A stretch of DNA of 64,000 nucleotides from Tribonema minus (lineage: Eukaryota > Sar > Xanthophyceae > Tribonematales > Tribonemataceae): contig JAFCMP010000139.1 of assembly GCA_017506865.1 (NCBI GenBank), forward strand, positions 62,001 through 126,000, given 5' to 3'. Shown in pieces: positions 1-64,000 of the stretch. Positions within the stretch are counted from its first letter, which is position 1, and each line of letters starts with the position of its first letter. The position numbers were made by a program, and so were the translations under genes. Under the pieces are notes generated by a model that saw only the letters and a program-made list of their open reading frames with translations, did not search any database and had not been told where the DNA came from.

Positions 1-1128
1 CCAAACGATCGCAATACCAAAATCATAAGTTACATACCCCGGCTTTTTCACAGGGTATTTCTCATGGTGTTGAGTCTGCAATCTCTGAAGCTTGCGTATT
101 CCTCAAACATGTGCGTATTTCTCAAAAATCTTTTTGTTCTCTTGAAAAAGCCATATACAGTCTGAACAAATATGACAAAGGTCTAGAATAGGTTTAAGAA
201 CAGAAATTCAAGCACTGTAGATGATCAGTCAAATCTCACAAATCTCCTTTAAATGCTCATAAATTCATTCATATGGGAAACGAATCAAAAGTTTGCAGAG
301 CTCTAGGTGACAGGGTGCGGACGCCTTCCACCAATAACCGTGGTCGCCGCTGCTGCCAGCAGTGCGGTCATAGGCCCAAAGCCCAGCTGGGAAAAGGCCT
401 CGGTTGAAGAGCTTTGTTTCAGAAGAAAATACTGACCGTCTATGGACTAGAAAAGTTTGTGCACCTTTTCATTGTAATTTTTTTCAACACCAAATTTTTT
501 CTTAGAATACAAACAAACAACAAAACGTGGTTTCCGAAGAAAATTGTTCATTCATAAAAATACCTTAACAGTAACTAAAAAACGAAATGTGCCCATGAAT
601 GCAATGCTCCTGCTGACAAAGCAGAACTACGGAATTCGCTGTCACCAAATATAACCAAATATTAGATATAACTATCATGCAACACGCAGACAATATCCTG
701 AACTGGGGTCAACTAATTGAAATGGATGCTTGTGATTTATTCCCAAAGCTAATTTCATGCTGCAATCTGTATATAATATGTTGATAATAAATATATAGAT
801 TTCGCTTTGGAATTCATGTGGTTTCAAACAGGTCAAAATTCTCAACTGTGAATGCATTATGTGATTGTTTTTATGATGATAACGACAGTTTGTCGCAACA
901 TGCGATACGCTCTCATCTGATAATCAGTAAAAAATGACACGTGCGCAACCTAACCCGAACATCCTCATCTCAACCCGAACATCCTCATCTCAGACTTAGC
1001 GAGTTTCGAAAATTTTTGTGCCTTAAAGGTTGTACCTGCGCTGCCGTCGGCGACTCCTAACTCCCATCAACCTTCACGTGCTCACCCAACACTTAACGCA
1101 TAGTTACCCGCTTACCCCAAATACGCAG
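1..1128. other. AT-rich non-coding stretch
   Basis: No convincing coding exon is visible. The stretch is AT-rich with many stops in all frames. It contains one copy of a dispersed repeat (282-412, listed separately) and a short direct repeat of 'caacccgaacatcctcatct' near 950-990. It may be intergenic or the 5' region of the next gene. Confidence 0.4.
282..412 (-). repeat. Dispersed repeat family R1, copy 1
   Basis: On the minus strand this segment matches 22938-23068 and 58826-58953 on the plus strand. The shared core includes 'gcgaccacggttattggtgg' followed by an aaggc tract and ends in a gagctctag-like tail. Partial ends of the same element are at about 7715-7755 and 16895-16940. No coding capacity is visible. 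The family looks like a short interspersed or miniature element; its true ends are not resolved. Confidence 0.5.
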
Positions 1129-2704
1129 GATGCTGAGCAGTGTCGTGATGGTGCGGCCCGGGAGCGGCAGCCCCCAGTTTGCCCCCGACGCGGCCCCGGA
1201 CCTGTGCATGAGCCTCCTCTGCAAGGTCAGTGCCCATCGCGAGCGCACGCGTGGTCGCTTCGCATTTGTCGCTACTTGCGCGTCGACGAGAAGGTCCTGT
1301 GCTGAGACAATTACTGTAGCTGAGTTTAGAAATTGAAGGCAGCGCATGCTCAAGCAATAAAATCCATACTTTCGGACTCTTCGAAAAAGTATATCAAGGG
1401 GAGGACCTTGGGAGGGATGTCAGTGTCAGTGCCATCAGCAACAAGCTCGACTGACTGAGTCAACACCTTTTAAGTTACCCTTGCAAGTGGCATGCACGCG
1501 ATCGGCGATGATGCGGAAGACGCGCGTGCATCCGACTCGAGTTGAGACATGTTGTAGTAGTGAGCGCAGTCCTCCAGCGTCACAAAAACATACTCTGAAG
1601 TATGCACTCAGAATATATGCTGTACGCGTTCGGCATCACCGCTCGCAGCGCGCTGATTGCAGGCTGACAAGAAGAAGCCATCGTATCGGCAGCCCACACG
1701 CCGATCCGATGAGTCACCTTGACAATGTGCACCTGGTCCATTTCTGCGTTCGTCCGGCGTGACATCCAAGACGCATGTCACTGCGCGTTTCAGCTTCCGG
1801 CCGCACACGCAGTTGTATGACAGCTACAGCAAAACACTATTTGCATCGAGCACGCTTCTGCTTCCACCCACCCGCACGAGAGAAATTCAATGAGAAGCCA
1901 CAGCATGCAACCGTTGACGCCGTCACCCCCCCCCCCCCCCCCCTTCGTGCGTACAGGACGGCTCATCCCTCGACGTCGAGGTCAACACGGTGCTCGAGCG
2001 CGACGGCATCGTGGAGGGCTTCTCCATGGCAGTGGGTGCCGTCATGCGTGCCAGCACGCCGTGACCGCGCGCGCGCCCCGCCTCGTGCGCACGCTCACTG
2101 TTACTGTAATGACCAGTGCTTCACTGAGCGCAGTGCGTTTCGCCAAAGCTACTACTAGCCTAAGGCCAGGTGCGCTTCGGCCGCGTCAGCGCGCGAAACG
2201 GCTCGCAGTGGCAAGCATTTCTCCAGTGGGCGCCGCAGCCGCAGCAACGCTGCAGACTCTGAGGTCATAGTATCTATTCGTTTGACCTGCTGGCGTAAGC
2301 CTTTTCACCCTCGCCAGTCGCTGCAGCAGCCCCCGGCCCGCTCCTATGCCAGTGGCGACTCCGGTCGGACGTCCCCTGGGTTTCGCCAGCCCGTCACGTT
2401 GTTGAAGTGATTCAATTTGTCAAAGTAACCGCGCCCCCCTCTCGTCACCGCCGTAGCAGCGTGTTCATAGGTCACCGTGGCTCAGCGTCTACCCACACCT
2501 CTGCGCCACCGCCCCGCGGGCCTGTACAAGCGCGTCAGCCCAATGGCATGTGTGTACTTCCCGTCTTCTGTTGTCGTTGTGCGCATGTGTGACTTGGCGG
2601 ACGGAAGCAGCAGTCTGAGCGGCTCGTTGTTGCAGATGCAGTACGAGTTCCGCCTGCCCGCCTCTTTGCCGGCACTGTCACACGGTGGTGTCGGTGACTT
2701 GTAA
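1129..2704 (+). CDS. Hypothetical multi-exon gene (tentative)
   Basis: Three candidate exons share compatible phase. Exon a, 1129/1130-1225, follows an acceptor 'tacgcag' and ends at a gtcagt donor; its 32 codons include VVMVRPGSGSPQFAPD and two Cys. Exon b, 1957-2031, lies behind a 17-base C tract and 'gtacag' and reads DGSSLDVEVNTVLERDGIVE, ending at gtgggt. Exon c, 2471-2704, is open to a TAA stop after MQYEFRLPASLPAL. I do not recognise the protein. The joins are inferred from phase only, the true start is unknown, and exon c could be spurious because the opposite strand is also open. Confidence is low. Confidence 0.28.
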
Positions 2705-4218
2705 ATCAATAGAATGAATTGCGTGGTGTAATTGCTACGCTACTGAGTTTTGCTGATATGCCCGTTTCCAGTCAATCATTCAATCCGATTGCCATGCTCT
2801 GGCCGCCTGATGCAGCCGTGCACTGCATGCACACATAACATATGTGCACTCCAGATAGTAAATCACAATCTTGCTTTGCGCACAGCTGACCGAGCACTCA
2901 ATCTGCCTGAACTAAGTCTTCTTGAAGAAAAGATATACGAAGTATAAGTATCACACTATAATTTTAAATAAACGTCAAGTTCAGTAAATGTAACTGTAAC
3001 AGTTACTGTACCTGCCAGTGCCTAAATTGAATATCAGAGGCTCAAGCATGCGCCCATGCGCACATGTTGTTGTATCGAGTGCCGTACAGGTACTGATATG
3101 CATCGACAACACCTGCCAGTGGGCGCATTCAAGTAACAGACTGAATTACTTCCGAGTCTAAGACTTGTACCATTATGATAATCCATACACACCATATGAT
3201 GGATTTGGAAACTTGAAGTTTTTCATTTAGTTGGAGACACAGAAATTAAAGCTTGCTCTTCCAAAGCGATGGTGTTTGATTTTTTTTAATGCATGAAATT
3301 CTGAACTTACTAATAGTCTATTAGTAACTCAAAAGCCTTTGAAGTTCAAGTTCAACTTGATGTATTACTAAACAGAGGAAGCCTACAGCCCCTAACCACG
3401 AACAGAGCGAGGCGAACTGCGGCGTGCTGGAAATGTGTTAACAATTGTCGAAGTTTTGTGGCAATTTTGGCATGTGAGCCAAAACCAGGAGCCAGCAGCC
3501 TGAGGGGGCACCGTTACAGAGGAGGCGGCCCCGAGGCAATGCATCGCGCGTGCGGGTCACACGCAGCACAGTCTCAGCCGGAGGCAGGCATGCAGCAAAC
3601 AGCCAGGGTGGCAAGTAGACTTGAAGTACGGCTTGCAGCTGCAGTGCTAGCCCAGGCAGAGATCGCTTTGATATTCAAAGTGTGCAAATCCTCAGACTCC
3701 CACCCAGGCTTTTGTGTGGCAACACAATAGCATTGCGCAGTAACAGTTGTTGCGGCCACATGATGCGTTCCCTCTGAAATTATTTTTCTCCACTTCAGAA
3801 TCTCAAGCTGCTAGTGCTCGACAGTGCTCCTACAGCATCGATTCTGTGCGCCTTGCATCGCATTCCGTCGACCATCCTCGGCTATGTAGTTCGGATAAAC
3901 TCGGCATATCTCCTACATTTCTTTTTTATTCCTGTTAGTTGGTGAGTGTGCGTTGGTGCGATGTTGGTGCGATGTGGTGCGATGCGGTGAAGGACGCGAG
4001 ACTTCGCGCGTGCGACGCAACAGGCTAAAGGCAAGACAGATGGCGCAGCCAACAAAGTTGTCGCGGAGGCAGCAATCGTGTGACAGCGCCACATGAGCCT
4101 CGGCGCTACTCAAGGGATCTCAAAATCAAGCTTTTTTGGGCAGCATCTCGATTGCCACGCCGAAAGCCGAATTTCAAAGCGGAGCCCATCGTAGTACTAC
4201 GACACGTCGAAACTGACC
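2705..4218. other. Intergenic region, no gene recognised
   Basis: AT-rich, with only short open frames. Around 3050-3130 lies a diverged copy of the gtacaggt / acacctg hairpin-type sequence also found at about 9800-9870, 15330-15375 and 33532-33601. The last few hundred bases precede the signal-peptide exon at 4219 and should contain the promoter of the PT-repeat gene. I recognise no specific promoter element. Confidence 0.35.
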
Positions 4219-4284
4219 ATGTGCCAGTGGCGTCGGCTGGCATTGTTGGTGCTGCCCTTCTTCGCGCTCGGAGCAGTGACAGAT
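4219..4284 (+). CDS. Exon 1 of PT-repeat gene: signal peptide
   Basis: ATG at 4219 opens MCQWRRLALLVLPFFALGAV, then TD, and a consensus gtgagt donor follows at 4285. Two Arg precede a hydrophobic core of about 13 residues, a classic signal peptide layout. The exon is 66 nt and ends in phase 0, matching the following exons. A second candidate exon, 4579-4641 behind 'tttacatgcag', reads NLVFVQNVRHIVKLHHPEQD, also phase 0, but its donor (gtactg) is weak. Confidence 0.55.
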
Positions 4285-7200
4285 GTGAGTCTTCAAACTT
4301 GAAAACGTGTCTGCGCTCATTGCATGAACCTACACGGTGACCTCAGCTACGAGTTGCGTGCGGGGGTGTAACAGGCATGCACTAACAGCAACTGTTGAGA
4401 AAGGCTGGCGTTACTTATTAGGATTATCCACTCAGTGATATGAGGTACTGTAGTGAAAAAAACATGCAGTGCGAAAAGCAGGCTGAGTGTGACGTGATCT
4501 GGCCCCACCAGCAGCAGATTCTGAAGCGCACTCAGACGAGGCTCACTGACAGTCTCAGACTGCCAGGTTTACATGCAGAATCTGGTTTTTGTGCAAAACG
4601 TCCGCCACATTGTCAAGCTGCACCATCCGGAACAAGACATTGTACTGTTACAGTAACTACTAGTAGACAGCCTGAGGTCAGGATGTAAATTAAAAGACTT
4701 GGACACCCGTCGGCGACCTCCCTCGGCCCGGGGGCTTTGATCACTACATTGTCAAGTCTTAGACTCAGTGCGTGCGCATGCGGGGGTGTAACAGTAAATG
4801 TTAAAGGACTTCTTTCAGGCGTTGAACTTGGTGATTAGTCCACTCAGTAATATGTCATTGAGGTTATTAACTGTAAGTTACTGTTACAGTTACTGTTACA
4901 GTAGTGACAACATGCAGCATGATCTGGCCCACCAGCAGCTGCTGCAGTGCCGCAGCTGCAGCTGCTGTGCAGCGTCACTGACAAGGTCTATAGTATACTA
5001 CAGCATACTTAGTCTACTACTAGTAGTACTACTACTAGACTAAGTGACTACTACTAGTGACTAGTAGTAGTACTAGTAGACTATAATAGTTACAAGTATA
5101 ATGTACTTCAGTATAAAACTTTGTGCAAGGTGTCGGCCACAAGCTGCACCGCCAGTGGTCCAGCCGATGATCGGAAGGCTTAGGTAGCATCGAATGGGAC
5201 GACAGCGGGTATAGGCAACTTGGAGGTTGCATGCGGATCGCGGTCAACCTGAAGGTACAGTACTGTTACGGTAGTGCAATTTGTGTAGTATTAATATATA
5301 GTATGTACTGTTTGCACCGTGCCGCTACTACTAGCCTTTTGAAAGTTACCAAGTTGAACGTCACGGTTACAGTAACTGTTACAGTAGTACGCACACTTTT
5401 TCAGTTTGCAACTTCCGGACTGTCAGGTCCAGGACCTGCGCGACGGCCAAGCACCTGACTCAGTGAGTAGTGCACTGAGTGTCGTCGCAGCCCCAGCCTG
5501 TTAGTGAGGCGGCCGGGGCCTTAACGATTTTTTAAATGTTCTATCCCTGCGAGTTGGTATCTTACTATACTTACTTGAATATCCAATTTACCTGCTGTCT
5601 TCCAAATCGGCACTGCAGCAGGAGCTGCAGCTGCTGCAGGCGAAGCGCAAGCTTTTGGACACATGCCCATTGGGCTCCGCTTGCTCGTACAACTGCGAGG
5701 ATCACTGCAAGATCGCGTGCGACAAGCTCCACATCCCCTTCAAGAGCTCGAGCCAGTGCTCGCGTGTGCAAACCAGGCGCGAGCTGATGCGCAAGCTGGC
5801 CGCAGCCCAGACGTTCCGGGTGAGTAGCATCTGAAGCCTCAAGACACACTGACTGTCGCACAAGTGACTGAATGCAGACTTGGAGTCACTGACGGTCCTC
5901 TGAGTCGTGGCTAGCAGGGATCATCCGATCAAGCGATTGTTACAGTGACTGTACTACTAGTAGCTCGAGCGTCAATGACAGTATCTGCCCTAAGTCCTTG
6001 GAGTCGCTCAGCTAATCCCTCTGAAAGCCTAAATACTGCCAGTGGAGGGGGCCTCAGGCTGGAGCAATATTAAACTTTTCAATGAACTGACAAATTGATT
6101 GTTCATCATGGCTGATTACCCGGCCTAGCCTAAGGGTTGGGTTCAGATAATCTGATCTACTACTAAGACTATCCTAAGGCGAAGCGTTACGGTAGTGGCA
6201 CTGCCTTAAACTTGAAGGGTTGGACCCACACTGGCCACGCTTGAGGAATACCTTATTCATGACCATTGTTATTTTCTGACCTCAGAACTGCAGTGCGCAT
6301 CAACGCCACCGCAGATACGCTTGCAAGTCACGCACCCTGGCGCAGCTCAGCCCCCCGGCCGGCAGCCTTGCTATGGCCCACCAGGTCTTTGAAAGTAGCC
6401 TAGACTGAGTCCAACACTCGGAGTTGCATTCTCTGACTGTTGTGGTGCCATTCTGCATGATGTGTATGCTGGTGATTATCATGATGGCAACTGCTGCGCT
6501 GCGCGCTGCCTCTGCAGACAGCAATGCCCTCAGGCTGGCCGAGCTGCGGGCCGCAGGCCCTATAGTGTCAGTTGAGGGTCGGCGGTCACTGTGACAGTCA
6601 CTCAGTCTGGCACTGTGCAAGTCTAAGGCACTCCGGGATTGATGACATTGTGAAGTAAAATAACGCCATTACGGCATCATGATGTCGTGATAGCATATGC
6701 CACTGGCATATCAGTGACGACTGCTGCACTTTGTGCCGCCGCCTGACGCAGACATGCTCGACGCCCCAGCCGTCGGCGAGCCGCGCCCTGGGTGACGAGG
6801 GTGACCACCGCGGACTGGCCGGCGCCAGGACCTCCTCGGAGACGGGCCTCTGCTGCTACTGCCACCGCGCGCCGACGCCCGCGCCCACAAGAAAACCAAC
6901 CACTAGAAAGCCAACTACACGCAAGGTACATGTTCATAAACCCAATGCCTCAGCTGGCCGACTCGGACAGATGCGCTGTTGAGCGTTCGAGGCTTGCTTC
7001 GAACTGCCTGACAGCTCTAAGTACTACTACTTGTGAGCTTCACCTGTGCAAAAGCCAAATGCGCGCAATGTACTCATCCGCCAGCCTGACTCAGAGTGTC
7101 ACAGCATCTTAGATTGCCTGATGGCATGATGATCAGTGATGTGTTGTTGAGCTGCCGCCGTGCCTGGTATCGCATCACTTGACAATGTGATTGCACACTC

Positions 7201-10200
7201 CTAACTTGAAGGCTTGTAGTTCTCACTGACAGGCCGCGGACGTGACTCTGCGGCTTGTCGTCTCACGCATCCACTAGTGTGCTGACACACCATTACGGGT
7301 GTGCTTCTGCTTTTTGCACCACCGTACAGCCGACCACACAAAAGCCCACACGCGAGCCAACTTCAAACCCGACGTCCAAGCCCACTACGCGCAAGGTGCG
7401 CTTACTTATACCGTGTGCTCCATCATGCAATGAAAATCAGCGTCACTGCAGGTATTTTTGCGCCTAGCATGAAGAGGGGGGATGGACGTGGTTTTTGTGG
7501 TGTGAGAAAAAGTGGATGCAATCAGAGACTAGCACAAAACGTAGGACGACGCTCAAGGTGCGCAACAACTGTTACAGCACGCTGCTGGTGTGCGCATCGT
7601 TGTGGTGGTCGCTTCAAACGGTGGCTGCGTGCACAAGTCTGAGCCATGATGAGCCCCGTCACATGGCCACAAGGATTGCTGGCGCTTCGTGAGCTCTGTT
7701 TATCAAAGCATCTATTTTCCGAAAAGATCACACTCAAAACTTGCGGAGCTCTAGATATTGCGTACAAGCCGAGGGCACGGGCGTAAGAATGACTTGAGTT
7801 GTTGTTTTGACGCATCAACACATTCACACGATACTTGTGGCCGCCGCGTTTCTCGTACACGTTTACTGAAGAAGTATACGAGCTGCTGAATGAGGCAAGT
7901 TGAATTCATCAAAGCCGTTGTGATACTGGTCAGCAGCTGTCGACTGGCGGGTGCGCCTCGACCACTCCATCTTTGTTTGGCAGTATATTCAAATTGTTAA
8001 TTGCATAAAAAAATTGTAGTACTGCGAAGCAGTGGTTCGATGTTCGGTGCCCCAACAATTGCTTAAGCCAAGCGGAACCACTGTTCGCGCCATCTTGTCG
8101 CGAACTGTATTGTAGGGCTTATGACAGCAGCATTTGGTTCTTATGGTGTTGTTGGCGGCAAAACGGGCGCACTGATCCACAACATGGCGGACTCCGGAAG
8201 AGTTTGCAGCACGCAAGGAGAGCGCCTTCGGGCACGGACTTAGGGAATTTAAGAGCTTCGCGGTAGCGAGGAGAAGGGGGGCACTCTCTACCTCGGAGTC
8301 CGCTTTTCAGAGGGGGCTCTGCAGCAATCATGTCCTATTTCGCTGCTCCCCAGTCTCAATGACATGGTGGAGCTCTTCAAGTGAGCTTAACGGGGGTACG
8401 GAGGAGGCCCGTCTGAGTCCTATCCATAAATATTTTATGATAGGAGTGAGTGTTTGTGCCAATGCTCCCAGCAACGCCGTGACGGCGTGCACAAGCTCAA
8501 TAGCAGCATGCGTGTTCTATACGACGTGGTGCAGCATTGGGTTTCCGCCCCTCAAGCGGGAGTAAATAAAGTACTTCAAAGTATACAACTACTGTACATG
8601 CATATACTGCGAGCGATTTGGTGCGAGTTGAGTACGCAGGGCTAGCGGCGGTGGCAAATCACTCAGAGTCGGCGGCCTAGCGCCCAACTGACTACGTCAG
8701 CTTCAAGTCACGGCGGAGCCTAGTAGTACTGTTATCATTCAGCACTTAGTCTAAGTCTTCAAGAAGTTCAGCAAGAGCTCAGAGTCTGCAACTTGAAGTG
8801 TGCGCAAGACACTGGCAGGCAATCATGTACCTTCAAGCCATAACACGGCGAACTGACCTGCCTATCGGTTGGTCATTTCCATTTCACAGCCTACCAGCAC
8901 GCCTACAGCCAAGCCAACTGCGAAGCCTACTGCCGTGCCCACGGCAGTTCCAACCTCTAAACCTACCGCCACGGTAAGTTGTCTTGTCAGACTCTTTGTG
9001 CAGCTGCTTGTACTTTTCTGATTTGAAAGGCCTGGTGGCAGCAGCGCTTACATGCTTACTGAAGACAAACATTTATTTCTTCATGATAGATTGATCATTG
9101 AACGTTTGCACCATGCTTGATGAATGGTATTGCACTACAGTAGATAGGCAAATACATACTATTATACAAGCATAAAGTGGCGTCCATGCGATTTGGTCTG
9201 GGGCTGAGAAGGACTAGCAGTGGTGCAATCTGACTCAGAGCCCTCACATACCGTGGAGTGTCAAGTCCTCTCTCTGAGCCAGCGAGCCCGCTACTGAACC
9301 GATTGCGGAAGCAACTCCGCTATAGGCCGAAGACTGGTACATATCTGGTGGCAGAAGCCAGCAATACAGCCAGTGTGGTGTTGGGCATTGCGACATGATG
9401 TAAATTATATTTATGGAATCCGCCTTAAAGTTTCCGGAGCCATGAAGAGCAGTCACCATGATGGACCTATCTATTTGGTGTTGTGACACGACCTAGGTGG
9501 AGCTGTTGATGAAGTAAGGTTGCGTAACGGCTGGTACGCGACATGCCTTTTGTGCTATACCTAAGATTATCATACCCAACACTATGATTCCTGCCAGTGA
9601 TAGGACTGCTCTCCACTGCCTTTGACTGCTGGCTATGGTCTCATTTGATATGGGCTTGCACGCAGCACATGGGCATGTGGAATAATTGAATTAATTATTG
9701 AGGTCTCAGGAGTCGTAAGGTGTGTAGTTTCTAGCAGTAGAGACTCTGGCATCAGAACAACACAGCAGTGAGGCAGCTCAATGACATACTTGATATGATG
9801 TCGTACAGGTACCGAGACACGTGCATAACACATGTGTCGACAACACCTGGACGCACATTGGCGCCATGCGTCGCACGTCAAGTGCATTAAATTCTGCTCA
9901 TTCAACAATTTGAAAGTAAAAGCCTTTATGCCAGTGGCTGACAATTGCTTAAGCCCATGGCAACATTCAAAGTTTACGGTAGCCAGAGCCTTAGGCTAGC
10001 GCCCAACTGACTGCCTGAACTCGAAGTCACGGCAGACTCTGAGCCTACTGACATCATGCAGCACTTCGGCAGCAGATCTGGAAGCGTGCGCAACACGATA
10101 CTGTCGGACAGGCCGGCAATTATATATACCTTCAACATGTTGATAAACTACTAGAAAAAAAATGCCAGCACTGTGCTCTCGAATTCTACAGGACAGGGGC

Positions 10201-13200
10201 AGCTCACACACTGTCAAGGAGATCATGACGTCACTTAGACTCGACTCAAAAATGCCGGCCAAATGGAATGCTATTCGATCATTCTACACGAACATGACAC
10301 TCTTAACAGTGTACCACTTCAAAGTACTTGTCAATGACCACTCTCTTTAAAAAATGAGTAGCCCTCGTTCTTTTAAATTAGTTGCTCGACCCGTCTTGTC
10401 TGTGATACATGATGTACCTGCAGTCATATCATATCGTGGTGTTGGGCACACCACATGAACCGGCCTTCAACATTGCCGCAACCTCTCATTTCGAAGTCAG
10501 CAACCAATTATGGCTGACAGTTGCTTAAGCCCATGGCAACATGTACGGTGGCCTGAGCCTAGCGCTCAACTGACTGCCTGAACCCTACTAGTAAGTCATG
10601 GCGGAATCATTAGCCTCTCAGCAACTTATTGAACAGCTCTGCAAGCGTGCGGAAGCCAACAAGCAGGCAATCATGTGCCTTCAAGCCACAACATGGTTAA
10701 CTAACCTGCTCATCGGCTGGTCAATGACATTTCCATCATGATTTTACAGCCCACCAGCACGCCCACATCCAACCCAACTGCGAAGCCTACTGCCGTGCCC
10801 ACGGCGCATCCAACCTCTAAGCCTACAGCCACGGTAAGCTGCTTTGTCGGACACTTCAAACTTTCAGCAGCCGCTTGCCAGTTGGAAAGACCTGAAGGCA
10901 GCTGCTGGTGCTCACTTGGCATGCTTACTTTGCAGAAAATTGCCCAATGGCATGCCCAAGTTGATTATCACAATGGTTGCAGCATGGCTATAGTATTGTA
11001 CTAGTAGTACTACATGCAAGCATAAGCTGGCGTGCATGCAATCACTGATAGCCTGAGGGCTGCCAGTGGCCAACTGCCAGGGGTGCCTGAGTACGCACTG
11101 GCAGGCTAGTAGCAGTGGTGGCAAGTTACTCAGTCTGTGACAGTGAGAGTTCTCATGGTGCACATTCCTTGGAGTGTCAAGTCCTATGAGTCACTAAGCC
11201 CACTGCTGAACCGACTGCAAAAGCAATCACCATGACCTGGAGACTTGTACATTTGATAAACCAGGTGAATCACGTGCACTTGTAAATTTATAGTACACTC
11301 CATATGTGTACCACAGTGACTCAGACTCTAGTGGAGTAGAGTCACTGGTAGTAGAGTGGATAGTTACTGTAGAACAAGGCACTAAATTTTTACACAACAA
11401 GCCTTAGGGCAGCTCACACATTGTCAACGACTTTCATTTGGACTCGACTAATAATTGCCTGCCAACAGGTGGACGCATTGTCAACGACTTTCATTTGGAC
11501 TCGACTAATAATTGCCTGCCAACAGGTGGTCCAGGAGTGCCTCTCGATCATTCTACACAAAAATGCAGCTCTCAACTGACAGTCTGTGTACCATTCGACT
11601 AAATTAAATCTTGTTCATAATAATGAGTAGCAATTGTTCTCTGACTAGTCACATAGAATGCTCTACTTGTCCCACCTGTGATACAGTCAAATTGTGGTTT
11701 TGGGCGTACAACATGAACCGACCTTCTGGGCCATGCAGAGCAGTCACTCACATTGACTGATGCAGCGCTATGCGCCACATGTCATTGACAAGTGCACCAA
11801 ACCAGCCTGTGTTGCAGCCAAAACCCATTGATGGTCATAATGGGTGACAATCTTGATGGCTCAAGCCCATGGCCACATTTACGGCCAGAGCCAGGCCCTG
11901 CAGCAACAGTTACTGACTGCCTGAACGCAGGGCCTACTAGTACAAGGAAGTCATGGCGGACCCTACTGACATCAATCAGCACTTCAGCAACAGCTCTGCA
12001 AGCGTGCGCAAGACGATCGTTAACAGGCAGGCAATGATTATCGTACTTGCAACCCACAACATGCCAGTGGTGAACTGACTGCCTATCGGTTGGTCTTTTC
12101 TATGTCACAGCCTACCAGCACGCCCACAGCCAATCCAACTGCGAAGCCTACTGCTGCGCCCACGGCCAATCCAACCTCTAAGCCTACCGCCAGGGTGAGT
12201 TGACTTGTAGGACTCTTTGAGCAGCATTACATACACAGTTCAACAGGAAAGGCCTGGTGGCAGCAGTGCTCATCTGCTTACTGAAAGCAGACTGCCAAAT
12301 GTATGAATTGGTCATTACAATGTGTGCAGTATGTTTTTTCATGAATATATTGTACTGCTTCAAGTATACTATCATGTCCTGGTGTGCGTGCAATACGGTA
12401 TGGGGCTTGTCAATGAGTACTTCGCAGGGCTATGTAGCGGTGGTGGCAAGTGACGCAGAGTCCTCACACGCCGTGGAGTGTCAACTCCTCTGAGTCAGCT
12501 GACTTAGAGCCCGCTCCTGCACCGATTGCGCAAGCAATCACTATGACCTGGAGACTTGTAATCTGGTGGTGTAGTACTTGAAAATGTGGAGTATATTTCA
12601 ACATGTAAAGCATACTCTTAGACTAGTGCTACTATTAGGGTAGTAGAGTGAATTAGAGTGAAAGCACTCGAATTTGATGCAAGAGTAAAGGGCAGCTCAC
12701 ACACGGACTTGTAACTTAAGTAACAATTGTACTCGACCCAAAGATGGCCTGCCAACTGGAGTGCTATTTGAACAATTTGTGAACACAAAAATGTAATCCT
12801 CAACAGTGTACTTTGCGACTAGTCTTAGACTTGTTGAAAATCATGAGTGACAATTGTTCTCTAGATATTCTGCAGTTACTGTAACTCGTCTTGCTTGTGA
12901 TACTATATCAGTCATGTCGTGGTGCTGAGCACGCCACATACTATAGTACACCGCCTTTCCGGACCACAACGAGTATGGACCAACTTAGTAAGTCAAGTGC
13001 ATTTGCAGTTTTGTAGTCAGGCGTCATTTGTGGCTGACAATTGCGCAAGCCCATGGCAATATTTACTGTGGACAGTGCCTACTTGCGCCGAATTGACTGG
13101 CAGACTGCCTGACTTCAAGTCATGCAAAGCCCATCAGCAGCACTTCAGCAACAGCTCTGCGAGCGTGCGCACGACAACTTGTTGAACAGGCAGGCGATCG

Positions 13201-16200
13201 TTCCCTCAATCCACAACATGGTGAACTGACTCAGTCAGACCTGCCTGTCGGTTGGTCATTTCCTTGTTACAGCCTACCAGCACGCCCACAGCAAACCCAA
13301 CTGCGAAGCCTACTGCCGTGCCCACGGCAGATCCAACCTCTAAGCCTACCGCCACGGTAAGTTGTCGTGTTGGACTCTTTAAGCGGTCGCTTGTACCGTA
13401 ATGTTGCAAAGGCCTCAACCTGGTGGCACTGCAGCAGTGCTCAAATGCTAGCTGGTTTGGAAGACAAATTGTACAGATTCAGTCTATATGTATTTGTGAT
13501 AAGATGATCATTATAATGTTCACATCATATTCTTAGTGTTGTACTACTACACAGCATTGCTAGCAAGAACTGCCGTGCGTGCAACTTGGTCTGCCCCAGG
13601 GGCTTAAGTACGTAGGGCCAGCAGTGGTGGCAGGTGACTCAGAGTCCTCGCATGATGTGAAGTGTCAAGTTCTCTGAGTCAGCTGAGACCACCTTTGAAT
13701 CGATTTTTTTTCCGAAACCAACATGTGGCCTGGAAACTTCAAATTATACATCTGCCATTGGTAGTGTTAACCAGCCAGCCACTGTCACTGAAATGTTGGG
13801 CACATTACGTAATCCGACTTTCCGGGGCCATGAAGAGCAGTCATAATGGACCAACTTGGTGTGCAGTGCGCCCAGGTATTAACGCATATGGGCGCCATGC
13901 ATTGCATGTCAAGACTTATAAGTACTTAGTGCATTAAGTTTTTCTTCTTCTTAGTTACATGACAGTCATTTATGGCTGACAAGCTCATGGCAACACTTAC
14001 GGTAGCCAGAGCATAGTGTCGCCCAACTGACTACCTGAAGCCTAAGTTATGGAGAAGCCTACATAAAGTGCACTGACATTATTCAGCACTTCAGCAACAG
14101 CTCTGCAAGCGTGCGCAGACAACAGGCAGGCAATCGTACCTTCACTCCACAACTTGAACATAGTGAACTGAGTCAGTCGGACATGCCTGCCCATCGATTG
14201 GTCATATCCATTTTACAGCCTACCAGAACGCCAACAGCCAACCCAACCGCGAAGCCTACTGCTGTGCCCACGGCAGATCCAACCTCTAAGCCTACCGCCA
14301 CGGTGAGTTGACTTGTCGGACTCTTTGAGCAGCATTACTTACACAGTTCAACAGGAAAGGCCTGGTGGCAGCAGTGCTCACATGCTTAGTGAAAGCACGC
14401 CGCCAGATGTATGAATTGATTATTAATGTGTGCAGCATGTCTTTTGTAATTATTTTTGTACTGCTTCACACTATCATGAACTGGTGTGCGTGTGATGTGG
14501 TCTGGGGCTTGAGTAATACGCAGGGGTAGCGGTGGTGGCAAGTGACGTAGAGTCCTCACACGCCGTGGAGTGTCAACTCCTCTGATCAGACTCGAGTCAG
14601 CTGAGCCCACTCCTGAACCAATTGCACAAGCAATCACTATGACCTGGAGACTTGTACTTTGGTAGTGTAGTAGTTGTAGTAGTTGAAAATGTGGAGTACC
14701 TTTAATCATGTAGAGCATACTCTACTTCGTGCTATACTCTTAGGGTAGTAGTGTAAATAGTAGAGTAAAAGCATTCGAATTTGACGCACGAGTAAGGGGC
14801 AGGTCATACACAGATTTGTAACTTTTAATAGTAACAATTGTACTCGACCCAAGAATGGCCTGCCAACTGTAGCGCTATTTTACATTCTAGCCTATTTGAA
14901 CATTTTTCAAACACAAAAATGTAATCCTCAACAGCGTACTTTGCGACTAGCCTTAATGACTACTTGAAAATACTGAGTGACAATTGTTCTCTACTTGGAT
15001 ACTCTAAAGTTATTTTAACTTGTCCTGCCTGTGATACTGTATCGGTTGTAGTGAGGCAACCCTAGGTGGAGCAGTAGTTGAAGTAGGGTTCGAATTGCAA
15101 ATGCCTTTTGTGCTATATAAGACATCTGGCACCATGACCTCCTGACTGGACTTCTTTCCACCGCCTTGGCTGCTGGCATTGCTTCCATTTTATATGGGCT
15201 TGCACACAGTACACGGGTGTGTGGAACTGAGGTCTCAGGAGTGCTGAGGTGTGTAGTTTTCTAGTTTGTAGTACATTTTAACAGCAGTGAGGAAACTTGT
15301 GCTCAATATGGCAATCGGCAGGACACATTGTCGTACAGGTCGAAATGCGTTGCATAGACCACCTGGGCGCACACGGTCATCTTGTGGTGCTGGGCACGCC
15401 ACATACACCGCCTTTCCGGACCACAGCCAGTGTGGACCAACTCAGTCTCTCCGGACCACAGCCAGTGTGGACCAACTCAGTAAGTCAAGTGCATTTGCTG
15501 TTTGGTAGTCAGGCGTTATTTGTGGCTGACAATTGCAGTGCTCAAGCCCATGGCAATATTTACAGTGCACAGTGCCTACTCGCGCCGAATTGACTGGCAG
15601 ACTGCCTGAAGTCAAGTCATGGCAAAGCCCATCATCAGCACTTCAGCAACAGCTCTGCGAGCGTGCGCAAGACAACTTGTTGAACAGGCAAGCGATCATT
15701 CGTTCAATCCGCAACATGGTGAAGTGACTCAGTCAGACCTGCCTGTCGGTTCGTCATTTCCTTGTTACAGCCTACCAGCACGCCCACAGCAAACCCAACT
15801 GCGAAGCCTACTGCCGTGCCCACGGCAGATCCAACCTCTAAGCCTACCGCCATGGTGAGTTGTCGTGGGGGCCTCTTTGAGCAGCCGCTTGTATTGTGCT
15901 GTTGAAACTTTTCAGGCAGGTGGCGCTGCAGCAGTGCTCAAATGCCAAGTGGTGTTCAGAAGACAAAATGTATTGACTCAGTCTGTATGTAATTATGATA
16001 AGTTGCTCAATTCAATCTTAACAACATGTTTTTAAATAGTGTTGTACTACTACTGTACACGGTATTGCTAGCAAGAACTGGCGTGCGTGTAATTTGGTCT
16101 GGCCCAGGGGCTTAAGTACGCAGGGTCAGCGTTGGTGGCAAGTGACTCAGGGTCCTCATATGCCGTGAAGTCAAGTTCTCTGAGTGTCGCTGTGCTGATC

Positions 16201-19200
16201 CCACTTCTGAACCAATTTTTTTGGGCAAAAACAATACGCTCTGACATGAAAACTTTGTTGTACATCTGCCATTGGTAGTGTCAACCAGCCAGCCACTGTC
16301 ACGGTGATGTTGGGCACATTGCGTACTCCTACTTTCCGGGGCCATAAAGAGCAGTCATAATGGACCAACTAAGTTGGTGTGCGCCCAAGTATTGACGCAT
16401 ATGAGCGCCATACATTGCATGTCGAGACTTCGTGCATTTGGTGTTTTATAGCTAGCAGCCATTGATGGCTGACAAGACCATGGCAACATTTACGGTAGCC
16501 AGAGCATAGTATCACCCAACTGACTGCCTGAGGCCTAAGTTATGGAGGAGCATATAGTGTACTGACATCATTCAGCACTTTAGCAACAGCTCTGCAAGCG
16601 TGCGCAGACAACAGGCAGGCAATCGTACCGTCACTCCACAACTTGAACATAGTGAACTGACTCAGTCGCACATGCCTGCCCATCGATTGGTCGTTCCCAT
16701 TTTACAGCCTACCAGAACGCCCACAGCCAACCCAACTGCGAAGCCTACTGCTATGCCCACGGCAAAACCAACCTCTACGCCTACTGCCACGGTAAGTCTT
16801 GTCGGGCCCTTCGAGCAGCTGCTTATCATAGTATACTGTTGAAAAGGCGTAGTGGCAGCAGCGCTCACACGCTTACTGAAGGCAAATATATACGAAAAGG
16901 AATCAAAAGATCGTAGAGCTCTAGGTGACATGGGATGGTTATATATATATATGATATTTATGATAAAAGTGACCATTAATGTGTGCAGTAGTATTGTGCT
17001 AATACATACTAGCATTAATCGGCGTGCATGCAATGGTCTGGGGCTTGGGTACGTAGGTCTAGCTGTGACAGCTATCTGACTGAGAGTCCTCACATGTTGT
17101 ACTACATCAATTGCTTTCAGCATCCGCTGAGTCTGACTCACCTGAGCCCACTCTTGAACCAATTGCGAAAGCAAAGCACGCTTATGACCTGGAGACTTGT
17201 TATCATAAATATCATATTGTTCTTGAAATGGAAATGTAGAGTACATGCAGTGCACTCCCATATGTAGAATATACTCAAATGTTACAGTTACAGTAGCAGC
17301 TGAGAGTAGTACCACGTAGGTTGAATAGTAGCGTACAGCACTTGGGTTGTATGCAACAAGCACAGCTCACACAAGAAGTTGCCAGTCGTACTCAACTTAA
17401 AACATACATGTCACTCTCAAGAGTGTACTATTCGACTACTCTAGTTAAAAAATGAGTAGCACTCGTCGTCTAGCTACTCTACTCGTCCTGCCTGTGATAC
17501 TGTCATGACTGCAGTCATATTGTGGTGTTGGGCACGCCATATGAAGTCCCTCTCCGGGGCCGAGAGCAGGCAGTATACGTTTATGGACCAACTCAGCGCC
17601 ACATTGTAAGTCACGTGCATTCGCTGTGTTGTAGCCAGGCACCATTAGACTTTATGGCTGACAATTGCTCTGGCCCATGGCAATATTTACAGTGGACAAA
17701 GCCTAGTAGCACCACCATGCAGCAGTTCAGCAAAAGCTTTTCATCATACGCACCACAACAGGTAATCATGAACTTGAAAGTCAAGCCATATTATGATGGT
17801 GGACTGACGTGCCTATCCGTCGGTCAATGGCATTTCCATTTTACAGCCTACCAGCACGCCCACAGCAAACCCAACGGTGAAGCCTACTGCCGTGCCTACG
17901 GCAGATCCAACTTCTAAGCCTACTGCCACGGTAAGTTGACTTGGCAGACTCAGAGTCTTTGAGCTGCCACTTGACTGAATCGACTGTTGGAAAGGCCTGG
18001 TGGCAGCAGTGCTTATGTACTTACCAAAGACAAAGGCATACTTCAAAGTAGTCTATGTACATTTAAAGTACTACTTGAAGTACTTGCTTATGTTATTGCT
18101 AAATTGATCATACAAATGTTTGCAGCATGTTTATAAACAGTACCGTACTACTACATCCAATATTAGTAATTATATTGCTAGCATAAGGTGGCGTGTGTGC
18201 AATTCGGTCTGGGGCTTAAGTACACAGCCTGAGGGCTAGCGGTAGTGGCAAGACTTGTCGAGTTCTCACATAATGCTGTGGACCGGCAAGTCCTCTGAGT
18301 TCGCTGAGCTCACTCCTGCACCAAGTGCAAAGCAATTGCGCTATGACCTGAAGACTTCAAGTTGCACATCTGCCAGTGGACTACATCATTTAGTATAGCA
18401 GAGGACAGTAGTACAGCCACTGTGGCACAGTGACTGTGATAGTGGACACATTTTGTGATTGTCCTTTCTGTGGTTGTTAAGAGCAGTCATTATGGACCAA
18501 CTTTGTGTGCGCAGGTGTTGGCCCACATTACGCATTGCGTCCGACGAGTCGCATGTCAGGATGTGGTGATTTGGTGCATTTGCTGTTGCACAATGATCAG
18601 CCTTTCTGGCTGACAAGCCCATGGCAACATTTACGAGCCAGAGACTAGCGCCCAACTGACTGCCTGAACCTGAAGTCATGGGAGAGCCTATTGACATTAT
18701 GCAGCACTTCAGCAGCAGCTCTGCAAGCGTGCGCAGACGACAGGCAGGCAAAATCACCTTCAATCCACAACTTGGTGAACTGACTCAGTCGGACCTGCCT
18801 TTGGCTGGTCATTTCTATTTTGCAGCCTACCAGCACGCCCACAGCAAACCCGACTGCGAAGCCTACTGCCGTGCCTACGGCAGATCCAACCTCTAAGCCC
18901 ACCGCCACGGTAAGTTGTCATGTCGGACTCAGATCTCGAGTCTTTAAGCGGCCGCTTGACGCTTGACAAGTTGAATGACAGTAACTTTTGAAAAGGCTGG
19001 TGGCAGCAGTGCTCAAATGCTTACTGAAGACTGTGGCTAATGTATGAAGTATGAATATTTATGACAAAGCGATCATTAATTCGACCATTAAATGTTTGCA
19101 GCATGCTTTGTGGATTTTACCACTTCATGCAAGCATAAGCTAGCGTGCATGCGCTTTGTTCTGGGGCTTGTGTATGTAGGTCCAACAGTGACGGCAATCT

Positions 19201-22200
19201 GACTGAGAGTCCTCACATATTGTATTACTTCTGTTCAAATTGCTTTCAAGATCCTCTGAGTCGGCTGAGCCCACTCTTGAAGCACTGGCGCTTGCGAAAG
19301 CAATCATGCTTATGACCTCCGGCAATCTGACTGAAAGTTGTAATACGTAAATTTGCTGTGAAAAATCATCTGAGTCGCGGAGCCCACTCCTGAACCATTT
19401 TTGCAAGCAATCACGCTTATGACGGAGACTTGTGATCTGTAGTATGCTCTGGAAATGCAGAGCATACTCCATTATGTAGAGCATACTTGAGTGTACAGTC
19501 GCAGAGTAGTACGTATGGACTTGTATTTATAAAGGCCCAAGGGAGGCCGGGTTGCCTATGCAATCGAAAAGCTTGCGTCAACGCAGCAGCCTAGTCTGCG
19601 CTGTGCCCTAGGAGCTTGGATACCGGCGCCGCAACACAGCCCAGCATTCGCGCTCCACGTGTGTACGCCATGACGCGCTCCGCCAACTCCCGCGCCAGCG
19701 ATATGCTCAGCTCAATGAGGATCTGACGCTTAGCTAACCCGGCCTTGCGTAACACATCTGCCTTCCCCCCCCCTGAGCACAGTGCTGAGTGCATTGCCAA
19801 CTCCTTAACAAAAAGGCTTGTCTGCTTGCCCAGCCGTCCGTACGACTCCTGCACGAATGGCACAAAAGCCCAAGATGACGTCAAGGTGCCGGTGTGGTGC
19901 TTGACCTTCGCGTCCTCCCCCACCCCAGCAGCATAGCCGTCCGTGTTCGAGGCATTTGTTTTGCCTGTCAGGTACGAGCTCGCTGTGGGCGCGCGCACAC
20001 TTGTGTCTAGCACTATTCCCTTGTTACGGTATGCACTGCTAAAGTGCAGACACCCTGGGTCAATGACTGTGTCCGCCCGATACCCCGGTACCTTGAAGAC
20101 GCTAGCGTCCTCATTGCGGACAATAGAGACATGGTGCTGTCTCAAGATGCGCTGCAGGCACCGCTTTTGGGCAGTGTGTGTCGCGTTGTGCCCCCGTATG
20201 TGCTGGCTGGGGCAGCTGATCGCATGCGTGGAGGTGGGGCTCACATCACTGCACCGCCATGGGCACACCTCGCCCTGTATGCCCCACCCGTCTATGAAGA
20301 TCGCAATCAAAATCATCGTGGCTGCTGCCATGCTGGAGATGAGCGCCGCACCCGGGCGGTCATTGGCAGTGGGTGGCACGCTCATCCACGCCATTGCCCC
20401 GGACGCACGCTGGCTGCGCAGCTGCGCCAGGACCCGTGCGCTAGCCTGTTGGCGGCGGCGGCTGGTGTCGCGCGAGTCACCAATAGGTGCAGCCTGCGTC
20501 GGCTTGCCCACGGCACCAGCCGAGGCAGCCTCTAGGTCCTCCACCAGGCAATCCTCGTATTGACGTCGAAGAACATTTGAAAGGCCGGCTTGTAGTCCGT
20601 GCGTGAAGTGACCGCGCCGGCGGCGGGGCACTACCTTCCTGCAGATCTCGTCAGCATAGGCCTCCCAGTCGTCGTCGTCGTCCTCCTGCCCGCCGCTGCA
20701 GCTGCTTTCTTCCGCGCTAGTTTGTGTTTTAGCGGGCGTGGAAGGGGCAGCCGCGGCAGCGGCTTGAGGGCCAGGTACGGTCGCCGCCGCAGCGGCCGCC
20801 TCGGCGCCAGGCACAATGCCGTGGGTGTGTGGGGCTGGCTCAGTGGTCACTGTCTCCGTGACGGCAGTTGCGGCGTAGATCGCTTGCACCTCAGTGGGGA
20901 GCGTCGACGCTGCGGCCGTCGTATCTGCTGCCCACCGTAGCAACGATGCTGGGAGCTGCTCGGCCACAGCTGTGCGTGATTTTTCGCCGCCATCAGCTGT
21001 CAGCGCTCGCGTAGAGCGTCGCACGGCCTCGATGATTGGCGGCAGTCCCTGGTCCTCGCGTATTGCGCATGAGTGCTGCGCGAACCAGGTGACTGCGCCG
21101 TGTTCGTCAGTGCCGAGCCTCAGGGCCCCTGCTGCCACAGTGGCATGAATTATTGCCGGCCTCAGTGTTGTGCATGCCTGGGCTGTGTATGCGGCTGGTG
21201 CCAGTAGCCCCAAAAGCGGCATGCCCAGACCGCCTCGTCGCTCCGGCAACCGTGACGCCCGCAGTGGCACTGCGATGTCCGTGAGTTCTGGCGGGCCCAA
21301 GCGCGGCAATACCAGCACGCTGCCACTGCTGGCTTCCTCATTGTCGCCAGCAGTGCAGGCGGCCAGCAGGTGTGACTTCATGGCTGCCGCGGTAGAGCAG
21401 CCGTGCAGATGCAGCATGCGTTCGAGCGTCCATGCACAGAACCCGTCAAACGCGTGCAACCATGTCTCACTCAAAGCCGTGTCAACGACCCGAGCTAAGA
21501 AGCCCATGCGCTTCGTCAGTGACCTGCGTAGAATGAACTGTGCTGCCTGTAGGTGATGCCGCGCCATTCCAGCTAGCTGCCACGACAATCGCCATGTCCC
21601 TGCGTCGACAAGATGCTTGCTCATGGCAGCGTGCACATAGGCTGGGTGCCCTACCGGTACCCCGACCGACGTAAAGCCCTGACTGGATTCTGGCATGGTG
21701 GTGTCCACAAACGGTATGTCAAGGGCGCGCAGGCGTGCTCTGGCCGCTTCATCAAACACTGTGCCGCGCATGGCGATGGCCAGCGACTTGTCTGGTCGAA
21801 CGCGTAGGCCCCCTGCCGCCAGCCGGCGGATCACCTCTGCCACCCCAGCGGCCGCTGCATCGTCGAAGTAGGCAGCTTGCAGCACGTTGAGGTCATCCAG
21901 GAAAGCGCAGTGCGGGGCTGGCGGTTCCGCTGTGCTGTGGCCGTAGGCCGGCATACTGCCGGGCGTCGCATTCACTCCATCAGGGTAGAAGAGTAGGAAG
22001 GCCGCTGCCACTGCAAAGTACAGCGGCCCTAGAGGGTCCCCTTGCTGGCACCCTAGGTGGGAGCAGATAATGCGAGCTTCACCGTTCACCTCCACCCGCA
22101 TCTCTGGGGCAGTGTCACCACAGTATACGGACTCAAAGTGCGGGAGCAGCTCCGGACAGAAGAGCATAAGCCCCCGCACAATGGCGGCGCGATCCACACT

Positions 22201-25200
22201 GTTAAATGCGTTCTCACAGTCCAGTTGGATAGTGGTGCCATACAGCTCGTGCCACACGCGCGCGCGCGCTGCCACATGCTCGACGCCAGACCGGTATCCT
22301 ACGCCAAACTGCGACATGGAGGCCAGCAGCCCCGATATCTTGCCCTTGACACTCCGTGCCGCTGTGGACCCGAGGAGTCTGCGCCAGACACTGCAGAGTA
22401 GTACTGCGTAGAGAGAACAGTATAGTACAGCACTTAAATTCCAAGTAGCAAGCACAGCTCACACAAGGAGTTGTCACTCATACTTGACTCAAAAAGGCAT
22501 GCGAACTGGGTTGCCATCCGAACATCTTACGCATACATGTGCACATTACTCTCAATAGTGCACTACTCAATTACTTTATTTCAAAAAACGAGTAGTGCTC
22601 GTCGTCTAGTTGATCTACTTGTCCCACCTGTGATGCTGTATCAGTCGTATTCTGGTGCTGGGCACGCCATATGAAACGCCTTTCCGGGGCCAAGAGCAGT
22701 CAGTATACATTTATGGACCAACTTAACGCCATGTTGTATTTCATGTGCATCTGCTGTTCTGTTGTCAGGCACCATTTATGGCTGACAATTTCTCAAGCCC
22801 ACATTTCACAGTGGAAAGAGCCTATTCCTAGTGCACCCATCGCGAAGCGGTTCAGTGAAAGCACTGCAATTGTGCGCAGCACAACAGGCGACCATGACGA
22901 ACGTCACAAATCAAGCCATATATATCTTTTTGACTGCGGATATAGGTGTACTGCTTGACTTGTGGCCAATTGCTGCAGCAGCGGCGACCACGGTCATTGA
23001 TGGAAGGCACTTGCGGCTAACCATCCCTTGTCACCTAGAGGTCTACAATCTTTTGATTCATTTTCATAAATGATGGTGAACTGACCTGCACATCGGTTGG
23101 TCAATCACATTTCTATTTCACAGCCTACCAGCACACCCACAGCCAACCCAACTGCGAAGCCTACTGCCGTGCCCACGGCGGATCCCACCTCTGAGCCTAC
23201 TGCCACGGTAGGTTGTCTCGTCGGACTCAGAGCCTTTGAGAAGCCTCTTGACAAACTGAATCGACTGTTGAAAAGGCCTGATGGCAGCGGTGCCCACATG
23301 CTGGCTCAGGCTGATTCAGAAGACAAATGTATGGTCTGTACATATTTGACGTAAATGATAAATTGATCTTTGGAATGTTTGCAGCACTTTTACAAACGTA
23401 CTGCTATATCCAGTATCGCTAGCATAAAGTGGCGCGCATGCAATTTGTTCTGGGGCTTGAGTAGTACGCAGCCTGAAGGCTAGCGGTGATGGCAAGGCTT
23501 AACGAGTCCTCACATGATGCTGTGGACTTCCAATGTCCTCTGAGTCCGCTGAGTTCACTCTTGAACCAGTTGCGAAAGCAATCGCACTGAGAGTTCAAAT
23601 TGTGCATCTGCCAGTGGTGATATCAGGTACTACATAGTACAGCATTATAGCAGACTCTCAGACTCTGAGGTCAGCAGTACGGCCACTATGGTACTTGCAC
23701 ATTTTGTAATCCTCCTTTCTGCGGCCATGAAGAGCAGTCAACTGGGTGTGCGCTCAGGTGTTAGTGCACATTAGCGCCATGCGTCGCTTGTCCAGACCTG
23801 GTGCTTTTGCTGCTTCACAGTTAGCAGCTTTGTCTGGCTGACAAGCCCATGGCAGCATTTACGGTAGCCAGAGCCTAGCGCCCAACTGACTGCCCGAACC
23901 TGAAGTCATTGTGGAGCCTACTGGCATCATGCAGCACTTCAGCAACGGCTCTGCAAGCATGTGTAGACAAGGGGCAGGCAAAGTCGTGCTTTCAATCCAC
24001 AACATGATGAACTGACTCAGGCAGACCTGCCTATTGTCTGATCATTTCCATTTCACAGCCTACCAGCACGCCCACAGCCAGCCCAACTGCGAAGCCAACT
24101 GCCGTGCCCACGGCAGATCCAACCTCTACGCCTACCGCCACGGTAAGTTGACTTGCCGGACTCAGAGTCTTTGAGCAGCCGCTTGACAGTATTTTAGCAT
24201 TAACATGGCCATGAGCAGGGGCCATGCGCATGAAGTTGAAAAGGCCTGGTGGCAGCAGCGCTCACATGCTTACTGAATACACATGGAGTCTATATGCATT
24301 TAAAATGATGAATTAATCATGAAAGATTTGCATCATGTCATGAATAGTACTTTGAAGTATCGTACTACTAAAAACAGTAACTACTAGCATAATCTGGCGT
24401 GCGTGCGGTTCGGTGTAGGCCTTAGAGTATGCAGGTCTAGCGGTTGTGGCAAGTGACAGGTAGCCCTCACATGTTTGGAGCATCAAGTCCTCTGTATCAG
24501 CTGAGCCCTTAGGCTGGGCCAGTCCTAAACCAATTGCGGAAGCAATCACACTGTGACCTGGAGGCTTCAAGTTGTACATCTTCCAGACTGAGTGGTTGTG
24601 TTAAGTATAGCAGAGGCCCGACTCAGCACCATAAAGTACCGGGTAAACAGCCCCCTAGCGGTGAACAGCCTCTGCGCTGTAAAAGACCCGGGGGTCTTAT
24701 AGCACCAGGGGGTCACTGCCTCCTTGAGCCCCCATACATGGTAAAAGATCCGGGGGTTGTTTGCCATGTAATGCTTTTGTTGTAACCTATACCCATGTCA
24801 CCACAATTATACTCAGAGCACCATGAGTAACGTGTGTTAATGTGTGCGTATGTCATGTCACCGTGCCTGACAGCACATGCTGCCCTGCTCAACTGCAGAT
24901 ATATTATATTATTGTTGTGTGTTTATTTGTTAGGCCTAACCCTTCTTCAAGTCCGTTCTCCAAGTTTTTTTTGCCGAGGTGGAAAGCGAAAGGAGTCCAC
25001 GCTGACCGTGGATCGGACCTCACTATTATACTTTAGGCTATAACGGTGTTGCAGCCATTGCCTGACTTGTCAGGCATGCGCCCGAGAGGTCCATCCATTG
25101 TGTCATCACAACAATGATGTCGGCGCCCTTTCTGTGAGCAACTACAGTACACAGCGCGCTGGTGATCCTCTCGAATACTTCAAGAACCAAAGCGCAGCGC

Positions 25201-28200
25201 TGCAGCCCATGCTGTGAGTAATTTTGCAGGGACGCAATCGGTAAACAGCCCACGCATGGCAAACAGCCCGGGTGTTTTGCCAGGCGCAGCTTGCCAGCAC
25301 GCATATGTGCCAGCTTAAGCCCCCCCCTCTGGTCAACGCCCCCTGCGCAGTAAACGACCCCTTGGTTTATGGCACCTGAGCCCTCTGCCAGCCAAGACCC
25401 GGCGGTCGTTTATCCGGTACTTTACAGTAGTACAGCCATTGCCACAGTGTGTTGGGCACATTACCTTCATCTCCTTTCTGCGGCCATCATGAGCAATCAA
25501 TTCGGACAACTGAGTGTGCGCCCAGATTCTGATGCACACTAGCGCCATGTGTGGGCATGTCAAGACTTGCTGCATATGCTGTCTCATAGGCAGCAGCCTT
25601 TGATGGCTGACAAGCTCATGGCAACATTTACGGTAGCCAGAGCCTAAGTAGCGCCCAAGTGACTGCCAGTGCTGAACGTGAAGTCATGGCGGAGCCTACT
25701 GCAGTGGCATCATGCAGCACTTCAGCAACAGCTCTTCAAGTGTGCGCAGACAACAGGCAGGCAAAGTGGTACCTTCAATCCATACCATGGTGAACTGACT
25801 CAATCGGACCTGCCTATCGGCTGGTTGTTTCATTTCCATTTTACAGCCTACCAGCACGCCCACAGCCAACCCAACTGCGAAGCCTACTGCCGTGCCCACG
25901 GCAGATCCAACCTCTACGCCTACCGCTACGGTAAGCCTTCAAGTTGTCGGACCCTATAAAGTTTCAGCAGCTGCTCATGCTGTTGGAAAGGCCCGTTAGC
26001 AGCAGCGCCTGCATGCATACCGAAGCCAAACATTTAATGTTTTATGATAGATTGATGATTACATGATAGAAGTATATAAATGGCATTGAACTACAGTAAG
26101 TAAGCAACTACGTAAAAGCGTACATACCATTTGGTCTGGGGCTGTCAGTGAGCATGAGTACGCAGGGTAGCGGTGGTCACAACCTGAATCAGAGTCCTCA
26201 CACGTTGTGGAACACCAAGTCATCTGAGTCAGCTGAGCTCACTTCTGATTGGATTGCAAAAGCAATCACGCTATGATCATAAGGCTGGTACATCTGGTGG
26301 TGGTTTACAAGTAAAGTAGAGTTCGATAGAACAGCCACTGTGGTGCTGGGCACTGTGACATCATGTAGTACGCCATTCCGGGGCCATGCAGAGCAGTCAG
26401 TATGAGCCGAATTGGATTTGACGCCATGCGTCATATGTCAAGTACATAGGATTTTGCTGTGTCATAGTGATCAGCCGTTTATGCCAGTGGCTAACAAGTG
26501 ATTATTAGTATTAATAAGCCCATGGCCACATTTACGGCAGTCAAAGTCGCAGGCTGAGTCCGATTGACTGCCTGAACCCGAAGTCATGGTGGAGCCCCTG
26601 ACAGCAATCAGCCTTGCGCAACAGCTCTGACAGCATTCAGCACTTCAGCAGCAGCTCTGCAATCATGCGTAGCACAACTGTTACAGGCCGGCAACCGTAC
26701 CTATAATCCACAAGATGATGCTGAACTGACCTGCGCATCGGTTGGTCAATCACATTTTTATTTCACAGCCTACCAGCACACCCACAGCCAACCCAACTGC
26801 GAAGCCTACTGCCGTGCCCACGGCGGATCCCACCTCTGAGCCTACTGCCACGGTAGGTTGTCTCGTCGGACTCAGAGCCTTTGAGAAGCCTCTTGACAAA
26901 CTGAATCGACTGTTGAAAAGGCCTGGTGGCAGCGGTGCCCACATGCTGGCTCAGGCTGATTCAGAAGACAAATGTATGGTCTGTACATATTTGACGTAAA
27001 TGATAAATTGATCTTTGGAATGTTTGCAGCACTTTTACAAACGTACTGCTATATCCAGTATCGCTAGCATAAAGTGGCGTGCATGCAATTTGTTCTGGGG
27101 CTTGAGTAGTACGCAGCCTGAAGGCTAGCGGTGATGGCAAGGCTTAACGAGTCCTCACATGATGCTGTGGACTTCCAATGTCCTCTGAGTCCGCTGAGTT
27201 CACTCTTGAACCAGTTGCGAAAGCAATCGCACTGAGAGTTCAAATTGTGCATCTGCCAGTGGTGATATCAGGTACGACATAGTACAGCATTATAGCAGAC
27301 TCTCAGACTCTGAGGTCAGCAGTACGGCCACTCTGGTACTTGCACATTTTGTAATCCTCCTTTCTGCGGCCATGAAGAGCAGTCAACTGGGTGTGCGCTC
27401 AGGTGTTAGTGCACATTAGCGCCATGCGTCGCTTGTCCAGACCTGGTGCTTTTGCTGCTTCACAGTTAGCAGCTTTGTCTGGCTGACAAGCCCATGGCAG
27501 CATTTACGGTAGCCAGAGCCTAGCGCCCAACTGACTGCCCGAACCTGAAGTCATTGCGGAGCCTACTGGCATCATGCAGCACTTCAGCAACGGCTCTGCA
27601 AGCATGTGCAGACAAGGGGCAGGCAAAGTCGTGCTTTCAATCTACAACATGATGAACTGACTCAGGCAGACCTGCCTATTGTCTGATCATTTCCATTTCA
27701 CAGCCTACCAGCACGCCCACAGCCAACCCAAGTGCGAAGCCAACTGCCGTGCCCACAGCAGATCCAACCTCTACGCCTACCGCTACGGTAAGTCTTCAAG
27801 TTGTGGACCCCTTCAAAATTTGGTACAGCTGTTGAAAAGACCTGGTGGCAGCAGCGCTCACATGCTTACTGAAGACAAACCCATGTCTTTTTATGATGAA
27901 TTGACCGTTAAATGTTTGCAGCATGCTTTGTCAATGGTACTACCGGGTATTGTACTGCTGTAACTTAGAAATACATGCATAAACTGGCGTGCGTGCGATT
28001 TGGTCTGGGCTCGGCTTGAGTTCGCAGTGCTACCAGCGATGGTGGCAATCGGACTCGGAGTCCCCACATGCTGTGGAACATCAAGTCCTCTGGGTGAGCT
28101 GAGCCAACTTCTGAACCGATCGCAACAGCAATCACGCTATGATCTGAAGGCTGGCACATCTGGTGGTGGTTTACAAGTAAAGCAGAGGCCGGTAGAACAG

Positions 28201-31200
28201 CCACTGCAGTGTTGGACACTCTGACATCATGTAATTCGCCTTTTTCCGGGCCATGAACAGCAGTCAGTATGGACCAATTTGGCGCCATGCATTGCATGTC
28301 AAGTGCATTACATTTTGCTCTCTTAAAGTTAGCAGCCGTTCATGCAAGTGGCTGACGATTTGCTCAAGCCCAATGGCATGGCAACATTTACTGTACTATA
28401 AGTAGCCAGAGCCTTAGGCTAGCGCTCAACTGACTGCCTGAACCCGAAGTAACGGCAGAGCCCACTGACATCATTCAGCACTTCAGCAACCTCTGCAAGT
28501 GTGGGCAACACAACAGGCCAGCAACCGTACCGTCAATCCACATCATGATGGTGAACTGACCTGCCTATTGGTTGGTCAATCACATTTTCATTTTACAGCC
28601 TACCAGCACGCCCACAGCAAACCCAACTGCGAAGCCTACCGCCGTGCCCACGGCGGATCCAACATCTACGCCTACTGCCAAGGTACGTCTTGTCGGACCC
28701 TTTGTGCAGCTGCTTATACTATTGAAAAAACCTGGTGGCAGCAGCGCTCAGATGCTTACTGACACTGTGGCAACTGTGTATTCTTTGCATAATATATTTT
28801 CAATGAAAATGTTGCAGCATGTTGGTAGTACTACAGAATATTATGATTCCACCTACTAGCATACACTTGCTTGCGTGCGATTTGGTTCGGGGCTTGAGTC
28901 TACAGGCTAGCGCTGTGGCAAGTCACTCAGAGTCCTCACATGTCGTGGAGTGTCAAGTCCGCTGAGTCAGCTGAGCCCACTCGAGAAACAATTGCAAAAG
29001 CATTCACACTAACATCTGAAGACTTATAAACAAATACATCTGGTGGTGATCTAAAATTATAGTGGAGGTCGGTAGTACAGCCACTGTGGTGTTGGGCACA
29101 CCATGTAATCCGCATCTGCTGGCCTATCACGAATGACGAGCAGACATTGCTGACCAACTTAGCGCCATATGCATCTGCTGTGCCATAGTCAGCAGCCATT
29201 CATGGTGCTGCATCACCAGACCCTCAAATCTGAACTGGCTTTCTTCCACCCAGCCTGACAGCTGCAACGGTGCGCAGTGCAGATCGCCCGACCGACGTGC
29301 TCGACCCTAAGTTGTGGCAGAGCCCATCATGCAACAGCTCAGCACCAGCGCAGTGAACACGCGTATGATGACTTGTGGCAACAAAGATGGTCCTTCAAGC
29401 TTCAAAGCAATAAACTGACCTGCCTAACGACTTGCCACTTCACGTGTTTGCGTTGCAGCCCACCTTCACGCCCACAGCTCAACCTACTGCAAAGCCCACT
29501 GCCATCCCCACTGCAAAACCCACTGCTGTGCCCACCGCGAAGGCAAGTTTATTTTTGTTCTGTTGTTGTTGATGGTTAGTTTGGTTGTCTTGTGGAACAC
29601 TGCTAACTGCCGCACGTAGTATTCTTAAATGTTGTGGAAGCCTGTTGGCAGGAGTGCCCATGTACATGCTTATTGATGACTGTGTTGTGCGATTTCAGAT
29701 TGGTCTTGGACAGGAACAAGCTAACTGTGGCAGGGGATGACCCAGAGTCCCCAAATGCTGTGAAGAGTGTTGTTGTGTATTAATTGCAGTGCAGGCGTTG
29801 TTTTGTAAGCTAGTACGAAGGCCTGGTGGCAGCAGCGCTCACATGCTTACTGAAGCCACTGTGGCAAATGTATATACCTCAAGTATATGTTTTATGATAA
29901 ATTGATCATTAACATTTTTGCAGCAGTTTAGTACTACTACGAGGTATTGTAATACTACCTACTCAGTAGGCTATCATAAACTGCTGTGCATGCGATGTGG
30001 TTTGGGGCTTGATTCCGCAGGGCTAGCGGTGGTGGCAAGTCACTCAGCTCCTCACAATGTCAGTTGTGGAGTGTCAAGTCCTCTGAGTTAGCTGAGCCCA
30101 CTCTTGAAACAATCGCGGAAGCACTCACTCTATGAACTGAACATCTGGTGGTTTTAAGTATACATAGTTGAGGTTGGTAGTGCAGCCACTGCGGTGTTGG
30201 GCACACCATGTAATTCGCCTTTGCGGGGCCCATCATGATGAAGCGCAGTTAATATGGACCAACTTACCGCCATGTGCATCTGTTGTTTCATAGACAGCAG
30301 CCATTCATGGTGCTGCATCACCAGAACTTCAATTCTGAAACTGCCTTTCGTCCACCCAGTTTGGCAGCTGCATCAGCGGTGCACAGTGCAGACCGCCCGG
30401 CCGACTTGCTCGACTTTGACTTTGTTTCAGAGCTCATCATGCAGCAGCTCAGCAATAGCTCAGCAAACACGCGTATAATGTTTGAGCAACAATAATGGTC
30501 CTTCGAGCATTGATGCAATAAACTAACCTGCCTAACGATTGGCCACTTCATGTGTTTGCGTTGCAGCCCACCTTCACGCCCACAGCTCAACCTACTACAA
30601 AGCCCACTGCCACCCCCACGGCAAAGCCCACTGCTGTGCCCACCGCAAAGGTAAGTTTTTCCTTGGTGTCAGTCGGTCATCTTGTGGGACACTGCCAATA
30701 GCCGCACATGGTAATAATTTAGATGTTGCAACGGCCTATTGGCAGGAGTGCCTACTAGTGTGTGCATGTTTATTGGTGCCTGTGTTGTGAAACTCAATTT
30801 GGTCTTGAGCAAGAACAAGAGGCTAACTTTGGCAGGGGATAGAGTCCTCAAATGCTGTGAAGTGTGTTGTTATGTAAGAATTGCAGTGCAGGCATTGTTG
30901 AGCAAGTCAGTAGGATTGTGAGGGTTCTGTAAGATCATTACCTTTGCTGACATGTTTGCAAGAGAGGTCCAATACCTGATGCGAAGCTGCAGGGCTGCCC
31001 CTAGCTGAGCCTGGCGTTGCCAAAAGACCGCTCAAAGTACACAACACAAAATTGCCGTAGGCAAAACGGTATGAATACGTGTGATAGCCCGACAAATCTC
31101 ATTGGGGTCAGCATTTTCTCTCTGGGCCAGTGCAACACTCCTGCAAGTGCAGTCATTGGAGCTGCAACTTGCACACCCCTATATGAACACCATAGATGCC

Positions 31201-31695
31201 TGAATTGATGCCCCTCCCGCTTGCATTTCCCTATGCGTGCCACAGCGGACTCAATGTAAGCAATGAAGCCTGTGAGTATGCATTGAAAGTTAGAATTGTT
31301 GCTGTGCGGCAGCAAGAGTATCTGGTTACATGAAAATGGACAGTCCCTAACAATGGGTACCAGACTGTGGTGCTGATGCTTCCAGCATGCACTTTGCAGT
31401 TGTCAGCTTCATGGTCTACCTCGCTCGACTTCAAGGCGCAACGCACTGCGCTTTGGACGCTGAACTACTGCTTGTCCCTGTTGCTGTGCTGCAGCCTACT
31501 GGGCTTGATTATGCCTGCGTGGTAGCGGCAGGTGGTAGATGCTCAACCAACTGCGGAAGGTCTACTTGCCTGGGCACCTCTCAATGCCCTGCTGGCACGC
31601 AGTGCAACGCTACGGGTGTCGGGACTCCGGAGAGAGATGCCTGCATCGCCGCAAATGGAGGACAGGAGAGGTATAGGTGCTGCGTGTGCCATTAG
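4219..31695 (+). CDS. Secreted PT-repeat surface protein built from tandemly amplified exons
   Basis: A gene of about 27 kb, reconstructed from exons that are nearly all phase 0. Exon 1 (4219-4284) encodes a signal peptide. Cys-containing exons follow at 5619-5819, 6286-6384 and 6752-6925. PT/TRK exons at 6752-6925 and 7330-7395 lead into 17 exons of exactly 84 nt (8890-30650). The last exon (31495-31695) is Cys-rich and ends in TAG. Spliced, the array alone would give 476 residues of PT-x-PTA repeat. This resembles the extended, probably O-glycosylated stalks of algal wall or surface proteins, with Cys-rich modules at both ends. No enzymatic domain is recognised. More exons are likely between 4285 and 5618 (for example 4579-4641) and between 6385 and 6751. 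One retroelement and one TIR element sit in introns on or across the array. That all exons belong to one transcript is inferred from phase, orientation and the absence of an internal stop exon or new signal peptide. Confidence 0.62.
5619..5819 (+). CDS. Cys-rich exon of PT-repeat gene
   Basis: The exon runs from the 'cactgcag' acceptor to a gtgagt donor and is 201 nt, phase 0 at both ends. It encodes a short charged helix-like start (QELQLLQAKRKLLD), a cluster of six cysteines (TCPLGSACSYNCEDHCKIAC, plus one further Cys) and a basic tail ending LAAAQTFR. The Cys spacing suggests a small disulfide-bonded extracellular module. No family is recognised. Confidence 0.55.
6286..6384 (+). CDS. Short exon of PT-repeat gene
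   Basis: It lies between the 'tgacctcag' acceptor and a gtcttt donor. It is 99 nt, phase 0 at both ends, reading NCSAHQRHRRYACKSRTLAQ and then a Pro/Ala/Gly-rich end. Two Cys are present. An alternative acceptor 7 bases downstream would change the frame, so the reading is tentative. Confidence 0.4.
6752..6925 (+). CDS. Exon linking Cys-rich part to PT repeats
   Basis: The exon lies between 'cctgacgcag' and a gtacat donor and is 174 nt, phase 0. It starts TCSTPQPSASRALGDEGD, carries a tight CCYC cluster, then switches to APTPAPTRKPTTRKPTTRK. It is the transition from Cys-rich sequence to PT repeat, with Arg/Lys-rich repeats unlike the PTA type of the main array. Confidence 0.6.
7330..7395 (+). 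CDS. PT/TRK repeat exon
   Basis: 66 nt, phase 0, between 'accgtacag' and a gtgcgc donor. It reads PTTQKPTREPTSNPTSKPTT and then RK. It is a diverged relative of the main array exons. A possible degenerate third member ends at about 7557 (TSTKRRTTLK before another gtgcgc), but its acceptor is poor. Confidence 0.6.
9493..9870 (+). repeat. Interspersed repeat R2, copy 1 (in array intron)
   Basis: Shares with 15062-15380 an extra block absent from ordinary units. It starts with cctaggtggagc, contains 'atgccttttgtgctata' and a gggcttgcac tract, and ends in an acacctgg / gcgcacat motif. Start and end are imperfect inverted matches (cctaggtgg versus ccacctggg), which suggests a miniature inverted-repeat element. 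The two units that carry it are also unusually long. Confidence 0.4.
10028..10147 (+). repeat. Array unit that has lost its PT exon
   Basis: This stretch matches the conserved block that normally precedes each 84-nt exon (the catgcagcacttc and gcgtgcgcaac region). Instead of an acceptor and exon it runs directly into sequence typical of the far downstream intron (cagctcacaca). It explains part of the 1.86-kb spacing between the first and second array exons as an internal deletion. Confidence 0.4.
11421..11534 (+). repeat. 57-bp tandem duplication in array intron
   Basis: Two adjacent copies, starting at 11421 and 11478, both begin ttgtcaacgactttcatttg. The copies are essentially identical, so the duplication is recent. 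No coding role. Confidence 0.75.
15062..15380 (+). repeat. Interspersed repeat R2, copy 2
   Basis: Matches 9493-9870: ccctaggtggagc at the left, a shared gcttgcacac tract in the middle, and gaccacctgggcgcac at the right. The right end also matches the 33532-33601 hairpin. Probably a non-autonomous element; ends approximate. Confidence 0.4.
15416..15485 (+). repeat. 35-bp tandem duplication in array intron
   Basis: 'ccggaccacagccagtgtgg' followed by accaactcagt occurs at 15416 and again at 15451. A single copy of the same segment lies in the paralogous unit near 12959. The extra copy is therefore local and recent. Confidence 0.75.
19501..19512 (+). repeat. Target site duplication, left copy
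   Basis: gcagagtagtac, identical to 22393-22404. The two copies bracket the retroelement. Flanking bases differ on both sides, so the duplication is exactly 12 bp. Confidence 0.8.
19513..22392 (-). mobile_element. 5'-truncated non-LTR retroelement with restriction-like endonuclease
   Basis: A 2.88-kb insertion within an intron of the PT-exon array, antisense to the host gene. It is bounded by a perfect 12-bp target duplication (19501-19512 and 22393-22404). The paralogous unit near 17303-17340 shows the uninterrupted site, so both edges are supported. The element encodes one long ORF with reverse transcriptase followed by a zinc-finger and endonuclease-like C-terminus. Its 5' end is missing: the reading frame enters from host sequence without a start codon. 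This is the usual result of incomplete target-primed reverse transcription. The 3' untranslated part is short (about 78 bp) and ends without an obvious poly(A). The ORF has no internal stop or frameshift, so the insertion is recent. Confidence 0.85.
19591..22392 (-). pseudogene. Reverse transcriptase / RLE polyprotein, N-terminally truncated
   Basis: About 930 codons open to TAG, beginning mid-RT at VWRRLLGS. RT motifs in order: SQFGVGYRSG; motif A LDCENAFNSVDR; motif B GCQQGDPLGPL; motif C FLDD in place of the common YADD; then LRVRPDKS. After a Pro/Ala-rich linker come a CCHC-type cluster (C-x3-C-x8-H-x3-C, about 20190-20265), an R-x-H-N (RGHN) motif and a RADTVID...LDTSV segment. That order (zinc finger, RHN, acidic residues) matches the restriction-like endonuclease of early-branching non-LTR elements such as the R2, CRE and NeSL groups. 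The clade is not assigned. The N-terminal DNA-binding part and start codon are absent, so this copy should not mobilise itself. Confidence 0.8.
22393..22404 (+). repeat. Target site duplication, right copy
   Basis: gcagagtagtac, matching 19501-19512. Host unit sequence resumes immediately afterwards (tagtacagcac... as in the paralogous unit at 17330). Confidence 0.8.
22938..23068 (+). repeat. Dispersed repeat family R1, copy 2
   Basis: Plus-strand copy of the repeat at 282-412 (-) and 58826-58953 (+). It contains 'gcagcagcggcgaccacggt' and 'aaggcacttgcgg', then a gtcacctagag tail and cttttgattca. It lies in the array intron just upstream of the exon at 23124. Confidence 0.5.
23074..24142 (+). 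repeat. Higher-order duplication of two array units, copy 1
   Basis: This segment, with the exons at 23124 and 24059, is nearly identical to 26719-27787 (exons at 26769 and 27704). The offset is a constant 3645 bp and both exon pairs are 935 bp apart, so no net indel has accumulated. I count about a dozen substitutions by eye. Similarity stops just after the second exon. This is a recent segmental duplication or conversion inside the array. Confidence 0.8.
24632..25424. mobile_element. TIR-bearing, hairpin-rich miniature element
   Basis: A 793-bp insertion in the intron between the exons at 24059 and 25847, whose spacing (1788 bp) is about 800 bp more than its neighbours. The ends are inverted repeats: left taaagtaccgggtaaac, right (reverse complement) taaagtaccggataaac, with about 20 of 24 bases matching. 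The interior holds several separate palindromes built on gtaaac / gacccggg / gtttgcc motifs, for example near 24680-24705, 24730-24770 and 25250-25285. No transposase ORF. The target duplication is unclear (at most 2 bp, CA). Likely a non-autonomous DNA transposon. Confidence 0.6.
26719..27787 (+). repeat. Higher-order duplication of two array units, copy 2
   Basis: Second copy of 23074-24142. Downstream of the exon at 27704 the intron instead resembles that following the exon at 25847 (cttcaagttgt), so the unit is a chimera of two parental units. That points to unequal crossing over or conversion. Confidence 0.8.
31495..31695 (+). CDS. Terminal Cys-rich exon of PT-repeat gene
   Basis: Begins right after 'gtgctgcag' with PTGLDYAC, continuing the PT phase, and ends in TAG at 31693-31695; 66 residues. 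Ten cysteines are spread over CSTNCGRSTCLGTSQCPAG, then QCNATG, DACIAANG and a terminal RCCVCH. The disulfide-rich, small-residue composition suggests an extracellular knot-like or carbohydrate-binding module; no family is recognised. No GPI-type hydrophobic tail is present, so the product is probably secreted or wall-bound rather than lipid-anchored. Confidence 0.7.
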   Translation, partial: PTGLDYACVVAAGGRCSTNCGRSTCLGTSQCPAGTQCNATGVGTPERDACIAANGGQERYRCCVCH

Positions 31696-32073
31696 ATGCT
31701 GTGTCCAAGTAGCTTGAGACCAGACTTCATTACTGTCCGTTTGATATTATTTGTGCAGCTTTACTGTTGGGAATCCCAGCAGCAGGTTACATTCTGCTGG
31801 TGACCACCACGCAAGTTTTCATACCACTCAACAACTTGAGTGTGCTTTTCATGAGCGCCAACATTTTCCTGCTAGCTGTTGAGTTGCTAGTGCGTTTTTG
31901 ACACTTCTTTCTGTACTGGTTGGTACTGTTGCATAAACATCACTGGTTTTTACCTTCTGCATAACTGCACCCACACGCCCTGTGCTGCTTTTGCCTTCTT
32001 GCTTGAACCAGCTTGTGTCAAACCTCTGTCATTGTTCATGTTGCCGCTGCCATGTGGACAATGATAAATATGT

Positions 32074-32135
32074 GTGCGCCGATTGCTCTTTGAGCCTTCA
32101 GACCGTGCGCCGATTGCTCTTTGAGCCTTGAGACT
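32074..32135 (+). repeat. 31-bp tandem duplication
   Basis: 'gtgcgccgattgctctttga' followed by gcctt occurs at 32074 and 32105. Confidence 0.8.
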
Positions 32136-33006
32136 GCTCCTGCAAAAAGTGACCTTGCCACAGCTGGGTACTTTAAATAATTATTGCCACTCTACTCATG
32201 AACCACTTCATGAATGCTGCTGCCAAGCCAGCTCAAATGCTGTGTGAATGTTGTGCATTATCCTTTTACTAGGTGCGTAAGCTCTGTTTGCAACAGTACC
32301 CTATATAGGAGCACACTGCGCATCACTCTGCCACTGCTCAATATGCACTTGAAGTACACAATATACGGCAGCATGACATAGGTGGAGGGTAGCCAGCAGA
32401 GGCGCGTGGGATGCCAACTGCTTGGTCCAACATCGCCGCAGCGAGCGACGGCGTGCACACTGCGGTGACGATTCAGACGACGCAGCGGCCGTACAACATG
32501 CATGCTCATGAACGCTCCACTTCCCCTGCCAGCCGCCCGTGGGCTCAAACTTGAGCGAGGCAGGCAGTGATTCCCACGATTCGATGCCGGCAGGGGCCGC
32601 GTATGCACAAAGGGCCGATGGCAGGCATTTCAGAGGAACATTACGTTGCCCGTGTCAAACTGTTGTGAAATTCGCAGTATGCTCGTTTTCTGCGCAGAGT
32701 AGGTTTTAAGTACAAACATGACTGCCACGTTTACGGCAGCACTGCTCAGCAGCGGCGATAGCTCTGCCATTTAAAAAAAAAGAGATTACAACGTTAAGCA
32801 GCATCACGGCGGCGGTTGAGGAGCCGTGCAGGCGCCCCCCCGACCCCCCCCCCCCCCCCCTCTGTGCAGCCAACTGCAAGCTGTAGATGTTTTAACTGTG
32901 CCCTTGAGGCCTGGCGTACGAGCCAGCTTGCGAGGTCTCAGGCGTCCATGTGAAGTCCCTCCTCTGTAATCATGTGTGGACGTGTTGTGCAGTAATGTTT
33001 TTATCT

Positions 33007-33160
33007 GGGCATGCACACAGGTCAGAAGGTCTTTGGTCTCCCAATGCAGCACCCGTTTGCTCTGAGCAGCAGTGTTCTTTTCCGGGTATGCGCACGGGGG
33101 TCGGAAGGTCTTTGGTCTCCCGTGCAGCGCCCGTTTGGGCTCTGTGGTAGACAGTCTGAA
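33007..33160 (+). repeat. 77-bp tandem duplication
   Basis: The segments starting at 33007 and 33084 share a gggyatgcrcac start, 'ggtctttggtctccc' and 'gcagcrcccgttt'. The copies differ at several positions, so it is older than the other local duplications. Confidence 0.7.
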
Positions 33161-33531
33161 GTTGGCGTTTTGTAGACATGCCTACCTGCCACTGATTTGA
33201 TGTTCCTTCTCAGAGAATGCCACATGTGTCGATCCTTATCTGGCAGTGGCCGAGGTGTCAATCTGGTGATTGTTGTTTGTGCGACTTGGTGCTGTGGTTC
33301 TGTGATGCATTGCCTACTACCTTGAAGTGTCCACTGCATGAGAATGCCATGGCGTTGTCGTACGTGCAGCAGGTGACACTGCAGTGATTTGATGCCACAC
33401 CAGAGAGCCTCGTTGGTTGCAAACAATCACCATGGTCCTGATAACTGCAACTGTGCATGGGTGCCTTACACCAGGTGCTGTCATTGTGCGTCAGGCAATG
33501 ATGCGCACATGTCCAATGCGACGATTCTGGG

Positions 33532-33601
33532 TGTGCGCCCAGGTGGTCAATGCAATTGTCGTACAGGTCGAAATGCATTGCATTGACCACCTGGGCGCAC
33601 A
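33532..33601. repeat. Perfect 25-bp inverted repeat, 20-nt loop
   Basis: Left arm 33532-33556 begins tgtgcgcccaggtggtc; right arm 33577-33601 is its exact reverse complement (gaccacctgggcgcaca). The loop tgtcgtacaggtcgaaatgc also occurs inside repeat R2 at about 15330. It could be a solo pair of termini of that element, or a cruciform-forming site. Confidence 0.85.
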
Positions 33602-34463
33602 TGGGCAAAGTCTATGATCGGCTCCAAACACGAGCCACATGTCAATTAACCACATGCATGTCATGGGGCCAAAAGGGCATCAAGCCTTCGCCACGCTCAT
33701 TTGTCTTACTCCGCAGTTGCTAGGCAACCTTGACGTGCTGATGGCAACACCGTGTATGCATTGTGGCAGATTCAATGACAGCTGCAGCAACTGGCGTGTA
33801 CGTCCTATCCGACATGCATGTATATGTTGCACACAAATACATTGTGGAGATTGCGTTGTGTGCATACAACGTGGCAAGCGAACACAGTGTCAACATAGTA
33901 TCCTTGGAGGAACGATACACACTGCTGCTCACTCTTGTGGGATGGAAGTTGCTCCACGCATGCAACAACGTCAGGCAACTTTAGAAGGCCAGGCAAACAG
34001 AACAACAAACCAGAAAACTCCACTCATTGCATGCGCTTGCCGAACTTTAGGTGTACATTTAATTGCGAGCAGATACGGTGCGCTAGCAGCACCCTTCTGC
34101 TTCAAAGTGCGGCTATACAAAGTATACAACTGGTGCGCTCAGGCATACATTGTTGCGAATTGTCCTTGCAGCATGACTCTACATGCATCTCACTCTCCCT
34201 GCAACTTCTGTGTACAGGCGCACGCATGCAATTGCCATCCTACTGCTTGAATCAGAACGTGCCCTTCCTGCCCGTGTCTGCAGTCATGTGAGAACAAGAA
34301 CAATGGCCGCCCGAATACATCGTGGCTCGGTGCACCCGTTGGCGCGGGCCCACTCAGCTATCTGCCCGGATTTTGCACATGGTATGGTGGAAGCGTCCCC
34401 AGGGCACTCGTGAGCACGTGCCAAGTGCAGCGTGTCAAGGCGCCCCTCACATCACATTCCTAA

Positions 34464-34877
34464 TCACTTCATGTGAGCGTACCTGCGCAGTTGCTGGCGG
34501 TCGTGGGGAGCGCCATTCGCGAGCGCCCACTGCAGCAGCACCTCGTGCTGTCCTCTCACAGCATTGAGGCATGTGCGTTCGCTCCACGGGCATCCGTTGG
34601 CGCGCGCCCACTGCAGCACCTCCAGGTGTCCTCCAAGCGCGGCTTCGTCGCACGTCCGCACGTCCCAGGGGCATCCGTTGGCACGAAGCCACCTGAGCAC
34701 CTGAAGTTCGCCCCTTAGGGCAGCACGGGCGCAGGTCGCCTCGTCCCAGGGGCACCCGTTCGCGCGTGCCCACTGCAGCACTTGCCAGTGTCCCCCCTTC
34801 GCAGCAGAGGAGCATGTGTCTGCGCTCCAGGGGGTTGCATGGTTTGTCAGTGACGTCACAAGGAGCGCCTCTTGCAA
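34464..34877 (-). CDS. Ankyrin-repeat protein (short, possibly partial)
   Basis: Four ankyrin-type repeats. The clearest are KGGHWQVLQWARANGCPWDE, ELQVLRWLRANGCPWD and GGHLEVLQWARANGCPWSE. The fourth is HEVLLQWALANGAPHD, with one extra residue, before a short basic end and TGA at 34464-34466. The WARANGCPWDE signature is the form I know from stramenopile algae, where such proteins are numerous. No ATG is in frame near the left end of the open frame (it opens TTG CAA GAG), so the N-terminus is either in an upstream exon or lost. Ankyrin stacks mediate protein-protein contacts; no partner domain is visible here. Confidence 0.65.
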   Translation of the reverse strand: MQEALLVTSLTNHATPWSADTCSSAAKGGHWQVLQWARANGCPWDEATCARAALRGELQVLRWLRANGCPWDVRTCDEAALGGHLEVLQWARANGCPWSERTCLNAVRGQHEVLLQWALANGAPHDRQQLRRYAHMK

Positions 34878-35605
34878 GCTATTTGCCAGCGCCCACTAGC
34901 GCCTGATATCCAGGATGCGACACAAGTTTGTTGCACAATCAACTATTGCAGTTGTGCTTAACAATGGCTTGAGTCTTGTATAATTACTGTGTCGAAGTAG
35001 TCATTGCCGAGGTGATCATGACAATGCGCGCAGGTCTCTCGAAGTTGTGCTTCCAGATGTTGAGTTCACACCTGCAACAACCACTTACAGGCAAGCAGAA
35101 GAATTCAACGTAATAAGCAGGCCAGCTATGGGTCGCCGGTGGAACTCAGTGCGTGCTTCCCAAAAAGCAGCACCCACTCGCATTTTGAAAATTATTTGTC
35201 CAAAGAGGAATGTCTGAGCTGCCTGTTTACAGACGACTGTGCTGACTCAGTCGGACATCCAAGGCTGCCAAACGGCACATCAGCTCTGCAAGGATGTGAA
35301 GGTAGCAGAAGTCAGTGCGCTCGTTGACTGCGCTACGATCACCGTCACGGTGGCACGGGAGCGCCATCAGTAAGCTCTCCCATCTCCATCCCATCCTCTT
35401 AAGTGATGGAAGGGGCTGCAGAGGTAAGGTGATGATCACACAGGTGGCGACCGCTGAAGCGCGGGCTGCCAACAGGGCGCAGACTACTCCACGCAGTGCC
35501 TAGGCCACAATCCTGCCCACCGCCATGCCATTGGGCACCGTCACATGGCGGCGAATGCCGCCGCCGCCGCGCCAAGGTCCTGGTGTCGATGGCAATGACG
35601 TGCAG
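34878..35605. other. No confident gene
   Basis: Short open frames only. A possible exon at 35460-35576 (reading GCQQGADYSTQCLGHNPAHR, ending before gtcctg) sits upstream of the Cys-rich exon at 35606, but its phase does not join that exon cleanly. Confidence 0.3.
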
Positions 35606-35818
35606 GTTAGCCACGGCGTTCTGCGAGTCGCGTGTGCCGCCTACCGTCAGTGCGTCCCGGGTGTGCATCATCATTGCGTAGGCATCGGCAGCACCCTAAG
35701 CTGGTTTGACATCAAGACGCATCTTGAGATCTGCCAGACTGAGTGCAGTGCAAGCGCAGTGAGCTGCCTGCATGCAACAGAGCGCGTCTTCTACTGTCGC
35801 TGCATGCATGTTCCTTGA
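35606..35818 (+). CDS. Small Cys-rich terminal exon, hypothetical
   Basis: Behind 'gacgtgcag', open for 71 codons to TGA. Eight Cys are spread through ACAAYRQC, HHHCVGIG, EICQTECSAS, SCLHATER and FYCRCMHVP. In size, position of cysteines near the end and codon makeup it recalls the terminal exon at 31495-31695, so it may be the end of a related secreted protein gene whose other exons I cannot resolve. Confidence 0.4.
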   Translation, partial: VSHGVLRVACAAYRQCVPGVHHHCVGIGSTLSWFDIKTHLEICQTECSASAVSCLHATERVFYCRCMHVP

Positions 35819-37862
35819 TACACAATGTACCTCAGTACTTCTAGTGTGCCACTTTGCGCCCTGGCTGTGGGTACCCTCATGCATTGAAACAATTAACATA
35901 GGAGTACAGATATGAACTAAATACTTCAAGATGTGCAAGTGGACTGCAATCCTGGCATGAGTACTGGGGCGATGAGTGTGCGATGATTGCGCCATTACTG
36001 CTCCTAGCATGTCCACTGCTGTGCAGCCATCATATGACATAATATAACTTCACGTGCGGGCTGACAGAGATGGCATCTGACTGCAAATTTAATGCACTGC
36101 GCCCGCGCAACGCCTTGCGACAACGCTCAGCACCGACAAATGCGCGTTTCTGTTGCTATCTCCTTCTGAAGTGCTCCCCACCCCCCACCTCCCCCCGCGC
36201 CCCCCTCCTGCATATCTCTGCTACCCCACCACCGAAGGCCCCTGTTGTGCACAGCGGTGCCAATAAGGTCACGGGTGCACACGGCGCTGCGGCACCTCCG
36301 AGAGTCTGGATCTGTGGCTTGTGCTAAGCCTGATGCAGGTGCAGCGGCGGCACCACCGGCGCAGTCTGCTCGCCCAGCGGTGGCGGCCGGCGCGCTTGGT
36401 ACCAAGGTCTCGCGCGCAGCCCCTGCGAGAACGAGCGCGGCAGCAGGGATGCGACCAGTACCCCTGTCAACAATCACAAAAAGTGTAGAGCGGCAAATCC
36501 GACATGCGACGCCGCCGAGTCCAGCGATGTACAGAGGTCACGCTGCCTGAGAGGCGACAGCGCCTGCTGCCGCCTCAACGGCCCGGGTTGGCGGCGGCGC
36601 CATTGGAGTCGCCAGTGCCGCAGATGCGGCACGACAGGCCGCACAAGCTGACAGAGCTGAGGTAACCGCTAGCAACGCTGGGCTGCAGAGCGCGGCACGG
36701 CAGCACGGCAGAGCGGCCACCAGCCGAACCCTACATGGGATGAGCAGGACGTCGCCAACTAGGCGGTGGACCACAGCTACCTGTCCAACTGGTTAGCCCA
36801 AGCTGGGCAAGGCGTGTGTGGCGGATCTCAGCCTCCTGGAGCGGCCAGCATACACCAATCGCGTGCTTCCGTTGGTGCAGAAGGGGGCGGGGTGGGGGCT
36901 TAGCGCAGGCGTCGTGAAATGCACAGCGGCACAGACGTCACCTGCCCATTCTGCAAGAAGCATGGGTTCTGCGCTGCACGGACGGATGCACAATGCAGTC
37001 ATTTGACGAAGAATTCAGCTCATTGCAACACAAAAACTTAGTCCGGCCAACAACCCTAGCTTCAAGCCAGGCTTGCCCACCTTTAAATATCAACCCTCCA
37101 TCATGTTTGAGTATAAACAAGGACCAGCTAGAAACTTCTGCGAAATACCGTACTCGCAGTCCATGCTGAGTGGATTATAATGTCAATACACCACATATGC
37201 TGCGCCTGGACCGGCGAGGCTGTTGAAAGAGTGACCAAATGCCAAAACTGGTTTTTAGAAGACTACATGGCAGCATACCAAGTCATGAGGGACAAGCCGT
37301 GCAGCAGCCACACAAAACAGAACATCAGCAAGATATGGCAGCGCTCCACAGCAAGCAGCCGCCATCACTATTGCCATGTCAAGTGATGTATCATTGAAGG
37401 TTTGAAACCATTTACCCAAGCATGAAATGCCGTGTGCCAGACCACATAGGCCGCAGGTTATGTGTGTGACGCTGCTGCACTGGCATCCACAGGAAAGGTG
37501 ACATGTAACAAATTGCAACTGCGCTTCAGTTGTTGCTCTGCTGGGGATGAATGCCCATACTCTTAAAGTACATGAATTGTCCTGTGTGTAGTGTGCGCCG
37601 CACCAATGCAAGTTGGGGTGAATTTGACAGGCAGGCCCCCTGCTCGTTGTCCCCCTGTACCCACAATATTATGACAATGTCTTCAACTGCTAGGCCATGT
37701 GCACCAGAACCACCAAAACCTCCCCAAACCTCCACCGCGTAAAGCCTCAAACAATACTGGGACTCCTCAGACGACCGCCACTACACCAGTCCCTAATACA
37801 CCGCAAGGCATCGTTCATCCTCTCAGTCTTCTCTGCCACACGGTACTGGAGCATTCGGGCAC
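35819..37862. other. 3' flank of germin-like A, no confident gene
   Basis: From 36184 onward this is left-arm sequence mirrored at 62342-64000. 36070-36780 is GC-rich and open in several frames without recognisable domains. The zinc-knuckle-like stretch lies at 36918-37038 on the plus strand, preceded by a stop in the same frame. Confidence 0.35.
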
Positions 37863-39728
37863 TTAGTAGATGTTGCAGCGCTGGCGGCATTCCTCCGCGC
37901 CCGCAGCGGGGTTGCCCGGGAAACCCTCCACCAGGTGTATGAGCTGGTCCTGGGAGATGCCAAAGGCGGCGGCGGTGCCCTCCTTGAGGTTCTCGTCGTA
38001 GGCAAGGCCCGCAATGGCGGTGGTCGTGATGGTCTGCACGCCAAAGTCGTCGGAGCCCAGTGCCGCGATCATGGTGGCGGGGGTGCAGCCCATGTTGACC
38101 TGTACAGTAGCGGGAATGACTTCAGTACAAGTGCATTTGCCACGCGGCGTGTTGTGCCACTCCAGATACGCTTGTGCAGTGTTGTGTCGAGCGGCATGCA
38201 TGCAATCACATGAGACAAAGGCCGCGAGAATATGAGGCAAGGTGCGCGCATGGACTTTTTGAGGTTGATGAGCAAGTGCAGCACATCATCCAAGGTGCGC
38301 ACATGGACTTTTGAAGTTGAGGACATGTCTTATGTTTGTATAAGCTGCCTCAGGGCGCACAGGCCGCAGCATAGCGAAGCGTTCAGTCAGGGTGTAGCAG
38401 AGCATTTAGTCAGGGAGTGCACTAACACCCGCCATGCTCTGCACACTCTGAGCGTGAAGGCATTTACTGCAAGATTTGCTTCAAGGTTCTGTGCACATTG
38501 CTGCAATTATTCAAACATTGGTGATTCACATGTACTGCATAGCTGGCAGTATATATAGCGGTACGCACCTGCATGTGCACGAGTCCTTGGGGGAAGAACG
38601 TCGCCTGGCCGGTGGTGACGGTGTTGGTGATGGCACGCGGGCCCTGCATTGCCACATTCTCCTCCACAAAGGCCATGAGAACACCCTCAGGCGCGGCGTC
38701 TACCACAAACAGGATCTCGGTGGCACGGGGGTGCACGTGGGGCAGGTTGATGCCGCAGGGCTGCAGTGCATACATAGAGGGGAGGGACAGCACATGACTA
38801 TGAGATCAACAGACGACTACATGTAGATACTGCCTATAGCAGGCGTGCCTGTGACATCATGTACCCACACAAATAAACAGCCTCAGGCGCGTGCTCTGTA
38901 GTACATACAGAACAGCTGAGTTTGAATGAACGCTTGAGGGTGCAGTGCAGGTGCACAACTCTGTAAGTAAATGCCACAGAAGCAATGAAGCGAGCCCAGC
39001 ATAGGTGTATCTATCTCTCAGGCTTGATTTAGATTGCGGGCTTGTTCAAAACGTCAACACAGACCCTGCTGGACATTTGTATGACAAACAGAGACGCAGC
39101 CTTTAAATAAAACTTGCCTCCAGAACGAGCCTGACCATGGCGACCTTCTCGCCCGTGAGCGAAGGCAGTTGAGCAGCGCCCAGTGCCTGAACACTGCCAC
39201 CCTCTCCTGGAGGTACGTCAAGACCGGCGAGGTCAAACTTGAACTCCTCAGGCGGGAACTGAGCCCTGGCGATGCAAAATCAAAGGATGTGAGGCAAAAA
39301 TTGATGTGAGCAAGCCGCTCGCTGTCAGTCAGTGCACACCATGATGTGCTCTCGATTATGCTGCACTGTGTTGACAGCAATTGTCGCAACATGCCCTGCG
39401 GGCTGCGCACATTACAAATCCGGCATCGGTGTGACAGGGTGGGCACCACACATATCAGTCATCTTTTCAGCACACTCTCCTCTGCTGCCAAGTCTTGTGT
39501 ATAGGTAGTCTGCTGCAAGAACATGTGTATCATCTGCTACAAGACCATGGCTCACCTGAAGGCAGCCCTGGTGGGGAGTGCGAAATTGACAGGGTACTGC
39601 TCGGTCAGCTGCCTGTCGCTCTGCATTGCCCCGCGCAGGCGCGGAGGAGCGGCGCTGCCAGGCTGGGTAGCCACCACCAGAACAACAGTGGCCAGGCAGA
39701 AAGTCTTCTTGCTGAAGATGGGAGACAT
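37863..39728 (-). CDS. Germin-like cupin, copy A (left arm)
   Basis: Four exons: 39556-39728, 39118-39265, 38569-38760, 37863-38099; 249 residues. ATG at 39728 opens MSPIFSKKTFCLATVVLVVA, a secretory signal peptide. Exon 2 carries the lead-in strand (FDLAGLDVPPGEGG). Exon 3 has the cupin core PCGINLPHVHPRATE with the H-x-H-x6-E metal site, and GLVHMQ supplies the third His. Exon 4 ends NIY then TAA. This is the cupin_1/germin fold: an extracellular, typically Mn-binding protein, with oxalate oxidase, superoxide dismutase or structural roles known in the family; which applies here is unknown. The intron after exon 2 has a GC donor (GAG|gcaagt). It differs from copy C by a handful of residues (SK for SN, Q for K near the end). 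Confidence 0.85.
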
Positions 39729-40314
39729 GATGAAATTGAGGTGGCTGCTTTCGCGGCAAGAGCGGGTTGTGATGGTAAGGCAAGCGGCAGTCCGCAAGTC
39801 TGCCTGGGTTCAGCATGGCGGGGGTGGCCGCTGGTATTGGCGAGCAAATTTCAAGGAGCCACTCCATGCCAGCGGCGGCCCGCCTTTTACTTCGCACTGA
39901 GGCCGCGTCTTACTAGCAGCAACCTGCTATCTCCTGGCCTTTTGAAGCACTGGACCCACATCAATGGAGCAAGATGGCAGCGCGCATATATTGAGAAATT
40001 ATGCCCAGGGGTGGCAGAGGGTGCCCCGTAGCGCGTGCAGGCCAACGAGCGTTCAAGTTCAACTTCAACTTCAAGTACCAAGATTTGTTCCTGTATTGAG
40101 CTGGAGGTGTTTGTCCTCTATGCATGTGCTGGATTACATGTCCTCAGCGCATCCAGATCATCTGCGCTCGCCCGATGCGGCGCCGCTGTGCGTTCCAACT
40201 CCATCATGATACCAGCCTGGGAACACAAGCAGGCACGTGACGGGCGCAAGCAAACCGAGCAAACGGACCACGCAGTGTCATGCGGGAGGCACAGGAACAA
40301 CACCAAGCAGCCAC

Positions 40315-40690
40315 CTAATTGTCCGGATTTGCGGACGCGAAAGCAGCAAAAGAGGCTGCCGCGGGGGCAGCCGCTGCCGCCGCAGCTGGTGGCGGCAGAG
40401 CCTGCGCAGGCGCCACCGCTGCCGCCGCCGGCGGCGCTACCAGACCTTGAACTAAACTGCCGCTGTCCCACAGCCCCAGCATCGGCAGCGTTGCCGCACC
40501 ATACCCAGTGGCAGCTGCCGCAGCTGCAGCCGCTGCCATGGCTGCCTGCGCTGCCGCCGCTGCTGCCGCGCCATCTGCCGGCTGCACCGTCAACACGACC
40601 GCTGGCTTCGGCGCGCCGAACTCCTCCGCTGACACCGGAACGACGGCAGCAGCAGTGCCGTTTGCCGCTGCCGCGGAGGTGTTTGACGGC
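40315..40690 (-). pseudogene. Fragment of ADA2 last exon (3' part), inverted copy
   Basis: About 125 codons matching the Ala/Pro-rich C-terminus of ADA2 at 59480-59850: SNTSAAAANG, then PAVVLTVQPADG, a poly-Ala run and GYGAATLPMLGLWDSG. It lacks the SWIRM domain and all upstream exons, and its end (FAAFASANPDN) differs from the intact gene (FDPFASANSLEEFAL). The frame is still open but there is no start. It marks the inner breakpoint of the inverted duplication and shows that the copied segment began inside the ADA2 last exon. Confidence 0.75.
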
Positions 40691-40737
40691 GGCGGCATGC
40701 AGCGCAATTTCTGAAACGCAAGTCCAGGCAGAACTCT

Positions 40738-41187
40738 ATGAACTGGAGTGCCATGGATGGCATGGGGTTTGGCCTGGGTAACCTTGGGCTAAGGTTTGCG
40801 GCTGCTGCACGCGCCTCAGAGGTCTTCTGCAGCAGTGCAGCGGAAGCTCGTCCCCCCCTTTACCAGTGTATGCCACCCTGCGGCTATGGGCACTGCATGA
40901 CTCAGCACCTCCACAAGTCAACATTTGATGACGCTTGCAATGAGTGCCACATCGTGGGAGATGCTGAGTATGGGAGTGAAGGTGTTAATGGCATCACAGC
41001 GCTCGAGCCCCGAACACCATTCAGGCTGGTACAAACGATCACGTGCAAACGCTGTTCTACATTGCAGCTTGTGCTTGTCGTCGACACGTGGCACAACTAC
41101 GGGAGCGGCACAATGGCAGGAGTCGGCACGCTCAAAGGTGTAGAATACAAAGCAACAAGTAAAATGACAATGCCGGCATACCAGTGA
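40738..41187 (+). CDS. Hypothetical 149-residue ORF
   Basis: Starts at ATG 40738, just outside the inverted-repeat breakpoint, and ends at TGA 41187. After a low-complexity start it reads LYQCMPPCGYGHCMTQHLHK and then FDDACNECHIVGD, with TITCKRCSTLQLVLVVDTWH further on. The Cys pairs could bind a metal, but I recognise no family. It could also be one exon of a larger gene. No relation to the flanking ADA2 or germin genes. Confidence 0.3.
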   Translation: MNWSAMDGMGFGLGNLGLRFAAAARASEVFCSSAAEARPPLYQCMPPCGYGHCMTQHLHKSTFDDACNECHIVGDAEYGSEGVNGITALEPRTPFRLVQTITCKRCSTLQLVLVVDTWHNYGSGTMAGVGTLKGVEYKATSKMTMPAYQ

Positions 41188-41410
41188 CTTTGCAGGCGGC
41201 ACGCACAAAATCTTGCACTGTTGACGTCTGCAGCAGCTTGTGGTAATTGCAGTGCTGCCACATGCACAGATACTACGACTACAGTACATAGAAATTGTAG
41301 ATCCGTACTGCTAGTAGACCACTTGTACAAAATTGCGCGCACACTTCTACTAGTGTTTATGTAGACGGCACACAACTTGAGTTGAAGCTCGTTGTGGGAG
41401 GATGCAGATT

Positions 41411-41548
41411 GTACTTTTTATTAATTCTCGCTCAGGGCGCGAAAAAGCCCAGATGATTGGCATCTAGCTGTAAGGAATCTACATGTCGTATGACAGTCTG
41501 AAAGTGTCGCAACGACAACCACTCAAACGCCGCCGCCGCCAAATGGCA
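41411..41548. repeat. Direct repeat flanking germin-like gene B, copy 1
   Basis: Matches 45709-45861: gtacttttt, 'ctcgctcagggc', 'cgaaaaagcccagat', 'gaatctacatgtcgt', then 'acaaccactcaaacg' and 'gccgccgccaaatggca'. Same orientation on both sides of germin-like gene B. About 85% identical by eye, with small indels. Confidence 0.7.
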
Positions 41549-42379
41549 ACAGATTGTACTTTGCCATCCATCTCCGCAGCTCAGGCATTGTGTGATCTCA
41601 GCATCCTTGAGCATTTAGTTTTCTGATGGCATGACGATTTAGCATATACTTCAGAAGTATTGAGAGACATGCTGCAAAGTGTTCAACTCGAACGCGCCAA
41701 TGTGCGCACAGCTGCTGCAAGGATGCCTTGCAACAAGCGCTGGAAGTACTGAAGATGATTGGGTCGTTGATTCGTGAAGGAACTCAAAAGCGGCAGCAGA
41801 GAAAGAGATGCAGTGAATAACACTATGATGTAAAAACTTCCATTGTTATTATTGCTGTCGTTGTAGCCTACTTCTCCCTCAAAATCAAAAAGAGGCCCTC
41901 CTTGGTCTTGCTCGCGCTGGTGATAACATTGCAAGCGCCAGCAGCACTTCCAGTTCTGACTGGGCCTAAAGGTTTAAGACCGGTGACCACAATATTGAGT
42001 ATGATGCATACAGTATTTATGATAAGCTGTTGTATGATGCCAGTGGCATGGCACACTCTGAAGCAAGATGCTGCCGCAGACATCCAGAACCATAGCTGAC
42101 GCCAAAATCTGGCAGAGGCAACCCATGGTTGCCCGCCCCCGACTGAGCTCAAAGATTGAAGAGCGGAAAAACACCAAACCACACAACCAAAACTACCGTC
42201 ACGCCTGCTGTGAAACAGGGTGCGGGCACACTGTGTCGCCCCCCCAGCGCTAGCGGTCATTCTTGAAAGCTACCGCACAGGCAGCGGCCACAGGAGGAAA
42301 CCCCCCCCCGCAGTACATACAGATGCGAGGCCCCGCGCCCCCCTGCGGCGCTTGGCCGAACTGCAACTTGCGGAGTGCT

Positions 42380-45259
42380 TTAAACGAGGCCGCAGCGCGC
42401 GCGGCACGCATCCGAGCCCGCCGCGGGGTTGGTGGGGAACCCCGCCGACAGCTGCGCGAGCTGGTCCGAGTAGATGCCCAGCGCGGCGGCGGCGCCCTCC
42501 GCGAGGCGATCGTCGGACGCGAGGCCCGCGATGACGGCCGTGATGGTCTGCACGCCAAAGTCGTCAGAGCCGAGCGCCGCGATCATGGTGGCGGGGGTGC
42601 AGCCCAGGTTGACCTGCGCGCGCGCGGTCGCGACGGGGAGGAAGGTCGCGTTGGAGCGAGCGATTGGGATGCGAGGTTGCGTGATGTTGCCCCCGCAAAG
42701 CCAGCGTCATCTCGGGTTTGATGTGTACATGAGCATGGTGACCACCACACTGTACTGGTGGGTACACGCCCCAAAAGAGCTTGATGGTACATACAGGAGC
42801 ATACATTGTGCATATGTTGAAACACGCCGCACCTGCATGTGCCCGAGACCCTGGGGGAAGAAGGTCGCCTCGCCGGTGGTGACGACGTTGGTGATGGCAC
42901 GTGGACCTTGTCCCGGCACAAACTCGTCCACGAAGGCCATGAGCACGCCCTCGGGCGCGGCATCCACCACATACAGGATCTCGGTGGCGCGGGGGATGAA
43001 GTCAAGGTTGATGCCGCACGGCTGCGGTGCAGTTCGCGATGGCGCATGGGAGCGTGGCGTCAGTTTTTGCAAACGTCGCAGCATGAAGGCATGCCAAGCC
43101 TGTGTCAAGTCTGCAGTGGTGACTGCGCCCCGGTACTAGGACAGCTATGTTGTACTTTTTCCTGCGGCACGTGTACGCCGCGGCGCGCGTGCAAAATGAT
43201 GACCACAGCTATGCACAGTTAACTCACACACGTCACTGACAGGCGCCAGCAGTTCCCATTGGTAATCTCAACCGCACAGTGGTTTGTGGGTCACGGTAGA
43301 TTTGCCCTCAAATTGTTGAGTCAGTGACGCTGCCATGACCTGTAGACACGTGTACAGGCAGCGTCCCAAGCTCGTTAACGCCGAAAGGCGTGGCAGCGAA
43401 TGCGGCTGGTTTGGTGGGTGGGCTGGGCTGCAGGGCTTGCAGGAGCTAGCACCAGCGGCCCCCAGGTGATGCCAGCGTGCGTAGCCCCTTCGAGAGAACT
43501 TCAAACGTGTGGTGGTGTCTCGGAAGCCCTGGCTGGCGTGCGGAGGAGGGACAGGGAGCGGCTTGGCGTGCTTGGAGAGCAAGCGGAGTCGGCTGCACGC
43601 CACGGCACCAACCACAAGTTACTCGCAGCGGTAAATGGCAATATCTTGTCAGGCTTGCAGCCTGCGGTGAGCCGTGACCTCGCTCATCAAGGAGGCGATG
43701 CTTTACTTAGTTATATAGCCTTTCTCTCTAGCGTCAGCGCCTGGCGCCCAGTGACTCCCTCTGCTTATCTCTATGATATCGGGGTTCACGTAGATAGCCA
43801 CAATCTCCAGTTCAGGGCCCATCATGGTGACCTTGGCCTGCATGAAAACTTTGAGATGGAGTCTGCGTGGAGCTGGGTGGCCCTTAGAAGGGTCTGTCTG
43901 TGGGGGGAGAGTCTTGCAGCTTTGTTTGGTATCCCTGCTAGTGTGTGGGGGACAGTCGCTTGCGGATGCTTTGTTGGGGGTGATATGGGAGGCCCGGTGA
44001 ACCACCGTCCCGCTCATCAAGGAGGCGATGCTTTGCTTAGTTATATAGCCTTTCTTTCTAGCGTCAGCGCCTGGCGCCCAGTGACTCCCTCTGCTTATCT
44101 TTATGATATCGGGGTTCACGTAGATAGCCACAATCTCCAGTTCAGGGCCCATTATGGTGACCTTGGCCTGCATGAAAACTTTGAGATGGAGTCTGCGTGG
44201 AGCTGGGTGGCCCTAAGACGGGTCTGTCTGTGGGGGGAGAGTCTTGTAGCTTTGTTTGGTATCCCTGCTAGTATGTGGGGGACAGTCGCTTGCGGGTGCT
44301 TTGTTGGGGGTGATGTGGGGGGCGGGGTGTGGCGTGCAAGCTTTGCATGCTACATCCAAGAGTGAGAACAAGGCGACACACCTACAACATGGCATTTCCA
44401 CAGCCACAAGTGGAATATAATAAAAGTACATGCTCTCATCCGCCCACTGGGCAGACATTCAACACACAATGTGACTGTTGCGCTATAGAGTATACTACCA
44501 TGCGCAGTTGCTGCAGATGCGTGTTATTGGATTAAAGTGTGTGTGCACTGCCGCATCTGTATAGTATACTCACCTCAAGAACGACCCTGGCCATTGCAAC
44601 CTTCTCTCCTGTCAGCGAAGGCAGAGTGGGTGCACCCAGCACCTGGATGGTGCCACCACTCCCCTGAAGGGGCGCGGCACCAGCAAGATCAAACTTGAAG
44701 TATTCGGGCGCTGTGAACTGAGCCCTGCGGACATGCAACAATGTGCACAAGTCACACAAAAACCTTTGACTGTTGGAGGTAGCTGCATGGCAAATAGCCA
44801 TCATCTTGCTGGCAATAGGCTCTGCTAGTAGTAGTAGTACTGCTAGTAGGATAATATACCGGCTCAGAGGACCCGGTGTCTGCCTGTGCTTGCGCGTACT
44901 CAACACTGTGGCATAGGTAGGGCTTAATTGTGCTCCTTCAGCAGCGCCAGCGCTCGTTTTTGACACAACCCTGAAGCAGCGATGTTACGGCTCTACAGAA
45001 CAGCTCACGCAAAACCGGACACCGGTCCTTCCGCGCGAGTCAACAAGACAGTGGTGATTAAAGCGCGCCCTTTCTGCATCCAGTAGGTCGCTCACCTGAA
45101 TGCTGCCCTGGTCGAGACGGCGAAGTTGATGGGGTCCTCGGGCAGCTGCCTGTTTGCGGCCTGCCCGCGTAGGCCCGATGGCGCCGCACTACAAGGGTGA
45201 GCGGCAAGCGCCAGAGCAGCGGCCAGGCAAACGGTCTTCCGGCTGATAACAGGAGACAT
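42380..45259 (-). CDS. Germin-like cupin, diverged copy B, metal motif altered
   Basis: Exons 45096-45259, 44574-44724, 42833-43021, 42380-42613; 245 residues. It has the same intron positions and phases as copies A and C. Signal peptide: MSPVISRKTVCLAAALALAA. The cupin core in exon 3 reads PCGINLDFIPRATEILYVVD. The H-x-H of the other copies (LPHVHPRATE) is replaced and one codon is missing, while Glu and the downstream His (GLGHMQ) remain. The second half is well conserved (TPATMIAALGSDDFGVQTIT) and ends RCGLV, TAA. All exons are open with good splice sites, so this looks like an expressed protein that has lost canonical metal binding rather than a decayed gene. Intron 2 (43022-44573) holds a 330-bp tandem duplication. 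Its intron after exon 2 uses a GT donor, unlike A and C. Confidence 0.82.
43400..44365 (+). CDS. Intronic ORF with two 110-codon repeats (uncertain)
   Basis: A 321-codon open frame antisense to germin-like gene B, within its second intron. It contains a 330-bp tandem duplication (43681-44010 and 44011-44340), so two copies of a 110-residue unit: GGDALLSYIAFLSSVSAWRP, YLYDIGVHVDSHNLQFRAHH, NFEMESAWSWVALRRVCLWG. Between the copies I count 11 substitutions; in this frame 7 are synonymous, while on the opposite strand one creates a stop. That favours the plus frame having been under selection, perhaps as part of a mobile-element gene. No family recognised; the first 90 codons look non-coding. Confidence 0.35.
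   Translation: MRLVWWVGWAAGLAGASTSGPQVMPACVAPSRELQTCGGVSEALAGVRRRDRERLGVLGEQAESAARHGTNHKLLAAVNGNILSGLQPAVSRDLAHQGGDALLSYIAFLSSVSAWRPVTPSAYLYDIGVHVDSHNLQFRAHHGDLGLHENFEMESAWSWVALRRVCLWGESLAALFGIPASVWGTVACGCFVGGDMGGPVNHRPAHQGGDALLSYIAFLSSVSAWRPVTPSAYLYDIGVHVDSHNLQFRAHYGDLGLHENFEMESAWSWVALRRVCLWGESLVALFGIPASMWGTVACGCFVGGDVGGGVWRASFACYIQE
43681..44340 (+). repeat. 330-bp tandem duplication in germin intron
   Basis: Two head-to-tail copies, period exactly 330 bp, differing at 11 sites and diverging at the last 20 or so bases of the second copy. The period is a multiple of three, so frames stay open on both strands. Confidence 0.9.
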
Positions 45260-47341
45260 GGTGATTGTCTGTTGCAGTGTAAGTGTGAATCACGCAGCAC
45301 TGTCGCCTGTTGACAAGCTGCGCTGATCCACCATCGAGATTTCTGGTCAGGATTTTTTTTTGAACTTTCAGGAATATGACTCGCCCCTGTAGCACAATTT
45401 ATAAACTGAGGCTTTTGTGGTAAGGCGCTTCACACATGTAGGTTTTTCCATCGGACAAGCCTTGGACTGTTGTCATCAAGAAAAAATTAGAGCGCCAAGT
45501 TGACTCGTATACGCATACATGCTACTTTAGCACAGCGCACCTGACCATGTATGGATGTGAGCCGCTGCGGCTCATCTTGAAGTGGTACCATGATTGCAAC
45601 AATGTGTGGAACAGTGAGGATGTTCTGAGTGGTGCATTGCTGATTTCCTTGAGATGGCGTTCGACTCACCACAATCCGATGAGTCAGTGAGTCAAAGGCC
45701 GGGCCATACGTACTTTTTTTAATCTCGCTCAGGGCTCGAAAAAGCCCAGATAAATGGTATCTTAGAAGCTTAAGCAATTGGTGTACAGAATCTACATGTC
45801 GTGTGGCAGTCTGCAAGTGTCTCAATGACAACCACTCAAACGACGCCGCCGCCAAATGGCATGTCGAGATCCCCCCCTACATCCTTGTCCATGTGGACGT
45901 GCTCTCCCCCCTTGGATTCTGCCATGATGTGTGTCATGACACGGCCAGAGTCAGTGCCATATGTACATCACTCTTACTGCACTGCAGTATCAAAATGATG
46001 AGCCAGTACACACTGACACTGTAAGTCATGCATGAGTCATCAGTCAAGTACTTCGCATTTGAACTTTGGTCACCTCTTAGGCAAACGCCATGCAGCTTGT
46101 CAGCTCAGGTTCTGCTGAACTTCCGTTTTTTCAAAGCCTGTTAAACGACAACACAAATAAGCAGGCTCCCGCCAGTGCAGCATGCACTCAGACGATGATG
46201 ATGTAAATTACTGCCACATCGCATTAGACAAAATGATTTTCGTCATGCTCATAAGCGATCCACAGACAAAAAAAATGTGACAGCCAATTGCATGTGGACA
46301 GCAAGCAACAAAACTGTGCGGAGGCTCCGCAGTCAAGTATATGCTGCAAAGTAATGATTTGTCATGTACAGAAGCAATGAACTCGACAATGTCAGGCCAC
46401 AACTCCCAAATCTATTTCAACAACCTTTGCACCTCAAGTCAGAGTGTTGATGTTTAGGTGCTGCGACAAGGCCAGTAGACTTGAGGAATCATTTAAAGTG
46501 AGTGCATGGCTCCAGAAATTCCACCATCACAGTTTACCGACTGGCTGAGCAGATGCCACTTCGATTGCATGTTCCATGACAGGGAACGGCATTCTGCCGC
46601 ATGCTTTGATGCTTATGTGTCCCGTTCATTTGCGCTCAGAAAGCGTCAGTTGGTTTGCGCTGGCGGCATAAACGCTCCGCAACAGCATTGGCCATTGCCA
46701 CAATGCACTGGTCGACCAAAAGGCAATGGGTAGCCCATGTGAGACCTCGCTTCTTACGCGACAAGGCTGCCAGAGCATTCCTCGTACTCGTAATGTGTTT
46801 CAGTTACTTGCCAACATCCCGTCGGCAGCATGCTGAGCACGTCCCCCAAGTCACCGCAGGTGATCACTGCAGCCAGCGACTACGGCATTAATGTGTTGAA
46901 CAGCGCTGTCGCATACCGTCCACATGCAGTGGGGACCGGCTCGCCGTGCACAGGTGCTGGTCAGCAGCGCTCAGCGCATGCAAGCTTCCACTGTGCGAGG
47001 CCGCCGCTGCGAACTGCATAATCGCCGATGCAAGCTGTAGTGCTGACGGCATTTACGCCGTGCGGTAGCGCGACAAATCATACGTGCGCTAACTCAGCCT
47101 GAAGGTAGGAGTCGTGACGTCGCATCTGCAGCGCGCACAGCACTCAATGCAAAGCGCACCAGGCTTAAAGTGTGCTCCGCGGGCTGACGGCCGACCCACC
47201 GCAGAGCGTCAGGCCAAACAGCGCCGCGTCGTGTCGCAACGCCGTTCGCCGCGTGTCGACGCAATCGGCACGCCAGCACGCGTCGACCGCAGCGTCGGCA
47301 TCACGCTAGCGCGGCCATGCACACGCATGCAGCAGCGCGCG
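45260..47341. other. Intergenic region between germin-like B and ribulokinase
   Basis: Contains the direct repeat 45709-45861 and short open frames only. 46500-47100 has several open frames of 60-80 codons without recognisable content. The part next to 45259 is the 5' side of germin-like gene B and the part next to 47342 is the 3' side of the ribulokinase gene. Confidence 0.4.
45709..45861. repeat. Direct repeat flanking germin-like gene B, copy 2
   Basis: Partner of 41411-41548. The pair brackets germin-like gene B and its flanks, so the segment could have been inserted or duplicated by recombination between them. Confidence 0.7.
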
Positions 47342-50300
47342 CTACTGCTGCGCCACGGGCAGCGGCTGCGCGAGGCCGAGCAGCGCCACGCCGTACGCGG
47401 CGTCGCCGTTGCGCGCCGCCGTCACGGGCACGCCCAGGCGGCGCGCGCGCATCGCCGACCACGCGCCGTTATTCGCGCCGCCGCCGGCGGTCGCGACGGC
47501 CGCGAGCGCGGGGAGCGCGCCGAGCTCGTGCAGGAGCGCGTAGCCCTCCGCCTCGACGCGCGCGAGCGACTGCAGCAGGCCCGCCAGGTACTCGCCTGCG
47601 GCGGGGCGGCGGGTGGGAGTGAGGGCGCGCGCGGGGGGGGGGGGAGGGGTCAGGTTGGGGTTGCGGGGGGGGTCCAGATTGCGTGATCACTGAGGCGGCG
47701 GGGGGGGGGGTTAGGGGCGGCGGAAGGTTCTACTTGTTGAAGTAGAAGTGCTTACTCACTGATGAGCAGAAGCTTGGGTAAACTCAAGTGCGTCAGAGGA
47801 CAGCTTTCGGATGGGTTCGAACGCGGCGCTGGTGGCGGACGCGTATGCGTCGCGTCGGGGCTTGGTTGCAATAATAGCAGCGGGCACGTTGCCGATGTTC
47901 AGATGCATTAACAACCGCAATGCGCATGTCATGCAACACACAGCGCAAGGCTGCTAAGACTGCATGTTGCACGCGGCGTGCAGAGCAGAAGGACAACAGT
48001 ACAAACAAGCATGCTGGTGCACGCAATGCGTATACCAATGCAGCAAACTGCACATGACAAACTGCTGCAACCTGGAAACCAAGCCACCTCAGCATGATGT
48101 CAGCGGCAGCCAGGGGTGCACAAAAGATACGGAATCGTGTCCTGGCTGGTGCCTCGTTGCGGCGATGGCTTCAATGCTATTGAGAGAGAGAGAGAAAAAT
48201 TTATCAGTGTTGTGAGACACCACAAGCGCGATAATCTTGCAGTCATTGTCCAGAAAATAAAAATAAAACGACCACTTTGATGAGCCAACAGCGCTGAAAT
48301 ACACAGCCATGTCGGCATGGCAACACATCCGAAAAGCGTTGCTGTACCTCTGCTGGCTGGGACAGGCTCCAGTATGGCTTTCATGTCAGGGTCATTGAAG
48401 GGAAATCGCTCCCCCTGCTGGCCAGCCAGGGGGTAGTACACCTCGCCCAGTTCCTCGCCAGTGCTTTCTGACATGTCAGCGCTCAGCTCTGCGGGAATGA
48501 TTGGCAGACATGACAAGACACATTGGGCAATGACAATCAGGACCACATCATGCATGGAAGTCGATTGTTGAAGGTTGCACGCGGGAGATCAGGAACCAAT
48601 TGTGAACGCAGTACTCTTCAACCCACTCTTCATACTACAGCACTCTTCAACCCACTCTTCATCCTACAGCAGTACTTGGAGAAATACTTGTGGTTCGTTC
48701 AAGTGCGCCTTGTCAGCGGCATGGCCCTGTTCACCACAAACTCTACACCCCAGCACTGCAGCACGCTGTGCCGCGGCGTACCGCGCGCGCAGCCGTGCAG
48801 CTCACCGCCCACTTCAACCGCTCGCGAGCCCACACACAGAGGAGCGTCACCCGCACCATCGCCCGCAGCGCTCAGCCTCACCTGCCAGCTCTGCGTCCGA
48901 GAAGCCCAGCTGCCGGAACACAGCGCAGCCGGTGTTGCTCGCGCCGCCCACGAGCCACATGCCGTCGCCCAGGCGGTGACTGCGGCAGAGAGGCACAACA
49001 TGAAGTTCGAATGCATCAGCAGGACTTGCACTAGCTGACTGCGGCAACGAGGCAGGACATGGCGGTGGAACGCATCATCGAAAGGACGCCCGTTTGGTAT
49101 GATGGAGCGTCACTGCATATGAGCAAGTTGAAGTAGCAGTTCACAGAAGCGAGCAACGTCCCGTCGCCCAGGCGGTGACTGCGGCGGCGAGGCGGGAATG
49201 GCGGTCGAATGCAGCGGAAAAAGCATGCCCGTTTGCGTGATGGGGCGTCACCGAGTACAAAAGGAGTTCAAGCAGGGGTTCACGGAAGCAGTGACAGCGC
49301 AGCGCGTTCTCGGCAGGACGCTCGTGTGAAGTACTGGAGATCGCGCGATGTAGACAATTCAGGACAGGCGTGCACAGATGCCCGGGCCTCCAGCGATGCA
49401 GCGCCTGAAGCCATTCACCACAGCGCAAATCACGCATGTACGCAGGTGCACTGTTGGCACTTTGCGCTACTCGCAGGCCCAGCCAGGGCGTGCAATAGCT
49501 TGTGTCGCGCACAGGCTGGCATCAACACCACCTGCGTCGCGCCGCTCAAAGTCGACCAATTCCGCACACTCGCGTATGCGGGGGTTGACATACCGCCGTG
49601 GCCGAACGCACTACGCGAATGGCATGCGAGAGCACGCGCGCGCCCCGCCGCCCCCCGCCTCCGACACCCCCAAACGGTGACACTTGCGGTGACACTTCAA
49701 GCGCTGGACTACCTGTAGACGCCGCGCGAGGCGTCCTCCACGCGCGTCGCGCTCAGCAGCTTGAGCGCAAGCGTCGACCCGAGGCTCGTCACGGCGTGCC
49801 CCGCACCGCCGCCGCCGCCACTGCTGCCGTCCGCCGCGAGGAACGCCGCGATGCTGTCCGTCGTGCCGGCCGCGACCTCGCAGCGCGGCGGCAGGCCGTG
49901 GCGCCGCGCGAACGCCGCGCCCACGGCGCCCGTCACCGCGCCGGGGCGCACGACGCGCGGCACCGCCGCCGCCGCCGCGCCGCCGTGCAGGCCGCGCAGC
50001 CAGTCCGGCCAGCGCAGCTGCGGCCGACGAGGGGAGGGGAATGCTCTTATTGATAAGGCTTCGCTTTTCCAGGACTAACTCTTTTGTCGGAGCCAGAGTA
50101 CGCCAGACAGTTTTGGTTTGGTGGTTCCACACCCGCCTGGGCATCGACGACCAGAATAGCCCCGGGGGGGGGGCAGGATGGGGATGGCCGTGCGCGCGTA
50201 AGGTGGGCAAGCGGTACGTGTATGTGCTGCAAGTACTTGAAGTATGTCAGTTGCACGGCGTGCGGCAGACAGCGCTGCTGGAGGCACCGAGGCGCACGCT

Positions 50301-51087
50301 TCGTGGACGCTGCTGTTTGCGCCGCGGTGTCTAGAGCGTCTACTGCGGCTGAGAAAAAAGTCAGTCAAGGCGACGTGGGGACTTGGAGGCACACACAGAC
50401 TTGTTGGCTCAACTCCCAGAGACCAGTTGCAGGCCCTTGTAAGCAAAACTTGAAGCAGGTGGGTGGGTAAGTTGTGATAGTTGAAGTATGCCGCAGGTCT
50501 CACCTGCTCCACATCAAACCCCGTCTTAAGCGCGTTGTTCCAGTCCGTCACAATCTCGGCGCCTGCGCCACCGCGCATGTACGCGCTGACGTAGTCCGCC
50601 TGGTGCGCCAGGGCCTCGTGCGCGCTGCACAGGCACGGGGCGCGCGTACGAAGCAGCGCTCGGATCAGCAGTGCCCGAGTATGAACAGTTATTGCTGCAC
50701 TTGACGATACCACAGTATGAGCTGCATTCGCCTCACATTACTCGGAGGTATGGCGAGGCGCAATGGGAAACTTGATGGGAACGGTGGTGTGCGGCAGCGG
50801 CGCTCTCCAGCAGTCTCAGATACGCACAACTGCAGTTGAACTACAAACTCAGTGCATCACCGACACAACCTGAAGAGGCGCTGACTGCAGCCCTTTCACA
50901 TTAGAGTTGGCGACAAGCCTTCGGTTTCTCTATTAAGCCACTGCAGCCCGGCACGCCACGAAACCAGCCGCCAAATCACCGGTTCCGCCACTCACCCCAG
51001 CGGCGCCTCAGCGTGCCACGTCAGCAGCTTCATCAGCGCGCTGGTGCCGCTGAGCGTCGTGTGCAGCGGCGGCGCCACCCGCTCCAG

Positions 51088-51119
<32 letters not shown>

Positions 51120-51951
51120 ACTCCCGCAGCGTGTTGTAGTTGTACATGGCGGGGCCGCGCGTAACTGCCAGCGGGTCGGAGCGCTCGACCAGCAGGCAGG
51201 AGGCGCTGGTGCCGCTGACGCAGATGCGCGCCATGCGCGCCTTGGCGGCGGCGGGTACGTCGTCGAGCAGAGCGGCGGCGGCGGAGAGCCAGGCCTGAGG
51301 GGAGTCTGCAGCAGCAGCAGCAGCAGGCGCAGTCGTCTTGAATACATGTTTTGTTACAGCAGCGATGCGATGCGGTGCCGCTGTGCTGCTGCTGATGTGA
51401 CAGGCTGTCAGTGCATCAGCTGCACTTGCGCGGCGCTGCGATGCGGTGCCGCTGTGCTGCTGCTGATGTGACAGGCTGTCAGTGCATCAGCTGCACTTGC
51501 GCGGCGCGCCAACTGCATTGTGCGCTGCCCACTGCGTGTGCAGGGGCGCCAATGATTGGACATTTGCTGTGAGAACATCAGCAGACATGCAGTTCCGAGT
51601 TGTGCTGCTATGTGCATTCCCATAAGGCTGACATCAAGCGTGAAACACGAGCGTTTTTTAAAGAAGAATGGCACGTCACCTGCTGAAGTGTAGTTATGTG
51701 TACGCACCATAACCCTCCTCAGCTGTCCACTTGACGTCTGCCACGTGCTGCACCGTCTTTGTGGCACTATCGATCACCACTGCGCGTGCGCCGGACGTGC
51801 CATAGTCGAAGCCGATGCTGAGTTGCGGACCAGATGACATCGCAGCCGCTTGCATGATGCTGCCGCAGCAGCAACAAAACCATAGCACCAGCACCGGGTG
51901 GAACAAGCCTTTGCTGGTAAAAATCTTGAGTGTTAAGCTATTCCCCACCAT
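47342..51951 (-). CDS. D-ribulokinase-type FGGY carbohydrate kinase
   Basis: Seven exons with consistent phases: 51708-51951, 50996-51305, 50504-50624, 49713-50017, 48882-48979, 48348-48488, 47342-47595; 490 residues, stop TAG at 47342-47344. The family phosphorylates sugars with ATP. The pattern here (LSIGFDYGTSGARAVVID, ICVSGTSASCLLVE, DWNNALKTGFD, VAAGTTDSIAAFLAADG, SLGSTLALKLLS, WLVGGASNTGCAVF, YYPLAGQQGERFPF, GGGANNGAW) fits the plant/cyanobacterial D-ribulokinase (XK-1) subgroup and its length of about 480. Both FGGY halves and the ATP-binding loops are present. ATG at 51951 adds about 38 residues with a hydrophobic Cys-rich stretch (VLVLWFCCCCG) before the domain, possibly a targeting signal; a start at MSSGPQLS (38 residues in) would remove it. 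Divergent from ADA2. Confidence 0.85.
48962..49291. repeat. Duplicated splice-acceptor region in ribulokinase intron 4
   Basis: The segment around the exon-5 acceptor ('gtcgcccaggcggtgactgc' at about 48965) recurs near 49161, followed by similar sequence (gcgaggc...cgcccgtttg) at about 49045-49110 and 49180-49245. The upstream copy supplies a decoy acceptor with only the first bases of the exon. Confidence 0.6.
51366..51507. repeat. 71-bp tandem duplication in ribulokinase intron 1
   Basis: 'tgcggtgccgctgtgctgct' begins at 51371 and again at 51442, followed by an identical gctgatgtgacaggctgtc tract. Two near-perfect copies, recent. Confidence 0.85.
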
Positions 51952-52300
51952 CGTCGCGCGCCAGAGACACAGACACCTCGTTCGAGGCTCGACAGGATCT
52001 GGATCTGTGCAGGATAGCAGTTTTGTTGCAGGGCACGGGCTACTAATGGGATGTTGCCGCGCTCACAAGCAAAGGGATCTGCTGTAAAAGCGGCGTCCTA
52101 AGGTTATTTGCCAGCAGCTCGGCCGCAAGCTTGCAGGCATGTTCCTTGCTGGAGAGATCAAGTTTAACGGTCGCAAGCAGTGCTCATTTTTCCTAGTGTG
52201 TAAAAAAAGAGAGAGAGAGACGAGACGGTGTGCTGTGTCCATGGCTCTTTAGCTCGAGGCAGTGGCGAGGCAAACCTCTCGCCTTGTTCATCAGTGCAGA
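51952..52300. promoter_or_regulatory. Divergent promoter region, ribulokinase / ADA2
   Basis: 349 bp between the two outward-pointing ATGs (51951 minus, 52301 plus). It contains an A/GA-rich tract near 52202-52222 (aaaaaaagagagagagaga). No TATA box is obvious. Shared regulation is plausible from the spacing but not shown. Confidence 0.5.
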
Positions 52301-55300
52301 ATGGAGGTGGATCTGGACACCGCAGCTGGCCATGCAGGTGTTGGCACTGGATCGTTGACGGCATCAAAAATCAACAGTGATGCCTCTGCGGCTGCCGCGC
52401 CCGCCAACAGCGGTGGCAGAGCTGATTTGTGGGCTGTCCCTTCTCCGCCTGTCCCCACGCTGGCTCTCAATGCTCTCGAGATGGGGTTCTTGGTGCCACA
52501 CTGGAAGGGGGAGGTCACCTGCAAGCTGTGCAAAAAGAAGTTGGGCGGGACATCGTGTCGGCTGCGCTGCGCCCAGTGCCCAGATCTGGACATGTGCCTG
52601 GACTGCTTTTCTTCGGGAGCGGAGGGCGAGGGCCATACCAAGGACCATGCTTACAGGCCCGCTCAGGTCCTGCCATTCCCGCTGTTTAGGGAAGAGTGGA
52701 CTGCAGGGGAGGAACTGCTGCTGCTGGAGGGTATCAAGCGGTACAGCATTGGCAACTGGGAGGCTATCAGTACAGCGGTAAGATCGAGCATTAATTAGAA
52801 GCAAGTGACTGCAGGTGTCATACATGAGGCACACCCGTGCTTCTGGTGCAGGTGGCTGACACGAGAATAAAGTGTGCAACCTTGCTGGCTGCTGTCGCTG
52901 TTGAGACGTGCAGGCATAGCATGTAGCTTCAAAAGTGACAGCATTTAGCGTATGCAGCTTGCCTGACCTTCCAACGCCACAACATGTCGATTATCAAAGA
53001 GCGTTTCAAACAACTTGACCTGCCACAGCAGCGACTGCGGAACAGCGGGCAAGTTTGCTTCTAGAAAAGCAGCCACAAATCTGGCACCTTCTCTAGTAGT
53101 TTCACTGTCGTATTCTGCTTGTGTCAAGCTGTTGCTAAATTGTTGTCAAGCAGCGCTTGCACTATTGTCGAGTTGCATGCATCGGCTGTGACCCATGGCT
53201 CACTCTTGGAGATCTGGCACCTTCTCTAGTAGATTGCACTGTCGTTGTCTGTTGTGTCAAGCTGTTGCTAAATTGTCGTCAAGCGGCGCCTGCACTGTTG
53301 TCGAGTTGTGTGCATCAGCTGTGACTCATGGCCATAAATGTCTCACTCTTGAAGGCAGGGTGTGCATGTATGTATTCGACGAAGGTATGATTTCAACAGA
53401 CTTGGCCGTCCAAAAAGCTCTATGAGCACTCCTGCTTCCATCTTTATGCATTTCAGCATTAAATAAGCTGAACAACGGGCAATTGGCCACGTAGTCCAAG
53501 GACCGATATGTATATATACCTTGCTGGTTATTATCTTCAACTGTGCCTCCGCGAGTGATGCACAGCTGTGCGCTTTTTCGCCTGCTCGTGGTGCAATCCA
53601 CTCTGCAGCTCTACACATTGCCGATTTTCTCCCATGTTTTTGCCCGAGTAAAGATGCCACACCTTGATGACGCAGCGCATAGGCCTGCGCAACATGAGCA
53701 GGTATTTACTTTCAGTTACTGCTCAGTATTCTCGCGGTCAGCTTGACCCTGCTGCGCTCTGAGGCCGGTCCCGACTGAACATCTGCGGCTATGCTGCTTG
53801 AAGCACCACTTCATTGCAGAGGGGCCACTGTAGTGGCCATACAAAGACCATCAGCATGTCTTCGCACTGGCTCGCCTGCAGATGTTCAAGGAGTCGAAAA
53901 CGGCGGACCAGATCCGGCAGCACTACCTGGATGACTACCTGGGGCGCTTCGGGCACATACTCCCCCCCGCGGTCATAGAGGGCCCGGTGGACCCAGCGGA
54001 CTCCGTGCAGGACGCGCAGCACCCCCTCCTTGGCCAGCCCCTCAAGTCCGCGTTCATCGCCGAGAGGAGGTACGGACGGTCGCGGCCGCCGCGGCAGTGC
54101 TCCTCTCTTTGTTGGGCATGGGTCCTCCACATGTTTTTTTGCGGTCAAAGCTGGGGGGCTGACGAGGCTGTATGGGCGTCATCTCACTGTGGATGCGCGT
54201 GGGGAGTGCGCTCAGAGAGTGAGTGGTGAGCGACGGTCAATATTGCGCGCACTGCTCAGACAGCGGCGTGCCGCCGCCATGCTGCGGTCACCGCGCCGCT
54301 GTGTGTGAGCGCACGCATACACCCCCTGATACTCATGTAGCCCTGGCCCATGCGGGCGTCCTCGCCTTGTGACCGACTACGGCTCGCGCGCTGCCCTTGG
54401 CGCTACAAATCCTCATCACACGCGCTCTGCACCTCCGTTCGTCCCGCCGCCGCAGCCAAGCGGACATCACCCGCCGCGGCCGCGCCGTCTTCGTGCCGCC
54501 GACGCCGGAGGAGGAAGCCGCGCTGCAGCCGTCGGCAGCGGAGGCCGCGATGGACGTGGACGCGAGCGCGTCGGAGTCCGCGCCGGAGCGCGGCGGCGGC
54601 AAGGCGGGCGCGATGGCGGCGCGGCGCACGGGCAGCGGGCGGTCACGGCCAGTCCCCCCCAAACGATCGCGGCGTAGCAGCACCGGCGGCGGCGGCGGCG
54701 GCGGCACTCCCGCAAGCGACCACGGCGCGGACGCGGACGACGTGGGGGGCGCGGCGGCGGCGGCGACGGGGAAGATGGCCGCGGCGGCGGCGGCAGCGGA
54801 GACGGGGCCGCTGGGGGCGGCGGGGGAGGAGCTGCCGTTCGCGCTGAGCGGGTACTCGGCGAAGCGCCAGGACTTTGACGTGGAGCACGAGAACGACGCG
54901 GAGCAGGTGCGGCGCTGCAGTGACGGTTTCGGCTGCCGCGGTTGTGATGTCGCGCTCGTCGTGCGGTCACGATCCTTCAGAGCTATTGCTGTGACGTAGG
55001 TGCGTGACCAAAAAGTGCTACTTAGCACAGATGCACGTTCAGCGACCTGCCATCAGCAGCTCAGTCAGTGGTCCAAACAATGATGTGTTTGCCAAGGCTC
55101 CACATCTGAATTGTACTGTTGCGCCACAATGGCCTGTACTTCTGGTGTGCTGCATCTTGCAATTGCCACAATGCTATGAATAGTTGCACCTCTGCTGTGT
55201 CGTGAACTGTGTATAGGACCATCCGCTGTCACTTCTGGTTGAGAAAGATGCGCTTTGCATCAGACTCTTCAAGCCTAATTGGGCACTTCAGGCAGCCAGT

Positions 55301-58300
55301 TGCAAACCAGAATGCATGCTGTTACCGTGTCAAGCTTGAATGATAGGTCAGGCATATATATTATCATTGCTTGGCGAAATGAGCGCTTCGTAAGACACGG
55401 AATGCAGGTAGTTGCCTTGACGACCTGAAAGTTGAGCTCGGCTGGCTGTAACTGTAAATTTGCACTGTCACCGTTGTGATGTTGCGGTTATGGAATCTTG
55501 GCGGGGCTACGCGCTGTGTCAGCCCAGAGCCGCCTGCGCCTCAGAAGATTCAACACATCTGTAATTGACCTACAAACACAATAATGTGCCTGCGCTCAGG
55601 CTACACAGCAAATTGCCAAGGCAGCACGTCTGCCGCTTTACATCTCGTGCTTTGCCTCGCATCACACCCCCCCCCCCCCACCGCCTCCCGCGCCCCTCAC
55701 GCATCGCATCCCCCCCCGCCCCCCCCCCCGCGCAGGCCCTGGCGGACATGGAGTTCAGCCCGGAGGACTCCGCCGCGGAGCGCGAGCTCAAGCACGAGGT
55801 CATTCGCATCTACAATGCGAAGCTCGCGGAGCGCGCGCGGCGGCGCGAGTTTGTGGTGGAGCGCCGCCTGCTGGACTACCGCGGCGTGGCGGCGCGCGAG
55901 CGGCGGCGCGAGCACAAGGAGGACCGGGAGCTGGCGGCGCGGCTGCGCGTGTTTGCGCGCCTGCAGTCGCGCGAGGAGCACGAGGCGTTCGTGGAGGGCG
56001 TGCTGCGCGCCAAGGCGCTGCGCAGGTGCGCGCGCGCGCATGTCCTGCATCAACGTGTACATGCCGCGGAGTATGTCTGCATGCATGCACGCGCGCATGC
56101 AAACCACGCACGCATACGTGGACTGGAACAGCTTGATGGTTGTGCAGCTGGAGCGCAAGTCTACATGAACACCTGTTTGCCAAAACATGTATGGCGGTGA
56201 CTCTCCGCTCCTCCCGCAGCAGTGCGCGTAGCGCAGCAGCCGCTGCTTTGCATGCGTACAGCGGTGCATGGGTGCGTCGTAGCGACATTGCTGCTGGCAG
56301 CACTCAAGGTACTACTCCGAAGTCCATGATGATGATGACAGTGTGTGCAACGGGTGCAGCTTCGAGTCACCTTATGTTGGCGAAGCGTAGTCTAACACCT
56401 CCCCGCCTGCAGTTCAACCAATCAAAGATCAATTTTAGATTGCATTCAGTACGTTGCGCTTTGTGTGATATGCTGACGTGTCACATGATAGCTGGGCATA
56501 GCTAGTTTCGGGTCCACGTTGCTGTACATCAAGCGACCACAGGTGCGCACAACTCATGCCGAGGTGCATGCGTGCCAAGCGCTGCCGCGTGATCTGTGAA
56601 CAGCGGGTAGTCCACTGACCAATCGTGCGGCGCGCCTCAGCGCCTGCGTCATGGTGCGTCACCCGTTCACCAACACAGAGCCGTAGTGCCTACCAGCTGG
56701 GTCGCTGCTGCTGCAGCTCTGCTGCAGCTGCGCGCCTTGTGTTGTTCACCTGCGCCAGTCAACAAGTGATGGCTCTACGCTGCTGCTTCCCTCAGTCTCT
56801 CTGCAAAACCTCCACACGCTCTATTCCATGCGCCTGTTCCCCATCCAGAGGGCGCGCTTCTGCCTGCCTCCACTGACTTGCCCACCCGCGCGCGCACCGT
56901 CCGCGCGCGTTTGCAGGCGCATAGAGCAGCTGCAGGCGTACAGGCGCGCCGGCCTGCGCACGCTCGTGGAGTGCGAGGCCTTTGAGCTGACTCACGCCAA
57001 GTCCAAGGACGCCAACAACGCCGCCAGAGTCAAGCAGGGGCAGCAGCAGGCGGCGGCAGCGGCGGCGGCGGGGACCGCGGGCGGAGCCGCGCTGTCGCGA
57101 ACGAGCTCTTTCTCCAGCGTGCAGCCGGGCGGGCCTCGAGCCAGGTACGGTGCATCGAACACACTCCTCGTAAGCTTTGTCGGCAGCCTTCAATGTTGAC
57201 ATGTGTGCGGCGTGTTGAAGCACGTGTGCAAGCCCTGCACGGTGCCAACACCTCGTCAGTCAGCAGCTAGTCGTGGCAGCAACGGCGGCGCGGCGGCCGC
57301 CGCGAGGCGCAAGTTGTGTGCTTGGGTAGGTGCCGCTGCGAGCGGCAGCGGAGGGCACCCTTGTCGGTCGTAGACGCGCTAGCCGGCTATGCAAGCGGAA
57401 CAGCGCGCGCTACTTGTGAGCAGAGGCGTGTCGCGTGCTTTTCACCTTCAAGGGCCTCTGAAGTGCAATCAAGTGCTGATGTGTCTTGTCAAGCGTACAT
57501 GTTCTGCCATGTACACATGAATACTCATGCACCTATGGTTACAATTGCCCATGCGCCCAAGACGCCCTATTTTGAGAGCTGTGACATAACGCACATGCAC
57601 ACGTTGGGGAGGCATGTGCAGTGACCGCACGGGGAGAAGTATCATTCCCCCTTCTCGCAGCGGGCTTCAACACGTGCTTGGGGATACTGAGAATGCTGAC
57701 AGCAGAGCTTGTACATCGTGCCGGACCCATCACGACACGGTTCACACGTACTCCCGACGTGTGCTTGTAGATTGCTCCAAGTGCCCGCGCGAGCCGTGCT
57801 CCCACGTCCCGCGCGTTGCCCCCCTCACGCATGCTCTCCCCCCCGTTCCTCTGCTGCATTGCTCAGCGCGGATGACATGGACGTAACTGGCGCGCTGCAC
57901 CCGCTGGGAGCCATGCCCGCGCCGGCCGCGGATCCCAACGCGCCCCCGCCGCTGGACATATCGCAGGAGCCGGGCTTCCAACTGCTGTCCGCGAAGGAGG
58001 TGAGTTGAAGTTCAGCGCCACGAGCACGGGGGCGCAATGCTGAGAGCACTGCTGATGCAAATGTGCAGCAGACGCGGCATCGGTGTCCGCAGCGGTGGGG
58101 CCGAGCGGCGTCATCGTGCGGGTGTTTGCTGGAACGCTCGTCACACTGACAGCAGCGCTTCCCTGCCATTCTACTGTCGTCTGGACACACTCATGGCGTG
58201 CCGCCTGTCGAGACCCGGCGCCGACGCCGGCGCTGCATCGTGTGCGCTGCGCTGCCGCAGTGTGTCTGCGTAGGTCACGGCATGAACGTGTCTTTTCGCA

Positions 58301-59860
58301 GCGCGCACCCCGCAAAGGTTCAATGGTTTCCCTTGTGCGCCGGGTCCTTTGATGCGCGAAGCGCTTCTGTGCATGTAACGCTGGGTACTGCTGTTGCGTG
58401 TACGCGCGCGCAGGCCAGCCTCTGTGCGCACCTGCGGCTCCTCCCTCAGCAGTACACGGCCATCAAGGACGCGCTCGTGCGCGAGAGCTTTGCACGCGGC
58501 ATCGTGCCGAAGGACGCCGCCGCCGCGGGCGTGGCGCAGGTGCGTTTGCGCATGTTCTACATAGCACTCATGGCAGTGCTCAGGAACGTTAGAACATAAT
58601 ATATATAGAGAGAGCCATCGTGTCGCCGCACGATGGTTCGAAACCCGCTCACCACCTTCTGCGCAACGTGCAGCCACGAGCGCTATCAATAGCTGCTGAA
58701 CCTCCTGTGTTGGGCTACCAGCTGGAGCTGGCCTATCGAACACGTGAGACCTTTCCGTACTGAACACCCATGCCTCAAACGCTAGAAAGCTTGCACACAG
58801 AAGTCGTTTGACTACTGTGATATGGTGGTACTGTTTGACTCGTGGCCAATGACTGCAGTAGCGGTGACCACGGTTATTGGTGGAAGGCACTTGCGGGTAA
58901 CCACACCATGCCATCTACAGCTCTACGATATTTTTATTTGTTTTCATATACTTCTAGAAAGTATTTATGGCAGATGCAAGGCGTGCCTACGGGACAACGC
59001 TGTTTGCAGGAATTTGAATTGAAGCGCATGCAGCACGCCTGCGGAGGCTGACCACGCGGTGTTGGATGTAAAGCGCAGAGACGCGCGCGCTGTGCGATCA
59101 TTGCCAGGCGCTGATCTCACGCTCCCCGCGGGATGCATGGAAGCGTTGAGTGTGAACCGCAGAGCACGACCCCATGAGCTGCCACGAGCGCATGCGCGCA
59201 AATAAACATGTATGCCCTGATCATGCCGCTGTCGTGCTCCTCTCGCTGATCCCCCCTCCCCACCTCAATCCCCCTCTTGCACGCGCACAGCTGGTGACGT
59301 GCGATATCAGCCAGGCCGGCGCCGTGTACGACTTCACGGTCTCCTGCGGCTGGCTCGCCTCTGAGTCCCACCTGCCGCCGCCATCAGCACCTCAGCCGGC
59401 GGCGGCAGCAGCAGCAGGGGCGCCAGCGCCGGAAGAGTCAGGGCTGCGCATGGCGGTCGACGGCGACGCGCGCACTTCGAACACCGCCGCGGCAGCGGCA
59501 AACGGCGCCGCTGCTGCCGTCGTTCCGGCATCATCGGTGGAGTTCGGCGCGTCAAAGCCAGCGGTTGTGCTGACGGCGCCGCCGGCAGATGGCGCAGCGG
59601 CAGCGGCGGCAGCGCAGGCGGCCATGGCAGCGGCCGCTGCTGCGGCAGCTGCCACTGGGTATGGTGCGGCGACGCTGCCGATGCCGGGGCTGTGGGACAG
59701 CGGCAATTTAGTGCAAGGTCTGGTAGCGCCGCCGCCGGCGGCAGCGGTGGCGCCAGCGCAGGCTCTGCCGCCACCAGCTGCGGCGGCGGCGGCTGCCCCC
59801 GCGGCAGCCTCTTTTGACCCTTTCGCGTCTGCGAATTCGCTCGAGGAGTTTGCGTTGTGA
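52301..59860 (+). CDS. ADA2: Transcriptional adaptor ADA2 (SAGA-type complex)
   Basis: Eight exons: 52301-52777, 53882-54069, 54456-54906, 55736-56025, 56917-57144, 57867-57999, 58414-58539, 59291-59860; 820 residues. Domains in order: ZZ zinc finger at about 74-116 (CKLCKKK, RLRCAQCPDLDMCLDC, H and H); SANT at about 131-185 (EEWTAGEELLLLEGIKRYSI, GNW, then TADQIRQHYLDDYLGRFG across exons 1-2); the ADA2-specific middle (GYSAKRQDFDVEHENDAEQ, then ALADMEFSPEDSAAERELKH); and a C-terminal SWIRM at about 570-660 (PLDISQEPGFQLLSAKE, LRLLPQQYTAIKDALVRESF, VYDFTVSCGWLASE). ADA2 bridges GCN5 acetyltransferase and other SAGA subunits in the nucleus. It is longer than usual because of a Gly/Ala-rich insert in exon 3 and about 165 Ala/Pro-rich residues after SWIRM. 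ATG at 52301 chosen as the first in frame. The 3' end of the last exon is also copied in the left arm. Confidence 0.9.
53080..53345. repeat. 133-bp tandem duplication in ADA2 intron 1
   Basis: 'tctggcaccttctctagtag' occurs at 53080 and 53213, each followed by ttgtgtcaagctgttgc and ctcactcttg(g/a)a. The copies differ at about a dozen positions. Confidence 0.75.
58826..58953 (+). repeat. Dispersed repeat family R1, copy 3 (ADA2 intron 7)
   Basis: Matches 22938-23068 and the reverse complement of 282-412: ctcgtggccaatgactgcag, gcggtgaccacggttattgg, aaggcacttgcggg. It lies between ADA2 exons 7 and 8. Confidence 0.5.
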
Positions 59861-60455
59861 TGAATGTACAGGACGGCCGGATCATAGAGGTGGCTGCCTT
59901 CTGTTGCACTTGTGCTGTCTTGAAGACACTGAGATCAGTTTGCTCGCAATTGGGTTGGTAATGTGCCTACTTGTTCCCAGGTTAGGCATGATGATACGGT
60001 TGAAGCGTACAGCGGCGCCGCATTGGGCGAGCGCAGATGTTCTGGACGCGCTGAGGACATGTGTAGTCACATGCATACAGGACAACCTCGAACACACTCA
60101 TTCAGATGAACTTGAAGTTGAACTTGAACTTAACGTTCGTTGCGCTACGCTACGGTACGGCACCCTGCAACCCCCTGGGCAAAATTTTCTCACTACATCC
60201 GCGCTGTCATCTTGCTCCATTGATGTGGGTCCAGTGCTTCGAAAGGCCAGGAGATAGCTGGTTGCTGCTAGTAAGACGCGGCCTCAGTGCGAAGTAAAAG
60301 GCGGGCTGCCGCTGGCATGGAGTGGCTCCTTGAAATTTGCTCGCCAATACCAGCGGCCACCCCCGCCATGCTGAACCCAGGCAGACTTGCGGACTGCCGC
60401 TTGCCTTACCATCACAACCCGCTCTTGCCGCGAAAGCAGCCACCTCAATTTTATC

Positions 60456-62341
60456 ATGTCTCCCGTCTTCAGCAACAAGACTTTCTGCCTGGCGACTGTT
60501 GCTCTGGTAGTGGCTACCCAGCCTGGCAGCGCCGCTCCTCAGCGCCTGCGCGGGGCGATGCAGAGCGACAGGCGGCTGACCGAGCAGTACCCTGTCAACT
60601 TCGCACTCCCCACCAGGGCTGCCTTCAGGTGAGCCATGGTCTTGCAGCAGATGATACACATGTTCTTGCAGCAGACTACCTATACACATGACTTGGCAGC
60701 AAAAGAGAGCGCGCTGAAAAGATGACTGATATGTGTGGTGCCCACCCTGTCACACCGATGCCGGATTTGTAATGTGCGCAGCCCGCAGGGCATGTTGTGA
60801 CAAGTTGCTGTCAACACAGTGCAGCATATTCAGGAGCACTTCATGGTGTGCACTGACTGACAGCGAGCGGCTTGCTCACATCAATTTTTGCCTCACATCC
60901 TTTGATGTTGCATCGCCAGGGCTCAGTTCCAGCCTGAGGAGTTCAAGTTTGACCTCGCCGGTCTTGACGTACCTCCAGGAGAGGGTGGCAGTGTTCAGGC
61001 ACTGGGCGCTGCTCAACTGCCTTCGCTCACGGGCGAGAAGGTCGCCATGGTCAGGCTCGTTCTGGAGGCAAGTTTTATTCAAAGGCTGCGTCCCTGTTTG
61101 TCATACAAATGTCCAGCAGGGTCTGTGTTGACGTTTTGAACAAGCCCGCAATCTAAAATTTAATTTGAATTTCTTAAAAGCCTGAGAGATAGATAAACCT
61201 ATGCTGGTCTCGCTTCATTGCTTCTGTGGCATTTACTTACAGAGTTGTGCACCTGCACTGCACCCACAAGCGTTCATTCAAACTCAGCTGGTCTGTATGT
61301 ACTACAGAGCACGCGCCTGAGGCTGTTCATTTGTGTGGGTACATGATGTCACAGGCACGCCTGCTATAGGCAGTATCTACGTGTAGTCGTCTGTTGATCT
61401 CATAGTCATGTGCTGTCCCTCCCCTCTATGTATGCACTGCAGCCCTGCGGCATCAACCTGCCCCACGTGCACCCCCGTGCCACCGAGATCCTGTTTGTGG
61501 TAGACGCCGCGCCTGAGGGTGTTCTCATGGCCTTTGTGGAGGAGAATGTGGCAATGCAGGGCCCGCGTGCCATCACCAACACCGTCACCACCGGCCAGGC
61601 GACGTTCTTCCCCCAAGGACTCGTGCACATGCAGGTGCGTACCGCTACATATACTGCCAGCTATGCAGTACATGTGATATCACCAATGTTTGAATCATTG
61701 CAGCAATGTGCACAGAACCTTGAAGCAAATCTTGCAGTAAATGCCTTCACGCTCAGAGTGTGCAGAGCATGGCGGGTGTTAGTGCACTCCCTGACTAAAT
61801 GCTCTGCTACACCCTGACTGAACGCTTCGCTATGCTGCGGCCTGTGCGCCCTGAGGCAGCTGATACAAACATAAGACATGTCCTCAACTTCAAAAGTCCA
61901 TGTGCGCACCTTGGATGATGTGCTGCACTTGCTCATCAACCTCAAAAAGTCCATGCGCGCACCTTGCCTCATATTCTCGCGGCCTTTGTCTCATGTGATT
62001 GCATGCATGCCGCTCGACATAACACTGCACAAGCGTATCTGGAGTGGCACAACACGCCGCGTGGCAAATGCACTTGTACTGAAGTCATTCCCGCTACTGT
62101 ACAGGTCAACATGGGCTGCACCCCCGCCACCATGATCGCGGCACTGGGCTCTGACGACTTTGGCGTGCAGACCATCACGACCACCGCCATTGCGGGCCTT
62201 GCCTACGACGAGAACCTCAAGGAGGGCACCGCCGCCGCCTTTGGCATCTCCCAGGACCAGCTCATACACCTGGTGGAGGGTTTCCCGGGCAACCCCGCTG
62301 CGGGCGCGGAGGAGTGCCGCAAGCGCTGCAACATCTACTAA
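60456..62341 (+). CDS. Germin-like cupin, copy C (right arm)
   Basis: Exons 60456-60628, 60920-61067, 61443-61634, 62105-62341; 249 residues. ATG at 60456 opens MSPVFSNKTFCLATVALVVA (signal peptide). The cupin core PCGINLPHVHPRATE carries the H-x-H-x6-E metal ligands, with GLVHMQ as the third His; exon 4 reads MGCTPATMIAALGSDDFG and ends RKRCNIY. Structure, phases and the GC donor after exon 2 are identical to copy A, from which it differs at few residues. It is the gene immediately downstream of ADA2 on the same strand (595 bp from the ADA2 stop to its ATG). Extracellular cupin of the germin family; enzymatic activity not predictable. Confidence 0.86.
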
Positions 62342-64000
62342 GTGACAGCATGCTCCAGCACAGAGAAGACCGGTGGGAAATACCATGCCTTGCAGTGTAC
62401 TTACGACTGGTGTAGTGGCGGTCGGCTGAGGAGTCCCAGTGTTATTTGAGGCTTTACGCAGTGGAGGTTTGGGGAGGTTTTGGTGGTTCTGGTGCACATG
62501 GCCTAGCAGTAGAAGACATTGTCATAGTATTGTGGGTACGGGCGGACAACGAGCAGGGGGCCTGCCTTTCAAATTCACCCCAACTTGCATTGGTGCGGCG
62601 CACACTACACACAGGACAATTCATGTACTTCAAGAGTATGCGCATTCATCCCCAGCAGAGCAACAACTGAAGCGCAGTTGCAATTTGTTACATGTCACCT
62701 TTCCAGTGGATGCCAGTGCAGCAGCGTCACTCACATAACCTGCGGCCTATGTGGTCTGGCACACGGCATTTCATGCTTGGGTAAATGGTTTCAGACCTTT
62801 AATGATACATCACTTGACATGGCAATAGTGATGGCGGCTGCTTGCTGTGGAGCGCTGCCATATCTTGCTGTTGTTCTGTTTTGTGTGGCTGCTGCACGGC
62901 TTGTCCCTCATGACTTGGTATGCTGCCATGTAGTCTTAAACTAGTTTTGGCATTTGGTCACTCTTTTAACAGCCTCGCCGGTCCAGGCGCAGCATACGTG
63001 GTGTATTGACATTTTAATCCACTCAGCATGGACTGCGAGTACGGTATTTCGCAGAAGTTTCTAGCTGGTCTTTGTTTATACTCAAACATGATGGAGGGTT
63101 GATATTTAAAGGTGGGCAAGCCTGGCTCGAAGCTAGGGTTGTTAGCCGGACTAAGTTTTTGTGTTGCAAAGAGCTGAATTCTTCGTCAAATGACTGCATT
63201 GTGCATCCGTCCGTGCAGCGCAGAACCCATGCTTCTTGCAGAATGGGCAGGTGACCTCTGTGCCGCTGTGCATTTCACGACGCCTGCGCTAAGCCCCCAC
63301 CCCGCCCCGTTCTGCACCAAAGGAAGCACGCGATTGGTGTATGCTGGCCGCTCCAGGAGGCTGAGATCCGCCACACACGCCTTGCCCGGCTTGGGCTAAC
63401 CAGTTGGACAGGTAGCTGTGGTCCACCGCCTAGTTGGCGACGTCCTGCTCATCCCATGTAGGCTTCGGCTGGTGGCCGCTCTGCCGTGCTGCCGTGCCGC
63501 TCTCTGCAGCCCAGCGTTGCTAGCGGTTACCTCAGCTCTGTCAGCTTGTGCGGCCTGTCGTGCCGCATCTGCGGCACTGGCGACTCCAATGGCGCCGCCG
63601 CCAACCCAGGCCGTTGAGGCGGCAGCAGGCGCTGTCGCCTCTCAGGCTGCGTGACCTCTGTACATCGCTGGCCTCGGCGGCGTCGCATGTCGGATTTGAC
63701 GCTCTACACTTTTTGCGATTGTTGACAGGGGTATTGGTCGCATCCCTGCTGCCGCGCTCGTTCTCGCAGGGGCTGCGCGCGAGACCTTGGTACCAAGCGC
63801 GCCGGCCGCCACCGCTGGGCGAGCAGACTGCGCCGGTGGTGCCGCCGCTGCACCTGCATCAGGCTTAGCACAAGCCACAGATGCAGACTCTCGGAGGTGC
63901 CGCAGCGCTGTGTGCACCCGTGACCTTATTGGCACCGCTGTGCACAACAGGGGCCTTCGGTGGTGGGGTAGCAGAGATATACAGGAGGGGGGGCGGGGGG
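62342..64000. other. 3' flank of germin-like C, no confident gene
   Basis: Mirrors 36184-37862. Open frames of 60-120 codons exist on both strands, conserved between arms because the DNA is duplicated. One stretch (minus strand, about 63150-63280; plus strand 36918-37038 in the left arm) reads CPFCKKHGFCAARTDAQCSH, a zinc-knuckle-like arrangement ahead of a stop; it may be a retroelement gag remnant. The end is GC-rich with G runs. Confidence 0.35.

Follow-up and report, generated by a model that had tools for sequence, protein, structure and literature searches.

The window analysed here, a 64,000-nucleotide stretch of the Tribonema minus contig JAFCMP010000139.1 (positions 62,001 to 126,000 of the forward strand), very probably holds one 22-exon gene for a putatively secreted protein with a Pro-Thr (PT) stalk that has grown by tandem duplication of exon-intron units. 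The gene model, which was set by eye, extends from 4219 to 31695 on the + strand and its exons, all multiples of three and in phase 0, encode 710 amino acids arranged as a signal-like exon, Cys-rich N-terminal exons, the PT stalk and a Cys-rich last exon (Table 1). The stalk would have lengthened as a unit consisting of one 84-nt exon plus roughly 0.8-1 kb of intron was duplicated in tandem again and again, the main routes being unequal exchange or gene conversion among introns with pre-existing similarity. Exons start and end at codon boundaries, so adding or removing one unit would change the stalk by 28 residues with no frame shift, and copy number of the units would be expected to vary in the population.

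Table 1. Features of the PT-stalk gene, in window coordinates.
Feature	Position	Strand	Remarks
Exon 1, 66 nt	4219..4284	+	ATG and hydrophobic signal-peptide-like stretch (by eye, no predictor)
Exon 2, 198 nt	5622..5819	+	Cys-rich domain, paralogues elsewhere in genome
Exon 3, 174 nt	6752..6925	+	CCYCH, then first PT residues
Exon 4, 66 nt	7330..7395	+	irregular PT repeats, phase 0
Left edge of array	8677..8889	+	copy of pre-exon intron end
PT exon 1/17	8890..8973	+	84 nt, phase 0
PT exon 2/17	10750..10833	+	
PT exon 3/17	12111..12194	+	
PT exon 4/17	13273..13356	+	
PT exon 5/17	14219..14302	+	
PT exon 6/17	15771..15854	+	
PT exon 7/17	16708..16791	+	
PT exon 8/17	17847..17930	+	
PT exon 9/17	18826..18909	+	
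Reverse-transcriptase open frame (RVT_1)	19594..22458	-	in 4.2-kb intron 18910-23123
PT exon 10/17	23124..23207	+	
PT exon 11/17	24059..24142	+	
PT exon 12/17	25847..25930	+	
PT exon 13/17	26769..26852	+	
PT exon 14/17	27704..27787	+	
PT exon 15/17	28599..28682	+	
PT exon 16/17	29459..29542	+	subtype 2, GC donor
PT exon 17/17	30567..30650	+	subtype 2
Last exon, 201 nt incl. stop	31495..31695	+	Cys-rich, RCCVCH at end

The PT array (denoted C139 where it is compared with other loci) consists of 17 blocks of exactly 84 nt, all on the + strand, as a preliminary description of seventeen phase-0 exons in one orientation had stated, with an AG acceptor at 17/17 and a GT donor at 16/17, the exon at 29459 having GC instead. 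Read in phase 0 the blocks give a 28-residue PTxx repeat with Pro at 119/119 expected places and Thr at 118/119. The same repeat had been described for every exon; the PTxx pattern is indeed shared, but there are 15 distinct peptides and two subtypes, comprising 15 exons (type 1) and the 2 exons at 29459 and 30567 (type 2). All 17 can be aligned with one another without gaps. Type-1 exons differ at 0-12 of 84 positions (mean 7.7; 15 exons, 105 pairs) and type 1 from type 2 at 22-27 per 84 nt, and since the closest 84-mer elsewhere in 7400-31400 (PT exons and their 84-nt upstream flanks excluded) has 43 mismatches, as against 0-12 within type 1, a chance origin of the blocks is ruled out. Homology to the unit begins at ~8677, close to the array start of 8640 given earlier.

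The 16 introns between PT exons are 776-4214 nt long, with a median of 960 nt, the earlier figure having been about 1 kb of intron per copy. They are homologous, as had been claimed: when 15 of the 16 are compared (the intron bearing the reverse transcriptase was left out) 198 of the 210 ordered pairs match, with a median identity of 71.9%. Elsewhere in the gene, introns 1-3 have no counterpart among the array introns, and for introns 4 and 21 a partial match is found, only at the ends bordering the array. Copying of whole exon-intron units is shown in that the introns are homologous among the 17 exons while introns 1-3 are unmatched, and tandem duplication of such units at this locus is supported by these sequence comparisons. 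The copying of whole units, also part of the preliminary description, is further borne out by the 98.7% identity of 23070-24148 (+) and 26715-27793, each containing two exons and the intron between, a pair that we take as a recent conversion or duplication. In addition, there are + strand matches shifted by two units, between 11965-12909 and 14072-15043 (80.6%) and between 12955-14397 and 15447-16884 (84.5%).

It is conceivable that the unit number has long been stable, with gene conversion alone now acting and no ongoing unequal crossing over. In keeping with such a history, the nearly identical stretch and its partner are three units apart, and identities of about 70% prevail among the other intron pairs. 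Gain and loss are, however, also indicated by the two-unit-shift matches and by other PT loci, where the number of units is very different, which leaves this explanation a small though appreciable chance of being correct. As regards loss during repeated unit duplication, no decayed exons were found in the array introns, and it is therefore suggested only by the first array intron (9848..10736, +), where the pre-exon intron end is doubled (9848-10096 and 10551-10736), a possible relic of an exon-less unit. The RVT_1 frame is taken as an insertion, outside the gene proper.

In the predicted protein the Pfam PT repeat (PF04886) scores 218.1 bits, the curated cut-off being 26.2, and at E values up to 0.01 Pfam gives no match besides PT, leucine-rich repeats (LRRs) included. 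Judging from its sequence the product is probably secreted and the Pro-Thr stalk is probably extended and O-glycosylated, and we infer a wall or surface role. Fold prediction gave a pLDDT of 74.7 for the N-terminal exon, for which the best PDB match is no better than E 1.4, and of 51.6 for the C-terminal exon; the last exon also matched TALE repeats in the PDB, but no single stretch passes alone and these matches were taken as an artefact. The N- and C-terminal Cys domains show no real similarity in BLASTP (E 0.19), and that they might be homologous, given a common CCxCH ending, is only a guess. No convincing paralogue of the C-terminal domain was obtained in the genome (2 further matches, E 0.48 and 0.99).

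According to the model all 17 PT exons would be spliced into one mRNA. The exons might instead be alternative cassettes, with one or some of the 17 used per transcript. Any subset stays in frame, all exons being symmetric, and, in the portions of the literature cited, tandem exon duplication is linked to mutually exclusive splicing (PMC9013439) and brown-algal LRR exon arrays are described as alternatively spliced (PMC11378527). However, the repeats are alike, so that exon choice would mainly alter length, and we consider cassette use unlikely in comparison with a single transcript carrying the full stalk.

Several measures bear on whether the blocks are translated. At codon positions 1, 2 and 3, respectively, 4, 7 and 21 of 28 sites are variable; pN/pS is 0.25 (bootstrap 0.10-0.49) in the 15 type-1 exons and 0.33 (0.16-0.65) in all 17. 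Identity at codon positions 1+2 is 0.955, and at four-fold sites it is 0.80, as in introns, an equality that is approximate because the global intron value of 0.80 is inflated by the aligner (0.74-0.76 in a shuffled control). No indels occur in 136 exon pairs, while 6 of 7 intron pairs tried have 1.8-6.6 gap events per 84 nt, the contrast resting on these six since the remaining pair, I14-I17, is ungapped and 99% identical. Finally, in-frame stops are present in 21/21 introns (8-44 each) when these are retained. In view of the low pN/pS, the indel-free exons and the stops in every retained intron, the proposal that the PT blocks act as coding exons under purifying selection is supported. A non-coding tandem array or pseudogene, in which the blocks are untranslated relics, might be suspected from the length of the introns, from the retrotransposon-like frame in one of them and from the GC donor, but it is very unlikely in light of the 710-aa open frame and the conserved splice signals, and we reject it on the pN/pS and the absence of exon indels.

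A light-harvesting protein encoded in the same assembly is most similar to fucoxanthin proteins, with diatom chains as the best ones, so that the source is likely a chlorophyll a/c alga. Other PT loci in its genome take several forms. Repeat proteins had been said in the preliminary description usually to expand inside one exon; this is so for C103, with its PT region in one 648-nt exon, but growth by exon units is well documented. C201, C56 and C368 have PT exons of mixed length, and C212 has about 29 units of ~741 bp, each with a 147-nt exon (a unit number obtained from PT-family matches and two stretches read), most compared copies being 97-100% identical, with an open phase-0 exon in every unit read. 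The term satellite-like, originally applied to C139, does not suit a median intron identity of about 72%, the one 98.7% pair excepted, and fits C212 better. The PT-family search of the assembly scored 150 of 1026 candidates and is no census; in a DNA search with the C212 unit the C212 array itself was absent among the matches listed (38 of 109 candidates scored), probably because common words were skipped. For the Cys-rich exon 2, six paralogues were identified (E 3.3e-4 or better), five of them at loci with runs of at least 4 PT quartets in the stretch fetched. One paralogue lacks a long run of PT in the part that was read.

When C139 introns were compared with introns read at four of these other PT arrays, 0 of 690 pairs matched, and amplification therefore looks recurrent, having apparently occurred on more than one occasion in this genome. 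That the introns are introners, transposon-like elements known from diverse eukaryotes (in the part of PMC9860276 cited) and here inserted at the same place in an older long repeat exon, with introns copied rather than exons, is extremely unlikely, for although they are homologous and regularly placed, they are unrelated to those of the four other arrays, the larger duplicated block spans two exons plus their intron, and one C139 intron, searched against the whole assembly (a search that skips very common words), had 18/18 matches, itself included, inside this array rather than dispersed over many genes.

With slightly less than even confidence we propose, beyond unit duplication at C139, that PT-stalk genes became exon-intron arrays on at least two independent occasions, each array having a private intron family and C212 being homogenised in a satellite-like manner; 12-nt repeats would drive within-exon growth and the introns of doubled units would then drive unit growth. 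Such a two-step ratchet of protein length, if true, could be watched within one species. This one genome holds a single long PT exon, exons of mixed length, an 84-nt array that has diverged and another array close to homogeneity, making the switch between within-exon and whole-unit growth testable.

Growth by duplication of exon-intron units is already known from collagen, titin PEVK, spider silk, brown-algal ROCO and Tetrahymena LRR genes, and the present locus extends the protist genes of fixed-length exon arrays to a further kind of protein, a PT stalk that looks secreted. PEVK repeats are of about 28 residues, one per exon, and the PEVK exons are not uniform in length. As far as the excerpts cited describe it, titin PEVK arose by exon duplication with LINE elements implicated (PMC6469411), 28-residue peptides are mentioned for it (PMC9100103), and it shares with C139 a repetitive Pro-rich stretch and many similar exons, although it belongs to an animal muscle protein. 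Fibrillar collagen, whose 54-bp exons are proposed in the cited section to have arisen as a unit containing a single short whole-codon exon was duplicated (PMC2852846), is likewise an extracellular rod built, on that proposal, from duplicated short-exon units; unlike C139 it is ancient, forms a triple helix and has exons that are multiples of 54 bp as well as 45-bp exons. Spider flagelliform and Argiope MaSp2 silk genes, from the passages cited, contain repeated exon-intron pairs (PMC3522626, PMC9779670) and encode, like C139, a repetitive structural protein; their introns, too, resemble one another inside each gene but differ from gene to gene. They are animal genes and the C139 introns are far less homogenised (about 72%), while C212 comes close to the intron homogeneity seen there (94.3-99.7% for Argiope MaSp2). 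Brown-algal ROCO genes, in the part of the source cited, carry 72-bp, phase 2 LRR exons with up to 49 tandem LRRs (PMC11378527); they too are algal, with one repeat per fixed-length exon and a repetitive intron-exon structure, but encode LRR-ROC-COR proteins under diversifying selection, whereas the secreted-looking C139 stalk is under purifying selection. The Tetrahymena LRR genes, in the sections cited, form arrays of exactly 90-bp, phase 2 exons in thousands of genes, with unequal crossing over proposed (PMC6564038). Like C139 they are protist tandem arrays of uniform exon length and near-single intron phase, and their exon number is very variable; they differ in encoding an LRR protein and in phase, C139 combining a fixed exon length of 84 nt with phase 0 introns and a PT stalk.

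Scanning with one exon of the array as reference gave 17 plus-strand blocks, each exactly 84 nt long, with starts from 8890 to 30567, each directly preceded by AG and 16 directly followed by GT, the remaining one (29459) by GC. When read in phase 0 each block encodes seven Pro-Thr quartets (PTxx), with Pro found at 119 of 119 and Thr at 118 of 119 expected places. The scan, the splice sites and the frame thus bear out the preliminary description of seventeen exact 84-nt phase-0 PT exons in one orientation. That all encode the same 28-residue repeat is correct for the PTxx pattern, present in all 17, but not for the peptides themselves, of which 15 are distinct, in two subtypes (15 exons in subtype 1; 29459 and 30567 in subtype 2). 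Subtype-1 exons differ pairwise at 0-12 of 84 positions (mean 7.7, 105 pairs) and from subtype 2 at 22-27, and the closest 84-mer in 7400-31400 outside the exons of the array has 43 mismatches.

These exons were placed in a 22-exon model, drawn by eye on splice consensus and not an annotation, together with the exons listed in the table. Conceptually spliced, the 22 exons encode 710 residues with zero internal stops; all 21 introns fall between codons, and retention of any one introduces 8-44 stops. Pfam (E up to 0.01) matches the predicted protein to the PT repeat (218.1 bits) and to no other domain, and from the composition and hydrophobic start we infer that it would be secreted and O-glycosylated. 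The longest intron of the array contains a 955-residue open frame (19594-22458, minus strand) whose RVT_1 match, 29.9 bits, is barely above the cut-off of 29.6.

Exons of the gene model besides the 84-nt PT exons
Feature	Position	Strand	Basis
Signal-like exon	4219-4284	+	splice consensus, by eye
Cys-rich exon (exon 2)	5622-5819	+	splice consensus, by eye
Exon with CCYCH and start of PT stretch (exon 3)	6752-6925	+	splice consensus, by eye
66-nt PT exon	7330-7395	+	splice consensus, by eye
Last exon, Cys-rich, with stop	31495-31695	+	splice consensus, by eye

Among the 15 subtype-1 exons the number of variable sites out of 28 rises from 4 at the first codon position to 7 at the second and 21 at the third, and pN/pS is 0.25 (bootstrap 0.10-0.49), or 0.33 (0.16-0.65) for all 17 exons. 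Over pairs of introns 5-19 and their preceding exons, leaving aside the intron bearing the RVT_1 frame, mean identity is 0.80 at four-fold sites and 0.955 at codon positions 1+2. The corresponding intron value, 0.80, was obtained with an aligner that gives 0.74-0.76 on a shuffled control, and local alignments (median 72%) were therefore used for intron identity instead. No indels occur in 136 exon pairs; six of the seven intron pairs tried show 1.8-6.6 gap events per 84 nt, and the seventh, 99% identical, shows zero.

Introns 5-20 match among each other, introns 4 and 21 only partially, and introns 1-3 match no other intron compared in the model. With blastn (E up to 1e-4, ordered pairs, as in all comparisons of introns within and between loci) 198 of 210 pairs of array introns match, the RVT_1-bearing intron again left out, so that the introns are homologous and the main interpretation, an array of copied whole exon-intron units, holds. 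Positions 23070-24148 and 26715-27793, which include two exons and the intervening intron, are 98.7% identical; stretches within 11965-14397 match two units away at 80.6 and 84.5%, and the last two units align with each other at 78%. In the first intron of the array the pre-exon intron end is present twice, which looks like a unit minus its exon. Introners, i.e., introns born from transposons, are argued against by a whole-assembly search with the intron at 13400-14180, in which very common words were ignored and all 18 matches, itself included, lay within the array. Unequal exchange together with gene conversion between alike introns would best explain the array.

Elsewhere in the window a long inverted repeat pairs 36191-40236 with 64000-59963 (95.3% over 4074 nt) and continues at 40327-40694 versus 59836-59467 (90.8%), extending to the window edge. 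A tandem duplication of ∼330 nt, 96% alike, lies at 43681-44323, an ankyrin-repeat open frame with ANGCPW within its repeats at 34467-34895 (minus strand), and an ADA2-like ZZ zinc finger at 52253-52795 (plus strand), followed by a Myb-like stretch below its cut-off. The assembly has ninety-two light-harvesting family matches, which mark its source as a photosynthetic eukaryote; the one compared is nearest to fucoxanthin-type proteins.

In the assembly (158 Mb, 554 contigs) a search with Cys-rich exon 2 gave 14 matches (E ≤ 1), among them exon 2 itself and six others with E ≤ 3.3e-4; the surroundings of these six were inspected. At C335 there is no run of at least four PTxx quartets within the 50 kb examined, C103 has a single PT exon of 648 nt, C24 short PT stretches, and C368 and C201 several to many PT exons, with block lengths, set by script, divisible by 12 nt in 7 of 7 and 18 of 26 cases, respectively, some of the C201 exceptions probably being mis-set donors. 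C508 is perhaps a pseudogene: its Cys exon (651849-652013), paralogous to exon 2, has two stop codons and is followed by an open PT stretch continuous with an exon-3-like stretch. Loci C212 and C56 are absent from the 14 matches and are therefore classed as PT-repeat loci and not counted as members of the same family.

Additional PT loci emerged from a Pfam PT search of the genome (150 of 1026 candidates scored), including C212 with a match roughly every 740 bp. In the 8 kb examined there, one 264-nt block is followed by nine 147-nt phase-0 blocks separated by introns of 518-602 nt. The array (about 547854-568670) comprises ∼29 units of ∼741 bp, of which 28 were seen, each with a PT block (26 listed to 567090, two more at 567783 and 568523; a regular position near 565.6 kb is unlisted). 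In the 20 of 25 repeat families listed, most copies are 97-100% identical across 300 nt, two variant stretches are at 77-80%, and the region of the first (264-nt) exon reaches 64-65% in one family and, in a different register, 91%. C56 has nine PT blocks of 144-228 nt in 6 kb, five of them 168 nt. At C553, PT matches with corresponding scores on opposite strands (31.7-35.6 and 60.9-67.1 kb) suggest that a PT-exon array was duplicated in inverted orientation.

All 72 intron pairs at C212 match (median 98.3%). Unit copying is partly supported at C201 and C56, given the low matching there (80/552 and 18/56), and finds little support at C368 (2/20). Introns of the array in the window match none of those of C212, C56, C201 and C368 by blastn (0/135, 0/120, 0/360 and 0/75 pairs), the sole cross-locus matches being short ones between C56 and C368 (5/40 and 3/40, median 31-45 nt). 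Old arrays may share an ancient origin, all intron similarity having since been lost, but the near-identical C212 array does not fit this. On sequence comparison the most economical reading is that units would have been amplified separately in the window array and at C212, and partly also at C201. The exons of the window array show the least internal 12-nt repetition (0.59, versus 0.70-0.81 at C201, C212, C368 and C103), which is consistent with whole-unit growth in that array and slippage inside exons at the other four loci.

Literature searches pairing PT-type repeats or exon arrays with algae, or with haptophytes and stramenopiles, turned up no paper on PT-repeat exon arrays among the matches listed, which does not prove that none exists. 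This kind of gene growth is already known: titin PEVK is a case of it (PMC6469411), fibrillar collagen has 54-bp exons (PMC2852846), the spider genes Flag and MaSp2 have introns that are alike within one gene (PMC3522626, PMC9779670), and brown-algal ROCO genes have 72-bp, phase-2 LRR exons (PMC11378527). What is new here is the type of protein, the uniform phase 0 and the apparent recurrence within one genome.
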